Assembly: GCF_032362555.1 (NCBI RefSeq)
Contig: NC_083526.1
Span: forward strand, 2,190,001-2,254,000
Length of the DNA stretch: 64,000 bases
Direction of reading: 5' to 3'
Origin: Amyelois transitella
Taxonomy: Eukaryota > Arthropoda > Insecta > Lepidoptera > Pyralidae
Positions within the stretch are counted from its first letter, which is position 1, and every line of letters begins with the position of its first letter. The position numbers were made by a program, and so were the translations under genes. The notes under the pieces were generated by a model. The model did not search any database. It worked only from the letters and a program-made list of their open reading frames with translations, and had not been told where the DNA came from. Shown here piece by piece: positions 1 to 64,000 of this stretch.

Positions 1-1033
1 CTTTAAAATAAACTTGTAAAATAAAGCTTTATAAAATGCATTTTGGCAAATAAGTTGTAATTTGTTACCATGGTCAAAGAATTTTAACATGGTATTGCAT
101 TTTTTTCTTTTATATGAGCCTGGTGCTATTGTGATGTTTTAATTTTTAATCAAATTCATTCAAAACTGTTAACAACATAATTTAATTAAAAAACAAGCAC
201 TGTAACAAGAAAAAAATTGTAGATAATGTAACATAGTAGAATAAATTGATAACATTACTAAATATGTTTCAATACAAACTTAATTTACAATATTCTCAAT
301 TCACCATAAACATTATAAAAAGATGCTGAGTAACATTTGCATTTTTAAATAAAAATACAAAATACATCACATTAAAAAAATTGAGACCTTTGTTGACTGG
401 CAAACTAGTTTTTAAGCAAACACTCTTTTTCCTCCTGGCTTTAGTCCAGTTGCATCCTCAACTAGACCCCAGGAGTCCAGGGTATCGCCTTTGACCATGA
501 ATCATGGATTGGGTGAGTCAGGTTTTTACACGAAGCAACTCCCATCTGTACATGACCGAGGCGGGATTTGTACCTGTGCCTTTCTGCATATCACACATTT
601 TAACCGGGCACCAGTTCAACCACTGATGATCAGCTTTTTAAGCAAACACTAATAAACTGTATGTGCAAAGTAGAATAAAGTTCTATCCCAGCACATCAGT
701 AACAAGGACCTAAAAGAAAGCTATATTCTTCAATAGCTTATTTATTTAAAACTAGCTTTTACTCGCAGCTTCGCCCGCGATTAATTAGCGCCACCTACAA
801 AATAAATCAGGGTTTTCGTAAATACCATGTGAACCAAAGTTTTTATCACAATGAAGTTATCCTTTGCCTTACTCCAGACTGAATTATATATACGCGAATT
901 TTTTTTAAAGATTGGTTTAGAACCCTTGACGAGGTAAGAAACAAACAAACATACTTTCGCATTCATTAGTTGGAATATGTCTCTGCCCTCACCGCCAGGA
1001 AAGGGGCACAATTTTATGTGTAACATATAACAT
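1..1033. other. Intergenic, repeat fragments only
   Basis: No gene is supported here. The sequence is AT-rich. Positions about 420-610 carry a dispersed-repeat fragment that recurs in degraded form near 24590-24710, 40590-40700 and 61670-61740; the shared part resembles 'TACACGAAG' next to a GTCAGGTTT-like stretch. Positions about 752-800 resemble the 'cgcagcttcgcccgcg' tail of an RTE-like retroelement. Confidence 0.5.
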
Positions 1034-4000
1034 TCAAAAGCGATAGTTCTTGATAGCATATGCCATTAATGCAGCGGATATGAAATGCATGTTCTCAAAC
1101 GCTGAGAAGGTTCGAGCATTGCAGTGGTTGAAGAGGAAGTCATCGACCTCCTTACCGCGAGGACACGTGTGGAAGTATATCCATTGGCAAAGAGTGTTCT
1201 GCATGATATCCTGAAAGAAAATAAAATTTTGTAAGTCCGCCATTGTACATACGAGTATTCTTCAATCCAATTCCAAATCCAAATTCCAATGATTGTTTTG
1301 TATATGTTAACGGAAATGTATAAAATTATATTTATTAATTTATTTATGCTGCCCTATTTCTAGCTGTTGTTCTTGCCGTGGAAACTTCTTCTATTTGTAA
1401 CGTTCATCTTCGATAAGCGGTATTCTTAGCGTTTGTTAACATTCTAAATGATGCCCCTCGCCCCGCTATCCCCGCGTACTACGGGTTTTACATTTCCGAT
1501 TGCTATTTAGGAATCTAATTTAATTTATATTACACATTTCCGGCCTATTTTAGGAATTACATACATTTCCTAGGAATTGTATACAATGACGGATTACATA
1601 CATTTCCGTTAACATATATAAATACAGCTTTAGCACGATCCAATATGAAGGTTCCCCTGCAAAGGTTGAGGCCAGACTAGAGTCTGGTTACTTCATGTTA
1701 AAACCTAACTCTCCCGGTTCAGGATCATGGTTTAAAAGCGTTTCCTCGGCTCCTCTTCAGAGAGAACAGATAAGGGCCTATATCTAGCATTGCAGTGTGG
1801 GTTCCCGTACTCTTGGAATGAGGCATCTAAATGACTATTGTATGCCCGAAGTGGCGTCAGGATTTCCGAATCGTAAACCGTAGGCAAATGTGGAAGGTTA
1901 ATAGGAAATTGTTGAAAAGTGGACACATAATCTCTTTTGTACAAAGAGATCCACCTTCAATCAATATACTCCTTTTTTGAAGTCATTCAAATTTCTAAAC
2001 CCTTTCCCTAAGTATAACAAAAACTCTCCTGAAAACCGGAGCAAAACCGGTTCAGTTCAACGCGAAATAATTGCGACTAAACACAGAACAAAGAGGTCAA
2101 ACAGAGAACCTTTTTTTGAAGGCGGCTAAAACGAGCAAATATCAGAGAGAGACTTTCAAATAGTTCCAACCAACCTGTACTCCTAACTGGAACTCTTGCA
2201 TCTTCTCCTTCCTCGGAGAAGGCCCTGACAGGACAACACAAGTATTACGGAGTACTTCGCACTTATTGCTGCATTGCTTGCATTCCGTCGAAGATTTTTC
2301 GGACATCTCTTCGCTTGCCTTCTTCAGAAGAGGAGAAATAGGGGTCACCTGTTTCCGAGGAGAACCTTGTTAAAAACTCAACCTCATTATGTAAAGTCGG
2401 TAAAAATTCACTGTAAAACTGCCGCGCTTCAGAATACGAATCACACCAAGTGTGTTAACCCTTCAGCTGCGGCGGCTATACGCAAACTGCGCACCTCGTC
2501 TGCGGCGTTCAAGCGCCGCGGCGGACGGGCGCGCAGTGTCTTAGATTTTGTTGTATATCTGTATATAATTATTTGGGACCTACCCAAAAATTTATTTTTT
2601 TTTAAAGAGTTATAAATGAAGAATCATATGCAATAAATTTTGATGCGAAAAAACACTTGCGTTTATTATATTTAGGTCACTGAATTCAAAACTTACCGAA
2701 AAATTATCCATTGTAAATATTTTACTGATTTTGCAATTTACATCTTTCATATATTCTGTTTTTGTTTACTATTCCACAAAGTCCAATAATTGAGGAATTT
2801 AATGGTGCCAAAAAGTTATTATGTCCCAAGTAAAATTCTCTAAAATCGTCTTCACAAATAATCCAGTAAGAATCACGATTTCGCCATTTTGCAACTTCTA
2901 CAACGCAAACTTTATACTTCTATTACCATGAAAATATTGAAATGTAGATTTATTTGAGGCATTGTAATCGTAAATAATGTATTTGGCTTCACAAAACAAC
3001 AAGTAAAATGTATCTAAATGTCTTAAAATAGTATATTTCTACTAAAAACTGAAAACTTACCTAGAAAACTATCATTTTTTCAATTGGCTCGTTCATTCAC
3101 TTACATTTGTCTTTGCTCAACTGTAAGGGCAGTGTGGCAAACACGAAAAATTGTAGTTTCGTTTTTATATCAGACATATATAGCTTGCCTAGAGAAAATG
3201 AGCGAAAAACCATAGCCAAAAACTAGAAAAATGTATGTCTGTGTGCGTGACTTGTTTGCCTTGCTTGTCTGCTGATGGCCGTATCTGGACAAAATGGCGG
3301 CATGTGGTTAACGCCTAACTGCTGATGGCCGTATCCGTCCACTGTCAATGTTTGTCTAACTGCTTTAGGTCGGATCTGGGCATATCTACAGGATGTTTGT
3401 TTTTAGTTGTGCACGTTAGTAATTTGGAAAAGAGTGTCTTGTAAAAATAAAAATAAAATGTTGATTAAAATGTTTCTTTTATTGGAATACAAAAATGTAC
3501 AATGTTTATTGGTTTCCACTACTCTAAACCTATTCAATTCATAGTACATACTAGTAATTATTTTTACCAATGATTCATAGTACATACTAGGAATTATTTT
3601 TACCAATGAAAAAATAAAAATAAAATTACAATTTTGTAAAAATAATTACTGAACTGTTTTTGATAAGTTTTTTTTTTCAATAAATCTATAATGATAAGAA
3701 CTATGTAATATATAAAGACTTATTGAAAAAAAATACTTTCATCAAAATCGGTTCAGTAATTTTTGAGATAGGGAATAGTGTTGAAGTCGGTTGTTTTGTA
3801 AAAAAAAATACTTATTTTTAATGAATTATGAATTCAAATTAAACAAAAAAATTTTGCGTAGGAATCGAAATTTTAGATTCCCATCATTTCACTTTACTGA
3901 TAACAACAACGTTTTAAAAGGGTGTTATTTAAACAGTCTGCAGAATATTCATATGCAAAAAAGTTTACACAAATTCAGAAGCGCAAGTGAAGAATAGGAT

Positions 4001-7000
4001 AACAGAAGAATAGGCACCAAACTGCACTGCAGCAGTGTCTCTAAATGACGTCAACTTAAATTTTAAACAAAGCATGTTTGGACTCAAAACACGCATGCGT
4101 TCGATCGAGCTCAAGCCGACTGTAACCAAACTCAAACGTTTATTCAGAAAATAGGCCTTTGTAGGCACTTTTTTACGTCAAATTACATGTAAAAATTATC
4201 GATTTAGATAAATTAAATAGATATGTATTCAAAACTCAAATTTAAAATTATTAATTCTTTCAAAGCTAAAGACTACTAGCGCTTCGTAACCGACCACTGC
4301 AAGAGAAGAAACGCCGAAAGAAACTCTTTTCAACAGTATTGGTCGCCTACTCGCCTGAAGGGCTTTGAATTTTTTTTTTTTTTATTTTATTTGTATATTC
4401 ATTCTATGTATCTTATAACCCGTAGACCAAACCAGTGCAGTCCTAAGAAAGAAGGGATCAAAGAGAAAAAAGTATTTTTAAACAATAATCCTAATATTAA
4501 TATTTAAAAATAAAATAATGTATACATAAATAGATAAACACCCAAGATCAGAAGTCAATATGAAAAAGATAATTTACCAACTTGACCTGACTGGGGATCG
4601 AACCCGAGACCTGGAAGTAGCAGTCTGGTGTGTTGACTACTACATCACACATTTTATATAAATATATAACTAATATAAATAAATAGATAATATTTAATTA
4701 TATATTTTATATATATGTAACTACAGAAGTAATTTACAAACTATAGATTTTCTAAAGTATGATACTCAAGCCAACATTGGCCAACACAAATATACACCGT
4801 GCAATGACTGCACGCGATGTTACATTTTTGCCTGCATCTAACACAACGTCCCCTCTTAAATTTATCTTGTTTTTTGGTTCGCTCCTCGGTCACCTCATTA
4901 TGAACAGGGAAATGATTAAAATCCCTGTTCAGCCTGCTACAGGTGGGGATGGGGACCTGGCGCGAACGTGAGGAGACGTTTTGTCCGAATTCTAAGCAGA
5001 GCTCTTCAGCAAGCTTGAAACGAAATTGGCGGTGAGTCATTTTTTTATGCTGGCCAATGTTAGCACAATATATAATATATGCATTTAAAATAGATATATT
5101 TAAAAGACGTCTAAAAACTTTAATATACCATTTGATTCCCCTCTTTCTTTCTAATAAATACATGCTTAGCTTTTGATCTTTGAGATCGACGCCTCCCATG
5201 TATTTATTATATTCATGGACCACGACTGGTTTGGAGCAGGGTTGGCCAGCCCTGTGCCCTGGAGCCATATCTGTTTTGTGGTAAGTAGATACAGTGGTGA
5301 CAAGCTTCACATCTTTCCATGCTATGACGGATACATCACCACAGTGTCTACTTACCACACTACCCCTAGCCATCCTTTTATCCTGCAAATTTTGGATTTC
5401 TACGGGCGTGTCTTTTCGGCGACGGTTCAGAGTACCGACTACGTCAGTTTTATGTTTTTTTAGAAATTGGGTCAGAGGAACAGAATTATAAAAATTGTCC
5501 ATGAACAGGGTATATCCCTTGCCTAAATAGTTCTTGAAAAGCTCAAGGACTATTTTGGCAGTGGATGTAGTAAACCCGTAAACCGTTTCTGCAGTTGTCG
5601 TGCCTTTGCCGGCATACAAAATTAAATTTACTACGTATCCAGTTACGGCCTCACAGAGTTCATAACTTTTGATACCGAATCGAGCTGCTTTGGAACGAAT
5701 GCATTGTTTCCAGCTTAAATGACCCTTCCAAAGCAGCAACGATTCGTCTATCGATACTTCTCTGTGAGGCACGTAAATGGACTGGAATTTTTTATTTAAA
5801 TAATCTATAATAGGTTTTATTTTAGCTATTTTCTTATCACGCCCCTGTACATGTATGTTGTTGTTATCAGTAAAGTGCAAAAATTTTAAGAGCATTACGT
5901 AATGATCCCTTGACATCAGTTTTCGAAACTCCGGCATACCCATCACACCCGTCATCCAATATTCCTCTAACCTACTTCTTACACATATTGACATAAATAT
6001 CATCACACCTATAAGCCTATATAGTTCGGAAACCGAAGTTTCCACCCAGTCGTTCATGCGAGATTTACTTGGCATGGAGTCTCCGGTTTCAAAGAAACCG
6101 GTTATTGTTTCCCAAGCGTAATGATTCGTTTCGTGGACAATAGAATCCATCAGAGGCTGGTCCCAAATTTGAGTAAACAAGCCTAAAGGACTTGTTCCCT
6201 CAATTTTAGGACCAGCTTCTTCGTTGAAGTCCTCCCTGACCCCTCTAAATTCGTTAAAATCAGATGACCAAGTCAATGGCTCCTCACTAACTTCATCTTC
6301 AATAAAATCGTCATCTGATTCCAACATCTGCTGTAACTGATCGAGAGTCAATTCTTCCTCGGCATCCTCATCACTTCCAGAGTCGATGGCTAATTCTTCA
6401 GCCAGCTCAGGATCCAGTATGTCTTCATCCTATTAAAAAAACCAAACCCTAAACCACATGCAAGCATACACACAAACATAACAAAAGCGGGTATTGTTAG
6501 AGATGCCAACCACAATATTTTTATAAAAAGGAATAATTAGTGTATCCCAACGATGAACAGGAATAGAGATTCCTGTTCATTTTTATTCAATTAACTTTCA
6601 ATATATTCATGCCATATTGCCAATTTCGCTGAATTACGTTATTGAGCATACACCAAACACCTTTATATCAATGAAGTTACAATACATTCATACCGCATTG
6701 CCAATTTTAGCAGAATTGTGTTATTGAAGCACAAACCAAACACCCTTAGTTACATTACCTTAGTTACTGGATGGACTAGATTTCTATCAGATAGTCCGGT
6801 GCACGATGAGAGCGGCAATAAATAAAAATCCCTTTCTCAATGCAAGTAATTTATACTTTCAAAGAGTGTTATGAAAATGAAACTTACAGGTTCTCGGCCA
6901 AAAAGATTACGCGGCTGACCTTTCGTACGTTCCTCTGGTACCTAAAAAATAATTATTTTGTAAATAACATTGCATGTTGTGATAATAGGTAATATTTTGT

Positions 7001-10000
7001 TTCGATAATCCTTACAATAGACATCAATAAGTGAGCAATAAGTTAGTATACATCTCGACATATTATTATCTTGGTAGTTAAAAAAAAGTTGAACATCTAC
7101 TAAAGTTATCAAAAAAAAGAAAACCATTCTTACAGCAGCTACTTTTTCGCCGCCATGGACCAACTCATCCACGATCTCTATGGCTTCGCCTTCCACAGAT
7201 AAATTTTGGGGCCGCCAAGGCTGTAATAAAATATACGAAATAATCAGTTTTTGTTTTTAAAGTAAAAGGGAAAGTTAACAAAACTGGAAAATAACATACT
7301 CTAATCCTCCCTGATCCAGATGTCTCCAAGACTACATCTCTGCCCCGAATAAGGGATCCCTGAGGAGTTCTAGTCACCTCCAAGCCGACAAACATGCTTC
7401 TGGAAGTACTTGGGGTTTGGGGTTCCATTTTAATCTGTCAATAAAATAAAATTATTAGCATGTATTCAAACCAGACATCGATGTCATCAGAAAGTGCTCA
7501 CGGAGACAAAACTAACGAGCTAAAACACAGCGCGATACGAGTTACCGGAGCGTAGATCCTGTATACCACCTTCCGACTGCATCATCAGACCCTCGATGTC
7601 ACTTCATCAGAAAGTGCTCACGGAGACAAAACTAACGAGCTAAAACACAGCGCGATACGAGTTACCGGAGCGTAGATCCTGTATACCACCTTCCGACTGC
7701 ATCATCAGACCCTCGATGTCACTTCATCAGAAAGTGCTCACGGAGACAAAACTAACGAGCTAAAACACAGCGCGATACGAGTTACCGGAGCATAGATCCT
7801 GTATACTGTATACCACCTTCCGACTGCATCATCAGACCCTCGATGTCACTTCATCAGAAAGTGCTCACGGAGACAAAACTAACGAGCTAAAACACAGCGC
7901 GATACGAGTTACCGGAGCGTAGATCCTGTATACTGTATACCACCTTCCGACTGCATCATCAGACCCTCGATGTCACTTCATCAGAAAGTGCTCACTGAGA
8001 CAAAACTGACGAGCTAAAACACAGCGCGATACGAGTTACCGGAGCGTAGATCCTGTATACCACCTTCCGACTGCATCATCAGACCCTCGATGTCACTTCA
8101 TCAGAAAGTGCTCACGGAGACAAAACTAACGAGCTAAAACACAGCGCGATACGAGTTACCGGAGCATAGATCCTGTATACCACCTTCCGACTGCATCATC
8201 AGACCCTCGATGTCACTTCATCAGAAAGTGCTCACTGAGACAAAACTGACGAGCTAAAACACAGCGCGATACGAGTTACCGGAGCGTAGATCCTGTATAC
8301 CACCTTCCGACTGCATCATCAGACCCTCGATGTCACTTCATCAGAAAGTGCTCACGGAGACAAAACTAACGAGCTAAAACACAGCGCGATACGAGTTACC
8401 GGAGCGTAGATCCTGTATACCATCTCCCAACTATCATGACATCATGTCATCAAAACCAAACGACATTTTGACTAAAACCAATAAAATAAATTTCGTAGAT
8501 TTAGTTTCAATCAATGAATAAATCACAGAGGCTTTTGAAAGCATGCTGTATATTAGCGTCGCGATACAATACACAGACAGTGTACGACACAAGTAAGATG
8601 GCGGACATAGTGCGTATGTGTGCGTGTAACGGATTCTCAGTCTTGAAAAATATAAGATATTTACAAAATCCATGTATTTATTGTAAAAAAGTTAGTGTAT
8701 TTCAATAGTATAATAAATTTACTATCTAAAACCAATTATATCCATTACAGAGGTATTGGATATAATGCATAAACTAACACGAAAGAAATATGTAACACAC
8801 TCCATCTACTTTTGAAAAAGCTAAAATCCTTCTTTTTTTACTAAATCTATAAACTTTTACACGTAATTGCTTCGAAAGTAACTATATAATAACGAAATAA
8901 AAACATTTACATACCTGTTTGTAATTACAGCCAAAAAAGACGAGTTTTCTCACACGTTCTTCAGTCACTTTGCAACACAACGAAGTCACAATTTGAAATG
9001 ACTTGGTTAGCTAAATGAACGGATGAAATTCATATTTGACAGTTGTCTATGACGGCTTCATTCGTTAGAAATACATTTCAAATAATAAAACACCTTATTT
9101 CTTGTTATTAGATATTATATTTGTGTAAAAACTACGACGAGTGCATTTGGACGGATCCGGAACAAAGCATTCCTAGTACATGCCCGGATACGGCCTAAAG
9201 CTTACGAAGGGTTAAGAAGTCTGTAAGACTGCTAACTGCCGTAAATACCAAAGAAAAGAAAGTTACCAAAATTTTATTCTCAATGATATGTTCTGTAGCA
9301 TTAGTGAAAACGGTAACAAGTCCGATTTAGGCCAAATTGAGCTACATTTTAATATTGAGAATTTACAACACGCTCATTAAAAAAGAGTGTGAAAGTGTTT
9401 CTTCTGGTTGACCTTGTGCTATGATAAAAATGTAAAATGCACTAACGTTGCAACAACATTTGAAGCGAATGTTTGCCCCGAGCATGGGACAAAGAAGTAA
9501 ATAAGAATTCAGCACCGGATGCGGGGGTCCGATCCACGACACGTTCACACCCTGCATTGTCCCGAATTCTTCCTGAAAACAATTTATAATTTTATTTAGA
9601 GAGTTAATTGAAAATGAGAGACATAAATCTACTCGTAGACCAAGATAACTAGTCACATTTTCAGTTCATAGGGTTTCGAACCAGAACTCTTTGCAAAGTG
9701 GAGACAGGTATGTGAGAAAGCGAACGCCTGTCCACGTTTCACGTCATAATGAAAAGCGAAACAGCGATAGTTTTTCGCGCGATAAAAACAACGTCGCGCG
9801 TGCTGTAATACCACGGGAGCTGGCCCCGAAGCGTAGCGACGAAGCGTGCTCCTGGGAATACGCTAAGATATAAAACGTTGTGAATTACATACGCTATGCT
9901 AAGTGAGTGAATTATTTGAGATAGATAGGTAGATAGACTCTTTATTGCACCATAAGAAAAAGAAAAGCAGAAAAAAAACACAGACAATGAGGTACAAAAC

Positions 10001-11576
10001 CGGACTTATCGCTAAAGCAATCTCTTCCAGTCAACCTTAGGGTGGGAGGAAATTAAAATAAAAAGGCGATTAGCGCAGTACATATAAAATGAATTGCAAA
10101 GTACGATATACCTAAACCTAATATAAACACAATATAAATTTACATAAAAACACAATTAAATTTAAGAAAAATGAGATACTTATTTAGTCTAATATAGTTA
10201 AATAAATTTCTTGTAGCTGATGGTTATACTTACAAAAATAGACATGCAGGTCGCCAGGGCCTGAATACTCGCGTGTGTTCTGGACCTCATGCACAGGACT
10301 GGCACAGACGACTGCTGGGCGAACCTCTGGACGCACATGTGAGTTGTAGTGGCCACAAATATAGCGTCGGCCATGTATGAGAATACCCTGGAATATGGAA
10401 GGTTTACTGGAGGACGAAGCTCTCGATTTAAAAAAAAGTTTTCATTCCAGTTTAAGTATAATATTAATTATTTTATTATCACCATTCAATCATTCCCATG
10501 GATGTCATAAAAGACGACTGAGGGATTAGGCTTATAAATTTGGGATTCTTATTTTAGGCGATGGGGTAGAAACCTGTCTGTATTTAAATCTCTATCAAAA
10601 AAATTTCTATCATAAAGTCAAACAGCTAACGTGATCTTTTCAAGACTGTGGGCTCTGTCTACCTCGCAAGGGATTTACACGTATGTATGTTATCAAAACC
10701 GTTTTTTGATTGCGAAATCCCAAAGGACTTATTCACGAACGTTGAAAGACAATTTATCAATTTCTATTTCTAGTTTTGAAGTAAACTGGATTGGTGGAAA
10801 GAGAGAAGGTATATTGTCTCTCAAAGTTCGTGAACTCCTGAAGTCTCCAGGGAATTCGCAACCAACAAAACCGAGGCAGCGGATCGCATATCATCCATGA
10901 CAACGTCCAGTAAGGATTTCCTTCGGTTTCCTTTTAGACAGTATGACATTTGTTCCCCAAATAGTTGTCAGGTTTTTTCAAGACGTGACCATAGTAACCT
11001 TACCTTCCGTTATAGTCATACTCCCAGACAACATGGTCCACAATATTGACGTCGTAAGCGCCGAGAAGGGTGGCAGCCTTGGACACGGCCATGTTCAGCA
11101 TGGGTACATTCATTTCTTGTAATATCATCACCTTCGAGTTGGGCAGTATGTCCTAGAGAGCAAAGGATTTGGTGGAAACATTTCAAATTTGCTATTGTTA
11201 CATACTTAAGTACAACAAGGGCGTAGGGCAATGAAGGTAAGAGCTTTCACTGCTATCTGTATAGATTATGATGACCATAAGTCAGTATTGTAATGAAATT
11301 AATAAACCTTAAAAATAATTATATAAGTTTAAATATAGAATAAGAACTTTTCATTGGAACTTCTAATTGGAAGGGGAATAACGTTACGAGTAGTTTCACG
11401 TGGGCAGACCTTAGAGAAAAAATCTAGTGTTTTGATAAAATTTTCGTAATTTCACCATTCTCTTGTTGTGTGTGTCCCTTACGGCACATTTGAGGTTGAT
11501 TGCACTGTTTATTATGTCCATCACCATGCTTGCTGACCAGTTTTTGAAGCAAATCAGATGACGTGGTTTGGACGGG
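1034..11576 (-). CDS. Ornithine carbamoyltransferase-like protein, probably catalytically inactive; N-terminal exon missing
   Basis: Six exons join with consistent phases: 11456-11576, 11004-11152, 10234-10387, 9447-9572, 2175-2348 and 1034-1210 (stop TGA at 1034-1036), giving about 299 residues. The order and content follow OTCase: an N-terminal helix region (HLICFKNWSASMVMDIINS), MADAIFVA, an IQALA segment, VSWIG, and a C-terminal FHTCPRGKEVDDFLF block. OTCase makes citrulline from ornithine and carbamoyl phosphate, normally in mitochondria. Here the carbamoyl-phosphate STRTR motif is replaced by a segment around NVPMLNMAV, HPxQ reads HASIQ, the ornithine-binding DGNN region reads GPPHP, and HCLP reads HTCP. 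A carbamoyltransferase fold without the chemistry is therefore likely. The first coding exon and any targeting peptide were not found; exon 11456-11576 needs a codon started upstream. The fourth intron (2349-9446) contains a piggyBac element. Confidence 0.8.
1301..1618. mobile_element. Small TIR element (MITE), possibly piggyBac-like
   Basis: The ends 1301-1321 and 1598-1618 are a perfect 21-bp inverted repeat (core TTAACGGAAATGTAT). A TTAA lies five bases inside each end, so the true element may run from TTAA to TTAA, as in piggyBac-derived MITEs. It carries no coding potential and sits in the last intron of the OTC-like gene. Confidence 0.6.
3537..3608. repeat. Two-copy 36-bp tandem repeat
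   Basis: A unit beginning ATTCATAGTACATACTAG is present twice with one difference, in the 3' non-coding part of the piggyBac element. Confidence 0.6.
4575..4650 (-). repeat. tRNA-derived SINE head fragment
   Basis: On the minus strand the sequence contains GGTTCGATCCCC, a pol III B box, preceded by tRNA-like sequence. It is followed on the plus side by AT-rich DNA just 3' of the piggyBac transposase stop. It is probably a SINE inserted into the transposon's 3' region. It does not form a full tRNA. Confidence 0.45.
4741..7428 (-). CDS. piggyBac transposase (DDE_Tnp_1_7), four coding exons
   Basis: Exons 7300-7428 (starts MEPQTPSTSR), 7134-7220, 6888-6941 and 4741-6429 join in phase 0 at all three introns, giving 652 aa. 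The acidic N-terminal region (residues about 90-145) precedes the catalytic domain. The piggyBac aspartates are all present: D318 in SIDESLLLWKG, D401 in LFMDNFYNS, and D505/D508 in YNKYMGGVDLKDQ. The C-terminal Cys/His-rich finger (about 613-645, CVRCRQKC...CSHC) is intact. piggyBac transposases cut and paste DNA at TTAA. The first exon's acceptor (TGACAG at 7435-7440), 6 bp before the ATG, implies a 5' UTR intron. A CAG|GTATGT donor at 8915 fits, making that intron 7435-8914. No disabling mutation is seen, so it could be active or kept for a host role. Confidence 0.92.
7472..8425 (-). repeat. Eight-copy minisatellite, 120-bp unit
   Basis: Units start at CAGAAAGTGCTCAC, at 7488, 7608, 7728, 7855, 7982, 8102, 8222 and 8342. 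Six intervals or units are 120 bp; two (after 7728 and 7855) are 127 bp because of a 7-bp duplication, ACTGTAT. Units 5 and 7 share the variants CACTGAG and CTGACG, while units 6 and 8 carry CACGGAG and CTAACG, so the last four units form a two-unit (240-bp) higher-order repeat. The array lies in the predicted 5' UTR intron of the piggyBac transposase. Spacers are not unique, so it is not CRISPR-like. Confidence 0.9.
8915..8990 (-). other. Predicted 5' UTR exon end of piggyBac transposase gene
   Basis: The minus strand reads ACAAACAG|GTATGTAAAT with the junction at 8915/8914, a strong donor. It pairs with the acceptor six bases before the transposase ATG. The transcription start is not determined, so the upper limit is a guess. 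Confidence 0.4.
9915..10045 (-). repeat. Retrotransposon 3'-end fragment
   Basis: A (TAGA)n stretch is followed by CTTTATTGCACCATAA and later by a GGACTTATCGCTAAAGCAATCTC-like block. The same arrangement recurs at about 11805-11925 and, in weaker form, at 33405-33510. It is read as the 3' end of a non-LTR element in minus orientation, lying in an intron of the OTC-like gene. Confidence 0.5.
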
Positions 11577-12817
11577 CTGAAAATAAAAGATTTCTAACTT
11601 GTATGAAACGCTAATCGATGCTATTGTGGCGAGGAAAACATTGTGAGTTACTGAGATCAATTCTTAGCGTATCGACATTGGCAGATCATGTATAGAAAAT
11701 GTAAGAAGTGAGCTTTGGCCGACACGGGGCAAAATAACAAAAGTGGATGGAGCTAAAGAAGTACTTAGGTATGTATCTAGGGATCGTGAACTGAATCGTG
11801 GCAAGCAGAAAGATAGATAGATAAATAAAACTCTTTTTTGCACCATAACAATAAAACATACAAAACAGCACAAAACAGATAGAGTTGGCACAAAGGCGGA
11901 CTTATCGCTGATGCAATCTCTTCAGCCTTTGATGAAAGATGCAGTGATCAATCATGATAATAATGTTAGATCCTTATATTACTTATGATATACTGTGGAT
12001 GAGTAGAGAAGAAGAATAAGTTCAAACCAGCAGCATTCCATTGAGCAGTTCCTCGTCCCTTTGATTGCACATTGTGATATAATTTGTAACAGTTTCATGA
12101 TTTAGTTTCTATCAGAAAATGAGGTAACATCTCACAAGAATTTTAGGATAATTCGACACAAAAACATTTGTTATTGTGATTGTTTGGTGGTTTTCATTTT
12201 GACAATTCATGAAAAAGTGTCATTGCTGCGAAGAGAATGACTCTTTTAATTGTTAACCTCTGACGTAAAAATAAGGTGTTATAAGTTTGACTCCGAACAA
12301 GAGAGATTCAAGAGGTTGGTTGCGTCCTCACCTTTCTGGAGAGAAGTTTGACTATCTGTCAGATCAGGTGAATGAAGCTCGTGGCGTTATCTCCTTCTGG
12401 ATGTGTTATAATCTCATAAATGGAGCCCGGGGTTCGCCCTTACATGGCTAATAGAATATGCTATTTAACGTGTAGTTATTACTTACTAGCGTAGCTTATA
12501 CAGATGTTATAAACCTTTCTCAGAAAATCATCTGTCTCACATTGTAAACGCGAACAAAATCCGTTCACATCTTTTCGAGATTAGCGGATACATACAGAAT
12601 GAGAAAAGCAGGGATTTTACTTTATTATATTATATGTAGTGCTTGTGATGATTTCAATTATTTGCTTCGGATGTTAGCGTTCCATAGAAATACAGTATAA
12701 AGAAATCTGTATACAGCTGTTTTGCACGCTTGTTGTCTCAATGACGGAATATATAATTTTATCACTTAGTTTTTAATTATATTTTTGTTCGTTTGTGTGC
12801 TGTTCTGTTTAGTGAAA
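11577..12817. other. Divergent intergenic region between OTC-like gene and ST1
   Basis: This should hold the missing first exon(s) of the OTC-like gene (minus) and the promoter of ST1 (plus). A minus-strand donor-like AGAAAG|GTGAGG at about 12331 is present, but the frame that would join the next exon meets a stop codon 20 bases upstream, so I did not accept it as an exon. The rest is AT-rich with one retrotransposon tail. Confidence 0.5.
11805..11925 (-). repeat. Retrotransposon 3'-end fragment, second copy
   Basis: This shares the GATAGATAGAT tail, the TTTTGCACCATAA block and GGCGGACTTATCGCTGATGC with the copy at 9915. It lies upstream of the first recognised exon of the OTC-like gene. Confidence 0.5.
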
Positions 12818-15800
12818 ATGTTAGTTTATCAATTAAATCCTTTGGTGAAACAGTATCTGATAGTTATAACAGGTAGTGTACTTAAATATTATAAACAAAA
12901 CAAGCTTTTGATTTTACTGCATCATTCCTTTTAATTGCAAGTCCTTAATTTATAACGACATCGTCATGGTATCGTAATGTATATAGTCCTTAATATATAA
13001 CTACCCCTTGCCAGAGACTTCTATTTCGTTGGTTTTATTAATTTATGATTTTTCTTTCAGACGATGGGCTAGCAACCTGTCACTATTACTGATTCCATTA
13101 ATTAACTTGGCATTTAACCCTTTTGACTATAGGCTACTTAGGGCTATAGACGTGATTAGTATATGTGTATAGAATCAGAAATACAGGTTCCTTAGGAAGT
13201 TTTCCTTCCTAAGTTTTTCTGAAATTGCTTAGTTTTTTTTTATTATTTCAGTAAATTTGAACTTGATCAGTTCAGGCATGACCTTGGGATGGGCTTCTCC
13301 GATGCTAGTGAAGCTATCAGATAAGGAAACTACTCCTCTTCCACGACCCCTGACACAGGATGAAGGGTCATGGGTGGTGTCAGTGACTTTTATTGGTGGT
13401 ATTCTTTGTAAGTATTACCATTTTTTTTGTAGACCAGGCAGTTGTTAGGAAAGCCAGGGTGATGATAGGGAAAGCGGACCCTAGGTCAGGTCTGTAGTCT
13501 CCACCTACCTCACCGATAAGAGCATAAGTTCCATTTTTATTGTAGCAGGTATGTGGAATTAGTAGTGGATATGGATTTCCTTACTTAATTGATTGGAAAC
13601 TTCTACTATGTCTCTACTGCTCTCCAACGTAACTACCTCAGCCAGATCTGGACCAAAAAAGATTACATCCGTAAGGATTAAGAAGCTACGGTACTTTAGA
13701 TCTTTTTTAAATGATTAACATCCCTATTCAGAAGGAAAGCGAATAAGTAAGTATATCAATTTGATGTTGATTTTTCCAGTGTTCATCACGCCCACCATGG
13801 TCAATTTCTTGGGGAGAAAATACACTATTCCATTCAGTTTTCTACCACATTTCACAGCGGGTCTCCTCTTTATATTCGGCAGAAGATTCTGGATGGTTTT
13901 AGCTGGTAGACTTCTCTGTGGGCTCGGTAACGCTGTTCTGTTCTACGCTGTGCCTATTTATTCCTCCGAGATTGCTAGTGTGAGTGACCATCTTTTTTTG
14001 TTTTTTCTGCTTACTTTTTGTAAGTCTTAATTGTTATTAACTATGAATTAGCATTAGAAACGCAACCATGGTGATAGGATTACGTGAGAAAGTTTTTGAG
14101 GGGAACGATTGTACTCATATTATGCGAATTAAAAAATTTAATATAAATCCAACACGTATTTGATCAAACCCAGTTGCTTAAAATGTGTTACTATTTTCCA
14201 TTGTAAGAGCATTAGTTTGATAATTAGGGCTATGATGAGAGAATATCGTTGTCTGTCCTTATCATGTTTATATTTAATCCATCACATTTTAAATTTCAGA
14301 AAGAGATCCGAGGGAGTTTAGGAACGATACTACAAGTATCGTGCAGTCTCGGCTTCTTGATTATGGTGTCTATCGGCCCACATTTGTCTTATTTATCGTG
14401 CAATATTATGTTTACTATATTTGTGGTCGTCACATTCATCCCAAGCTTATTTGTGCCTGAGACTCCTTATTGCCTATTTATTAAAGGTAAGATATTATAA
14501 CTTTGAGTGAAAGATCTCGTAAGACTTTCTACGATTTTTATGTTTTCAGGGGAAAATACCGGTGAAACAGACCCGGTTTGGATTACCATGCTAAAGCCCA
14601 ACATTTAACTTAAATGTTTTCAGTACTTACCTGCTCCGTAATAATACGATATTTGTAACTTACTGGTAATGACATGTACCAAGTACTACTTATTTCAATA
14701 AATAAACATAGATTACTAACATTTTTGTCCTTTTTATTTCCAGGTAAAACAGAAGAATCAACAAAACTTTTATCTTCTCTTAGGGGTTCTAAATCATTAG
14801 CAGATGAAGAAATATCTGCCTATACATCAACCACTGACGAAACGATTATAAAATCAAAGATCATTAGCAAGACTTTTATAAAGGCTATGATGATATTGAT
14901 TATTTTGTCACTTTTAGGTATGATATCTGGGCACAATTGCGTAGCATTTTACCTTCAGACTATATGTATATCAACAAACAGTTCTTTAAGTCCTGAATTA
15001 GCAACTGCTGTTGTTGCATTTCTGTCTTTCTTAGCTAGTTGTTCGTCATCTTTTACGACGGATAGATGTGGAAGGAAGCCAATTTTGTGTTGGACTGCTT
15101 TAGGGATGTCTTTTGGCATGGTGAGTAGTTCTTTTTATCAAAGTAGGTACTAAGTATTTAGGCTTTTTGTACATTACCTCAACATTGCTGCTTTCATCAA
15201 ATTAGGAGTGTTAGATTTGAAGTCTTGAACCATGCCATGCATGGTTTTTAAAAGATGATTATTCTTAACTTACAGATTGGTTTAGGCACATTTTTTTACC
15301 TAAAAGACAGCGACTATGAAATCACAGGATTAATCAATTTTGTGCCTCTTGTATCCATGATCTTGGTAGTCATATTTTACGGCGCAGGTAAAAAATTTTT
15401 TTTTTATAGCTAGATATCTCTTCTACTCTATGACTACAAAAAATATTTTGAAGGCACCTGTATTGGGTGTGTATATTTTGTGTTTCCGCAAATCCCAAAA
15501 CTTATTATTATTATTATGTGTATGAAAATATTATTTGTTCTGACTTTCAGGATTCGCCTCACTCTTCTTCCCACTGGTGCCAGAGTTATTTGATGGTCCA
15601 GGACGAGCAATAGGTACCGCTGTTGCAAACTTTAGCATAACAGCTCTCACTTTTGGCACTCTCAAAATTTTCCCTCTAATATTACAAAATTTAGGACCAG
15701 CTACAACATTTTACGGTTTTGCGGGAATGTGTATAGTTAAATGTTTGTTCGTTGCATTCTTTTTGCCAGAAACGAAGGGTAAAACCATTTTTGAGATACA

Positions 15801-15846
15801 AGAAGCCTTAGGTGCTAAAAGAAATAAATTTGAAACAAAAATTTAG
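12818..15846 (+). CDS. Sugar porter ST1 (facilitated trehalose transporter Tret1-like), seven exons
   Basis: Exons 12818-12872, 13252-13407, 13780-13979, 14300-14486, 14744-15120, 15276-15387 and 15551-15846 join to 460 aa; the first base may be off by two. It is a Major Facilitator Superfamily sugar porter, expected to have 12 membrane helices and to move sugars such as trehalose or glucose across the plasma membrane. Visible motifs are FLGRKY after helix 2, YSSEIAS, PETPY before the central loop, TDRCGRKP in loop 8-9 and PETKG (about 435-439) before a short cytoplasmic tail. The usual QQxSG of helix 7 reads LLGMISGHNCVAF, so both glutamines are missing and the substrate may differ. It lies 258 bp from convergent ST2, a paralogue with the same exon structure. 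Confidence 0.92.
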
Positions 15847-16033
15847 GCGTTGAGAATATTTATAAAAAGTTTGGAGGATTCTTTAATATATAAGTGCAAA
15901 AACGGAGCCTTGCTTCAATGTTATTTGCAATTTTTAAGTTTAATTAGGTTATAGGTATTTCGAAAACATATCTAACACCTCTTTATTTTGTAAATTAGTA
16001 TAATTATGAAAATATTACAACTGTTTTCTTATA

Positions 16034-16039
16034 AATAAA
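16034..16039 (+). other. Candidate polyadenylation signal for ST1
   Basis: AATAAA lies 188 bp after the ST1 stop. The signal for ST2 on the other strand is 32 bp away, so the two transcripts may end face to face or overlap. Confidence 0.4.
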
Positions 16040-16070
16040 CGAATATCTATCATTATAACTAATCACTATT

Positions 16071-16076
16071 TTTATT
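16071..16076 (-). other. Candidate polyadenylation signal for ST2
   Basis: AATAAA on the minus strand lies 29 bp beyond the ST2 stop codon. Confidence 0.45.
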
Positions 16077-16104
16077 TCACTATAAATTGTTCCTTTTCCC
16101 AACA

Positions 16105-19100
16105 TCACTTTCCCAATATTTCTTGGATTTCTGCGAAGGACCTGCCTTTGGTCTCGGGAATGACAAAGGCAGTAAACAGGCAGAACAAAATGCAGATGAC
16201 GCCAAATCCCCAATAAGTCATTGCGTATCCAATGCTGCCTGTTAAGAAGGGCGTGGATTTGGTAATTAAGAAGCCGGCAGAAGTTGCTACCAGAATCGCG
16301 AAAGACGTGCCCGTTGCTCGGGTTCTTCCTTCAAATACTTCTGATACTAACACCCAGAGTATTGATGCTATACCTGGAAATAAAATTAAAAATGAAACCA
16401 ACACAAAATTAATTGAGAGCACAGCACTAATTCTATATCTTATTCTCGACTTTATCATACTGCTATTACTTATGTGTTGAAAAATAATTTAATGAAAAAT
16501 AAGAAAAAGAGAAAATGATCTAATCTCTACAGTCAAGCAAACTCACCAGAACTATAGCAGAACACAATTAATATAATCGACACAAGAGGGAGATAGTTCA
16601 TGAAACCGGTAACTTCATCGTGATGCTCCGTCACTTCGAAGAATGTCCCCAAGCCAACCTGGAAAGCACACAAAATTTTAAAGAATAACAACCAAACGAA
16701 GAAAAAGAAGTATGCAGAGATCATGGCAAGTGGAGAGATGTAGACTCTGCAACCACTCCGGGAAAGAGGTGAGTGATTTCATGTATGTTACGTTACAACC
16801 AGAACCTTGAAATTTATCAAAGAGAAGTAATGAAAATGGGACTTATAAAGAGAAAATAGAGGACCATAAAGAATAATTCTAATATATATGCCCTTAAAAA
16901 GGTAAAACGGGGTTCACTTTCAACTTACCAAACCCAGAGTGACCCCAGAAGTGGTGCCGATCAAAATAGCCTTCCTTCCAAATCTGTCAGTGACGAAAGT
17001 TGTGCAAAAACTGGCCATCAGTTGAATACTACCCACAATTAATGAAGATATCTCTGGCCTCAGACTAGTATTGGTTGCTTCCAGAACAGTTTGAAGATAA
17101 TAAGCCACAGCTGGATAGCCATTTGCTTGCGAGCAAAATCCAACGACAACAGCGATCAAAGCTCCTTTAAGGAATACTTTGTTTTTTAATAGCTCCGTTG
17201 TAGCAACGAGTTCTTTCCCTTCGTCTTGAGAGACAGCTTGGTATTCCTTTATTTCTTCGTGTGCTAGTATATCTGATCCTCGTAGTTTTAGAAGTATTTT
17301 TCGAGCATCCTCAGTTTTTCCTGTAAAATTTCATAAATTAACTGAATAGTGCCGTGTCATGTGATTTCCGACACTTCATTTGAGTTTGCGTTCATCACGT
17401 AAGGGGTCATCTTGCTTACGGCCAGGCAGATTGAGGTCAAGCGTACTCAAATCTATTATAAAAAACTTTAGAATAAGCGAACAATCATCTAATACAAACT
17501 TCCATGCTGGCTGGTAGCGAAGAGAAATTGTGGTATTTTGCCATTCTGCTTCTCTTCCCCTAGATTGTTAAAGTCAATCAAGGGACAGGGCAGTACATTT
17601 GGGGTATTTCTTTTAGTAATGTACTTGAATTTTTTTTATGGATTTATTGAAAACAGCGTTATGAGGGTATGTTCTGATGCGAAGGAAGACATAGCGACAA
17701 GAATGGAAAAGGGTATGCTAAGATGGTTTCGTCATGTGAAGCAGACGAATGAAAGCAGGTTGACCAAGGATACAAAGAGAGTGTGAATAGAAAGGTAGAA
17801 GTGGGAAGGCCTGGACGAATGTGACTTGCTCAAATTAAGGACCTCCTGGCAAAAGGTCAGGTCAAGAGTACCCGAAACCGAAGCTTGCATTTAAGAGCGT
17901 TATAATGTGGATAAAACGAAAAAAGTATGTAGAAATCGTGGGAAGTGGAAAGATGTAGTCTCTGCGCACCCAATCGGGATATAAATTATACATATGTATC
18001 TATATACGGGATAATAAATCTATACTAATATTATAAAGCTGAAGAGTTTGTTTGTTTGTTTAAACGCTCTAATCTCAAGAACTACTGGTTCAAATTGAAA
18101 AATTCTTTTTGCGTCGCATAGACCATTTATCGAGGAAGGCTTCAGGCTATATAACATTATGCTGCAACTATAAGGAGCAAAGAAATAATGGATATGTGAA
18201 AAAAACGGGGAAAATGATTCATCGTTGAGGGAATGAAGCCCAAAATAACTATTCCACGTGGACGAAATCGCGGGCACAGCTAATAAATATATACGGGACA
18301 AACAAATTTATGTATGATTGCAAACAATCTCCAAATTCCTCGGTAGTAATAGCCGCCGTCATATCATGACAATGTCAAAGATAAGGGTTATTATGATGTA
18401 AGTACGTATGATAGTAAATATGTCATAATCTGATTTGGACAGTCAATAACTCAAATCTGATATGACCACCGGTCGAGACTATAAATTATTATACAAAGGA
18501 AGATTCAAGCCGGTACTACTAAATATTGTGTAAAAGCACAGATCAAAGTCATACCTAGTCGATTAATGAATTAAATAACATAGATTTTAATGTCTCCAGG
18601 TCAATATTTCATGATACCATACATACATATAATCGCGTCTATATTCCTTGCGGGGTAGACAGAGCCAACAGTCTTGAAAAGACTGATAAGCCACGTTCAA
18701 CTGTTCGGCTTAATGATAGAACTGAGATTCAAATAGTGACAGATTGCTAGCCTATCGCCTACCAGAAGAATCTCAAGTTTATAAGCATACCCTTTTGTCG
18801 CCTTCTACGACATCCATCTATCCATCATGATACCAATAGTTTTTAAAGGCAAAATTAAAGTATGATTATATCGATCACAGCTAAACTTGGCCTTTCACAG
18901 TCTTTTCCAAACTGTCGACTCTGTCTATCCCGTAAGGGAAAAGATAAGGGAAGGTATGTTATGTATGTATTGATTTGAATATATTTTGTGTTCATTAAAT
19001 CATCGTGATAAGGGAATGTTCTGATGTGAAAGAAGATAAATTAACAGGAATAGAAAAGGGTATGCTAAAATGGTTTGGTCATGTGGAGAGGATGAATGAA

Positions 19101-22100
19101 GGTAGGTTGACCAAGCGAATACATAGACGCACGAAGGTTATCGACATTAAATTTCATTAAATTCTTGACTTACCTTTAGAAAATAGAAAGTAGGGACTGT
19201 CAGGTAGAAACAGTATAGGTATGCTGCTACCGGTCACCACACATAGCAAGATGAGGTTCAAGGTCCAGTAAGATACAAATGGACCCACACCGAGGGCAAT
19301 AAGTACGCCGATTGAAGAATTAATTTGGAGTAAGGCCCCGAGGGAGCCACGGACTTCTTTCTGCAATAAGAGATAACATTTAGTTTTTTTTTTCTTATAT
19401 TTTTTTTTAATTTAAATTAAATAGAAGATTATTGACTTGTTCCGCTGCTTTTTCTACTCTACTTCTCCAATTTCGAATATCTTGAAAAAGGTAGATGTTA
19501 GGAGTACCCGTCGAGTAATCGTCGAATATGCATGAAAAGAGTAATGAGTGCGGAGGAAGCAGGAGAGGTCTAGTCTCTGCCTACCCCAAAAAAACATACA
19601 TACATATGGTCACGTCTATATCCCTTGTGGGGTAGACAGAGCCATGCTCAGCTATTTGGCTCAATGATAGAATTGAGAGTCAAATAGTGACGGGTTGCTA
19701 GCAATGCTAGCCCATCGCCTAAAAAAAGAATCCCAAGTTTGTAAGCCTATCCCTTAGTCACCTTTTACGACATCATAGGAAAGAGATGGAGTAATCCTAT
19801 TCTTTTTGGTACCAATGGGACAAAAGCGTGATGGTATGTTCTGTTCTACACTTGCGTTTTTCATAAGTATTAAATTAAGTGAGGTATAGTTGTGATGAAG
19901 TCATTTAAATGTTACGTCGTTAGACTTAGATATGAACTAATTTATCTGTGTGATTTGTAGCTTTATCTACTCTGTTTTTTGGTGTAAGTAAAAAGTAATT
20001 ACTATAAGTAAAAATATAAATAAAATATCTATCGCTTAGACCAAAGAAAAACTTCCACGCTGGCTTGGTAGCGAATAAAAAACATAGTGTATGCTAGCTG
20101 CTTCTCGTCCTTTGCAGACTGTAAGAGTCAATCAAGGGATTACGTTGTTGACGTCACTGTTCATCAAATTCCATCATTGGGCCACACAGCTGAACGTGGC
20201 CTTTCGGTTTTCAAAACTGTCGGGTCTGCGTACCCCGAAAGGTATATAGTCGTGATTATATTTAATTTTGTAGTTCTCCTTGTAACTCGTTAAATAGAAT
20301 AAACTTTCTCGTATAGAAAATGAGAATTGTCCTATTCGGGTCATATATACTTATCTCGGGTCTGCTGGAAGAGATTTCTTTTGAAATAAGCAGAACCTTT
20401 GTAATTTTGTTTCTTGTGTTTATCAGTCTCGATGTTTTCTGTCTACATAAATTAGTAAATAAATTGTGATTGTGACTTCTTTCATTAAAGATTAAAATAG
20501 ACTTACACTAGCCATCTCCGACGCGTAAGTGGCGACCGTAGTGTAAGCGAGGGCGTCCAGGACTCCAGAGAGGATCCTGCCGGCGAGGATCACCCAGTAG
20601 GTCCTGGCGAGCAGGTACATGAGGGCCATGGGTATTCGCGGGACACATGACAAGATCAAGCAGTACTTTCTACCAACCGCATCTAGGAGGTACCCAGTCA
20701 GGAAAATTCCTGGAAAGAAATCAGGATTAAAATCGTTGTCATTCTCGAGGTAAGAGTTGCCGGGCGTTCGTCTACAATTGGATACAATTAGGTTAACTGT
20801 CCGGTCAAAATGGCATCCGGCATGTCTGGATTTTGTTAGGCTTTTTATATTGCGAATTAAGAAACAGGAATTTCATGTTCAAGAATATGATGAGGTGATT
20901 CATGATGATCGAATATCGACGACCATAAAAAGAAGCATAACCTCAAGCAAGTCATGAAATACCTGTAGGTATATTAATGCCAACATTTGGGGGAACAGAA
21001 ATACTCAACAATGGGCGAGCGATTTTCTTACCCAAATTTTCTATCCGGCCATTACGTTTGGCGACTTGCCAACCCTACACATAGCATTTGTGCCGGTCGG
21101 ATATTTCTCTTAATCAGAAAGCCTAACATGTTTCCAGAAAGAAAAGTAACGGATACCTACGAGCCAAGACCCTTGTTCCGCTGTCATAGGTCCCGAGAGA
21201 AACGTCTGTCCCGCTGTTCAACTTCATGAGAAGTAAAAGAGAACACTAAAGCTTGTCTTACCAAAAAGTCTTTGGCAAAAGGTCAGGTCGAGAGTATTAA
21301 GAACAGATGAGCTTGGAAAGTTGGTCCTACCAAAAATGCTGTGTTGTAGCGAAAAGTCAGGTCAAGAGGTTTAAACCGACGAGCTTGTATGAGGAGAGAG
21401 CGAAAGGCATGTAGCTTTACAACTCCCGATAACTAGGTTTGTTTTCTATACATCGCTGAGAACGCTCCCCGGCCCTTAAGCCCTAGCCCTAAAGCTGAGT
21501 CGACTCGCGACACGAAAACAAACCATCCGCATCTTTTGTGTAAGTATACGTCCCAATGCCCGCCTGATACTTCAGCCAGGAGGCGCCCGCCTCGATGCTG
21601 ATTCCCGACGTCAGATGACAACCACGGACTACATAATTGAATCTCAATTCTATCATTAAGCCTGTTAGGCTTAATGATAGAATGACCTGTTGGAACGGAG
21701 ACGGAGACGGTAAATATACATATATATGTGTTTGATGTGCAAATTATTATGAACCTTATGTGTGTTTTCTTACCTGGTATTCCAGATAGAAAAGATACGG
21801 ATACCAGCCAAGACCCTTGGTCCACTGTGATGGGTCCCTGGAGAACGGTGTCTGTCCCGTTGGTCAACTTCACGAGAACTGGGGATGACCAGCCGAGACC
21901 AAATCCAGTGCATAGTGCGCTCAGGTTGGCTGTGAAAAGAAATACAAATTGTCATGTCCAAATCCATTCACATACTTTTTGATCAATAAAGATATTATTA
22001 AACACAGCTGAAACAAATTAATGGTGTTAAGACACTATACTTTAGAGTTTTTGTCGAAGTTAAGTTTCAGAACCGTTCGTTAGAGTATTTGACGTCAACC

Positions 22101-25100
22101 AATGTTGTGAAACCAAAAGATATGACAATTATTAAGTAATGTGAAGTGTCCCAATATAATGAATAAAATTTTTGAATTTTTTGAATTTTGTCTACTTATC
22201 ACATCAGTCAGGCGTTTAGGGTATGACCACAGATATATTTATATCTTTTTACTATTTATTTGTCATATATGAGGGGAAACGTCGTGAGGAACACATTCAG
22301 GCAACTGGACGTGTCAACCATAGTCCAGTATGAGGTAGGTTCTCCTTCAAAGATTGCGAAAGACAGATTGGAGTCGCATGGTAAAAGCCGCACCTAGGAG
22401 AGGTGATGATGGAATTGGGACACTTGTCAAGAGGAATATGATTTCTCTCATTTCTCTCTGATGAGGATTTACTCCCTTGGCCTAATTTCCTATAGGTTTG
22501 GTGAATCCAAGGCTCTGGAGCAAAAACTACTTAGATTGCAAACTGAAATGAACTCAAACAATATTGACACAAGTGACTTTATAACTGTTATGCATGTCTA
22601 TATAAGTACCTACTTAAGTACCTACGTTTCATGTTCAATCTTCCAACTTAACAATAAACGATTAATTGCACTTAATCCGTTCAAATAAGATAATATTGTT
22701 AATTTAACCGAGATTATGACGTCACAAATGCTTGTTTATTTATTGTCAATGTGTATTTAATTTATCAATAGACCTTGGCTTCATTGCAGACATGCCATTG
22801 AATGCGGAATCTAGAAAATACATATTCACATAACGACTCTTTTCGGGAGTTAGGTAAGCAGAGACAGCTGACTCTCTCTACCTCACAAGGTGGATAGAGA
22901 CGTGACTATGTTTTTTATTTCTATTGTTTCATCCACAGTCATGAATCAATGACACTTCTGGATTTTTTGATAAGAAGCCTCTGTGGCGTAGCGCTCGTGG
23001 GTTCGAATCTCAGCAAAGGCGTAATAAGAAACAAACCTTTTGTTATTGGGCTGAGCCATGGACGTTTAACTAATATTTATTAACGCGGAAGTTAGTTTAT
23101 TTGTTTGTAAGTATGTAACCTTTTCACGCGTTATCTTCTGTACCAATCTTTTTGAAATTTCGCGTAGGTATACATAATTAGGATACCTTTAATCTAGGTT
23201 AACACCGTGGAATTTGCGAAAACCTTATATTAATTTGAAGGTGGCGCTTTTGCGCGGGCTCGCCTATTTGCAGGTGGCGCTAAATTTGCACGGGCGGAGC
23301 CGCGGGCAGAAGCCACTTTATTATTAAATATCGAACGAACTTTCTTCGAGGCTAACACAATCTGTGTTAATTCATTAATTTGTCCCGTCCCGTGCCTATA
23401 TAAAAAATCACAATATAAAAGTTTATGATTAAATTTATTATAAAAATTAAAAAAATATGTATACTAATTACAGATTATACAAACCAATCACTCATTAATG
23501 ATATTAAATTTGCGCCACTACACTAGATTCCTATGCTATCTAAAAGGAGATTAAAAATAAGATGTTCAAAATTACATAAAAAGTGTAATTTTTGTGCAAT
23601 CCAATACTGAAATCTGGATTGAAAAGCCACTTAAAATGATTAGATGTATGATATATGAAATGAGAAGATTCCTATCAAATGTTTAGATTAAAAAAACCAG
23701 TCATGAGTCCGTTCATTCAGGTATCATCATTTAATATCTTACACGTATTACTTATCTTTAAAAAAAAATCTTGTTAGTTCCGGTGATCGTGCGTTGATGT
23801 GACAGTCAATAAGTCAGTTTCTATGGTCAGTCCTCTTTTATATAGGTACTAGCTGTTGCCAGCGACTTTGTTCGTGAAAAGTATACTGACAATCTCAATA
23901 CATAAACGCTGAACACTTTTATTGCCCTGTCGCGACATCTTCAACGTCACACGACATCAACCAATCACGGTTAAGAATGTGACGTGTTCAGCCAATAGCA
24001 GCGAAGAGTCTAAATCGTGATGTCAAAGATTTCACGGATTGGAAACTAAAAACAACCTTCGACTCCACATCGTCGGAGACACGTTTCCCCAGACTTCAGC
24101 CTTCCTAGATAAATGGTCTATTCAACGCAAAATAATTTTTCAATTCGAACCAGTAGTTCTTGAGATTAGCGCGTTCAAACAAACAAACTCTTCAGCTTCA
24201 TAATATACTAGAGGCCGCCCGCGACTTCGTCCGCATGGAAACCCTATCAATCCCGCGGGAACTCTGGGATAAAAAGTAGCCTATGTGTTATTCTGGGTCT
24301 TCAGCTACCTACATACCAAATTTCATGGTAATCGGTTCAGTAGTTTTTGCGTGAAAGAGTAACAAACATCCATACATCCATACAAACTTTCGCCTTTATA
24401 ATAGTAGTAGGAAGTATAGATCTATGGATTTAGATTTAAGTGAATGGAGCATGAAGCACAGTGCCGTGTGGTTCCCGTCATTTTAGAATAGTACCACCCA
24501 CTAAGTACCTAAATATCTATATCCCATGAATGTCATAATAGGCGACTTATACTAGGACATTCATCTGGTGCAGTTTTACCAATATGGGTGAGGTTCCCCT
24601 GGTTGTGAAAGTTAGATGGTAGTCGCTTCGTGTAAAACCCTCACTTACCCAATTTATAATCATGGTCAAAGACACACCTGGTTTCTAGGGACATGAGGAT
24701 GTAACCATGACATAATCTAAGAGGATGAAAAAGGAAGACTTAAACAGATAAAGTTGCATACACGAATATGAAGTGGCACATCCATACATAGAAACATATC
24801 TTCACGCCTTACGGGGCAGACAGAGCCGACAGTCTTGAAAAGACTAAAAGGCCACGTTCAGCTGTTTGGCTTTATGATAGAATTGAGATTCAAATAGTGA
24901 CAGTTTACTAGCCCATCGCCTAAAAGAAGAATCTCAAGTTTATAATCCAAGCCCTTAGTGGGCTTTTACGACATCCATAGGAAAGAGATGGAGTAGTCCT
25001 ATTCTTTTTTCTATTGGTGCCGGTGAAGGGACACAGAAGAGAATAATGCTATCTAGTGTTTGGCGCCACAAGCCTCTTAAAAATGATTAGATTGCTGGTA

Positions 25101-26291
25101 CTTGACTCCTATCAATTATATAAATTACACTTGTTGCATACACCTGATGCACTAGTGTGTTAAGATCTCTTATCTTGGACAAAACTGCAATTCTGGACTA
25201 TTTCGAGATTATTTGGATGTGTCTGCCCCGTAAAAAGACGAGCTATGTAATCAGAATCGGCTGAGTAGTTTCCAATCAGGGTATGAAGAAAAACAAACGT
25301 TTTGATTTTCGTTTTATCCCCTCAAATTTCTTTTTCAACGAAAATTATGAAAAAAAAAACCTCTCTAAGTACAGACAGACTAAGCTAAGACATCAGGAAC
25401 CCACCCACATGCTAAATTTAAAATCTAGCCAGTTACCAGTTTTCGTAGTAGGTACTACCTATACCTAGTTATATGGGCTGTGCGTTGAGACGGAAAAAAT
25501 TATGGGCTAGTGAAATCAGCGTAATTTTCGTCTAAAAACATCTATGGGATACCCTAAGCCCTGAAAGCATAATTTGGGATATAAAGAGCACAAACCAAAA
25601 GCAATAAACACCTTGACACGCCGCCAAAAATGGAGAAAGTATTAGGTACGAATATTTTCTCACCCGGGAACCCAGGAATTAGAAGGTAAGCTATGTCTTC
25701 CTTATAGTAAGAGATGGCGGGAAATTTGAGAATATTGAAATGTCCGATTCGGTTAAAGTTTTAGAACTGTTTGAAAAGTAAAACTTGGGTTAAGAATTTT
25801 TTTGCTTTTCTTAGTTTTAACGAAACCTCTTCGTGAGTTTTTTTTATTAGTACCGAGCTAAGAAAATTCTAGTCCTAGTAGTCTAGTCCTATATGGAATT
25901 AGATATACCTACTTTGTATTCGCCGAATACTAGCTACTTTACTTTTTGGGACAACTTCAAGTCATTAAACCAGATATTGTAACAGTCTCCAACACTCAAA
26001 CTTGTCCACGAAGACTTAATAATCAATCATCCACTTATTGATCATAAATAGTCTATCAAACACATTTTGGGAAAAATTATACAGTATAAACATGATCATG
26101 TTTGGATTCCCGCCAAAAATTCCAACTAAGGATACTGGTTAGAGTTATAGTAAAAATAATTAAGAGTAAAAATAAACGGAAAAAAAATAAAGTATAATTG
26201 TAAATTAAAAACTTATTAAGTAAGTACTTGACATACCTATGATTACAACTGCATACTGCCGCAAAAGAGGACTTCCTAAAATTTTAATCAT
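16105..26291 (-). CDS. Sugar porter ST2 (Tret1-like), seven exons
   Basis: Exons 26237-26291 (starts MIKILGSPLLRQYAVVII), 21774-21929, 20507-20709, 19174-19360, 16929-17320, 16547-16658 and 16105-16373 join to 457 aa with the same phase series as ST1 (1,1,0,1,0,1). It is an MFS sugar porter: VGRKYC after helix 2, YASEMAS, PDSPYF where PETPR is usual, TDRFGRKA in loop 8-9, and PETKGRSFAEIQEIL at the C terminus (from residue 441). Helix 7 reads GFCSQANGYPAVAYYLQ, without the QQxSG sugar-binding motif. Intron 1 is 4.3 kb and intron 4 (17321-19173) is loaded with retroelement fragments. A decayed copy of exon 2 lies at 21128-21232. The substrate is unknown. Confidence 0.92.
16706..16790 (+). repeat. 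Non-LTR retrotransposon 3'-end fragment
   Basis: GAAGTATGCAGAGATC...GTAGACTCTGC...CCGGGAAAGAGG...TGATTTCATGTATG matches the C-terminal and tail sequence of the LINE family described at 17640-17995. It is in an ST2 intron, antisense to the gene. Confidence 0.6.
17640..17995 (+). repeat. LINE 3' end with remnant of reverse-transcriptase C terminus
   Basis: The plus strand encodes MEKGMLRWFRHVKQTNESRL, then, after stops and frame changes, LRTSWQKVRSRVPET and CRNRGKWKDVVSA. This is the C-terminal signature of LINE ORF2 proteins ('LRWFGHVxRM'). It is degenerate. Shorter pieces of the same family lie at 19015-19130, 37500-37640, 51045-51180, 51410-51540 (minus), 55935-56090 and 56220-56380. Confidence 0.7.
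18024..18290 (-). repeat. RTE-like retroelement 3' fragment
   Basis: Read on the minus strand it starts GCTGTGCCCGCGATTTCGTC and ends CTTTATAATATTAGTATAG, the common 3'-end repeat of this genome. Other copies are at 24100-24210, 33700-33950, 34020-34300 (minus), 49527-49830 and, more diverged, 52010-52055 and 61380-61530. Confidence 0.6.
18617..18830 (-). repeat. SINE-like family A copy (reverse)
   Basis: This runs from CATACATACATATAATCGCG to CGCCTTCTACGACATCC, without the CCGTGTGG end. See 48791-49050 for the family definition. Confidence 0.7.
19594..19812 (-). repeat. SINE-like family A copy (reverse)
   Basis: ACATACATACATATGGTCACG leads into the conserved GGGGTAGACAGAGCC and CCTATCCCTTAGTC blocks, ending near TGGTACCAATGGG. 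It is in ST2 intron 3. Confidence 0.7.
21128..21232 (-). pseudogene. Decayed duplicate of ST2 exon 2
   Basis: The plus strand here shares ACGGATACC, AGCCAAGACCCTTG, GTCTGTCCCG and TCAACTTCA, in the same order and spacing, with ST2 exon 2 at 21774-21880. It has many substitutions and small gaps. It lies about 540 bp from the intact exon, inside intron 2. It is most likely an old partial duplication no longer spliced in. Confidence 0.65.
22976..23400 (+). repeat. tRNA-derived SINE, interrupted by another retroelement
   Basis: The head has CTCTGTGGCGTAGCGCTCGTGGGTTCGAATCTC (pol III B box GGTTCGAATC). The tail, CGAGGCTAACACAATCTGTG...TTTGTCCCGT at about 23348-23395, is shared with copies at 53640 and 57490. 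Between them, about 23080-23330 is an RTE-like fragment ending CCGCGGGCAGAAGCC. Confidence 0.6.
23925..24090 (+). repeat. Dispersed repeat family E, copy 1
   Basis: This contains TTCAGCCAATAGCAGCGAAG preceded by a CGACATC...GTCACACGACA stretch. The same order is seen at 44305-44525, and part of it at 36440-36700. It has no coding content; the element type is unknown. Confidence 0.55.
24205..24420 (+). repeat. RTE-like 3' end fragment, 'CGCGACTTCGTCCGCATGG' type
   Basis: A 210-bp block from GAGGCCGCCCGCGACTTCGT to CCTTTATAATAGTAGTAGG. Near-identical inverted copies lie at 31085-31300 and 47505-47710. Their high similarity suggests recent spread. Confidence 0.7.
24783..25026 (-). repeat. SINE-like family A copy (reverse)
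   Basis: Shares the GGGGCAGACAGAGCCGACAG, CAAATAGTGACAG and GGAAAGAGATGGAGT blocks and ends TATTGGTGCCGG. It lies in ST2 intron 1. Confidence 0.7.
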
Positions 26292-28223
26292 TTTTAAAAA
26301 CAAATTATTTCTTTTTTTTTAAACACTTTTTAAAGATGGACCACCGCCTGGTTTCAGGTTTTGTTTTTTAATCTTTTTCTCGTCTTACTGGCTTCACCAC
26401 GAAATTCAAAATAAGGTCGGATCTCCGTAGGCTTCACGTAGGATAATCGATCGCCTTATCGATCACAGATTGTATTTACTTAATTAGGTATGTAAGTACC
26501 TTTTTTTTTAAGATTTTTAACTTCCTACCTACACAACACTTTTTGAATTCACTTTTCATTCATTGGAACTTTTTATTCCCGCCAATAATTACACAAACAA
26601 TAACAGCATCTTTTTTTAATTTTACGTAAGGCTATGGCACTAATGATTTTGTATGAATCAATGTTGCAAAATTCGGTAGAACTACATTATGTAGGATAAT
26701 CTCTCGACCGAAGCAATCTCAACACTTGTACATATAATACTGAATGTCTCATTCATCCGAACACAGCAAACTACAGGTTGCAAAACCAAACCAAGTCACG
26801 TTTGGTAACCAAGTGCGATACCGAGTTACAGCTAAATGATATTCATTTCTGATAAGATAGCTATTAATCGCATACATTACTGGCTGTCTGTAGCGCGGTA
26901 ATAACTATTGGTGTAGTAAAGAATCAATGAATCACTGGTGTAAAAAAATATACGTGTTAAGATTAAGATTGACCTTTTCCCCACCACAGCCTCTAAGGTT
27001 CGGAGACTGCAACAATATAATAAGTACATACATAATACAGTCAACAGCATATCAAATTATCCAAATTTACTGCAAAATCTGCAAATTATTCTCTATTACC
27101 GCGTCATAGAGTTTCATGTAGGATAACTTGATATACGGTTGATCGTATACCCATGACAGTAGGCTAACTTCAATACTTAGCGGCCCTTATTGCCATGAAA
27201 TGAAGGCCATTTAAAGTACCTAGTCATTTGTTACGCTAGATACACGCTGTACTGTCCCATACAATACAACTTCATCATTCTACCTACATACATATAATCA
27301 TGTCTATATCCCTTGCGGGGTAGGCAGAGCGAACTGTCTTGAAGTTAAAAAGACTGAAAGGCCACGTTCAGTTTACATACATACATACATATGGTCACGT
27401 CTATATCCCTTGCGGGGTAGGCAGAGCGAACTGTCTTGAAGTTAAAAAGACTGAAAGGCCACGTTCAGTTTACATACATACATACATATGGTCACGTCTA
27501 TATCCCTTGCGGGGTAGACAGAGCCAACAGTCTCGAATAGACTGTTCAGTTTCATTTTACTTTTTGTCCCAAATGCGCTCTTTATAAAAAATTAACGGAT
27601 AGAATGAATTTGAAGCTATTATACCTAATATGAATAAAAACTATGACATATATACATTATTAAAACATCAAAAATATATGTACCTATGTACCTAAGTAAG
27701 CACCTATAATATTACCCATGTCATGTAAGAGCTTCGAGCTAATTGCTTAAACGGGTAGGTGTACATTGTCGTTAAAATAATGAACGTACCTACTTACGTT
27801 TAGACAAGGCGTATCTAGAAATTTTATTCAAAAAAAATTTGAAAATTGCCATCTTGTGATGCTACTGATTCAATAATACCTTTTTTTTAAATTAATACTT
27901 TAGAGGTCCTCAGGATTCATGCCCGTGAACTTTTTACGCTCATTACCTCTGCGCCAAGCCGGCTTCTTTAGGAATTCTCGAACGTAACTTTTTTAAAGTT
28001 GGTTAAATATGAGGCTGCCAACAAGAAGTAATTTTTTTACAAGTATACAATGTCAACGTCCACTGACTTTGACATTGACATTCCGCGTGTCATATGTTCG
28101 TTTGACTTGGATTTTGTTTATTTATTTACATTTTTATAAGTACATACCTTCTTAAATTTAATGAGATTTTAAATAAATAAAAATTATAGAGAAGTAAGTA
28201 ATTTCACCAGGGAATCCCAAAAT
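26292..28223. other. Divergent intergenic region between ST2 and Vps16B
   Basis: This must hold the upstream regions of both genes. Apart from the tandem repeat at 27286-27546, I see only AT-rich unique sequence. The stretch about 28020-28223 just before the Vps16B ATG is repeat-free and is the likeliest place for its promoter and 5' UTR. Confidence 0.5.
27286..27546 (-). repeat. Tandem array of truncated family A ends
   Basis: Two nearly identical 97-bp units (GCGGGGTAGGCAGAGCGAAC through CACGTTCAGTTTACATAC) are followed by a third partial unit with the usual GACAGAGCCAACAG. The unusual internal GAAGTTAAAAAG shared by the first two shows they arose by local duplication, not separate insertion. 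Confidence 0.75.
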
Positions 28224-31200
28224 ATGAATTCCACAGCCGACGATGATGATTATTGGAACACAAGTTTGACGAAATCACAAGCTTTAATATTCGATGACGA
28301 TGTTGTAAGTTTTGTAAAATTATAAGATAAAATATGAAGTTTACCTTAACATTTCTTTTACCATGTAATATTATGAATGCTATTTCAGCTTTCTACACAA
28401 GAAATCTTAGCTATTGGTCAGCAAGCATCACCAGTTAAAACAGAAGAGAGTATTTTTAATACTACAATTTCTAACACAAAACCAGCTCTGTTGCCAATAT
28501 CGAGCCTTGTATCGCCAAAAGTATTGGATCTCAGTAAGTAAATCTGCCAATATCATAGATCTAATTTCTCGTAGCAAATTCTGAGACAAATGAAATTACA
28601 ATTTTACTTTTTTCCGTTATCATTATCTCTTTCAGTTCTCCAAGCCCAATCTGGCAACGTCCCTAGCAAGGAACCGAATCTAGAACCACAGGAGACTGTA
28701 GCTGTAACTTTGAAACGATTGGTTTTGGGACGTCCATACTCATTACACATACATCGTAGTTTGAAGAGCAAGAAGGAATTACTTGATGGAGCAATAGCTA
28801 TCGGAGATGGGAATGCTATATTGACTGTAATTATATGTTACTATTTATTAAACTGAAGAACTACTATGTGTGGTTCCCGGCACCAATACAAAAAAGAATA
28901 GTGGTCCTATTCTTTTTTGTATTGGTGCCGGGAACTCTCTCCATTTCTTTCCCATGGATGTCGTAAAAGGCGACTAAGGGATAGGCTTACAAACTTGGGA
29001 TTCTTTTTTAGGCGATGGGTTAGCAACCTGTCACTATTTGAATCTCAATTCTATCATTAAGCCAAATAGCTGAATGTGGCCATTCAGTCTTTTCAAGACT
29101 GTTGGCTCTGCCTACCCCGGAAGGGATATAGATAGACGTGACCATATGTATGTATGTATGAACTACTAGTATTGTATAAAAAATCTCGTCACATCTCTAT
29201 GATCTCAGTTAATATTTTATAAAGCACCATGCGGTTTCTGGCACTTTAGAATAGAACCACTCCATATATTCCCATGGATGTTGTATAAGGCGACTAAAGG
29301 GTAGGCGATGGGCTAGCAACCTGTCATTTGCCATTAAGCCAAACAGATTTAGATACAAAGGGGGTGATGAAAATATATATAATATTTTTGAAAATTTAAC
29401 GTGTTAGTACTTGATGATACCTTTCATTAGGTTTAAAAATATTTGATTCCAGGTAGTACTCTTCCTCATTCAGACCTTGAACAAGAAGATGGTTTGTGAG
29501 TTGCTGACTGCGCGGTCCTCAGCCCTGAACCACTACATCAGCTTCCTAAGGAATGAGGGCAAGATTACGGAGCTCACAGATCTGCTCACGTGAGTAATTC
29601 TCTTTGAGAAAGTTTCACCCAGATAGTGCAGTTACCATGTTAACTTAGTTAATGAGACTTACAGTCACATTTATATATATATAAAACTAGATTTTACCCG
29701 CGGATTTTCCCGCGCGAATTAAGCGCCATCTACAAAATCTATCTATCTAGCTATGTCTTTAGAAATCTTAGAATTTAAATTTCAGAAGCTAATTTTGTAA
29801 CAGATGTTTTCTTTTTTTTTAGAATGCTCGGGAGAAGTTCAGAAGCAGCTGTAAGTATAATATAGCACCAATTTACGATTTAGAAGTAGGAGTTCATAAT
29901 GCATGTGCATTAAAATATATAATAAGCTGCCGGACTCATACAAGTCTTTGCCAATTAATAAATTTAAGAAAAGACTGCATGAATTTTGAATTTTGAATTG
30001 TTTTTATTCCATTAATGATTATTTTAATGTTAAATTTTAAATTGTATGATTACTAATTTTTTAATTATTAATTTTGATAGTAACGCAATTATTATAAACA
30101 ATATTTACATGCCATACTTCTGGCGGAACATGTAAGATCACATATGTATATTTCTAACACCCATTTGTACCATGTTTCAAGTAAATAAAGAATATTTCAT
30201 TTCATTTCATTTCATTTCATAGCAACACCAACATTTAGGTTTAGTTTGGTTTTTCCATTTGTCCCTCTTAAAACTTGCTAACACGAATTTCCATCAAACC
30301 CAAGAACTATCTGAACAAATATAGAATAGCATTTTACATTTTTTGTTCCGCCGCTATAGATATAATTAGATTTAAGTGATTTTATGTCAATAACTGATAA
30401 TTTGTATCCAATTTTGAAAATAAATCTATTCTATTATATTCTAAACATTGGATCAAAAATCACTCATTAAAATCAGTCCATTTAATAGGGTGGTACATTG
30501 ACACATATTTTTAAAAATCTCTCGGTTTATAGATGTACTACCTCTATACTAATAACAAATGCATTTTATTGTATCTATGATTTACATAATTTAATGTATG
30601 CAAATGGGAATTAACGCGAAAGTTTCAAAGTATTAATTGCAATACCTAGTTGTTCATAGACCATTCAAACTCTTTTAAATTTTTACACAATTCTGAACAT
30701 CCCAAAAACATTGATTGTGATGACCAACAAACTTAAAAATCCAATTGACTTTAATAAAAAAATTATAGGCAGAGTTTTTTTTTATTGATAGAGTGATTCA
30801 TAAGAATTGTTTATATCTACATATAAATGCTATCGGTACGAAGCTGGGGCGAGTCGCCATTTACGAGTTTAAACATGCATTCTGGTGTCCAGATATACCA
30901 GTTCCAGCACCACGTGAAGACGCAAGGCCACAACGTGGACGGTCTGATGGGGAAGCTGGCCAACATGCTGGCGAACCATTTCACCCAGCCGGGGATCGAC
31001 GCGCATCAGTCCAAGATGGTCGCTGATTATGTTAAATTATTAGGTAAATATGTGCATCATATATACGCACATATAGTCACGTCTTATATCCTACTACTAT
31101 TATAAAGGCGAAAGTTTGTATGGATGTATGGATGTTTGTTACTCTTTCACGCAAAAACTACTGAACCGATTACCATGAAATTTGGTATGTAGGTAGCTGA

Positions 31201-34200
31201 AGACCCAGAATAACACATAGGCTACTTTTTATCCCAGAGTTCCCGAGGGATTGATAGGGTTTCCATGCGGACGAAGTCGCGGGCGGCCTCTAGTATATCT
31301 ATATGCAGAAATCGTGGCAAGTGGAAAGAGGCGTGATTTTATGTATGTATGTATAATCTTGTCTAAATCCTTAGCTGGGTAGACAGAGCCGACAGTCTTG
31401 ACTGATAGGCCACGTTCAGCTGTTTGGCTTAATGATAGAATTGAGATTCAAATAGTGACAATATGCTAGACCATCACTAAAAACAAGAATCCCACGTTTA
31501 TAAGCCTATCCCTTAGTCGGCTTTTACATCCTATTCCTTTTTTATTGGTGCCGGGAACCACACGGCACATATCTCATCATCAATGTATCCGTTTTCCAGA
31601 ATGGCAAAAACACGTGAACAAACCGGAACTAATGAACGCATCCCCCCTATATTGTTTGTCATTTTGCTGCACGAATCATTGGCACGAGACGGCAGGCAAT
31701 ATGATGTCACCGATGACTGTCTGTCAGAGGCAACAGGTAACTGGCTGACGGCTGATGACGATTCAGCCCATGCTGAACGTGAAGAGAGTACCACAAAAAA
31801 GTACGTTTCTCACTCCTGTATGTAGATGTTATTCAATCATTGTGCCAAATTTCTAAATCGGTCTAGTTTGATGTTATACGCTACAAAAAAAAAAAACTGT
31901 ATAATATTAGAACTCTATGGAGAGTACCACAAAAAAAGTACGTTTCTCACTCCTGTAGATCTTATACAATCATTGTGCCAAATTTCGTCTAAATCGGTCT
32001 AGTAAATTATATCCCTTGCGGGGTAGACAGAGCCAACAGTCTTGAAAAGACTGATCTGCCACTTTCAGCTATTTGGCTTAATGATAGAATTGAGATTCAA
32101 ATAGTGACAGGTTGCTAGTCCGTCGCCTAAAAAAAGAATGTCAAGTTTGTAAGCCTATCCCTTAGTCGCCTTTTACGACATCCATAGGAAAGAGATGGAG
32201 TGGTCCTATTCTTTTATGTATTGGTGCCGGGAACCAAAAAGAAAAAAAAATGTATTAGAACTGTATGATGATGACATGATGTTTTTCTCAGGTGCCACCT
32301 CTCCAATATGACTGGGTCGTGTTGAACGTACAAGCGAGACTGAAGAAATGGGACATCGTGGAATCTCTGTTTACGAAAAAGGTCAGTTGACAATCGCAAA
32401 ATTTTGAAATTCGAACCTAATTTTTTTTTTTAGAAACAATGGCTTGGATTTTTAAGAAATTTCTCTCAAGTGCAAAAATTAAATTATTTTAGTTTTTGTC
32501 TGTATTATATTCGTATTGTACTGTTTTTGTGATTTGTTTGCGTGTGTTAAACAAACAAAAGTAATGACATTCCCGGCATTATATAATAGGATAACTCCAT
32601 ACCTTTCTCATGTCATAAAGGGCGGCTAAGGGAAAGAGTAATAAAACTTGGGATTCTTCTTGTAAGCGACGGGCTCGCAACATGTCACTATTTGAATATT
32701 GATTCCATAATTAAGCCATACAGCTGAACGTGGCCTTTCAGTCTTTTCAAGACTGTTGGCGTGTATTTCCGTTAGGGATAAAGACATAAGAGACTGTTGA
32801 CTCTGTCCACCCCGAAATGATTATATATATTTTAATTTTTTCATTTATTTTTTTTATTTGTTGTCTCTCTTAAGTTTATTGATCACTTGTGTAAAGCAGC
32901 TTCCTGGTTTGTGTACTATTTGATGCATCTTCAAGCCAGGTTGCTAGTGTTTCATGCAATGTGAAGACGCAAATGATTAGTATTATTAGATATATATTCA
33001 TATTTATATATATTTATATTATATTAAATTGAATTTTAAGACACATTTTATTTAAATAATTGATGTAGCCTTCTGGTTTGATTGCCATTTGATGTATTTC
33101 AAACCAGTTGGCTAATGCTTTGCTTATTTGAAATTCACAAATGGTTTATGATTTGTTTATATATTATAATGTATTATTTAATTAAATTGAATTTTGTGAA
33201 ACGTCTATTCAAGTATGAAATATTGTTTATTGAATTATCCCGTAATCAATATGATACCTAATATTAATATTAAATATTAAATAAAAGCATTTATTGACAG
33301 TTTCATTACAATTTCAATGAACAAAAGTGCACTGCTATATAAAATGATTGATGTAGCCTTCTGGTTTGATTGCCATTTGATATATATATGTATTGTAAGT
33401 AAGTAAATAAATGCTTTATGTTCACTTATGGAGTACATAACAAATATAAAACAGTAGTACAGTACAAAAGGCGGGCTTATCCCTGAGTGGGATCTCTATT
33501 GCATTGGTAAATGTCTTTCAGGACTGGCTCGGACGTACAACAGTATCGTCTCACATTCCAATAGAGATCCTGTTATCCAGACTGAGTGAGTTGCAAGCCG
33601 GCGGTCGTTTTTTGGAGACATGTGTCAACAAGGTGGCTAACTCCGAAGATAGATTGAGATTCGCGCAGATGTATAAGGTAATATATATAAACATACTAGC
33701 TGTGCCCGCGACTTCTTCTGCGTGGAACCTCTGAAGCCCTGGATGAATAATTTTCCCCGTTTTTTCACATATTCCATTATTTATTTGCTTCATATAGTAG
33801 CAGCGTGATGTTATATAGCCTAAAGCCTTCCTCGATAAATGGTCTATTCAATGCAAAAAGAATTTTTCAAATAGAACCAGTAGTTCCTGAGATTAGGGCG
33901 TTCAAACAAACAAACAAACTCTTCAGCTTTATAATATAAGTATAGATAAGAAGGATTTTTTAATGGTTAATGCAATTTAAACAGTGTGGTTGGACTATAT
34001 GACTGTGTGGATATCTATATTTACGAATATTATAAAGCTGAAGAGTTTGTATGTTTGTTTGTTTGAACGCGCTAATCTCAGGAACTACTGGTTCTAATTG
34101 AAAAATTATTTTTGTGTTGAATAAAACATTTATCGTATAAGGCTTTAGGCTATATAATATCACACTGCAACTATTAGGAGCGATGAAATAATGGAAAATG

Positions 34201-35566
34201 TGAAAAAATAAAACGGGGAAAACTATTCATCCTTGAGGGCTTCAATGATGCCCAAAATAACTATTTCACGCGGACGAAGTCGCGGGCACAGCTAGTAAAA
34301 AAATATAGCAAAAAGCAAAACAATCATAAGGCCAAACAGCTGAACGTGGCCTATCAGTCTCTACAAGACTGTTGGCTCTGTCAACCCCCGCAAGGGATAT
34401 AGACGTGATTATATGTACATATGTATGTATGTATTTTATATTTCAGATACATTCCGTAGTGATAGAGACGTTTGCCAAGAATAAAGACAGAATATCGCTG
34501 ACCAACTACAAGATGACATTGAGTCCACAATCAGAAGATTATATACTTGCTGAGAATACTCTTAGAGATAATGTAAGTACATATTATATTTGTGCCATGT
34601 GGTTCCCGCCAATTTAGAACGAACTACTATATCTTTCTGTCGTCGATGTCGTAAACGGCGATTAAGGGATTAACTTTCACTTAGTGTAACATACAGCATT
34701 CATGATGATCTAACGAATCACGTTCAAAGTTAACCTCTTTCCCGGAGAGGTAGGCAGAGACTACATCTTTTGACTTGTCACGAACCATCAATGGTACTGA
34801 TTAATGGTGCAGGTATTCCTGGGGTTCCCCGCATACTTTTATCGCCTCATCCATAGACAACAGTCTCTTCATGTGAGCTTGTCAGTTCAACGTGTTTTGA
34901 CCTGATATACATACATATGATCACGTCTTTATCCCTTACGGGGTAGACAGGGCCAACAGTCTTGAAGAGACTGATAGGCCACGTTCAGCTGTTTGGCTTA
35001 ATGATAGAATTGAGATTCAAATAGTGACGGATTGCTAGCCCATCGGCTGAAAGAAGAATCCCAAGTTTATAAGCCTATCCCTTAGTCGCCTTTCGACCTG
35101 ACATTTCTATTTATTATGATTATTGTTTTGAGGAGTTATTTGCCAGTTTTTGGTTCTATTATTAAGCTGAACGTGGCCTTTCAGTTTTTCAAGAGTGTTG
35201 GCTCTGTCTACCCCGCAAGGGATATAGACATGACTATATGTATGTATGTTTTGGTTCTACCAATTCACCTCAAAAAAGTAAAAGTGTGTTTGTTTGTCCG
35301 TCTTACACGTCTAAAGCCCTTAACTTTGTCTTTACGATTTTCCTGAAATTTTTCATACAAATAGTGGGGCGAAAGGAGAAGGAAGTACTATTCATGCAAG
35401 TGGAGCCGCGAGCGAAAGCTACTATACATGTAATATATGTATATACATATAATATATATACATATAATATAAAAGAATAAAATTTTAATTGCATTAGAAA
35501 AAACACAGTTGGATATGAAATATTAATTAAAAATTTTTTTTACAGTCTATAAAATGGAAAAATTGA
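28224..35566 (+). CDS. Vps16B: Vps16B / VIPAS39 (SPE-39) endosomal tethering protein, 11 exons
   Basis: Exons 28224-28304, 28389-28533, 28636-28826, 29453-29589, 29823-29850, 30893-31043, 31600-31736, 32292-32381, 33522-33677, 34447-34572 and 35546-35566 join without a frame error to 420 aa. The protein starts MNSTADDDDYWNTSLTKSQA and ends SIKWKN. The N-terminal part looks disordered; from about residue 85 it matches the SPE-39/VIPAS39 family with its Vps16 C-terminal-type helical region (VVLFLIQTLNKK, NHYISFLRNEGK, LLEWQKHV, LQYDWVVLNVQARLKKWD). This family binds VPS33B in a two-subunit complex for late endosome, lysosome and secretory-granule traffic. The ending and the exon-by-exon fit make the assignment strong. 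Exon 5 is only 28 nt. Family A or RTE-like repeats sit in most introns, some within 60 bp of an acceptor. Confidence 0.9.
28864..29160 (+). repeat. SINE-like family A copy with palindromic head
   Basis: GTTCCCGGCACCAATACAAA and its reverse complement form 29-bp arms around a 5-base loop at 28873-28935. A complete forward copy then runs to TATGTATGTATG at about 29158. It is a head-to-head pair with one copy reduced to its first bases. It lies in Vps16B intron 3. Confidence 0.75.
29880..30222 (+). repeat. LINE 3' end with (ATTTC)n tail
   Basis: The last residues of a reverse-transcriptase ORF are readable (YNKLPDSYKSLPINKFKKRL then stop at about 29990), followed by an AT-rich 3' UTR and five ATTTC repeats. 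This ending is typical of CR1/jockey-type LINEs. It is 5'-truncated and in Vps16B intron 5. Confidence 0.7.
30340..30445 (+). repeat. Retroelement fragment with ATTCT tail
   Basis: GTTCCGCCGCTATAGATATA...AATCTATTCTATTATATTC. A second copy is at 53195-53352, ending in (TATTC)n. Confidence 0.55.
31085..31300 (-). repeat. RTE-like 3' end fragment (reverse)
   Basis: Near-identical inverse of 24205-24420, in Vps16B intron 6. It begins CCTACTACTATTATAAAGGC and ends GTCGCGGGCGGCCTC. Confidence 0.7.
31355..31567 (-). repeat. SINE-like family A copy (reverse), next to Vps16B exon 7
   Basis: Ends GTGCCGGGAACCACACGGCA, leaving only about 32 bp before exon 7 starts at 31600. The insertion therefore lies in the exon 7 acceptor/branch-point neighbourhood. 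Confidence 0.75.
32007..32236 (-). repeat. SINE-like family A copy (reverse), before Vps16B exon 8
   Basis: Runs from TATCCCTTGCGGGGTAGAC to GGTGCCGGGAACC and ends about 55 bp upstream of the exon 8 acceptor. Confidence 0.7.
32570..32790 (+). repeat. Diverged family A copy
   Basis: Shows CATAAAGGGCGGCTAAGGG, ACTTGGGATTCTTCTTG and TGAACGTGGCCTTTCAGTC in family order, with many substitutions. It is an older copy in Vps16B intron 8. Confidence 0.6.
33061..33383 (+). repeat. Direct repeat pair in Vps16B intron 8
   Basis: TTGATGTAGCCTTCTGGTTT plus about 15 more identical bases occurs at 33061 and again at 33349, 288 bp apart. A weaker relative (CAGCTTCCTGGTTTGTGT) occurs near 32898. Confidence 0.6.
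34905..35095 (-). repeat. SINE-like family A copy (reverse, truncated)
   Basis: CATACATATGATCACGTCTT to CCCTTAGTCGCCTTTCG, in the last intron of Vps16B. Partial forward copies lie at 34320-34440 (ending just before exon 10), 34595-34690 and 35150-35250. Confidence 0.65.
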
Positions 35567-36439
35567 GAAGATTTCGCGGTTATTGAAGAGTTTTTATAAG
35601 TGAATTATTTAGAAAATCTACTACTACATTTTTAGAAGGCCGCTCATTTGAACTTGGAGTGGGCACAGAATTAAGAAATAACCTTTATTTATTTATCAGA
35701 TTAAAAGTTTAAAAATAATTTTACAGAATTATAAAGGTAAGGGTGTGTAATTGTGATCTTGTATTTATGTACAGAACTCCTAGAATAAGGTTTATTATAT
35801 TTAAAATGTTTAAATGTATATATAATATTTTACACGGATAATATTTGGTAAAAACCATTTTTATTCATATAAGTGTATCTTTATATTTCTGCTATAAATA
35901 TATTTATTCACAACTAAACGGCTTTTATTTCGTTACTTATTATTTTCTTTTCTTATTTTTTCTCTTGGAGCCGGTGACATCATCATCTCTCTGGATCCGA
36001 AATGCGTCTCTTTCACCTTTCGTTATAAAAACTCATATCGAACGAGATAGATTTGTTCAATTGCAGTTTGAGTGAATTCACAAGGGCAGCATTAAGGATA
36101 ATATGTTATAATTGATTATACACTATCGCATTAGATTAAGTCTGTAAGAAACAAAATAAATAAATAAAATGTAATAAGTATCGTGTTAATAATTATCTCG
36201 TACCGTATACAAGCCTCGAACTTTGTCTAAAAATTAAATAAATTCTTATTAATGGTCTAATCTCGTCAAAAGTCCATTCAAATCATACAATTCGAAATTA
36301 TTATTGGGGGTAAACTTATAACCATCGTTTTTGCATTTGTCCCAGCTTCGTCCACTATATTCGTTAGGGTCTAGGGTAAGCATCTTAGACCTAAATGTGC
36401 CAAGGAAGAAAACTTCGTACCTATTCTAGTATCTGGCGA

Positions 36440-36700
36440 CATCCCTACCCCAACAGCCAATAGCAGCGAAGATTCTTAATCGCACAAGCAAAGACTCTTT
36501 TATCTCGCTTTCAGCTTCGTTGTATAAATCTTCGTAATCATTATGTTCTTTAACGAGCATACATCCTCTTATTGTACCCATGACCGCTCCAATATACTTT
36601 TTGTGTGTAGCAAAACATCTTCTGTCGCGCGGTTCCCCAGGCATAATATGGCGGCCAGGCGGAAGATCCTCCCTTTGGTGGCGGTCGAGCCCGAAACATC
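36440..36700 (+). repeat. Dispersed repeat family E, copy 2
   Basis: CAGCCAATAGCAGCGAAGA at the start and GGTTCCCCAGGCATAAT plus CGGAAGATCCTCCCTTTGG at the end match the copy at 44305-44525. The central roughly 110 bp differs and looks like unrelated DNA. Confidence 0.5.
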
Positions 36701-36713
36701 GCTCACGCCGCGC

Positions 36714-36905
36714 TTAAGTTTTACCGGGACAATCATAGTTTCTTCTGTTCTCATAGAAATCTTCATCATAATCTTTCCTCTCACAGCATTTGCTACATTC
36801 ACTGCATTTACAGTTGCACTCTATACCACACAAATGAAATATGTATGCACATAGTGTAAAACAAAATATACAGCGGAGGCTCCCGCAAAAATTGCAACAA
36901 CACAT
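36714..36905 (-). CDS. Hypothetical 63-aa cysteine-rich peptide
   Basis: This reads from ATG to stop without interruption. It has 15 cysteines, most in the first 45 residues (MCCCNFCGSLRCIFCFTLC at the start, CKCSECSKCC later), then an acidic/polar tail. The first part is hydrophobic enough for a membrane segment. I know no such family, and the ORF ends at the border of a repeat. It may be an exon of a longer gene, a small secreted or membrane peptide, or chance. Confidence 0.25.
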   Translation of the reverse strand: MCCCNFCGSLRCIFCFTLCAYIFHLCGIECNCKCSECSKCCERKDYDEDFYENRRNYDCPGKT

Positions 36906-37645
36906 TTCTTATCAATGGTTTTTAGATTTGTATATCTTTACCCGTTACCTAATGTAACAGCTAACAATTTTATAAAGGAAAAGCATTTTATTGATATTGA
37001 AGTGTCAGTAAAAAGCCTTCGTATTAGCTTACCCGTCTCAGTACCATTGACTAGATGTCATTGACATAAAATTACATAACTAATTGATACTTATGTCAGT
37101 GCTACGTCTGTTTCTTTCTTAGCCTTGCTTAGTTACTATATCTACCGCCAAAGAAATATAAATATAGGCTATTGCTCATGGTTGGTGTTGTTTTCTAGTA
37201 ATTAAGGGACAAACAAACAATGTTGTCAGGTTTTTCAGGCCGGCCAAGACAAATTCAGGCTCTGCACGCGCGAGAAATTGCAATATCTATATAAATTTCA
37301 TTATTTTTTATCTAATTAACTCTTTTATTATTAAGTTAAAAAGATGCTTTCGTCAGAAAGAATTGTTTTCTTTATTTGGTATCATGAAGAAAATACTGTA
37401 GTACACGTGCTTTTTAATTTTCCCTTCCGACGATACTGGATTAATCAGAAGGGTAATTAAAAATAACGGTGTTACTAGTGGTAGTAAGATAAGTATGAAG
37501 TAACAAGCGCAAGAAAGAAGAGCTCGCATGAAGAGAGTTATGAATGTGGATGAAGCGAAGGAAGTATGCAGAGATCGTGGCAAGTGGAAAGAGGTAGTCT
37601 CTGCCTACCCCTCCGGGAAAGAGGCGTGATTTTATGTATGTACTA

Positions 37646-38962
37646 CTCTGTCAAGAAAGTAGCAGGAAAAGATCAATAATACACAAACTGTTTGTTATTC
37701 ATCCAAATTTATTTTATCACCTTCAAAATATGCTCCTTTAGAAACGATACACTTACGCCAACGAATAATCCAATCATCAAAACATTTTTTAAACGCTGTT
37801 TCCGGAATTGAGGTCAGTTCTCGCCGCGAATTCTCTTTTGTGTCTTCTACCGATTGAAAACGGGTGCCACGAAGTGGTAATTTGAGTTTAGGAAAAAGAA
37901 AAAAGTCGGCTGGAGCCATATCTGGTGAATATGGTGGTTGCTCGATGGTATTTGTTGAGTGTTTGGTTAAAAATTCGTTCACAATGATGGCCTTGTGCGA
38001 AGGTGCATTATCATGGTGCAAAATCCAAGAATTTTCTTTCCACAAATCTGGCCTTTTTCGTCGGATTTGCTCTCTTAAACGCCGCATAACACTCAAATAA
38101 TATTCCTTATTTACCGTTTGACCTTCCGGGAAGAATTCCTAGTGCACAACACCGCGATAGTCAAAGAAAACAGTCAACATGACTTTGACTTTTGAACGAC
38201 TTTGGCGTGGTTTTTTCGGTTTCGGTTCAGTTGGAAGGCGCCACTCCGAAGCTTGTTGACTAGCTTGCATGTCAAACTCGTAAACCCACGTCTCGTCACC
38301 AGTAACAATGCGTTTCATGAATGTTGGGTCGGAATTGACTCGTTCTAGCATGTCCTCAGCGACTCTCATGCGATTGAGTTTTTGAAAAAAATTCAGGTCT
38401 TTTGGGACTAGCCGAGCGGCAACATGTTTCATACCCAAATTATTAGTTAAAATGGTACGGATCGACTCGTGAGATACAGAAAGTTCGGTGGCTATCTCTC
38501 TCAAAGTTGAATGAGGATTTTCAGTCACTATTTCCTTCACTTTTGCGATGTTAACTTCAGTTGCAGACGTTGATGGCCTACCAGAGCGAGGCAAATCTCC
38601 CATCACATCTCGACCGCTTTTGAACGCTTTGTACCACTCATAAGCACGAGTTTTTGATAAAGTCGATTCACCGTAAGCCTTCTGTAACATTTTCAGTGAC
38701 TCCGAACACGATATTCCATTGGCAATGCAAAATTTAAGACAAACTCTTTGTTCGATGTTTTTATCCATTATGAAATTAGCAATACACACTAGATATGATA
38801 TAACTAAAAATAGCACTGTATTTAATGTAAACAACAGATGCAACTCAAACTCCGCGCCAAAATGGAAAACAGTTGTGCCAATCTAACAACAACAAAAAAA
38901 ACAAAAATTTGAATTTGGAACCATAAATAAATAATCCATTCCCGATACTTTTCTGACTGAAT
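37646..38962 (-). mobile_element. mariner transposon
   Basis: The left end (from CTCTGTCAAGAAAGTAGCAG) and the reverse complement of the right end (from CAGTCAGAAAAGTATCGGG) match at 19 of 26 positions. TA dinucleotides flank both ends, as required for mariner. It is inserted in the TATGTATG tail of a LINE fragment (37500-37640). Length is about 1.3 kb, normal for mariner. Confidence 0.85.
37695..38768 (-). pseudogene. mariner transposase with one in-frame stop
   Basis: From MDKNIEQRVCLKF to GAYFEGDKINLDE the frame is continuous for 357 codons except for a single TAG at 38139-38141, in the segment YRGVVH-stop-EFFPEG. The N-terminal paired HTH region (LSKTRAYEWYKAFKSG, GRPSTS) and the DD34D triad are all present: TGDETWVYEFD, HHDNAPSHKA, and the last aspartate of YSPDMAPADFF, with 34 residues between D2 and D3. 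Upstream in-frame codons to 38843 are outside the usual protein. With only one stop and no frameshift, the copy is young. Confidence 0.9.
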
Positions 38963-39225
38963 GTATGTGTATGTAAGCGTAAGAAAGGGCCAAGGCATCT
39001 GACACTACTGCCATCTTGTGATGACAGCAGGGTTCAACGGCTTAACTTGCCTTTCAAATGCTTCCGAAACACGCAGGAGCCCGGAAAAATTGTATGCCAC
39101 TTTGTGTCATGGTCAAGAACATTAAAAATAAAAACGTCATTAGGTACCGTTATTTTATTATTGTCCAATATTTGAAATGAAATGAAAACAATAATCTGGC
39201 TCTTCATCTTCATCAATCTTCATGT

Positions 39226-41216
39226 TTATAATCTGCCCATGAGCAACTTAATCTGCCCAGACAGTTGTCCAACAGTGTTACACAGCTGGACAATGGCCGA
39301 TAACAGCATAGTTTGACACGCATTCGGCGGGATCTTGCTGTCAGAACGGCTTGCTACTATTGTCTCTTGGAGAACTTTTTCTGGAAATAAAAAAAAATTA
39401 AGTAAGTTTAAAAAGAAAATGGGTACAATACATATTTGAATGACTGCAGTCGCTGGGTGTAGATTCAGTCTCCTCTCTCCTTGTGTTAGTTCTTATTATA
39501 TCTTTGTTTGAATAAAGAGCCCAGGGTCCTCCTATGACTACGATCCTGAATTGACAGATTATTACCGAATTTCGTATGCAATGCAAAAAAATTGGCAGTG
39601 GAACTTAGCCCATATTTAATTATGATTACACATCCAGTTCTTTAAATGTGCAGGTCTCTTGATGATGTTTTCCCTCACCGCAAGCGCATGGAACCTTTCG
39701 TTTCATTAGAAAGACATATATATGAATTAGAACATACTTGCGTACTGCTTCATACAAGTACAAGACTTAGACTTCTCCGCCGTGCAAGTTGTGGCCGATT
39801 TCAAGGTTGGTGGTGGAGCATTAGGCAACGGGTCGGTTTGCCATTGCTTATTCGGGCACTCCTTGTACTGACACTTGAACTCCGTGAGCGATGGGCCATA
39901 CATACACTTGCAATCACTGCATGGGATGCTGATAACATGAGGCGGGAGTTCTTTATGAGGTTTAGGTGGAGATTTAGTTGCTAAAGGAGCTTTGTGAGGA
40001 GCGGTATGATGACAATGTCCGGAGTCGTCGCACGCTGAAGAGTCACAGATGAGCTTACTTCCTGTTGTAGACCCATCTGGACTCACAAGTGAGATATCGG
40101 ATGGCGTTTTGCTGATAGGGGGAGTTCGGTTTCCTTTTTTGGTTTTAAGCTTTATTTTTCTCTTGGGTTGTTTTCCTGTGGGACCATGTTGGGAAGGTAT
40201 TGGGGAGATGTGGCTATCGCAGGGGATACTGGGACCGCAAGGGGCTGGTTGGCAGGGGGGGTGTTTGCCGCAGGGAGTGACAGGGTCGCACCGGCGTTGG
40301 CTGGAGCAAGGGGGGATTAGGGGAGGGGTGACAGGACGTACGCCCCCAGGCAGCACCGGTTCATCGCTGGTGCATTCCTTGGGTCCTGCCTCGGGATCTT
40401 GCAAATCAGGGTTTGTACAGCACGGTGGGATGCATGATGAATGGCTGCACTCATCTGTTTCTGAAATGGTTGTTTTCAGATCTGGAACCTTTAGTTCTGG
40501 ACAGCTGTGAAATTATGTTAGAAATGTAACTGACTTTGTTTATTAACTTAACTCTTCTTTGTCTTGGCTTGGTTAGTCTCACTTATATCCTCACCTCTCT
40601 GAAGCAAAGCTTGGGGTGCGCTCTGTGATCATGAACCTGGTTGAGTAAGTCAGGTTTCTACACGAAGCGACTTCCGTCTGACCTTTGCAGGGGAATCTAA
40701 CCCATATGATTCATGGCACAAGCTGCACAAAACGAATATCCCTATTTCCTTAGTCGCCTTTTACGTTATAGGAAACGATGGACTGGTTCTATTCTAAAGT
40801 CGGAAACTACATGGTTTCCCTTGATAGGTAACTCAAAACCTAGATGGTACATACTACAGTGCTATTATGTATAAATCAAACCTTGGCGCATCGCAGGCTG
40901 AGGGTCTTACATAAGGCGGGTCCCTTTGCTCTCCTTGTGGGCAAAGCCCTTTTATTGGCTGACATTTTGTTCTCTGACACCTTTTATCTAGCTCTCCGTC
41001 TAAACGTTCCAAATTACAATGCGGACACGGGCAGGTGATCTCGATGATGCCATTTTTGATTTCGAGTATTTTTTGGGGGGAAAAGCCTAAGCATTTGAAG
41101 TGGGCCCATCTGGCGCAGGCGCCTTTGCATTGCACCCCGCCCTTGTTAGATACATTTTGGCCGCAAATTCTACAAGCATTTTTTACACGGCCCTTCGGTG
41201 ATTTCGGTCTGCTCAT
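39226..41216 (-). CDS. PHD-like zinc-finger protein A, three exons
   Basis: Exons 40882-41216, 39738-40504 and 39226-39380 join with matching phases (2, then 1) to 418 aa. Residues about 14-67 form a C4HC3-type PHD-like finger (CRICGQ, CKGACARWAHFKC, CPCPHC). The middle is rich in Pro and Cys (CDPVTPCGKHPPCQPAPCG) with a basic patch (KRKIKLKTKK), suggesting a disordered, perhaps nuclear segment. Exon 3 supplies a C-terminal helix (VQLCNTVGQLSGQIKLLMG) that matches protein B. If exon 2 were read through, the protein would instead stop at 39727. Such fingers bind histone tails or proteins; partner and role are unknown. The first donor (AAG|GTTTGA) is weaker than TAT|GTAAGA at 40911, but only the former keeps the frame. 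Confidence 0.75.
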
Positions 41217-44200
41217 TGTTTCTTCATTATCAGCATTATGTTAATTGGTTTCTGGATTTTAAAATTCTTGTAGTTACATGTTGGATACTGGTTTGCTTCA
41301 GAAAGTGACTTTGGACATAATTGTGACAGAAAAATGCCATTCTTGAGTTTCTGTACCAAAGAGGATAATGGAATACGCAGAGAGGGCAAATAATAGGAAC
41401 TTTGTGTAAGAAAATAAATAAATTAATACATTTTTACCAGGTCTTAAATTTATATAATAGATATTAACCCTTTCGGATATTGAAAACATAAATTTCTATA
41501 TTTGGATGATCAATAGCAAGTTTTACAATCATTAGATTTTTAAATATACTTAAATTTAAGAGCCAATTACAGGTCTTTACTAATAAAATCAGTTTTAAAA
41601 ATAAAAATTTTCGAGAACGCCAATTAAACACACACTAGTTAATAATATCATTGAAGCAAATGCTTAAGTGCATACATACTGTGAATAATTAGACTTAAAG
41701 AGATAAATGTAAATACTTAATCACAAAAGAATTTTTCATACAATAAAAGTTAAAAATGTCAATGTCTATGGTTTTTGCAACGGTGTTGAAAGACTTGCCT
41801 ACTCGACATAAAAATGAATTCTGCCTATAATTTGTCGATACTACTGGAAGAATGATAGGGAATTAACGTCGGCGATATTCAAAATATCTTAGACTTTGAA
41901 TCTTGTCGACTATTCTCTGTCTACCATGTGATAAATAAGTTACCATGTGGTAATAGTTTGTAATGTATGTGATGGGACATTAATAAATCTATGAGACATT
42001 ATTTACATCCATTTTTATTTTGCAAATGGGAACTGCGGAAGGCGGACAACGACTTTGACAAATTGTTTCGTAAAAAGGGCTACATTATGTATGAGAAGAA
42101 ACATGTTTTCTGAATTCATATTACCAAGGTATATTTCATTATACTGCTATTTAGCTTTAACTCGAATAAGTACGGAGTTAGGTAAAAACATAAACTTATT
42201 TCATTTTTAAGAATTTAACCAGCAATTGCTGCTGCAGTTCAAAGGTAAAACCATTACTACTGCGTCAAGAAGGCCGTATTCATTTACACGTAATTTTGTG
42301 GCGGTTAACCCTAAACTTTCCAATACACGGTAAATATTCATGGATTAGTTTGTCCTTCCTTATGTAAACACACAAGCTACAAATACCCACGAGCGAGAGG
42401 TGAGTTAGACAAGAATAAAACTTGTGGACAAGTTTGATTGGCAATCAGTGGTACAATACGGGGTGACAACGACTGTTTGCAGGCTTATTCTGGAAACAGA
42501 ATTGTTATTGATGAGTAGGTATGACTGATTCAAAGAAACTGGGGAAATGAGGAAAATAGAATTCTGTTGCTTTTGTAAAAATTTGTTCTATAATTAAATA
42601 AAGAAAAAGAAAGAAGAAATAAAGATAGACGAAAAATCTCCATTTGGCGCATAAGTTTGCTACATGATGCTCACTCAGCGTACGCATGTGTATGATAGGG
42701 TTACACAATGCCCTGATTTTTTGTGAAAGTACGGCTATCTAGCTATTTTTAATTATTTTTGACAGGATAAAATGATACCAATTTATGAAGCTGACACCTT
42801 AATGAAATGGACATTCAGATCACTAACCCGTCGCCTAAAAATTGTTAGTTATTTTCCTTATTACCTACACAATGTTTTTTCTTTGCTACTAGACCAGCTC
42901 TCATGCTCGCATTAGAGGAATGTGAAAAATGCACGCGTGAAAAGTTTTTGCAGTGGGATTCGGTAATGAAACCTTTAGCATTAGAACGCGATGGATTAAT
43001 GAGATCTTCCAGAATAGGACTCCATCTAAACAGATGCTGCGTCGCAATAGTTCAATTTCACGGGAAACTGAACTCTGATCGGTTTGAGAATTGTAGGTAT
43101 ACCTGATTTGTATGCGATGCCCACCATTTCATTCATTCATTCATTGACATAATCACGTCTATATCCCTTGCGTGTTAGACAGAGCCAGCAGTTATGATAG
43201 ACTAACAGGCCACGTACAGCTGTTAGACATAATAGAACCTACAAGAAGAGTCAGACATAAGGCCCAAATTAAATCGTAGAAAAAATGCAACCAGATGATT
43301 TAATTATTTGTAATCAATTGACTGACTTGAGGACTTAATTATGTGTGGCAAATGGACCATGGAACTAACTGTACGAGTTAACCCGAACATTCAAAGTTCA
43401 GAAGTGTTTTGAAACCAAATGCAACAAATGGTGGGCATAAGCCGTGTGGTTCCCGGTACCAATATAGGAAAGCATGGGATCACTCCATCTCGTTCCCATG
43501 GATGTCGTAAGACTTGGGATTCTTCTTGTAGGCTAGCAACCTGTCACTACATATAAACATACATATGGTCATGTCTATATCCCTTGCGGGGTAGACAGAG
43601 CCAACTGTCTTGAAAAAACTGAATGGCCACGTTCAGCTATTTCGCTTAATGATATAATTGAGATTCAAATAGTGACAGGTTGCTAGCCCATGGCCTAAAA
43701 AAGAATCCCAAGTTTGTAAGCCTATCCCTTAGTCGCCTTTTAAGACATCCATGGGAAAAAGATAAACCTGTCACTATTTGAATCACAATTCCATCATTTA
43801 ACCATAGAGGTGAATGTGGCCTACCAGTCTTGTTTATAAGACGTGATTATGTATGTATATTTGTATGTAATTCAATCAAGCCAACTTACACAAACACACA
43901 TTTGTACAATAATATCATATTACTGCACAGTAGCACTATCTCTTATCTCGGCTCAGTAAGCAATATCAAATTAATTCGACGTACAACCAAAGGATCTAAC
44001 GCGTGAATAGCCTATTACAGTATTATGATTATGATCAAGTTAGAACAAGTTAGTATTATTAGGGCGAAATACAAGGAGCGTGAGTGTAGTGTAGACCTTA
44101 TATTTATATATTTATTTAAACTTTATTGCACCTAAAATAATGTACAATAGGTAGACTTAATAACATAAGACATTCTTTACCAGTCGAATGACTGACTGAC

Positions 44201-46713
44201 TTTTAGACCGAACTGAGATTGCAATTTGGGTGGTTAAAAAAAGATCAATTTGAGCATATTCACATATATGAAAATAATCTACACATATAAGTAGGTATTG
44301 AGTATGTGGCGACATCACCAATGTCACACAACAACTGTCAATCGTTATGAATAAAATGACGTGATCAGCCAATAGCAGCGAAGAGTCTACATCGCACAAA
44401 CAAAGTTTTCATGGATTGGAGCATAAACACAACCTCCGACTTAACATCTTCGGAGCCGCGGTTCCCCAGGCATAACACCTAGCCTGGCGGAAGATCTTCC
44501 CTTTGGTGGCGGTCGAGCCGAATCATAGCTCCCGCTACAAGTAACACATATTTTAATAATAAATGTACGTTCATAAACATACATAGATATAGTCACGTCT
44601 ATATCCCTTGCGGGGTAGACGGGGCCAACAGTCCTGAAGTGACTGGCAGACCACGTTCAGCTGTTTGGCTTTATGATAGAATTGAGACTCATAAACATAA
44701 TAGATAAAAAAAATATTATATTCAGAAATCGGAATAATAGAAGCCACTAGAGTATTTTCCCCTCTAGCAGTTCATTGTTTACATACTCATACATAATCAT
44801 ACGTTAAGATCATATCAAAGATTCCTCTAATTTAAGTTAGGATATAGACGTGACTATAATAATATGTATATAGGTACAATGATTATTTTTTAAATGTTAA
44901 AACTAACTAGAATTTTCCTCGGTATCCAATTTAGAAGCCGTGTTAATAATTCCGAGCACCCTGTACCTACACATGAACTCAGGATCACTATAAAATTGAT
45001 ACGTGACTGTCCCTTCATCCAATCAACGAATCGATGGTACACAGATGGGTCTGTGATTCGATTCATCTATTTCAGTGGTTCTTAAACTTTGACAAGTATT
45101 TGATTTACAAGGTAACACACACACAAATAATCATGTTTCAACCCAAAATTGACAATGAATCTTCTTTTAGGCGATATGCTAGCATCGTGTTGCTCAATTC
45201 CTTTCAGTTTCCTCAAGACTATTGACTCTGTCTACCCTTCAATGGATAAAGACTTGATTATATGTGACTTACGCTAAATCTATAATATTTACTTTCAGAG
45301 CATTTGTTAAGAACATTTTATTTTATATTATCAACCCGTGGTACTTACTATAACTATATCAAGAAGAGTGTACAGATGTAGATCACTGACAGGAAAAAGT
45401 GACCATGGTCCACCCAGACCGAATGTTTTCATCAGTTTCCTCTGACTGGAGAAATCTGATCCTTATGATCCACTTAGAAAACATTTTGGAATGGTGGGAC
45501 TAAGGGTAAAGAAAGTAGGTAAACGTCGATCATTACCGACTATAAAAATATGAAGACACTAGTAAATTTACTTAAAAATAAATAAAAGACATTTAACAGC
45601 AAGTAGAAAACTGCCTGCAAAGGCTAATTTTCTGAATAAAATATTGATTTTTGATTTAAAACTTTAACACGGAAGTATAATTTTTAACTTTTTACAGTTT
45701 TGTTTAAAGAGATTATAGATATATTTAACGACTATACTCGTAGTGTAATGTATTGCATCAATAAATGACAATCGTTGTGGTGTGACGTAAGCAAGTGGAG
45801 CGGCAGCACGTTCTGTCACTTTACGGCGTATGCCAGACTAGAGCGGGTGTGTGCACAAATCAAGTTGTTGTAAATTTCAACAAATATTATTGTACGACAG
45901 TACACGTAGTACCAGTGCTATTTGAATTTTCATTGTGGAATCATAGTCATAAATAACTGTCATATAATTCGAGAGATATTAATCAGGTATCTATCAGAAG
46001 TTTGAAAACCACTGATAAATTTCGTTGGCTTTCGATGTAGAATAATTCACTTTGCACCAAAAAGTGGCGTCTATTGGACAAGGTTATTTTAACTCTGGTT
46101 ATTTTTACTCAAAATTTTGTATCACTCCTGTCGAATTATTCCTTTGTATTTTTTATTTTATTTAAATATCTCTTTGCTTTATGGAATCCAGAAGATAAAG
46201 TTGTCTTGTTAATAATTGGTATAGGTACCAACCTAGTTATACTTAGGCTTACTTAGGCTTATTTTAGGATAACGTTGTGTCTTTTGCAAAACCACATTGC
46301 AATAAACAGTATTGAGTTGAGTAGGTACATACTGCAATATTTATTATCATTTTTATCGTTATTGTATATCGAGTAAGATGAACGAGTATATTGAGTAAGG
46401 CGTCAAGAATATTATTAGTAGAAAATAGTGTTACCTAGGCTTATTATCATGGGATGGCGATAGGCTAGAAACCTGTCATTATTTGAATCTTCATTCGATC
46501 ATTAAGTCCCACAGCTGAGCCCTTTAGTATTTTTCAAGACTGTTGGCTCTGTCTACCCTGCAAGAGATATAGACGTGACAGCATGTACCTATTAATGTAG
46601 TCTTATCTAGTTCCTAACTAACTTTGAAGTAAGTCAAAATATGCACTTAAATAAAACTAAGTCAAACTATTCTTAATTTTTAATCACCTTGAGCGAAGAC
46701 CCTCACGATTCAC
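41217..46713. other. Intergenic region between the two PHD-like genes
   Basis: No exon is convincing in 5.5 kb. Family A pieces lie at 43140-43260 (minus), 43441-43860 (forward, reverse and forward pieces side by side), 44572-44690 (minus) and 46440-46590 (plus), and repeat family E is at 44305-44525. The stretch 41250-43100 is unique AT-rich DNA with nothing I can name. Confidence 0.5.
44305..44525 (+). repeat. Dispersed repeat family E, copy 3
   Basis: The fullest of three copies: GTGGCGACATCACC...GATCAGCCAATAGCAGCGAAG...GGTTCCCCAGGCATAACACC...CCCTTTGGTGGCGGTCGAGC. No TIR or tail is obvious. Confidence 0.55.
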
Positions 46714-47337
46714 TTATTTTTTCTTGAAAATACTCTTGCGATTTTCCGAGCAATAACAAGGCTTAAGGCACAACAGCCGCGACCCTTCTTCAGTGCACTT
46801 CTGCCCTAAATTCTGACAATTTATAGTTTCTTTCAGCCCCAGCATCAAGTTGTTAATCTGCTGCGACAATTGTCCAACTGTGACACACACTTGGTCTATT
46901 TTAGATTCCAGATTTCCATTAGAAGAAAATCCTCTGACTGCATCACCGGCGGTGACTTCAATATCTTCTGTTTCTTTCCTTTTCTTGAATATAGAACTCT
47001 TTGGACTGAATCGTATAAAAGGTTCTGATCGCTTCGTTCCTACAGCAACGGTTTTCGTTTCATAATATGCGTCTTGAGTTCTTTGAGCGATTCCGTCATA
47101 GGTTTCTTCATCTGTATAATATTCTTTTTGAACTTCCGTCTTGCAATCAGGACAAGGACAGTTGATTTTGAGAACACCGGTTTTGATATCTTTTATCTTT
47201 CCTGGGGTGTAGTGTATGCAGTTGAAATGTACCCAGGTGGCGCAGACGCCCTGGCATTGGAGACCATTCTTCTGGGTGACTGGCTTCAGGCAAATCTTGC
47301 AGGGATTTTTAACTTTAATGCATTTTGATTTTAACAT
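46714..47337 (-). CDS. PHD-like zinc-finger protein B, single exon
   Basis: An intact 207-aa ORF. Residues about 13-64 carry the same finger as protein A (CKICLK, CQGVCATWVHFNC, CPCPDC), with the same spacing and the shared phrase KIKDIKTGVLKI versus KILEIKNGIIEI. The middle is polar with basic KRSEPFIRFSPKS and FKKRKE. A helix near 150-175 (VCVTVGQLSQQINNLMLGL) corresponds to the last exon of protein A. A Cys-containing basic end follows (CLKPCYCSENRKSIFKKK). It lies 5.5 kb upstream of gene A in the same orientation, so tandem duplication is likely. The lack of introns could mean intron loss or a retrocopy. Function unknown; a chromatin or protein-binding role is possible. Confidence 0.75.
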   Translation of the reverse strand: MLKSKCIKVKNPCKICLKPVTQKNGLQCQGVCATWVHFNCIHYTPGKIKDIKTGVLKINCPCPDCKTEVQKEYYTDEETYDGIAQRTQDAYYETKTVAVGTKRSEPFIRFSPKSSIFKKRKETEDIEVTAGDAVRGFSSNGNLESKIDQVCVTVGQLSQQINNLMLGLKETINCQNLGQKCTEEGSRLLCLKPCYCSENRKSIFKKK

Positions 47338-48012
47338 GATTATTTCATGGTTACGGCTTTTTTTGGATATTGAGGTTAATCTGTTTTGGATGGTTGATGG
47401 ATTTGATCTCAGATTTTGATGTTGTGATTGACATATTATGTCTGTATTGACATAATTAAAGTCTTAGCATCAAACATAAGTACCTACCATTATTATATCT
47501 TACTAATATTATAAATGCGAAAGTTTGTGAGTATGTCAGTATGGATGTTTGTTACTCTTTCACGCAAAAACTACTGAACCGATTACGATGAAATTTGGTA
47601 CGTAGGTAGCTGAAGACCCATAATAACATATAGGCTACTTTTAATCCCGGAGTTCCCTCGGGATTGATAGGGTTTCCATGCGGACGAAGTCGCGGGCGGC
47701 CTCTAGTTATTCATAATTAAGTGGACATACTCTATATAATTATAAACATGTCAAGAAGTGTATTATACCTAGTTCTTATTTCCAATAGTTCTCTGGGATA
47801 AGTAAGTAGTTATCCCGTGGGAGGTACACAACTGACTAAGAAATGTACGAGTTAAAGAAAGCTAAATATACAAGAACATTACACATACTTTGTGTTTGTT
47901 TTTGGCCTAACAAGGACAACTCTATAGTCTAGTCTTTGGGTTGCGGAGGTCAGATGATAAAAAAAACTATAAGCGCGCCATTTAAGTGTAGAGAATTGCG
48001 AGTGTTAGTGTA

Positions 48013-48343
48013 GTGCCGTGTGGTTCCCGGCACCAATACAAAAAAGAATAGGCCCACTCCATCTCTTTCCAATGGATGTCGTAAAAGGCGACGTCTTACG
48101 CCTCACGTCTATATCCCTAGCGGGGTAGACAGAGCCACAAGTCCTGAAAAGACAAGGCCACGCTCAGCTGTTTGGCTTAGTGATAGAATTGAGATTCAAA
48201 TAGTGACAGGTTGCTAGCCCATCGCCTAAAAGAGGAATCCCAAGTTTATAAGCCTATCCCTTAGTCGCCTTTTACGACATCTGTGGGAAAGAGATGGAGT
48301 GGTCCTATTCTTTTTTTGTAATGGTGCCGGGAACCACACGGCA
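48013..48343. repeat. Foldback of two family A copies
   Basis: The arms 48013-48091 and 48265-48343 are inverted copies of the family A head (GTGCCGTGTGGTTCCCGGC...GTCGTAAAAGGCGAC). Between them is the body of the reverse copy. A single strand could form a stem of about 79 bp. Confidence 0.8.
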
Positions 48344-48790
48344 TTACTAAATTACACTTACTTAATTTCTCAGCTTAACGCAAAGGTTGGCTTTTTAGAT
48401 AATGCATTTAGCGTTAAAACCGCCATTGTATTAATACGTATGTATTAATATATTATACATACTTACATCCATTAAATCACGCCTTTTTCCCGGAGGGGTA
48501 GGCAGGGACTACATCTTTCCACATGCCACGTACAATTGTATGGTACCAATGTTGTTTGTAAATATGTGTATATTAATAAATAAAAAAAGTACTCCATCGG
48601 TTATTAACAGATGTGTTCCACTTCCAATATATAAAAGAACACAAAAGATTGAAAGACAGTGTGAGACAATTGCCGCCTTTTCCGATATTGGACGCGGCGC
48701 GTCAAATATAGTTGGCACAGAAATGAAAACGTTTACTTAAGACTTTTTTTTAAAATCGTATTTGAAAAAAAAATATGAATAGTTAATACA

Positions 48791-49050
48791 GTACCGTGTG
48801 GTTCCCGGCAACAATACAAAAAAAGAAAAGGACCACTCCATCTCTTTCCCATGGATGTCGTAAAAGGCGACTAAGGGATAGGCTTACAAACTTGGGATTC
48901 TTTTTAGGGGAATGGGCTAGCAACCTGTCACTATTTGAATCTCAATTCTATCATTAAGCCAAATAGCTGAACGTGGCCATTCAGTCTTTTAAAGACTTTT
49001 GGCTCTCTCTACCCCGCAAGGGATATACACGGGACCATATGTATGTATGT
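48791..49050 (+). repeat. SINE-like family A reference copy with target-site duplication
   Basis: The 260-bp element begins GTACCGTGTGGTTCCCGGCA and ends TATGTATGTATGT. It is flanked by a 12-bp direct duplication, ATAGTTAATACA (48779-48790 and 49051-49062), so it inserted as a unit, probably by LINE-type retrotransposition. Conserved internal blocks are GGATGTCGTAAAAGGCGAC, ACTTGGGATTC, GGGCTAGCAACCTGTCAC, GAACGTGGCCATTCAGTC and CTACCCCGCAAGGGATATA. I see no clear tRNA-like head, so its promoter origin is open. Confidence 0.85.
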
Positions 49051-49526
49051 ATAGTTAATACAATTGAAATTTCATCAGAATACTACGTTTTGGAAAACCA
49101 TGGAGAGTCATTCTTACTTGCTTTATGTTGTATATAGTCAAAGCTATTATATAGATGCATACAGTTACGTCTGTATCGCTTACGGGGTAGATAGAGCTTA
49201 CAATCTCGAAAAGACTGGACCACGTTCAGCTGATGGAATTGAGACTCGGATAGTGACAGGTGACTAGCCTATCGTCTAAAAAGGACAACCCTTATCACTT
49301 AGGGGTATGAAAAATAGATGTTGGTCGATTCTCAGACCTATTCAATATGTTCACAAAATTTAATGATAATCAGTCAAGCCGTTTCGGAGGAGTACGTCAA
49401 CATACATAGTGACACGGGATTTTTATATATAAAGATAATAAATACATATTATACATAAGTTTTCAAGACCCAGGTCAATCAGAAAAGTTCTTTTCCATCA
49501 TGCCCAAATAAATAAATATTCTAAAA

Positions 49527-49830
49527 CTAGCTGTGCCCGCGACTTCGTCCGCGTGGAATAGTTATTTTGGGCATCATTGAAGCTCTCATATTCCATATTA
49601 TACCATTTATCGAAGAAGGCTTTAGGCTATATAACATCACGCTGCAACTATAAGGAGCAAAGAACTCCTTATAGTTGCAGCGTGTGATGGTATATAGCCT
49701 AAAGCCTTCCTCGATAAATGGTCTATTCAACGCAAAAAGAATTTTTCAATTCGAACCAGTAGTTCCTGAGATTAGCGCGTTCGAACAAACAAACAAACTC
49801 TTCAGCTTTATAATATTAGTATAGATGTTA
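49527..49830. repeat. RTE-like fragments forming a hairpin
   Basis: Two pieces of the same repeat face each other: 49602-49656 and 49665-49721 are inverted copies (core GGCTTTAGGCTATATAACAT) around CAAAGAA. The outer ends are the usual CTGTGCCCGCGACTTCGTCC and CTTTATAATATTAGTATAG. Confidence 0.7.
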
Positions 49831-50154
49831 TAGGTATAATGCTGTCATACAATGATAAATGACTTTGAATTTTAAATTTCGTAACTAATTTGCAGGCAAA
49901 CTCATACCTTGAGTTCATTCAAATGACGATAACTTTTTTTTAAAACAAAGCAATTGGTGAAAGTTTTAAACAAATTGGTTTAGTACTTTCGGAGATAAGC
50001 GTGATCATACATACAGACAGACAGACAGACAAAAAAATTAAAAGAAAAATTTTTGCTTTCTATTATTCATTATAAGAGACCCTCTATCCATTTCAGTCAA
50101 AAATACCTACTAAATGTACAGACAAAATATTTTTTCTGTTTTATTATATGTATA

Positions 50155-50620
50155 CAGGGTGACTTTTAATTCAACTGCATAAATTTAACTGTTAAGTGTA
50201 CTCATCTAAAGGATATTTAAAAACGTTAAAAGAAAAATATCGGTTCATATTTCAGAAAGTACGAAAAATAATAAAAGTATCAAAATCCACGATCCTAAAT
50301 ACGTAATATCACCCCGGCCGGCGGAAAAGCGACGCGTCAGATTCAGAGGTCAACGACACAATTCATTCAGCTGAGCGATCGCGACAACTCTGTATCTTGA
50401 TACTAGAAAAATAATTTATTTTTCAGACATTTATTTACATGTTTAGTTTTAATTTCTTTTTGTAGTATTGGTCTTTAATAAAGCGTGTGACGTAGTTTTT
50501 GAGGGTTTTTTAAATGTGAAAATGATGACCTTTAATTTAAATAAAAATAGGCTCAAACGGCTCAGAAGCATGGGTATAGTCTATGTTTAAAAGGATGCAG
50601 TTGTTTTAATTGTCACCCTG
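50155..50620. mobile_element. MITE with CAGGGTGAC terminal inverted repeats
   Basis: The ends CAGGGTGACTTTTAATTCAA and (reverse complement) CAGGGTGACAATTAAAACAA match at 22 of 26 positions through CTGCAT, and TA flanks both sides. A 466-bp element with TA duplication and no ORF fits a non-autonomous Tc1/mariner-superfamily element. Confidence 0.75.
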
Positions 50621-52226
50621 TAGATAGTTATACTATGTCTGTGCTCTTTTTGTTTTATTCTGCAATAAGAATTCATTTTCAGTTCGCTAAAGCTGAAATT
50701 GCTGGATTGCGGGAAACTTACAATTTAATAGTAGACATATATTTTTTTTAAATCAAAAGGCAAAAGTTAACAATCCCAGGAGGAAGACAACATTCAGATG
50801 AAGGTGATAGCGCGTATGAACATGATTTGACTAACCTATTCACTGTCTAGTGATCAATTGTGCTCTGTTGATCCAATATTCTGCAATTACGAATGTATGG
50901 TAACTACACAAACATAGGCTTTGTCTAGGCATAGACAGGCTAATTCTGTAATTAATACAATTGTTAACTGATAGTACACACTGTCAGTTACTTTGTCAGT
51001 TGTAGATTGTAAAAAAGGCTAATAAAGTTGGGAACCTTCTCTTCCTAAACCGCCGAGCTTGCATGAAGAGAGTTATGAATGTGGATGAAGCGAAAGAAGT
51101 ATGCAGAGATCGTGGCAAGAAGAAAGATGTAGTCTCTGCCTTCCCCTCCGGGAAAAAGGCGTGATTTTTGTATGTATGTATCCTTCTTTAAGGCGACGGC
51201 CTAGCTGTCGCTGCATACATACATTTAGTCACGGCTATATCCCTTGCGGGGTAGAGAGCCAACAGTCTTGAGAAGTCTGAAACGCCAACTCAGCTGTATG
51301 GCTTTATGATGGAATTAAGATTTAAATAATATTCTATGGTGTTATGGCATAGAGGGCAGAACAACAGGTGCTCCATTGTTGGGTGCTCCGAAATGTTATT
51401 TCCGTGAAATACATACATACATACATAAAATCACGCCTCTTTCCCGGATGGGTAGGCAGAGACTACCTCTTTCCACTTGCCACGATCTCTGCACACTTCC
51501 TTCGTATTCTTCGTATCCATATTCATAACTCTCTTCAAACGTAACATAACTTTCATAACTTCTTTTCTCTAACTTTTTCCGTGAAGTTAAGTTTAAAAAA
51601 TGAAATATGTATAAATTTTTGAATTCATAGGTTTATCTTTTATTTCCTCATTTCAAGTAAGCAGCTTACAAATAAAAATAGCGATATCTGGTGAAAGAAG
51701 ATTATTGGTTTCCGCCAGAGATTAAGAAACATGTGAACAGAAAATTAAAAAAAAAACTTCGATAACGGATTAGCTCGTTTTCAATTACTATATTAAACTT
51801 CCACTAGTCTAAATTGATATCCTAAATGATAAGTTCAGATCAGTTATATATGTATAAATGTATAAGTGAAGGTGGCATTTAAGACATTGATTATGTAATG
51901 GGCGAAATTAGTTAATTGTTTTGTTTTAACTCAGAAAAACATATACAGTTTGTTCCATCAAAATCGGTTCACTAAAACAAGTTATCGTCGTTGAATATAT
52001 GTATTGTAGATTCAACTCGAAATTTACGCGGACGAAGTCGCGGGCAACAGCTAGTCATTGAATAAATGCAAATAGTGCAACAGACAAAATGACTTTATAA
52101 ATTATCTTTTATATAATTTATCAAGAACGCGCCATCTCCTTTTATCTTATCGATTTTATTGATATGTTTTATGTTTAATTAGGTAGAAGTTAAAATAAGA
52201 TTACCTTTGTTTCAGTCGTCCGAAAA

Positions 52227-55200
52227 ATGTTGCATTTAACAAAACAATTGCTTGCTGTGCTATGTGGTAAGTGTGTTATGAACTTTATTAAACTTTGATT
52301 TGTTCAACTGAGACATCATAGGATATAGACGTGATTATATGTATGTATGAGGCATCAAAATCTTCATAAAATTTATACTTAGATTTATGTTCTTTAAGTT
52401 AAATGTAAATGAATAAGGATAAAAATATTAATTCGATATGTTTTGATTTAGCCCAGTTTTTGTTATTGAGGTATTAAGACTAGAAGTTGAAATTTTCTAA
52501 ACTAGATTTTTATAAAATTAAATTAGTAAATTTTCATTTTCATTATATCGGATATCATTGTTATTGATAGGACTTCATAACTGCCAATATAAATATAGGC
52601 AGATAAAACGATAACAGGAATTACACAATTTACAGGGACTATACAATTTATAAATTATCTCGAGTTTAGTTTTCTCTTTTTATTATAATTAATTATCTAC
52701 GGTATGTAGGCATAATAATAATAGAAAAAGCCGCGATTTAATGTATGTCTTCATAAAAGTAATTGAAAATTGCCTGGGATTTTCGAACGAACTTTTTATT
52801 TCTAGAAATGCACTTTTAGTAAGTTTCGTTGACATGCTTTCTAGATGGGGTCCATATTGGGTTCCATAAAGTTTATAGGCACAATCATCTTTTCATTTAA
52901 GATTCAGATAGAGACAGGTTGCTAGCTCATCGCCTAAAAGAAGAGTCCTAAGTTAATTACCGTTTCCTTCGGCCCGAGTTTCACATAATGTCCTCTTAAA
53001 TGCTGCGTGTGCATTTTTGACATGGTGTTGACATAATTCGTACAGTGTGGATATATTTTATATTTATCTTTATTTATGTGACGAAATATTCGTATTGAAA
53101 TAACTAGTACTACATTCATTCATGTTTTTTAATGTAGACAATGTGCATTGGTCCATGATTTAGATTTAAAAGATCTATATTTGTATATTGACGTCCGATG
53201 AAAATGCTGCAGTGTAGTTTGTTCCGCCGCTTCTTATACACATGCACTTTGGAAGCGGTAGTACATAGTTATAATTAGATTTAAGTGATGTGAAGTCAAT
53301 AAGTGATACCTTGTATCCAATTTTGAAAATGAATCTATTCTATTCTATTCTTTGATCGACTTTACTCGTATTATTCTTTACGGGAAAAGACGCAGTTGGC
53401 ACACTGTTTTTGTTGCCATCGGACCAGCATGAAATATCCCTTTCCTTTCTACAGCATATCAGGGATCAGTTTTGATCGGTTACACCATGGGATGGACGGC
53501 CCCGGTGATACCAAAACTACAAGATCCTGAGCAGACCCCGCTGCCAGAAATACCTTCAGATGGTCAGGTCTCATGGATTGGTTCCTTATTGTACATAGGT
53601 TGCATTATTGGTAAGTAAAGAGCTTCATATTTTCTTTTTGACGGCCTCAGTGGCGCAGCGCAGCAGTAGAGGTCCCGGGTTCGAATCCCGGCCTGGGCAT
53701 GATGAGAAAAGAACTTTCTCTGATTGGCCTGGGTCTTGGATGTTTATCAATATACGTATTTATTATAAAATAACGAACTCGAACTTACATCGAGGCTAAC
53801 TCAATCAGTGTAATTTGTCCCGTATATATTTATTTATTTATTTAGAAGTACATACATACATACATATAATCACGTCTATATCCCTTGCGGGGTAGACAGA
53901 GCCAACAGTCTTGAAAAGAGTTCAGTTGAAAAGAGAGATGGAATTGAGATTCAAATAGTGAGAGGTTGCTAGCTCATCGCCTAAAAGAAGAATCCCAAGT
54001 TTATAAGCCTATCCCTTAGTCGCCTTTTACGACATCCATGGGAACGAGATGGAGTGGTCCTATCCTTTTTTTATTTGTGCCGGGAACCACACGGCACTTT
54101 TAGAAGTTGTTGTAGTTAACGCAAATCTTATGAAGTCTGTTCTCTTATACTGGAAAAAATATCAAAGTGTATGTGCGCGAAATTTCCCATATAAATTGTA
54201 GTTCAAAAAGAAATCCCTTTCAGATCGATATTTTGTTCCAGGTCCATATTCTTTAGGTCCACTATCTAATGTCAAAGGTCGGAAGCCGTGCTTCGTGCTG
54301 AGTGCTTTCATCATCATAGCTTCCTTCATCCTTCTTGGGGCAGCTCAGAACTTGGCCATGATATACGCTGGCAGGATCTTGATTGGAGTAGGTCTTGGGA
54401 TCATTAGTGTGATCAACGTGGTTTATATTGGAGAAATAGCGTAAGTTCGGAAATCTTGCACGAAATTTTATAAATGGGAATGAACCGAAAGATTTATTTA
54501 TTTATTTACGCTAGTAGTACACCTCTTAAAGTATTTTGCAAGGAATTCTTATATAACAAAATAAAATCTTGACAGTTTTCATTTAAAAAAAAAGGACAAA
54601 TAACACGTATAATATGGGTAAGAAACAAAAAAGTTACTTACAGAAACAAACAATTTGAAGAACATTCACCTTTGTTACAAAATAAATAAGATGTATGCAG
54701 TTAAATAACACCAGTCTGGTGATAAATCTTTATCTTTTGTTGTCTATGCCTATCTAATCTTTTCTTTTCAGAAAGTATGTGCGCCATTGATCGTTAAAAA
54801 AGAAAATTTCTGTTCATCATTTTCAGTTCTACCAAAATCCGGGGGATACTCTTGAGTGGTACCGGAATATTTTCTACCTTAGGAACATTGCTTATGTTCG
54901 TCATAGGGCCGTACGTGTCATATGTCATGACCACTGTGATTGGAATTGTTCTGACCTTGGTTTACTTACTTGGATTGTATTTCATCCCTGAAACTCCATT
55001 GTTTGATGTCATGAGAGGTAATTTTATAAATCTTCCAGTTCTAGTTTAAACTGATTGATTGACCGACTGACAGAAATCAGAGCATAGTCCAAAGCGCTGG
55101 ATCAAGGGATTTGAAATTTGCCATGTCGATTCTTTGTGTGTTCTTTGATAGAATCTTTCCAAAATTGGAACGGAAATTTACGGATTTTTATTTTACGCGG

Positions 55201-57472
55201 GCGTAATGTGAAAGGACTATGTCTATCTATTACGCTTTCACGTCTAAACCACTGAACCGATTCAGATTTTAGTACATAAATTTGTTAGTTTTAGATAGTT
55301 TACCCTGAGAAAGAACATAGGCTACTTTACTACATTGCGAAAAAAGGCGGAAAGCTAGTATACACTAAAGATGCCAAAATAGAATAATACTCAAAACATA
55401 AATTTAATTGAAAACAAATAAAAGTTTTTACTTACTTCAGGTAAAGAAAATGAAGCCAGAGAAACTTTAATACACCTAGGAAGATCAGATGAAATAGAAA
55501 CAGTATTGCAGTCGAAACCAGAAGTAAAGAAAACAACGATGTCTGATTGGAAAGATTTACTTACAATAAAAGGAAATAGATTTGCACTTTTCATAGTGCT
55601 TACGTTATCTATACTACAACAAATGAGTGGTGTTGTAGCAGTGTTGTTCTTTGCAACAACTATTTTCGATTTAGTTGGATCCGTGGAGCCAAATCTAGCG
55701 ACTATAATTATAGGAATCACACAATTAGTGTCTAGTTGTTTGACGTTGTTATTTGTTGATACATCAGGGAGGAAGATCGTGTTGATGTTTTCAACTGCTA
55801 CCTCTTGTCTTAGCTTGGTGAGTCATTTGATTAATTTTTTGGTCAAAAAGTCACTATTACGTTCATCACTTTGTGAGCCAGCTCTCTTTTTGGCTATAAA
55901 ACAATATTTAAAAAGAAACAATATCTAAGACAGAAAAGTACCCGAAACCGCCGAGCTTGCATGAAGAAAGTTATGAATGTGGATGAAGCGAAGGAAATAT
56001 GCAGAGATCGTAGCAAGTGGGAAGAGGTAGTCCCTGCCTACCCCTCCGGGAAAGAGGCGTGATTTTATGTATGTATGTATCTAAGACAGAAGACAGTGCC
56101 TGCCAATCAGCTTTTTAAGCTTTGGTATTCTTTTAACTACTTTAAAACTTAAGTACATATATGACTGGAATGTATAAATTAGCTGTATTTCATGGCTTAG
56201 ATATTAAATTTATCAAATTAGGAACGTCCTCGCGAAAGGCTAGGTAAAGAGTACCCGAAATTAATGAGCTTGCACGAAGAGAGTTATGAATGTGTGATGA
56301 AGCGAAAGAAGTATGCAGTGCACTGACTGTGGTAGTGGAAAGATGTAGTCTCCAATACCCCTCCGGCAAAAAGGCGTATGTTTTTTATTGCTCTGAATTT
56401 TAATTTATTTAATCTAATTTATATATCTGATGTTTTCAATCATGTGTTGTTTTCAGGCTATGTTAGGTGTTTATTTCTACTGGGCTGATGTAGCCAACAA
56501 TCCTTTAGCAGACAGATTGGGATGGTTGCCTCTGCTGTCCTTAGTAGTATTCTTCTTGTGTTACGACTTGGGTAAGTTTAAATTTGTATTTATCATCAGT
56601 AAGTACTCTGTCTCATTTTTGCGTCTTCTCAATTAAATTCGTAGGTTCAATTTTAGGGAATTTATCACAGTTTTTGGTTCGTTTTATGTATTTCATTTTG
56701 ACTCCATTATCTCAACCGGGTTCATAAGTACTCGCTTTATTTCTCGTTACTGAAAAGCGGGAACATTGAAGCATTTAAACATACATACATACATATGGTC
56801 ACGTCTATATCCCTTGCGGGGAAGACAGAGCCAACAGTCTTGAAAAGACTGAATGGCCACGTTCAGCTATTTGGCTTAATGATAGAATTGAGATTCAAAT
56901 AGTGACAGGTTGCTAGCCCATCGCCTAAAAGAGGAATCCTACGTTTATAAGCCTATTGAATGAAGCATTTATATATATATATTTTAACTTATTTTATTTG
57001 TATTTTTATATTAAAGTTAATTAATTCATTTAAGTATAGATTGATTTTTATTTTTAAATTTTGATTGCGATTTGATTTTTAATTTTATATTGATTTAATT
57101 TTATCTATTTGATTTTATTGAAAATTGTATATGGATCTTTGTTGTCTGAAATAAATGATTTTTTTTTAAATTTTTTTTTTATTTAAATTATTTTTATTTT
57201 CAGGTTTCGGCATAATACCAAGTGCGTTGACAGGAGAGATGTTTGAACCTAACGTGAGGAGTCTTGGGGCTGCTGTGACAGCCACGCTAGCTTGGGCCGT
57301 CGGGTTTGGAGTGTCCACCGCGTTCGGTTATATGTTGTCTGGTTGGGGAGGTCACGTCACTTTTTGGATTTACTCAGGCGCATGCGCTTTTGCGACCATT
57401 TTCACAATAATATTTGTCCCAGAAACGAGAGGGAAGTCATTGTTGGAAATTCAAGTTATGTTGAACCAGTGA
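52227..57472 (+). CDS. Sugar porter ST3 (Tret1-like), seven exons
   Basis: Exons 52227-52266, 53455-53610, 54242-54440, 54827-55017, 55441-55817, 56457-56571 and 57204-57472 join to 448 aa. It is an MFS sugar porter: YTMGWTAPVIPKLQ in helix 1, VKGRKPC after helix 2, PETPLFD before the central loop, VDTSGRKIV in loop 8-9 and PETRGKSLLEIQVML at the end (from residue 432). Unlike ST1 and ST2, helix 7 keeps the sugar-binding signature (LQQMSGVVAVLFF). It is therefore the best candidate here for an ordinary glucose/trehalose-type facilitator. The exon 3/4 junction is phase 2 instead of phase 0. The ATG lies 13 bp after a TTTCAG, so a 5' UTR intron may end at 52214. Several LINE and SINE pieces sit in its introns. 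Confidence 0.92.
53195..53352 (+). repeat. Retroelement fragment with (TATTC)n tail
   Basis: GTTCCGCCGCTTCTTATACA...GTATCCAATTTTGAAAATGAATCTATTCTATTC, the second and longer copy of the element at 30340, in ST3 intron 1. Confidence 0.55.
53640..53835 (+). repeat. tRNA-derived SINE
   Basis: CCTCAGTGGCGCAGCGCAG and CCCGGGTTCGAATCCCGGCC are good A- and B-box regions, followed by a shared body (GGCCTGGGTCTTGGATGTTT) and tail. It lacks the stems of a working tRNA. It is in ST3 intron 2. Confidence 0.75.
53850..54098 (-). repeat. SINE-like family A copy with 9-bp target duplication
   Basis: The reverse copy is bounded by TTTAGAAGT at 53841-53849 and 54099-54107. It sits directly next to the tRNA-derived SINE tail, in ST3 intron 2. 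Confidence 0.8.
55935..56090 (+). repeat. LINE 3' fragment
   Basis: GTACCCGAAACCGCCGAGC through CCCCTCCGGGAAAGAGGC to a TATGTATGTAT tail. Another, more diverged, is at 56220-56380. Both are in ST3 intron 5. Confidence 0.6.
56781..56956 (-). repeat. SINE-like family A copy (reverse, truncated)
   Basis: CATACATACATATGGTCACG to CCTACGTTTATAAGCCTATT, in ST3 intron 6. Confidence 0.7.
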
Positions 57473-57489
57473 ATGTTTAAAATAGTTAT

Positions 57490-57700
57490 GTTTGTCTGTG
57501 ACACCAGAGGTCCCGGGTTCGAATCCTGGCCAGGGCATGATGAGAAAAGAACTTTTTCTGATTGGCCTGGGTCTTGGATGTTTATCTATATAAGTATTTA
57601 TTATAAAATATAGTATCGTTGAGTTAGTTTCTCGTAACACAAGTTTCGAACTTACTTCGAGGCTAACTCAATCAGTGTAATTTGTCCCGTATATATTTAA
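57490..57700 (+). repeat. tRNA-derived SINE, 5'-truncated
   Basis: AGAGGTCCCGGGTTCGAATC (B box) and GATTGGCCTGGGTCTTGGAT match the copy at 53640, ending TTTGTCCCGTATATATTTA. It lies just after the ST3 stop codon and may be part of its 3' UTR. Confidence 0.7.
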
Positions 57701-57889
57701 GCAGATTAAGTGCTACCGAAGGCAGTTAGAAGCAAAAAATAATAATCACGTCTATATTCCTTGCACTGAAGGGCCAAGTTCAGCGTTCAGCAAGTGGCTG
57801 AATACTCATACAAAGGCGCAAAGTAAACTAATTACTATGTAACGATGAAATTTGAGAATATAATAGCTTTTAATGTAAAAATAAACACT

Positions 57890-58165
57890 CCATCTCCTTC
57901 CCAGGGATGTCGTAAAAGGCGATAAAGGGAATAGAATGGATCGAAATATAATACTATACACACACGTGCCTTGTGGTTTCCTGACACTTCAGAATCAGGA
58001 CCAGTCCATCTCCTTCCCAGGGATGTCGTAAAAGGCGACGATGGGAATAGAATGGATCGAAATATAATATTATACACACACGTGCCTTGTGGTTCCCGAC
58101 ACTTCAGAATCAGGACCATTCCATATCCTTCCCAGGGTTGTCGTAAAAGGCGACTAAGGGAATAG
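57890..58165 (+). repeat. Tandem repeat of a family A head, unit about 116 bp
   Basis: CATCTCCTTCCCAGGGATGT starts at 57891 and 58007, and a variant (CATATCCTTC) at 58122. Each unit contains GTGCCTTGTGGTTYCC and GAATAGAATGGATCG. The two full units are almost identical, so the duplication is recent. Confidence 0.75.
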
Positions 58166-58267
58166 GAGCACATTCATCAATTGCAGTCTTCCATCCTGGT
58201 CTGGCAGCGAAGTAAAACACAGTGCGTGTCAACCGCTTCTCTTGTCGACCATATTGTATAAGTCAGT

Positions 58268-58536
58268 CAAGGCTCATAACATACATACATATGATCACGT
58301 CTTTATCCCTTACGGGGTAGACAGAGCCAACAGTCTTGAAAGACTGATAGGCCACGTTCAGCTGTTTGGCTTAATGATAGAATTGAGATTCAAATAGTGA
58401 CGGGTTGCTAGCCCATCGCCTAAAAGAAGAATCCCAAGTTTATAAGCCTACCCCTTAGTCGCCTTTTACGACATCCATGGGAACGAGATGGAGTGGTCCT
58501 ATTCTTTTTTTATTCTTACCGGGAACCACACGGCAC
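58268..58536 (-). repeat. SINE-like family A copy (reverse, full length)
   Basis: ACATACATACATATGATCACG to GGGAACCACACGGCACT. A forward copy follows at 58611-58800. Confidence 0.75.
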
Positions 58537-58610
58537 TAGTCAAGGCAAGGTAGTTAAGGCTCATAAACTTGGGATTATTAATTTTAGGCGATATACTTAC
58601 CAGTGTTTAT

Positions 58611-58800
58611 AAAGGGATAGGCTTATAAACTTAGGATTCCTCTTTTAGGCGATGGGCTGGCAACCTGTCACTGTTTGAATCTCGGTTCTATCATTAAGCC
58701 AAATAGCTGAACGTGGCCATTCAGTCTTTTCAAGACTGTTGGCTCTGTCTACCCCGCAAGGGATGTAGACGTGATCATATGTATGTATGTATGTATGTAT
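58611..58800 (+). repeat. SINE-like family A copy (forward, truncated head)
   Basis: Starts at AGGGATAGGCTTATAAACTT and ends in five TATG repeats. Confidence 0.7.
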
Positions 58801-59889
58801 GTTTATAAAGTCGCTATCTCTGAATGCCTTTAAAAACCTAATTCAAAACTGTGACTTATCGAAAAATCGTTTTATACTGTTGAATTTTGACAAGAACATT
58901 TAATATGACATTATTTTAATTTTCATTTCAATTTTCATTTTCATTTAATTTTAATTTTCTGTATTTTTGCATGCCATGACTGGTTAAATGCGCTAAATGT
59001 ATATGCTTTGTAACACCTATAATTGTACCGCATTTATAGCAAATAAAGTATTTGTATTTGTATGTATTTGTATACCACTAACCCTAAGCCTTACAGCTGA
59101 ACGTAGCCTTTCAGTCTTATCAAGACTATCGGCTCTGTCACTCCCGTAAGGTATAAAGAGGTGATTCTATGTATGTATCTATAGATAATACGGTATAGTG
59201 GTTACTAGCTTACAGATTCTTAGCAAAGTTTGGAAGCTCAGAAGACGCAACAACTCGTAATAAAGTTAGGAGTCACATATGTAGGTATGAACTTTGACAT
59301 TAATTTTCTTTCTACGTTTACTTAACCCGTCAACTTAATTAAATTACTTTGACGATTTCATATGAGTAAGATAAACAAGAAAACGAAAGACATACATATT
59401 TATACATATGTACATGTTTTCATAATTTGTTGATGATTTATTTTTAAGATAAATGGTAAAAAAGTTTGTAAATAAGTTGTATACATTTAAAAAAATATTC
59501 CTATTTAAAAATAGAGGTTATTATATTCATGTAATATTTTTCAAGTGAAGTTAAAATAAAAATGTTTTGAATAATAATTGTTATTTTATTTATATTTTAT
59601 GAATTGAATAATTATTTGTGAATTCAGATATTATAACGCGAAAAATATTGATCATTATTCAGGTGTTTTTCTAGTCGCGTCTTCACATGGAAAAGTAAAA
59701 GAATAATTTGATATGAGTGGGAAAATGGTGTCTCTATAGAGAGGTAGAGAAGAAACGGTGACTAACGCTAGGAGAATGATTTATTTATTTATTTATGTAC
59801 ACAAAAGAATATACAGGGGCGTTTAACACAGAAATTGTACATAACATACATATAATCACATCTACACACACGTCTACACTACCTACGTC

Positions 59890-60291
59890 ACAAACTTGGG
59901 ATTCTTTTTTTAGGCGATGGGCTAGCAACCTGTCACTATTTGAGTCTCAATTCTATCATTAAGCCAAATAGCTCAATGTGGCCTATCAGTCTCTTCAAGA
60001 CTGTTTGCTCTGTCTACCCCGCAAGGGATATAGACGTGATTATATGTATGTATGTATATAATCACGTCTACTAATAGGTACCCATTGCGGGTCAGACAGA
60101 ACCAACCGTCTTGAAAAGACCGATAGGCCACATATAGCTGTTAGCATTAACGATGACAGCTTGCTTGACCCATCGCCTAAAAAAAGAATCGCACTTTTAT
60201 AAGCCTATCCCTTAGTCGCCATTAACGACATCCATTGGAAATAGATAGAGTGGAGTCTTTTTTTATTGCTGCCGTTTATCATATGGCACAC
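59890..60291. repeat. Tail-to-tail pair of family A copies
   Basis: A forward copy (59890-60056) runs into a reverse copy (60057-60291) at the TATGTATGTATATAATCACG junction, the opposite arrangement to the head-to-head foldbacks. Confidence 0.7.
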
Positions 60292-60627
60292 AGAAATTAT
60301 AGTACAAAGGTGCAAATTATTTCAACAGAAATCACTTTCACTAGATCCGTGAGAGGGGAGTTGAATATTTTTCTATGCCTTTGTTTAGTACTTACTTAGC
60401 ACAACAATTTTATTCGTCCATTTTATAATGTTTGAATATAACCTCAAAATGTCAGAATGTTTGCGGCAAACTATTTATATTCGGGAAGTGGTATTTGATC
60501 TATAACAGTCTATCAGAGTTTGAAACAGCTAGGTCGCCGACTAAAATTAAATTAAGGGATGGCAAGTACTTTAATGCATGTTTTTATTTAATCTTCTATA
60601 TAAAGGGAAAAATAACGCACGATTTTA

Positions 60628-60902
60628 TAAAATAACATACAAACATATGGTCACGTCTATATCCTTTGTGGGGTAGACAGAGCTAACAGTCTTGAAAAGT
60701 TTTTATGGGCTACGTTCATCTATTTGGCTTAATGATAGAATTGAAAGAGTAATTCAAATAGTGACAGGTTCCTAGCCCATCGCCTAATAGAAGAATCCCA
60801 AGTCTATAAGCCTATCCCTTAGTCGCCTTTTACGACATCCATGGGAAAGAGTAGGGGTGGTCCTATTCTTTTTCCTATTGGTGCCGGGAACCACACGGCA
60901 CG
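60628..60902 (-). repeat. SINE-like family A copy (reverse, full length)
   Basis: ACATACAAACATATGGTCACG to GGGAACCACACGGCACG. Confidence 0.75.
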
Positions 60903-61873
60903 CTTTAACTTATTTTGTGGATTTTATCATGTCGTTTGAAACAGTACAATAAACACAAACAATAAACACCTCGGTCGCCCAGGTACTAGCCTATTATACG
61001 GACAGCCCTATCTCGATTCTATTTTTCGGTACCATTAACCGTGAATTGAAATAAAACTGATTTAGGTACCGCTTCGACACCTTGCTTATCGTTTTAATTA
61101 ATCTATAGTGCTGGGACCACATTTTAATTATATTTTCCTTCATTTATTAGTCTATTTTAACAGTAATGAGTACAATTTTGAATTGTTTTATTCCCATACA
61201 AGCAGAACCATATGAAACAACTACTGTACTTGTATTTTGGATTCCTTTAAACTTGGCTGTCCAGTGACCTAGCGGAGAGTCAAATAAACTTCATAAAGAT
61301 CGCATCAGATTCAATTTTGATGCAGTTCGTACGCTAAATACATGTGCGCTTTTATTGTTTTTGCTTGTACACATGACTAGCATTTGTCCGCGCCTCCACC
61401 CGCGTGATCAGTGCCCCATGTCCTTTTCCGTAAATCACGCTATATGTATGCAAAATTTCATGAAGATCGGTTGAGTGGTTTAACTGTGAAGAGACAAACA
61501 AACTTACTTTCGCATTTTATAATATTAGATTGGATTGGGATACTAGTTACTAAACTGGACAATAGATTAGGAGGTTTTTGTACATAATAATAATAACTAA
61601 GTTACAAATAAAAATATACTTAAGAAATTAAATTTGACGCTAATCCTAGTTACTTCATCACGCTGCGCCTGCGCCTATAGACCATGACCCTGTATTCTTT
61701 AAGTCAGATCTCTACACGAAGTGACACAAAAAGTTGCCTATCCTGGTGTCAGATCTCGGAGATAATAATATAAATCTAGTTCAGACGTCGCAAGGGCGAA
61801 GTCTGGATTTTTTTCTGGATTCTGTGTACCCCTTATTCTGTATTTTTGACTAAATAATAATAAATTAATTAAA

Positions 61874-62049
61874 TTAGGCTAACAAACTTGGGATTCTTTT
61901 TTAGGCAATGTCACTATTTAAATCTATCTCACTGTCAATTCTATCATTAAGCCAAATAGCTGAGCGTGGCCATCAATCTTTTCAAGACTGTTGGCTCTGT
62001 CTACCCCACGAGGGATATAGACGTGACCATATGTATGTATGTATGTATA
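61874..62049 (+). repeat. SINE-like family A copy (forward, truncated)
   Basis: From TAGGCTAACAAACTTGGGA to TATGTATGTATGT. Confidence 0.7.
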
Positions 62050-62359
62050 ATAATGAATTAATTTGATTTCAAATTTTCCCTCACCATAAGCATTAGTTAG
62101 CAACCAACCTTAACATATCGTTATGTCGCACCCATTTCGTCCGAATAACCTTCGAACTCCGGCATCAAAGTCGACCAGAATCGAATATCCCTAACTCGTT
62201 TACCTGCCCGAGTCTGCCTGGTCTCATGAGAAAATGTCTGCGACAGATATCTAGACTGATTTTGAACTTTGTTTGGATACTAGCGATTTATCCTAGATTC
62301 GTTCAAATTCTTTTTTTATAATACTAACTGACGTACGAGGCTTCGCTCTCGTGAAAATT

Positions 62360-62592
62360 ACATACATATATATAACCACGTCTTTATCCATTGCGGGGTA
62401 GGCAGAGCCATCAGTCTTAAAAAGACTGTTAGGCCACGTTCAGCTGTTTGGCTTAATGATTGAATTGAGATTCAAATAGTGACAGGTTGCTAAGATTTAT
62501 AAGCCTATCCCTTAGTCGCCTTTTATGATCCATAGGAAAGAGATGGAGTGGTTCTATTCTTTTCCTATTGGTGCCGGGAACCACACGGCACT
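62360..62592 (-). repeat. SINE-like family A copy (reverse)
   Basis: ACATACATATATATAACCACG to GGGAACCACACGGCACT, with a roughly 45-bp internal deletion after GGTTGCTA. Confidence 0.7.
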
Positions 62593-62915
62593 TTCAACAC
62601 GAAAATTTTGGGATAAAAAATAATTGTTTATGATATTTCAGCCCTTTTAGCTTGGCACGCACGACGCCACTTTTCCTTTCTTTGCCATTTCTATTATAAT
62701 CACTCAACTATCACTAATAGAATAAAACAAAAAAGGTGACTGAGTGGTCTATAAACCACACTCCGAAACGCAAGGTCTAGTGATTTTAAACTAAGCGTAG
62801 CTTATGCGTTCTAAAGATTTCTCGAAATTCCCGCGGGCAGAGAAATTAGCGGGATTTTATTTATATTTAGCGGATTCACTCTAAATTGTATTATGTATAA
62901 ATATGTATAAACAAT

Positions 62916-62983
62916 CTTCTTTCTCATTCCCCCCGATTACGTCGTCTATATAGACGACGTAATCGGGGGGAATGAGAAAGAAG
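62916..62983. repeat. Perfect 68-bp palindrome
   Basis: Every base of the 34-bp left arm (CTTCTTTCTCATTCCCCCCG at its outer part) pairs with the right arm, with no spacer; the centre is GTCTATATAGAC. It contains a run of six C and a run of six G. No ORF is present and it is not a known site. Confidence 0.9.
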
Positions 62984-63479
62984 TTTATCTTTAAGTTTTT
63001 TAATTAAAAATTTCAAAAAAGTAAATTAAAAAATTCCAAAACGGGAGAAAGTCAATTAAAAATTTTGACTAACGACGTGTTACTGGAAATTCGTTATCCT
63101 TGTTACCTGTTACAAGTTTGTGCAGTCGAGTGCCGCTTGTTTTGATTCCGCAATCAAAAATAGCGAATTCGTAACCGGAGAAGCAAAAGTCCTAATTATG
63201 CGACCTCAGACGAGTCAATTTTAGTCTGCAAGTTCTGTCATTTAAAAAGAAAAAAAAAGGTTCATTGTACAATTAAAACTAATGAGTCGTTACCGCTTTG
63301 AATTATCTTCCCTTTAAGAGTAAGGTACATATAAACACACGAACATAGTTTCTTTCTATAAATCAGTACAAAAGTGTAAAAGTAATCTTAAGTTTTATAA
63401 TAATTTGAATTGTAGAAATTTATTTTTACTACGTTTCGCTGGTAAACAATTACAACACTGAATAGGTTTAGAATTTTTT

Positions 63480-63865
63480 CGCGCGAAAAACTATCGCTAT
63501 TTGGCTTTTTATTATGACGTGAAACGCGAGAGCGATAGTTTTTCTGGTAATAAAAATGGCCGTGTGGTTCCCGGCACCAATACAAAAAAGAATAGGACCA
63601 CTCCATCTCTTTCCGGCGGAAAAAAAGGCGGCTAAGGGATAGGCTTATGAAATTGCGATACTTTTTTTAGGCGATGGGCTAGCAATCTGTCACTATTTGG
63701 ATCTCAATTCCATCATTAAGCCGAGCAGCTGAACGTGGCCATTCAGTCTTTTCGGGATTATTGGCTCTGTCTACCCCGTTAGGGATATAGACGTGACTAT
63801 ATGTATGTATGTATAAAAATGGCGTCGCGCGTGCCATGCTACCCCGTAGCATGGCACACGCTGAA
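63480..63865. mobile_element. MITE-like element split by a family A insertion
   Basis: AAAAACTATCGCT and AGCGATAGTTTTT form inverted repeats near 63488-63545. The continuation, GGCGTCGCGCGTGCCATG, lies beyond the family A insertion. A partial relative at about 9735-9805 (GCGATAGTTTTTCGCGCGAT ... GTCGCGCGTGC) shows the uninterrupted order. A short hairpin, GTGCCATGCTAC-CCC-GTAGCATGGCAC, lies at 63831-63857. Confidence 0.55.
63560..63812 (+). repeat. SINE-like family A copy with 10-bp target duplication
   Basis: The 253-bp forward element is flanked by ATAAAAATGG at 63550-63559 and 63813-63822 and begins at CCGTGTGGTTCCCGGC. It splits a MITE-like sequence whose unsplit relative is at 9735, which fixes both ends. 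Confidence 0.85.
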
Positions 63866-64000
63866 AACCAAATCCAAATACCATACGTAGTGAATTCTTT
63901 TCCTGTGCTGTGTGAGTCAGCCTATTCATTTGGCGGAATCGTGAATATCCCGAATTTCGTGGTAACGAACAAAGGAACAGGGTTTTTGACGTTGTGGGAT

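What the first reader, a model, noticed from the sequence alone, without database searches (positions are those of the whole stretch)
1034..11576. An OTCase-fold gene that has lost its active-site motifs
Six phase-consistent exons reproduce the full OTCase order, including MADA, VSWIG and a C-terminal VDDFLF block, yet STRTR, HPxQ and the ornithine DGNN site are gone and HCLP is altered. Open reading through all exons suggests selection to keep the protein, so it may be a pseudoenzyme with a binding or scaffold role, unusual for insects that lack a full urea cycle.
Basis: partly seen in the sequence, partly recalled or inferred. Interest (0 to 1): 0.75.

Follow-up and report, generated by a model that had tools for sequence, protein, structure and literature searches.

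The report
OTC-derived gene without catalytic residues
What looks like an insect gene descended from the urea-cycle enzyme ornithine transcarbamylase has kept its reading frame and ancient introns but lost its catalytic residues; such genes are already reported from many moths and other arthropods, so this is a further example and not a new kind of thing.

Summary
Six minus-strand exons (11576-1034) join in phase at GT-AG sites into 290 open codons. The protein is homologous to OTC rather than ATCase: NCBIfam OTC 79.9 bits, ATCase 16.6; best solved structure human OTC, E 2.8e-15. Of 16 conserved ligand positions 1 is kept, against 20 of 51 other conserved positions, so carbamoyl transfer is not expected.

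Added here: the four introns in the stretch alignable to human OTC share phase with, and lie within one codon of, human introns (2 exact; chance about 1e-6). That argues for descent from the animal OTC gene. Intron 4 is large because it holds a 6,753-base piggyBac-like element. The exon with the start codon was not found.

The kind is known: PMC12419136 reports OTC homologues without the active site in 25 Lepidoptera and other arthropods, role unknown. A selected pseudoenzyme is the best reading. A binding or scaffold role is inference: no orthologue, transcript or structure was examined and dN/dS was not computed. No call identified the species.

The parts
11483..11576 (-). exon 1 of the sequence found (OTC N-terminal region, residues 1-31); preceded by an acceptor in phase 2, so an upstream coding exon is missing
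   Evidence: TTTTATTTTCAG acceptor and GTAAGG donor; aligns with the N-terminal helix region of ArgI
11004..11152 (-). exon 2 (residues 32-80 and two bases of codon 81); holds the place of the SxRT motif, which here reads VPML, and a shortened 80s loop
10234..10387 (-). exon 3 (last base of codon 81 to residue 132): SYMADA, and HASIQ in place of HPxQ
9447..9572 (-). exon 4 (residues 133-174): VSWIG, then PPHP in place of DGNN; ends in KCCCN
2175..2348 (-). exon 5 (residues 175-232): ornithine-domain region; D263 and the S and M of SMG replaced (the G is kept); cysteines 197, 200, 204, 211
1034..1210 (-). exon 6 (residues 233-290 and stop): HTCP in place of HCLP, then KEVDDFLF
741..746 (-). possible polyadenylation signal AATAAA, 287 bases after the stop
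   Evidence: pattern only
2459..9211 (-). piggyBac-like element inserted in intron 4, flanked by TTAA on both sides, ends CCCTTC and GAAGGG; without it intron 4 would be 341 bases
   Evidence: transposase ORF 4741-6429, Pfam DDE_Tnp_1_7 298 bits

Best explanation
This is a protein-coding gene, a descendant of the animal mitochondrial OTC gene, whose product has lost carbamoyl-phosphate and ornithine chemistry but is still kept as a folded protein: a pseudoenzyme. Shown: the exon chain, homology to OTC above ATCase, preferential loss of ligand residues, and intron positions shared with human OTC. Inferred: that it is transcribed and selected, that it folds as a two-domain subunit, and that it works by binding a partner (another enzyme of arginine/ornithine metabolism, or its own kind as a trimer) rather than by catalysis.
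For: Open 290-codon frame over six GT-AG exons. OTC model 79.9 bits against ATCase 16.6. Human OTC is the best solved-structure hit. Introns within one codon and in the same phase as four human OTC introns, 2 of 4 exact (chance of 4 of 4 about 1e-6). Ligand positions kept 1 of 16, other conserved positions 20 of 51. Neutral drift rarely leaves an open frame (0.05% of 2,000 runs at 60% identity). GC3 0.595 against 0.32-0.38 GC in the introns. A Bombyx gene, LOC101738188, 'ornithine carbamoyltransferase-like', has measured, changing expression in eggs (PMC7013401, table row seen); that it is the orthologue is not shown. Same class in 25 Lepidoptera (PMC12419136).
Against: No orthologue DNA was available, so no dN/dS. 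No transcript for this genome. The start-codon exon was not found. A 6.75-kb transposon sits in intron 4. OTCace_N scores 21.5 bits, below its cut-off of 29.9. Identity to the human fragment is only 49 of 206 aligned positions, the tree branch is very long (6.96 changes per column) and the residue make-up is unlike the other rows, so relaxed or changed selection is possible. GC3 is also higher than in the four neighbouring transporter pieces measured (0.27-0.47), so it is not a clean sign of coding. The species is not identified by any search.
Confidence: 0.72

Rival explanations
1. A re-purposed enzyme: the fold keeps a cleft but has taken on a different, non-carbamoyl reaction or ligand, possibly using the new cysteines.
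For: 16 Cys in 290 residues, against 2-9 in each of 18 bacterial OTCs, with runs at 171-173 and 197-211. The frame is kept although the old site is gone.
Against: Fifteen of 16 conserved ligand positions are replaced and the 80s loop is shortened. No alternative site can be named from one sequence.
Confidence: 0.13
2. A decaying pseudogene: the gene lost its function recently in this lineage, perhaps helped by the piggyBac-like insertion in intron 4.
For: Transposon in the intron, its transposase frame on the same strand; no start-codon exon found; weak donor sites at some exons (AAC|GTTAGT).
Against: No stop, frameshift or broken GT-AG in the six exons; neutral drift would leave about 8 stops at 60% identity; losses are concentrated at ligand positions.
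Confidence: 0.1
3. A working OTC with an altered active site.
For: Homology to OTC, and such genes have been counted as OTC (PMC6444547 counts the arginine pathway as complete in the monarch, passages seen).
Against: SxRT, the His and Pro of HPxQ, N199, D263, the S and M of SMG, C303, L304 and R330 are not conserved. PMC12419136 cites undetected OTC activity in the fat body of a silkmoth and a cockroach, and no CPS1 in arthropods (passages seen).
Confidence: 0.03
4. A gene acquired from bacteria, or an intronless retrocopy that later gained introns.
For: Functional OTC is reported absent from insects (PMC12419136); the tree does not resolve the place of this protein beside human and Thermus OTC.
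Against: Intron positions and phases match the human gene; best solved-structure hit is human OTC.
Confidence: 0.02

Closest known systems
Arthropod 'OTC' homologues of KEGG K00611 that lack the active site (PMC12419136)
   Same: OTC homologue in which the positions of D263, C303, R141, H168, L304 and R330 are not conserved; identity to mammalian OTC is low in both (24% here over the human fragment; 27.43% for their best hit)
   Different: Here the residue aligned with Q171 is Gln, which that paper lists as absent.
Animal mitochondrial ornithine transcarbamylase (human OTC, 1c9y)
   Same: Domain order, MADA, SWIG and EVDD-F blocks, and four intron positions and phases within one codon
   Different: Lacks the three family motifs intact, most of the DxxxSMG motif and the full 80s loop; cysteine-rich; human intron 7 has no counterpart, nor, by inference where human sequence was not printed or a position is recalled, introns 3 and 9
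Transcarbamylases of unknown function (YTCase, and sequences without the essential motifs, PMC4581275)
   Same: Family homology without a known reaction
   Different: YTCase uses carbamoyl phosphate (PMC4581275, passages); this gene does not keep those residues

Membership tests
Ornithine transcarbamylase (enzyme) | SxRT motif for the phosphate of carbamoyl phosphate | tested here: not met
   aligned with VPML; motif definition from PMC4581275 (passages)
Ornithine transcarbamylase (enzyme) | HPxQ motif | tested here: not met
   HASIQ; only the Gln is in register
Ornithine transcarbamylase (enzyme) | HxLP (HCLP) motif | tested here: not met
   HTCP: His and Pro kept, Leu replaced
Ornithine transcarbamylase (enzyme) | DxxxSMG ornithine motif | tested here: not met
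   D231, S235, M236 of ArgI align with T, L, S; the Gly is kept
Ornithine transcarbamylase (enzyme) | NCBIfam TIGR00658 cut-off (280.85 bits) | tested here: not met
   79.9 bits, E 1.9e-22; the sequence lacks its first exon
Transcarbamylase fold (homology) | Pfam OTCace_N followed by OTCace | tested here: met
   OTCace 40.7 bits, above cut-off 29.4; OTCace_N in order at E 2.7e-4 but 21.5 bits, below its cut-off of 29.9; the three-dimensional fold itself was not modelled
Descendant of the animal OTC gene | shared intron positions and phases | tested here: met
   4 of 4 introns in the alignable block within one codon, same phase; 2 exact; human positions from PMC4390381, PMC9593096, PMC7712605, PMC12351844
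Arthropod OTC homologues without active site | D263, C303, R141, H168, L304 and R330 not conserved | tested here: met
   T, T, A, A, C and gap at these columns; if the gap is moved, R330 faces M
Arthropod OTC homologues without active site | Q171 absent | tested here: not met
   Q123 aligns with Q171
Arthropod OTC homologues without active site | sequence orthology to the lepidopteran members | not testable with these tools
   no insect genomes held; scans of viral contigs and genome contigs with the protein confirmed 0 relatives
Pseudoenzyme under selection | dN/dS well below 1 | not testable with these tools
   no orthologue DNA available

The most novel reading that the evidence does not exclude
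Insects did not simply lose OTC. In this lineage the ancestral gene was kept, introns and all, and turned into a cysteine-rich, non-catalytic protein that senses redox or metal state and regulates arginine or ornithine metabolism by binding its enzymes.
Probability: 0.1. Interest if true: 0.65.

Novelty: new member of a known kind. Interest (0 to 1): 0.36.

Why it matters
It changes 'OTC was lost in insects' into 'the OTC gene persists without its catalysis' for at least this lineage, and gives gene-structure evidence (shared introns) for a descent that the published work left as 'a possible shared ancestry'. It is also a warning against calling the urea cycle complete from an OTC annotation. 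The open question, what a dead OTC does for the animal, becomes testable by knockout or interaction work.

Tried and rejected
Looking for relatives with the spliced protein in viral contigs (4 pattern matches, 0 confirmed) and genome contigs (15 matches, 0 confirmed) gave nothing, so dN/dS between orthologues could not be computed. A repeat-derived DNA pattern in viral contigs, tried to place the species, found 0. No second OTC-like copy was seen in the window: tblastn of the protein gave the six exons and two hits at E 3.3 and 4.9; tblastn of the 19-sequence bacterial panel gave six hits at E 0.029 or worse, two of them on exon 3. The rest of the genome is not held, so an intact OTC elsewhere is not excluded.

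The missing 5' exon was sought from 11577 to 14500. With donor score 0 or more, three short candidates remained (13534-13509, 12593-12541, 12167-12136). None can be preferred, and the donors of this gene score from -1.5 to 7.3 on the same scale, so the true exon may score lower or lie further away.

Bacterial origin, a retrocopy and ATCase descent were considered and put low on intron positions and model scores. The tree puts the protein on the OTC side, apart from the two ATCase-type rows, but with a very long branch, a deviant residue make-up and unresolved order beside human and Thermus, so I do not lean on it.

Structure prediction was not run: the tool takes proteins that the window DNA gives letter for letter, and a spliced protein is not clearly that, so I did not send it. 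The AlphaFold model of the Helicoverpa relative is mentioned in PMC12419136; I did not see it.
Full report
What is there. On the minus strand, six pieces (11576-11483, 11152-11004, 10387-10234, 9572-9447, 2348-2175, 1210-1034) join at GT-AG borders in phase (five internal introns, phases 0, 2, 0, 0, 0) into 290 codons without a stop, ending in TGA at 1036-1034. An AATAAA lies 287 bases after the stop.

Is it more than chance. The stop density of the four introns other than intron 4, over three frames, is 153 of 2,569 codons. At the base composition of those introns, the chance of 290 open codons is 2e-9; at the composition of the exons themselves it is 5e-7. None of 200,000 random sets of six pieces of the same sizes, taken from window 12000-64000, was stop-free throughout.

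Homology. Pfam gives OTCace 40.7 bits (cut-off 29.4) over residues 139-283 and OTCace_N 21.5 bits (below its cut-off of 29.9) over residues 5-132. NCBIfam gives the OTC equivalog 79.9 bits (E 1.9e-22), far below its own cut-off of 280.85 but far above ATCase at 16.6. Among solved structures human OTC is first (E 2.8e-15), then sheep OTC. In a 14-row tree the protein falls on the OTC side, separate from the two ATCase-type rows, with a branch of 6.96 changes per column, a deviant residue make-up and an unresolved place.

The active site. I aligned the protein with 18 bacterial OTCs and the printed fragments of human, Thermus and Bacillus OTC. The panel: of the 80 loci, 79 gave a usable reading frame; 19 representatives, E. 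coli ArgI included, were left at under 70% identity, and L065 was then dropped because it looks like an ATCase. Of 17 listed ligand positions 16 are conserved in the panel, and the moth protein keeps 1 (the Gln of HPxQ). Of 51 other equally conserved positions it keeps 20 (Fisher p 0.014). With the strictest threshold it is 1 of 15 against 18 of 40 (p 0.0099). The list of ligand positions comes from PMC12419136 (passages), D231, C273 and L274 being the counterparts of human D263, C303 and L304; T56, R59, N167 and M168 I added from recall. The 80s loop is shortened, since the columns of Q82, G84, K86 and E87 are gaps. The motifs SxRT, HPxQ and HxLP define the transcarbamylases (PMC4581275, passages), and none is intact here. 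By that definition this is not an OTC enzyme, although it is an OTC homologue.

Descent. Human OTC introns lie after c.77, c.298, c.386, c.540, c.663, c.717 and c.867 (PMC12351844 table passage; PMC7712605 table passages; PMC4390381, start of abstract in the listing, for c.386 as last base of exon 4; PMC9593096 passage; PMC7390877 passages); c.216 and c.1005 are recalled only. One row of PMC12351844 (c.514-35, 'intron 5') does not fit these boundaries; I followed PMC7712605, which gives c.540+265 in intron 5 and c.540 in exon 5. In the block where human sequence was printed, the moth introns map to codon 129 phase 2 (human: codon 129 phase 2), 180|181 (human 180|181), 222|223 (human 221|222) and 288|289 (human 289|290). 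All four have the same phase, two are exact and two are one codon off in weakly aligned stretches, where the offset depends on the placing of gaps. Four random introns do this with probability about 1e-6 (simulation of 2,000,000 draws 1e-6, formula 5.7e-7; uniform placement; the set of six human positions included the recalled c.1005). The moth intron between exons 1 and 2 is in phase 0 and, by eye, falls near the human boundary that a deletion in PMC7712605 places between c.207 and c.226; this agrees but is not counted. A shared gene structure argues strongly against a bacterial transfer or a retrocopy as the source.

Selection. Without orthologues I could not compute dN/dS. Indirectly: letting this coding sequence drift without selection to only 60% identity gave 7.8 stops on average and none in 0.05% of 2,000 runs, while the real protein is at 49 of 206 identical positions with the human fragment and has none. 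The model has no insertions or deletions and starts from the moth sequence, so it is a rough guide, and it cannot exclude a very recent loss of function. GC3 is 0.595 against 0.32-0.38 GC in the introns, but four neighbouring transporter pieces have GC3 of only 0.27-0.47, so composition alone proves little.

The large intron. Intron 4 (2349-9446) contains a 6,753-base element between two TTAA sites (2459-9211, ends CCCTTC/GAAGGG) with a 562-codon transposase frame on the same strand (Pfam DDE_Tnp_1_7, 298 bits); without it the intron would have 341 bases. The splice sites on both sides are in place. Whether the element truncates some transcripts is open.

Prior work. PMC12419136 (Insect Mol Biol 2025; abstract, section 6 and passages seen) found KEGG 'OTC' homologues in 25 Lepidoptera, 6 Coleoptera and a few other arthropods, all without the active-site residues, and said that further work is needed on another role. 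PMC6444547 counted the arginine pathway as complete in the monarch (passages). Older reports name the honeybee as the insect with OTC (PMC2258195, passage; PMC4581275, passages); that differs from PMC12419136 and I did not resolve it. PMC7013401 lists a Bombyx 'ornithine carbamoyltransferase-like' gene with expression fold change 0.23 between diapause-terminated and diapause-destined eggs (table row). So the kind is known. In the listings of ten searches of the paper library and the passages I opened I saw no report of its intron positions or of a function; the library lacks most subscription journals.

Mechanism. I commit to a pseudoenzyme that is kept for binding rather than chemistry. The loss of both substrate sites together with retention of other conserved positions points that way. 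The partner is unknown; arginase or other arginine/ornithine enzymes are a guess (yeast OTC binds arginase, recalled). An oddity is the cysteine content: 16 in 290 residues, against 2-9 in each of 18 bacterial OTCs (P 3e-4 at an assumed 2% per residue), with CCC at 171-173 and C197, C200, C204, C211. If conserved in relatives, this would suggest metal or redox binding.

Noticed in passing
window 2459-9211: piggyBac-like element with TTAA flanks; transposase in a 562-codon frame (4741-6429) and, by eye, possible small upstream exons to about 7437
   Followed up: partly
window 7484-8422: 7.7 copies of a 120-base tandem repeat (96% matches) inside the piggyBac-like element
   Followed up: no
window 13200-22000 and 55400-57500: sugar transporter (Sugar_tr) exons on both strands, four pieces confirmed by Pfam; the nearest transporter runs divergently from the OTC-like gene
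   Followed up: partly
window 37695-38882: mariner-type transposase in two frames in the same register with one in-frame stop between them
   Followed up: no
window 40854-41240 and 46714-47463: two similar cysteine-rich zinc-finger-like frames on the minus strand (both end a motif in CPCPxC), judged by eye, possibly from a mobile element
   Followed up: no
OTC-like protein, residues 171-211 (exons 4 and 5): unusual runs of cysteines (CCC and CxxCxxxC); the 18 bacterial OTCs have 2-9 cysteines each in all
   Followed up: partly
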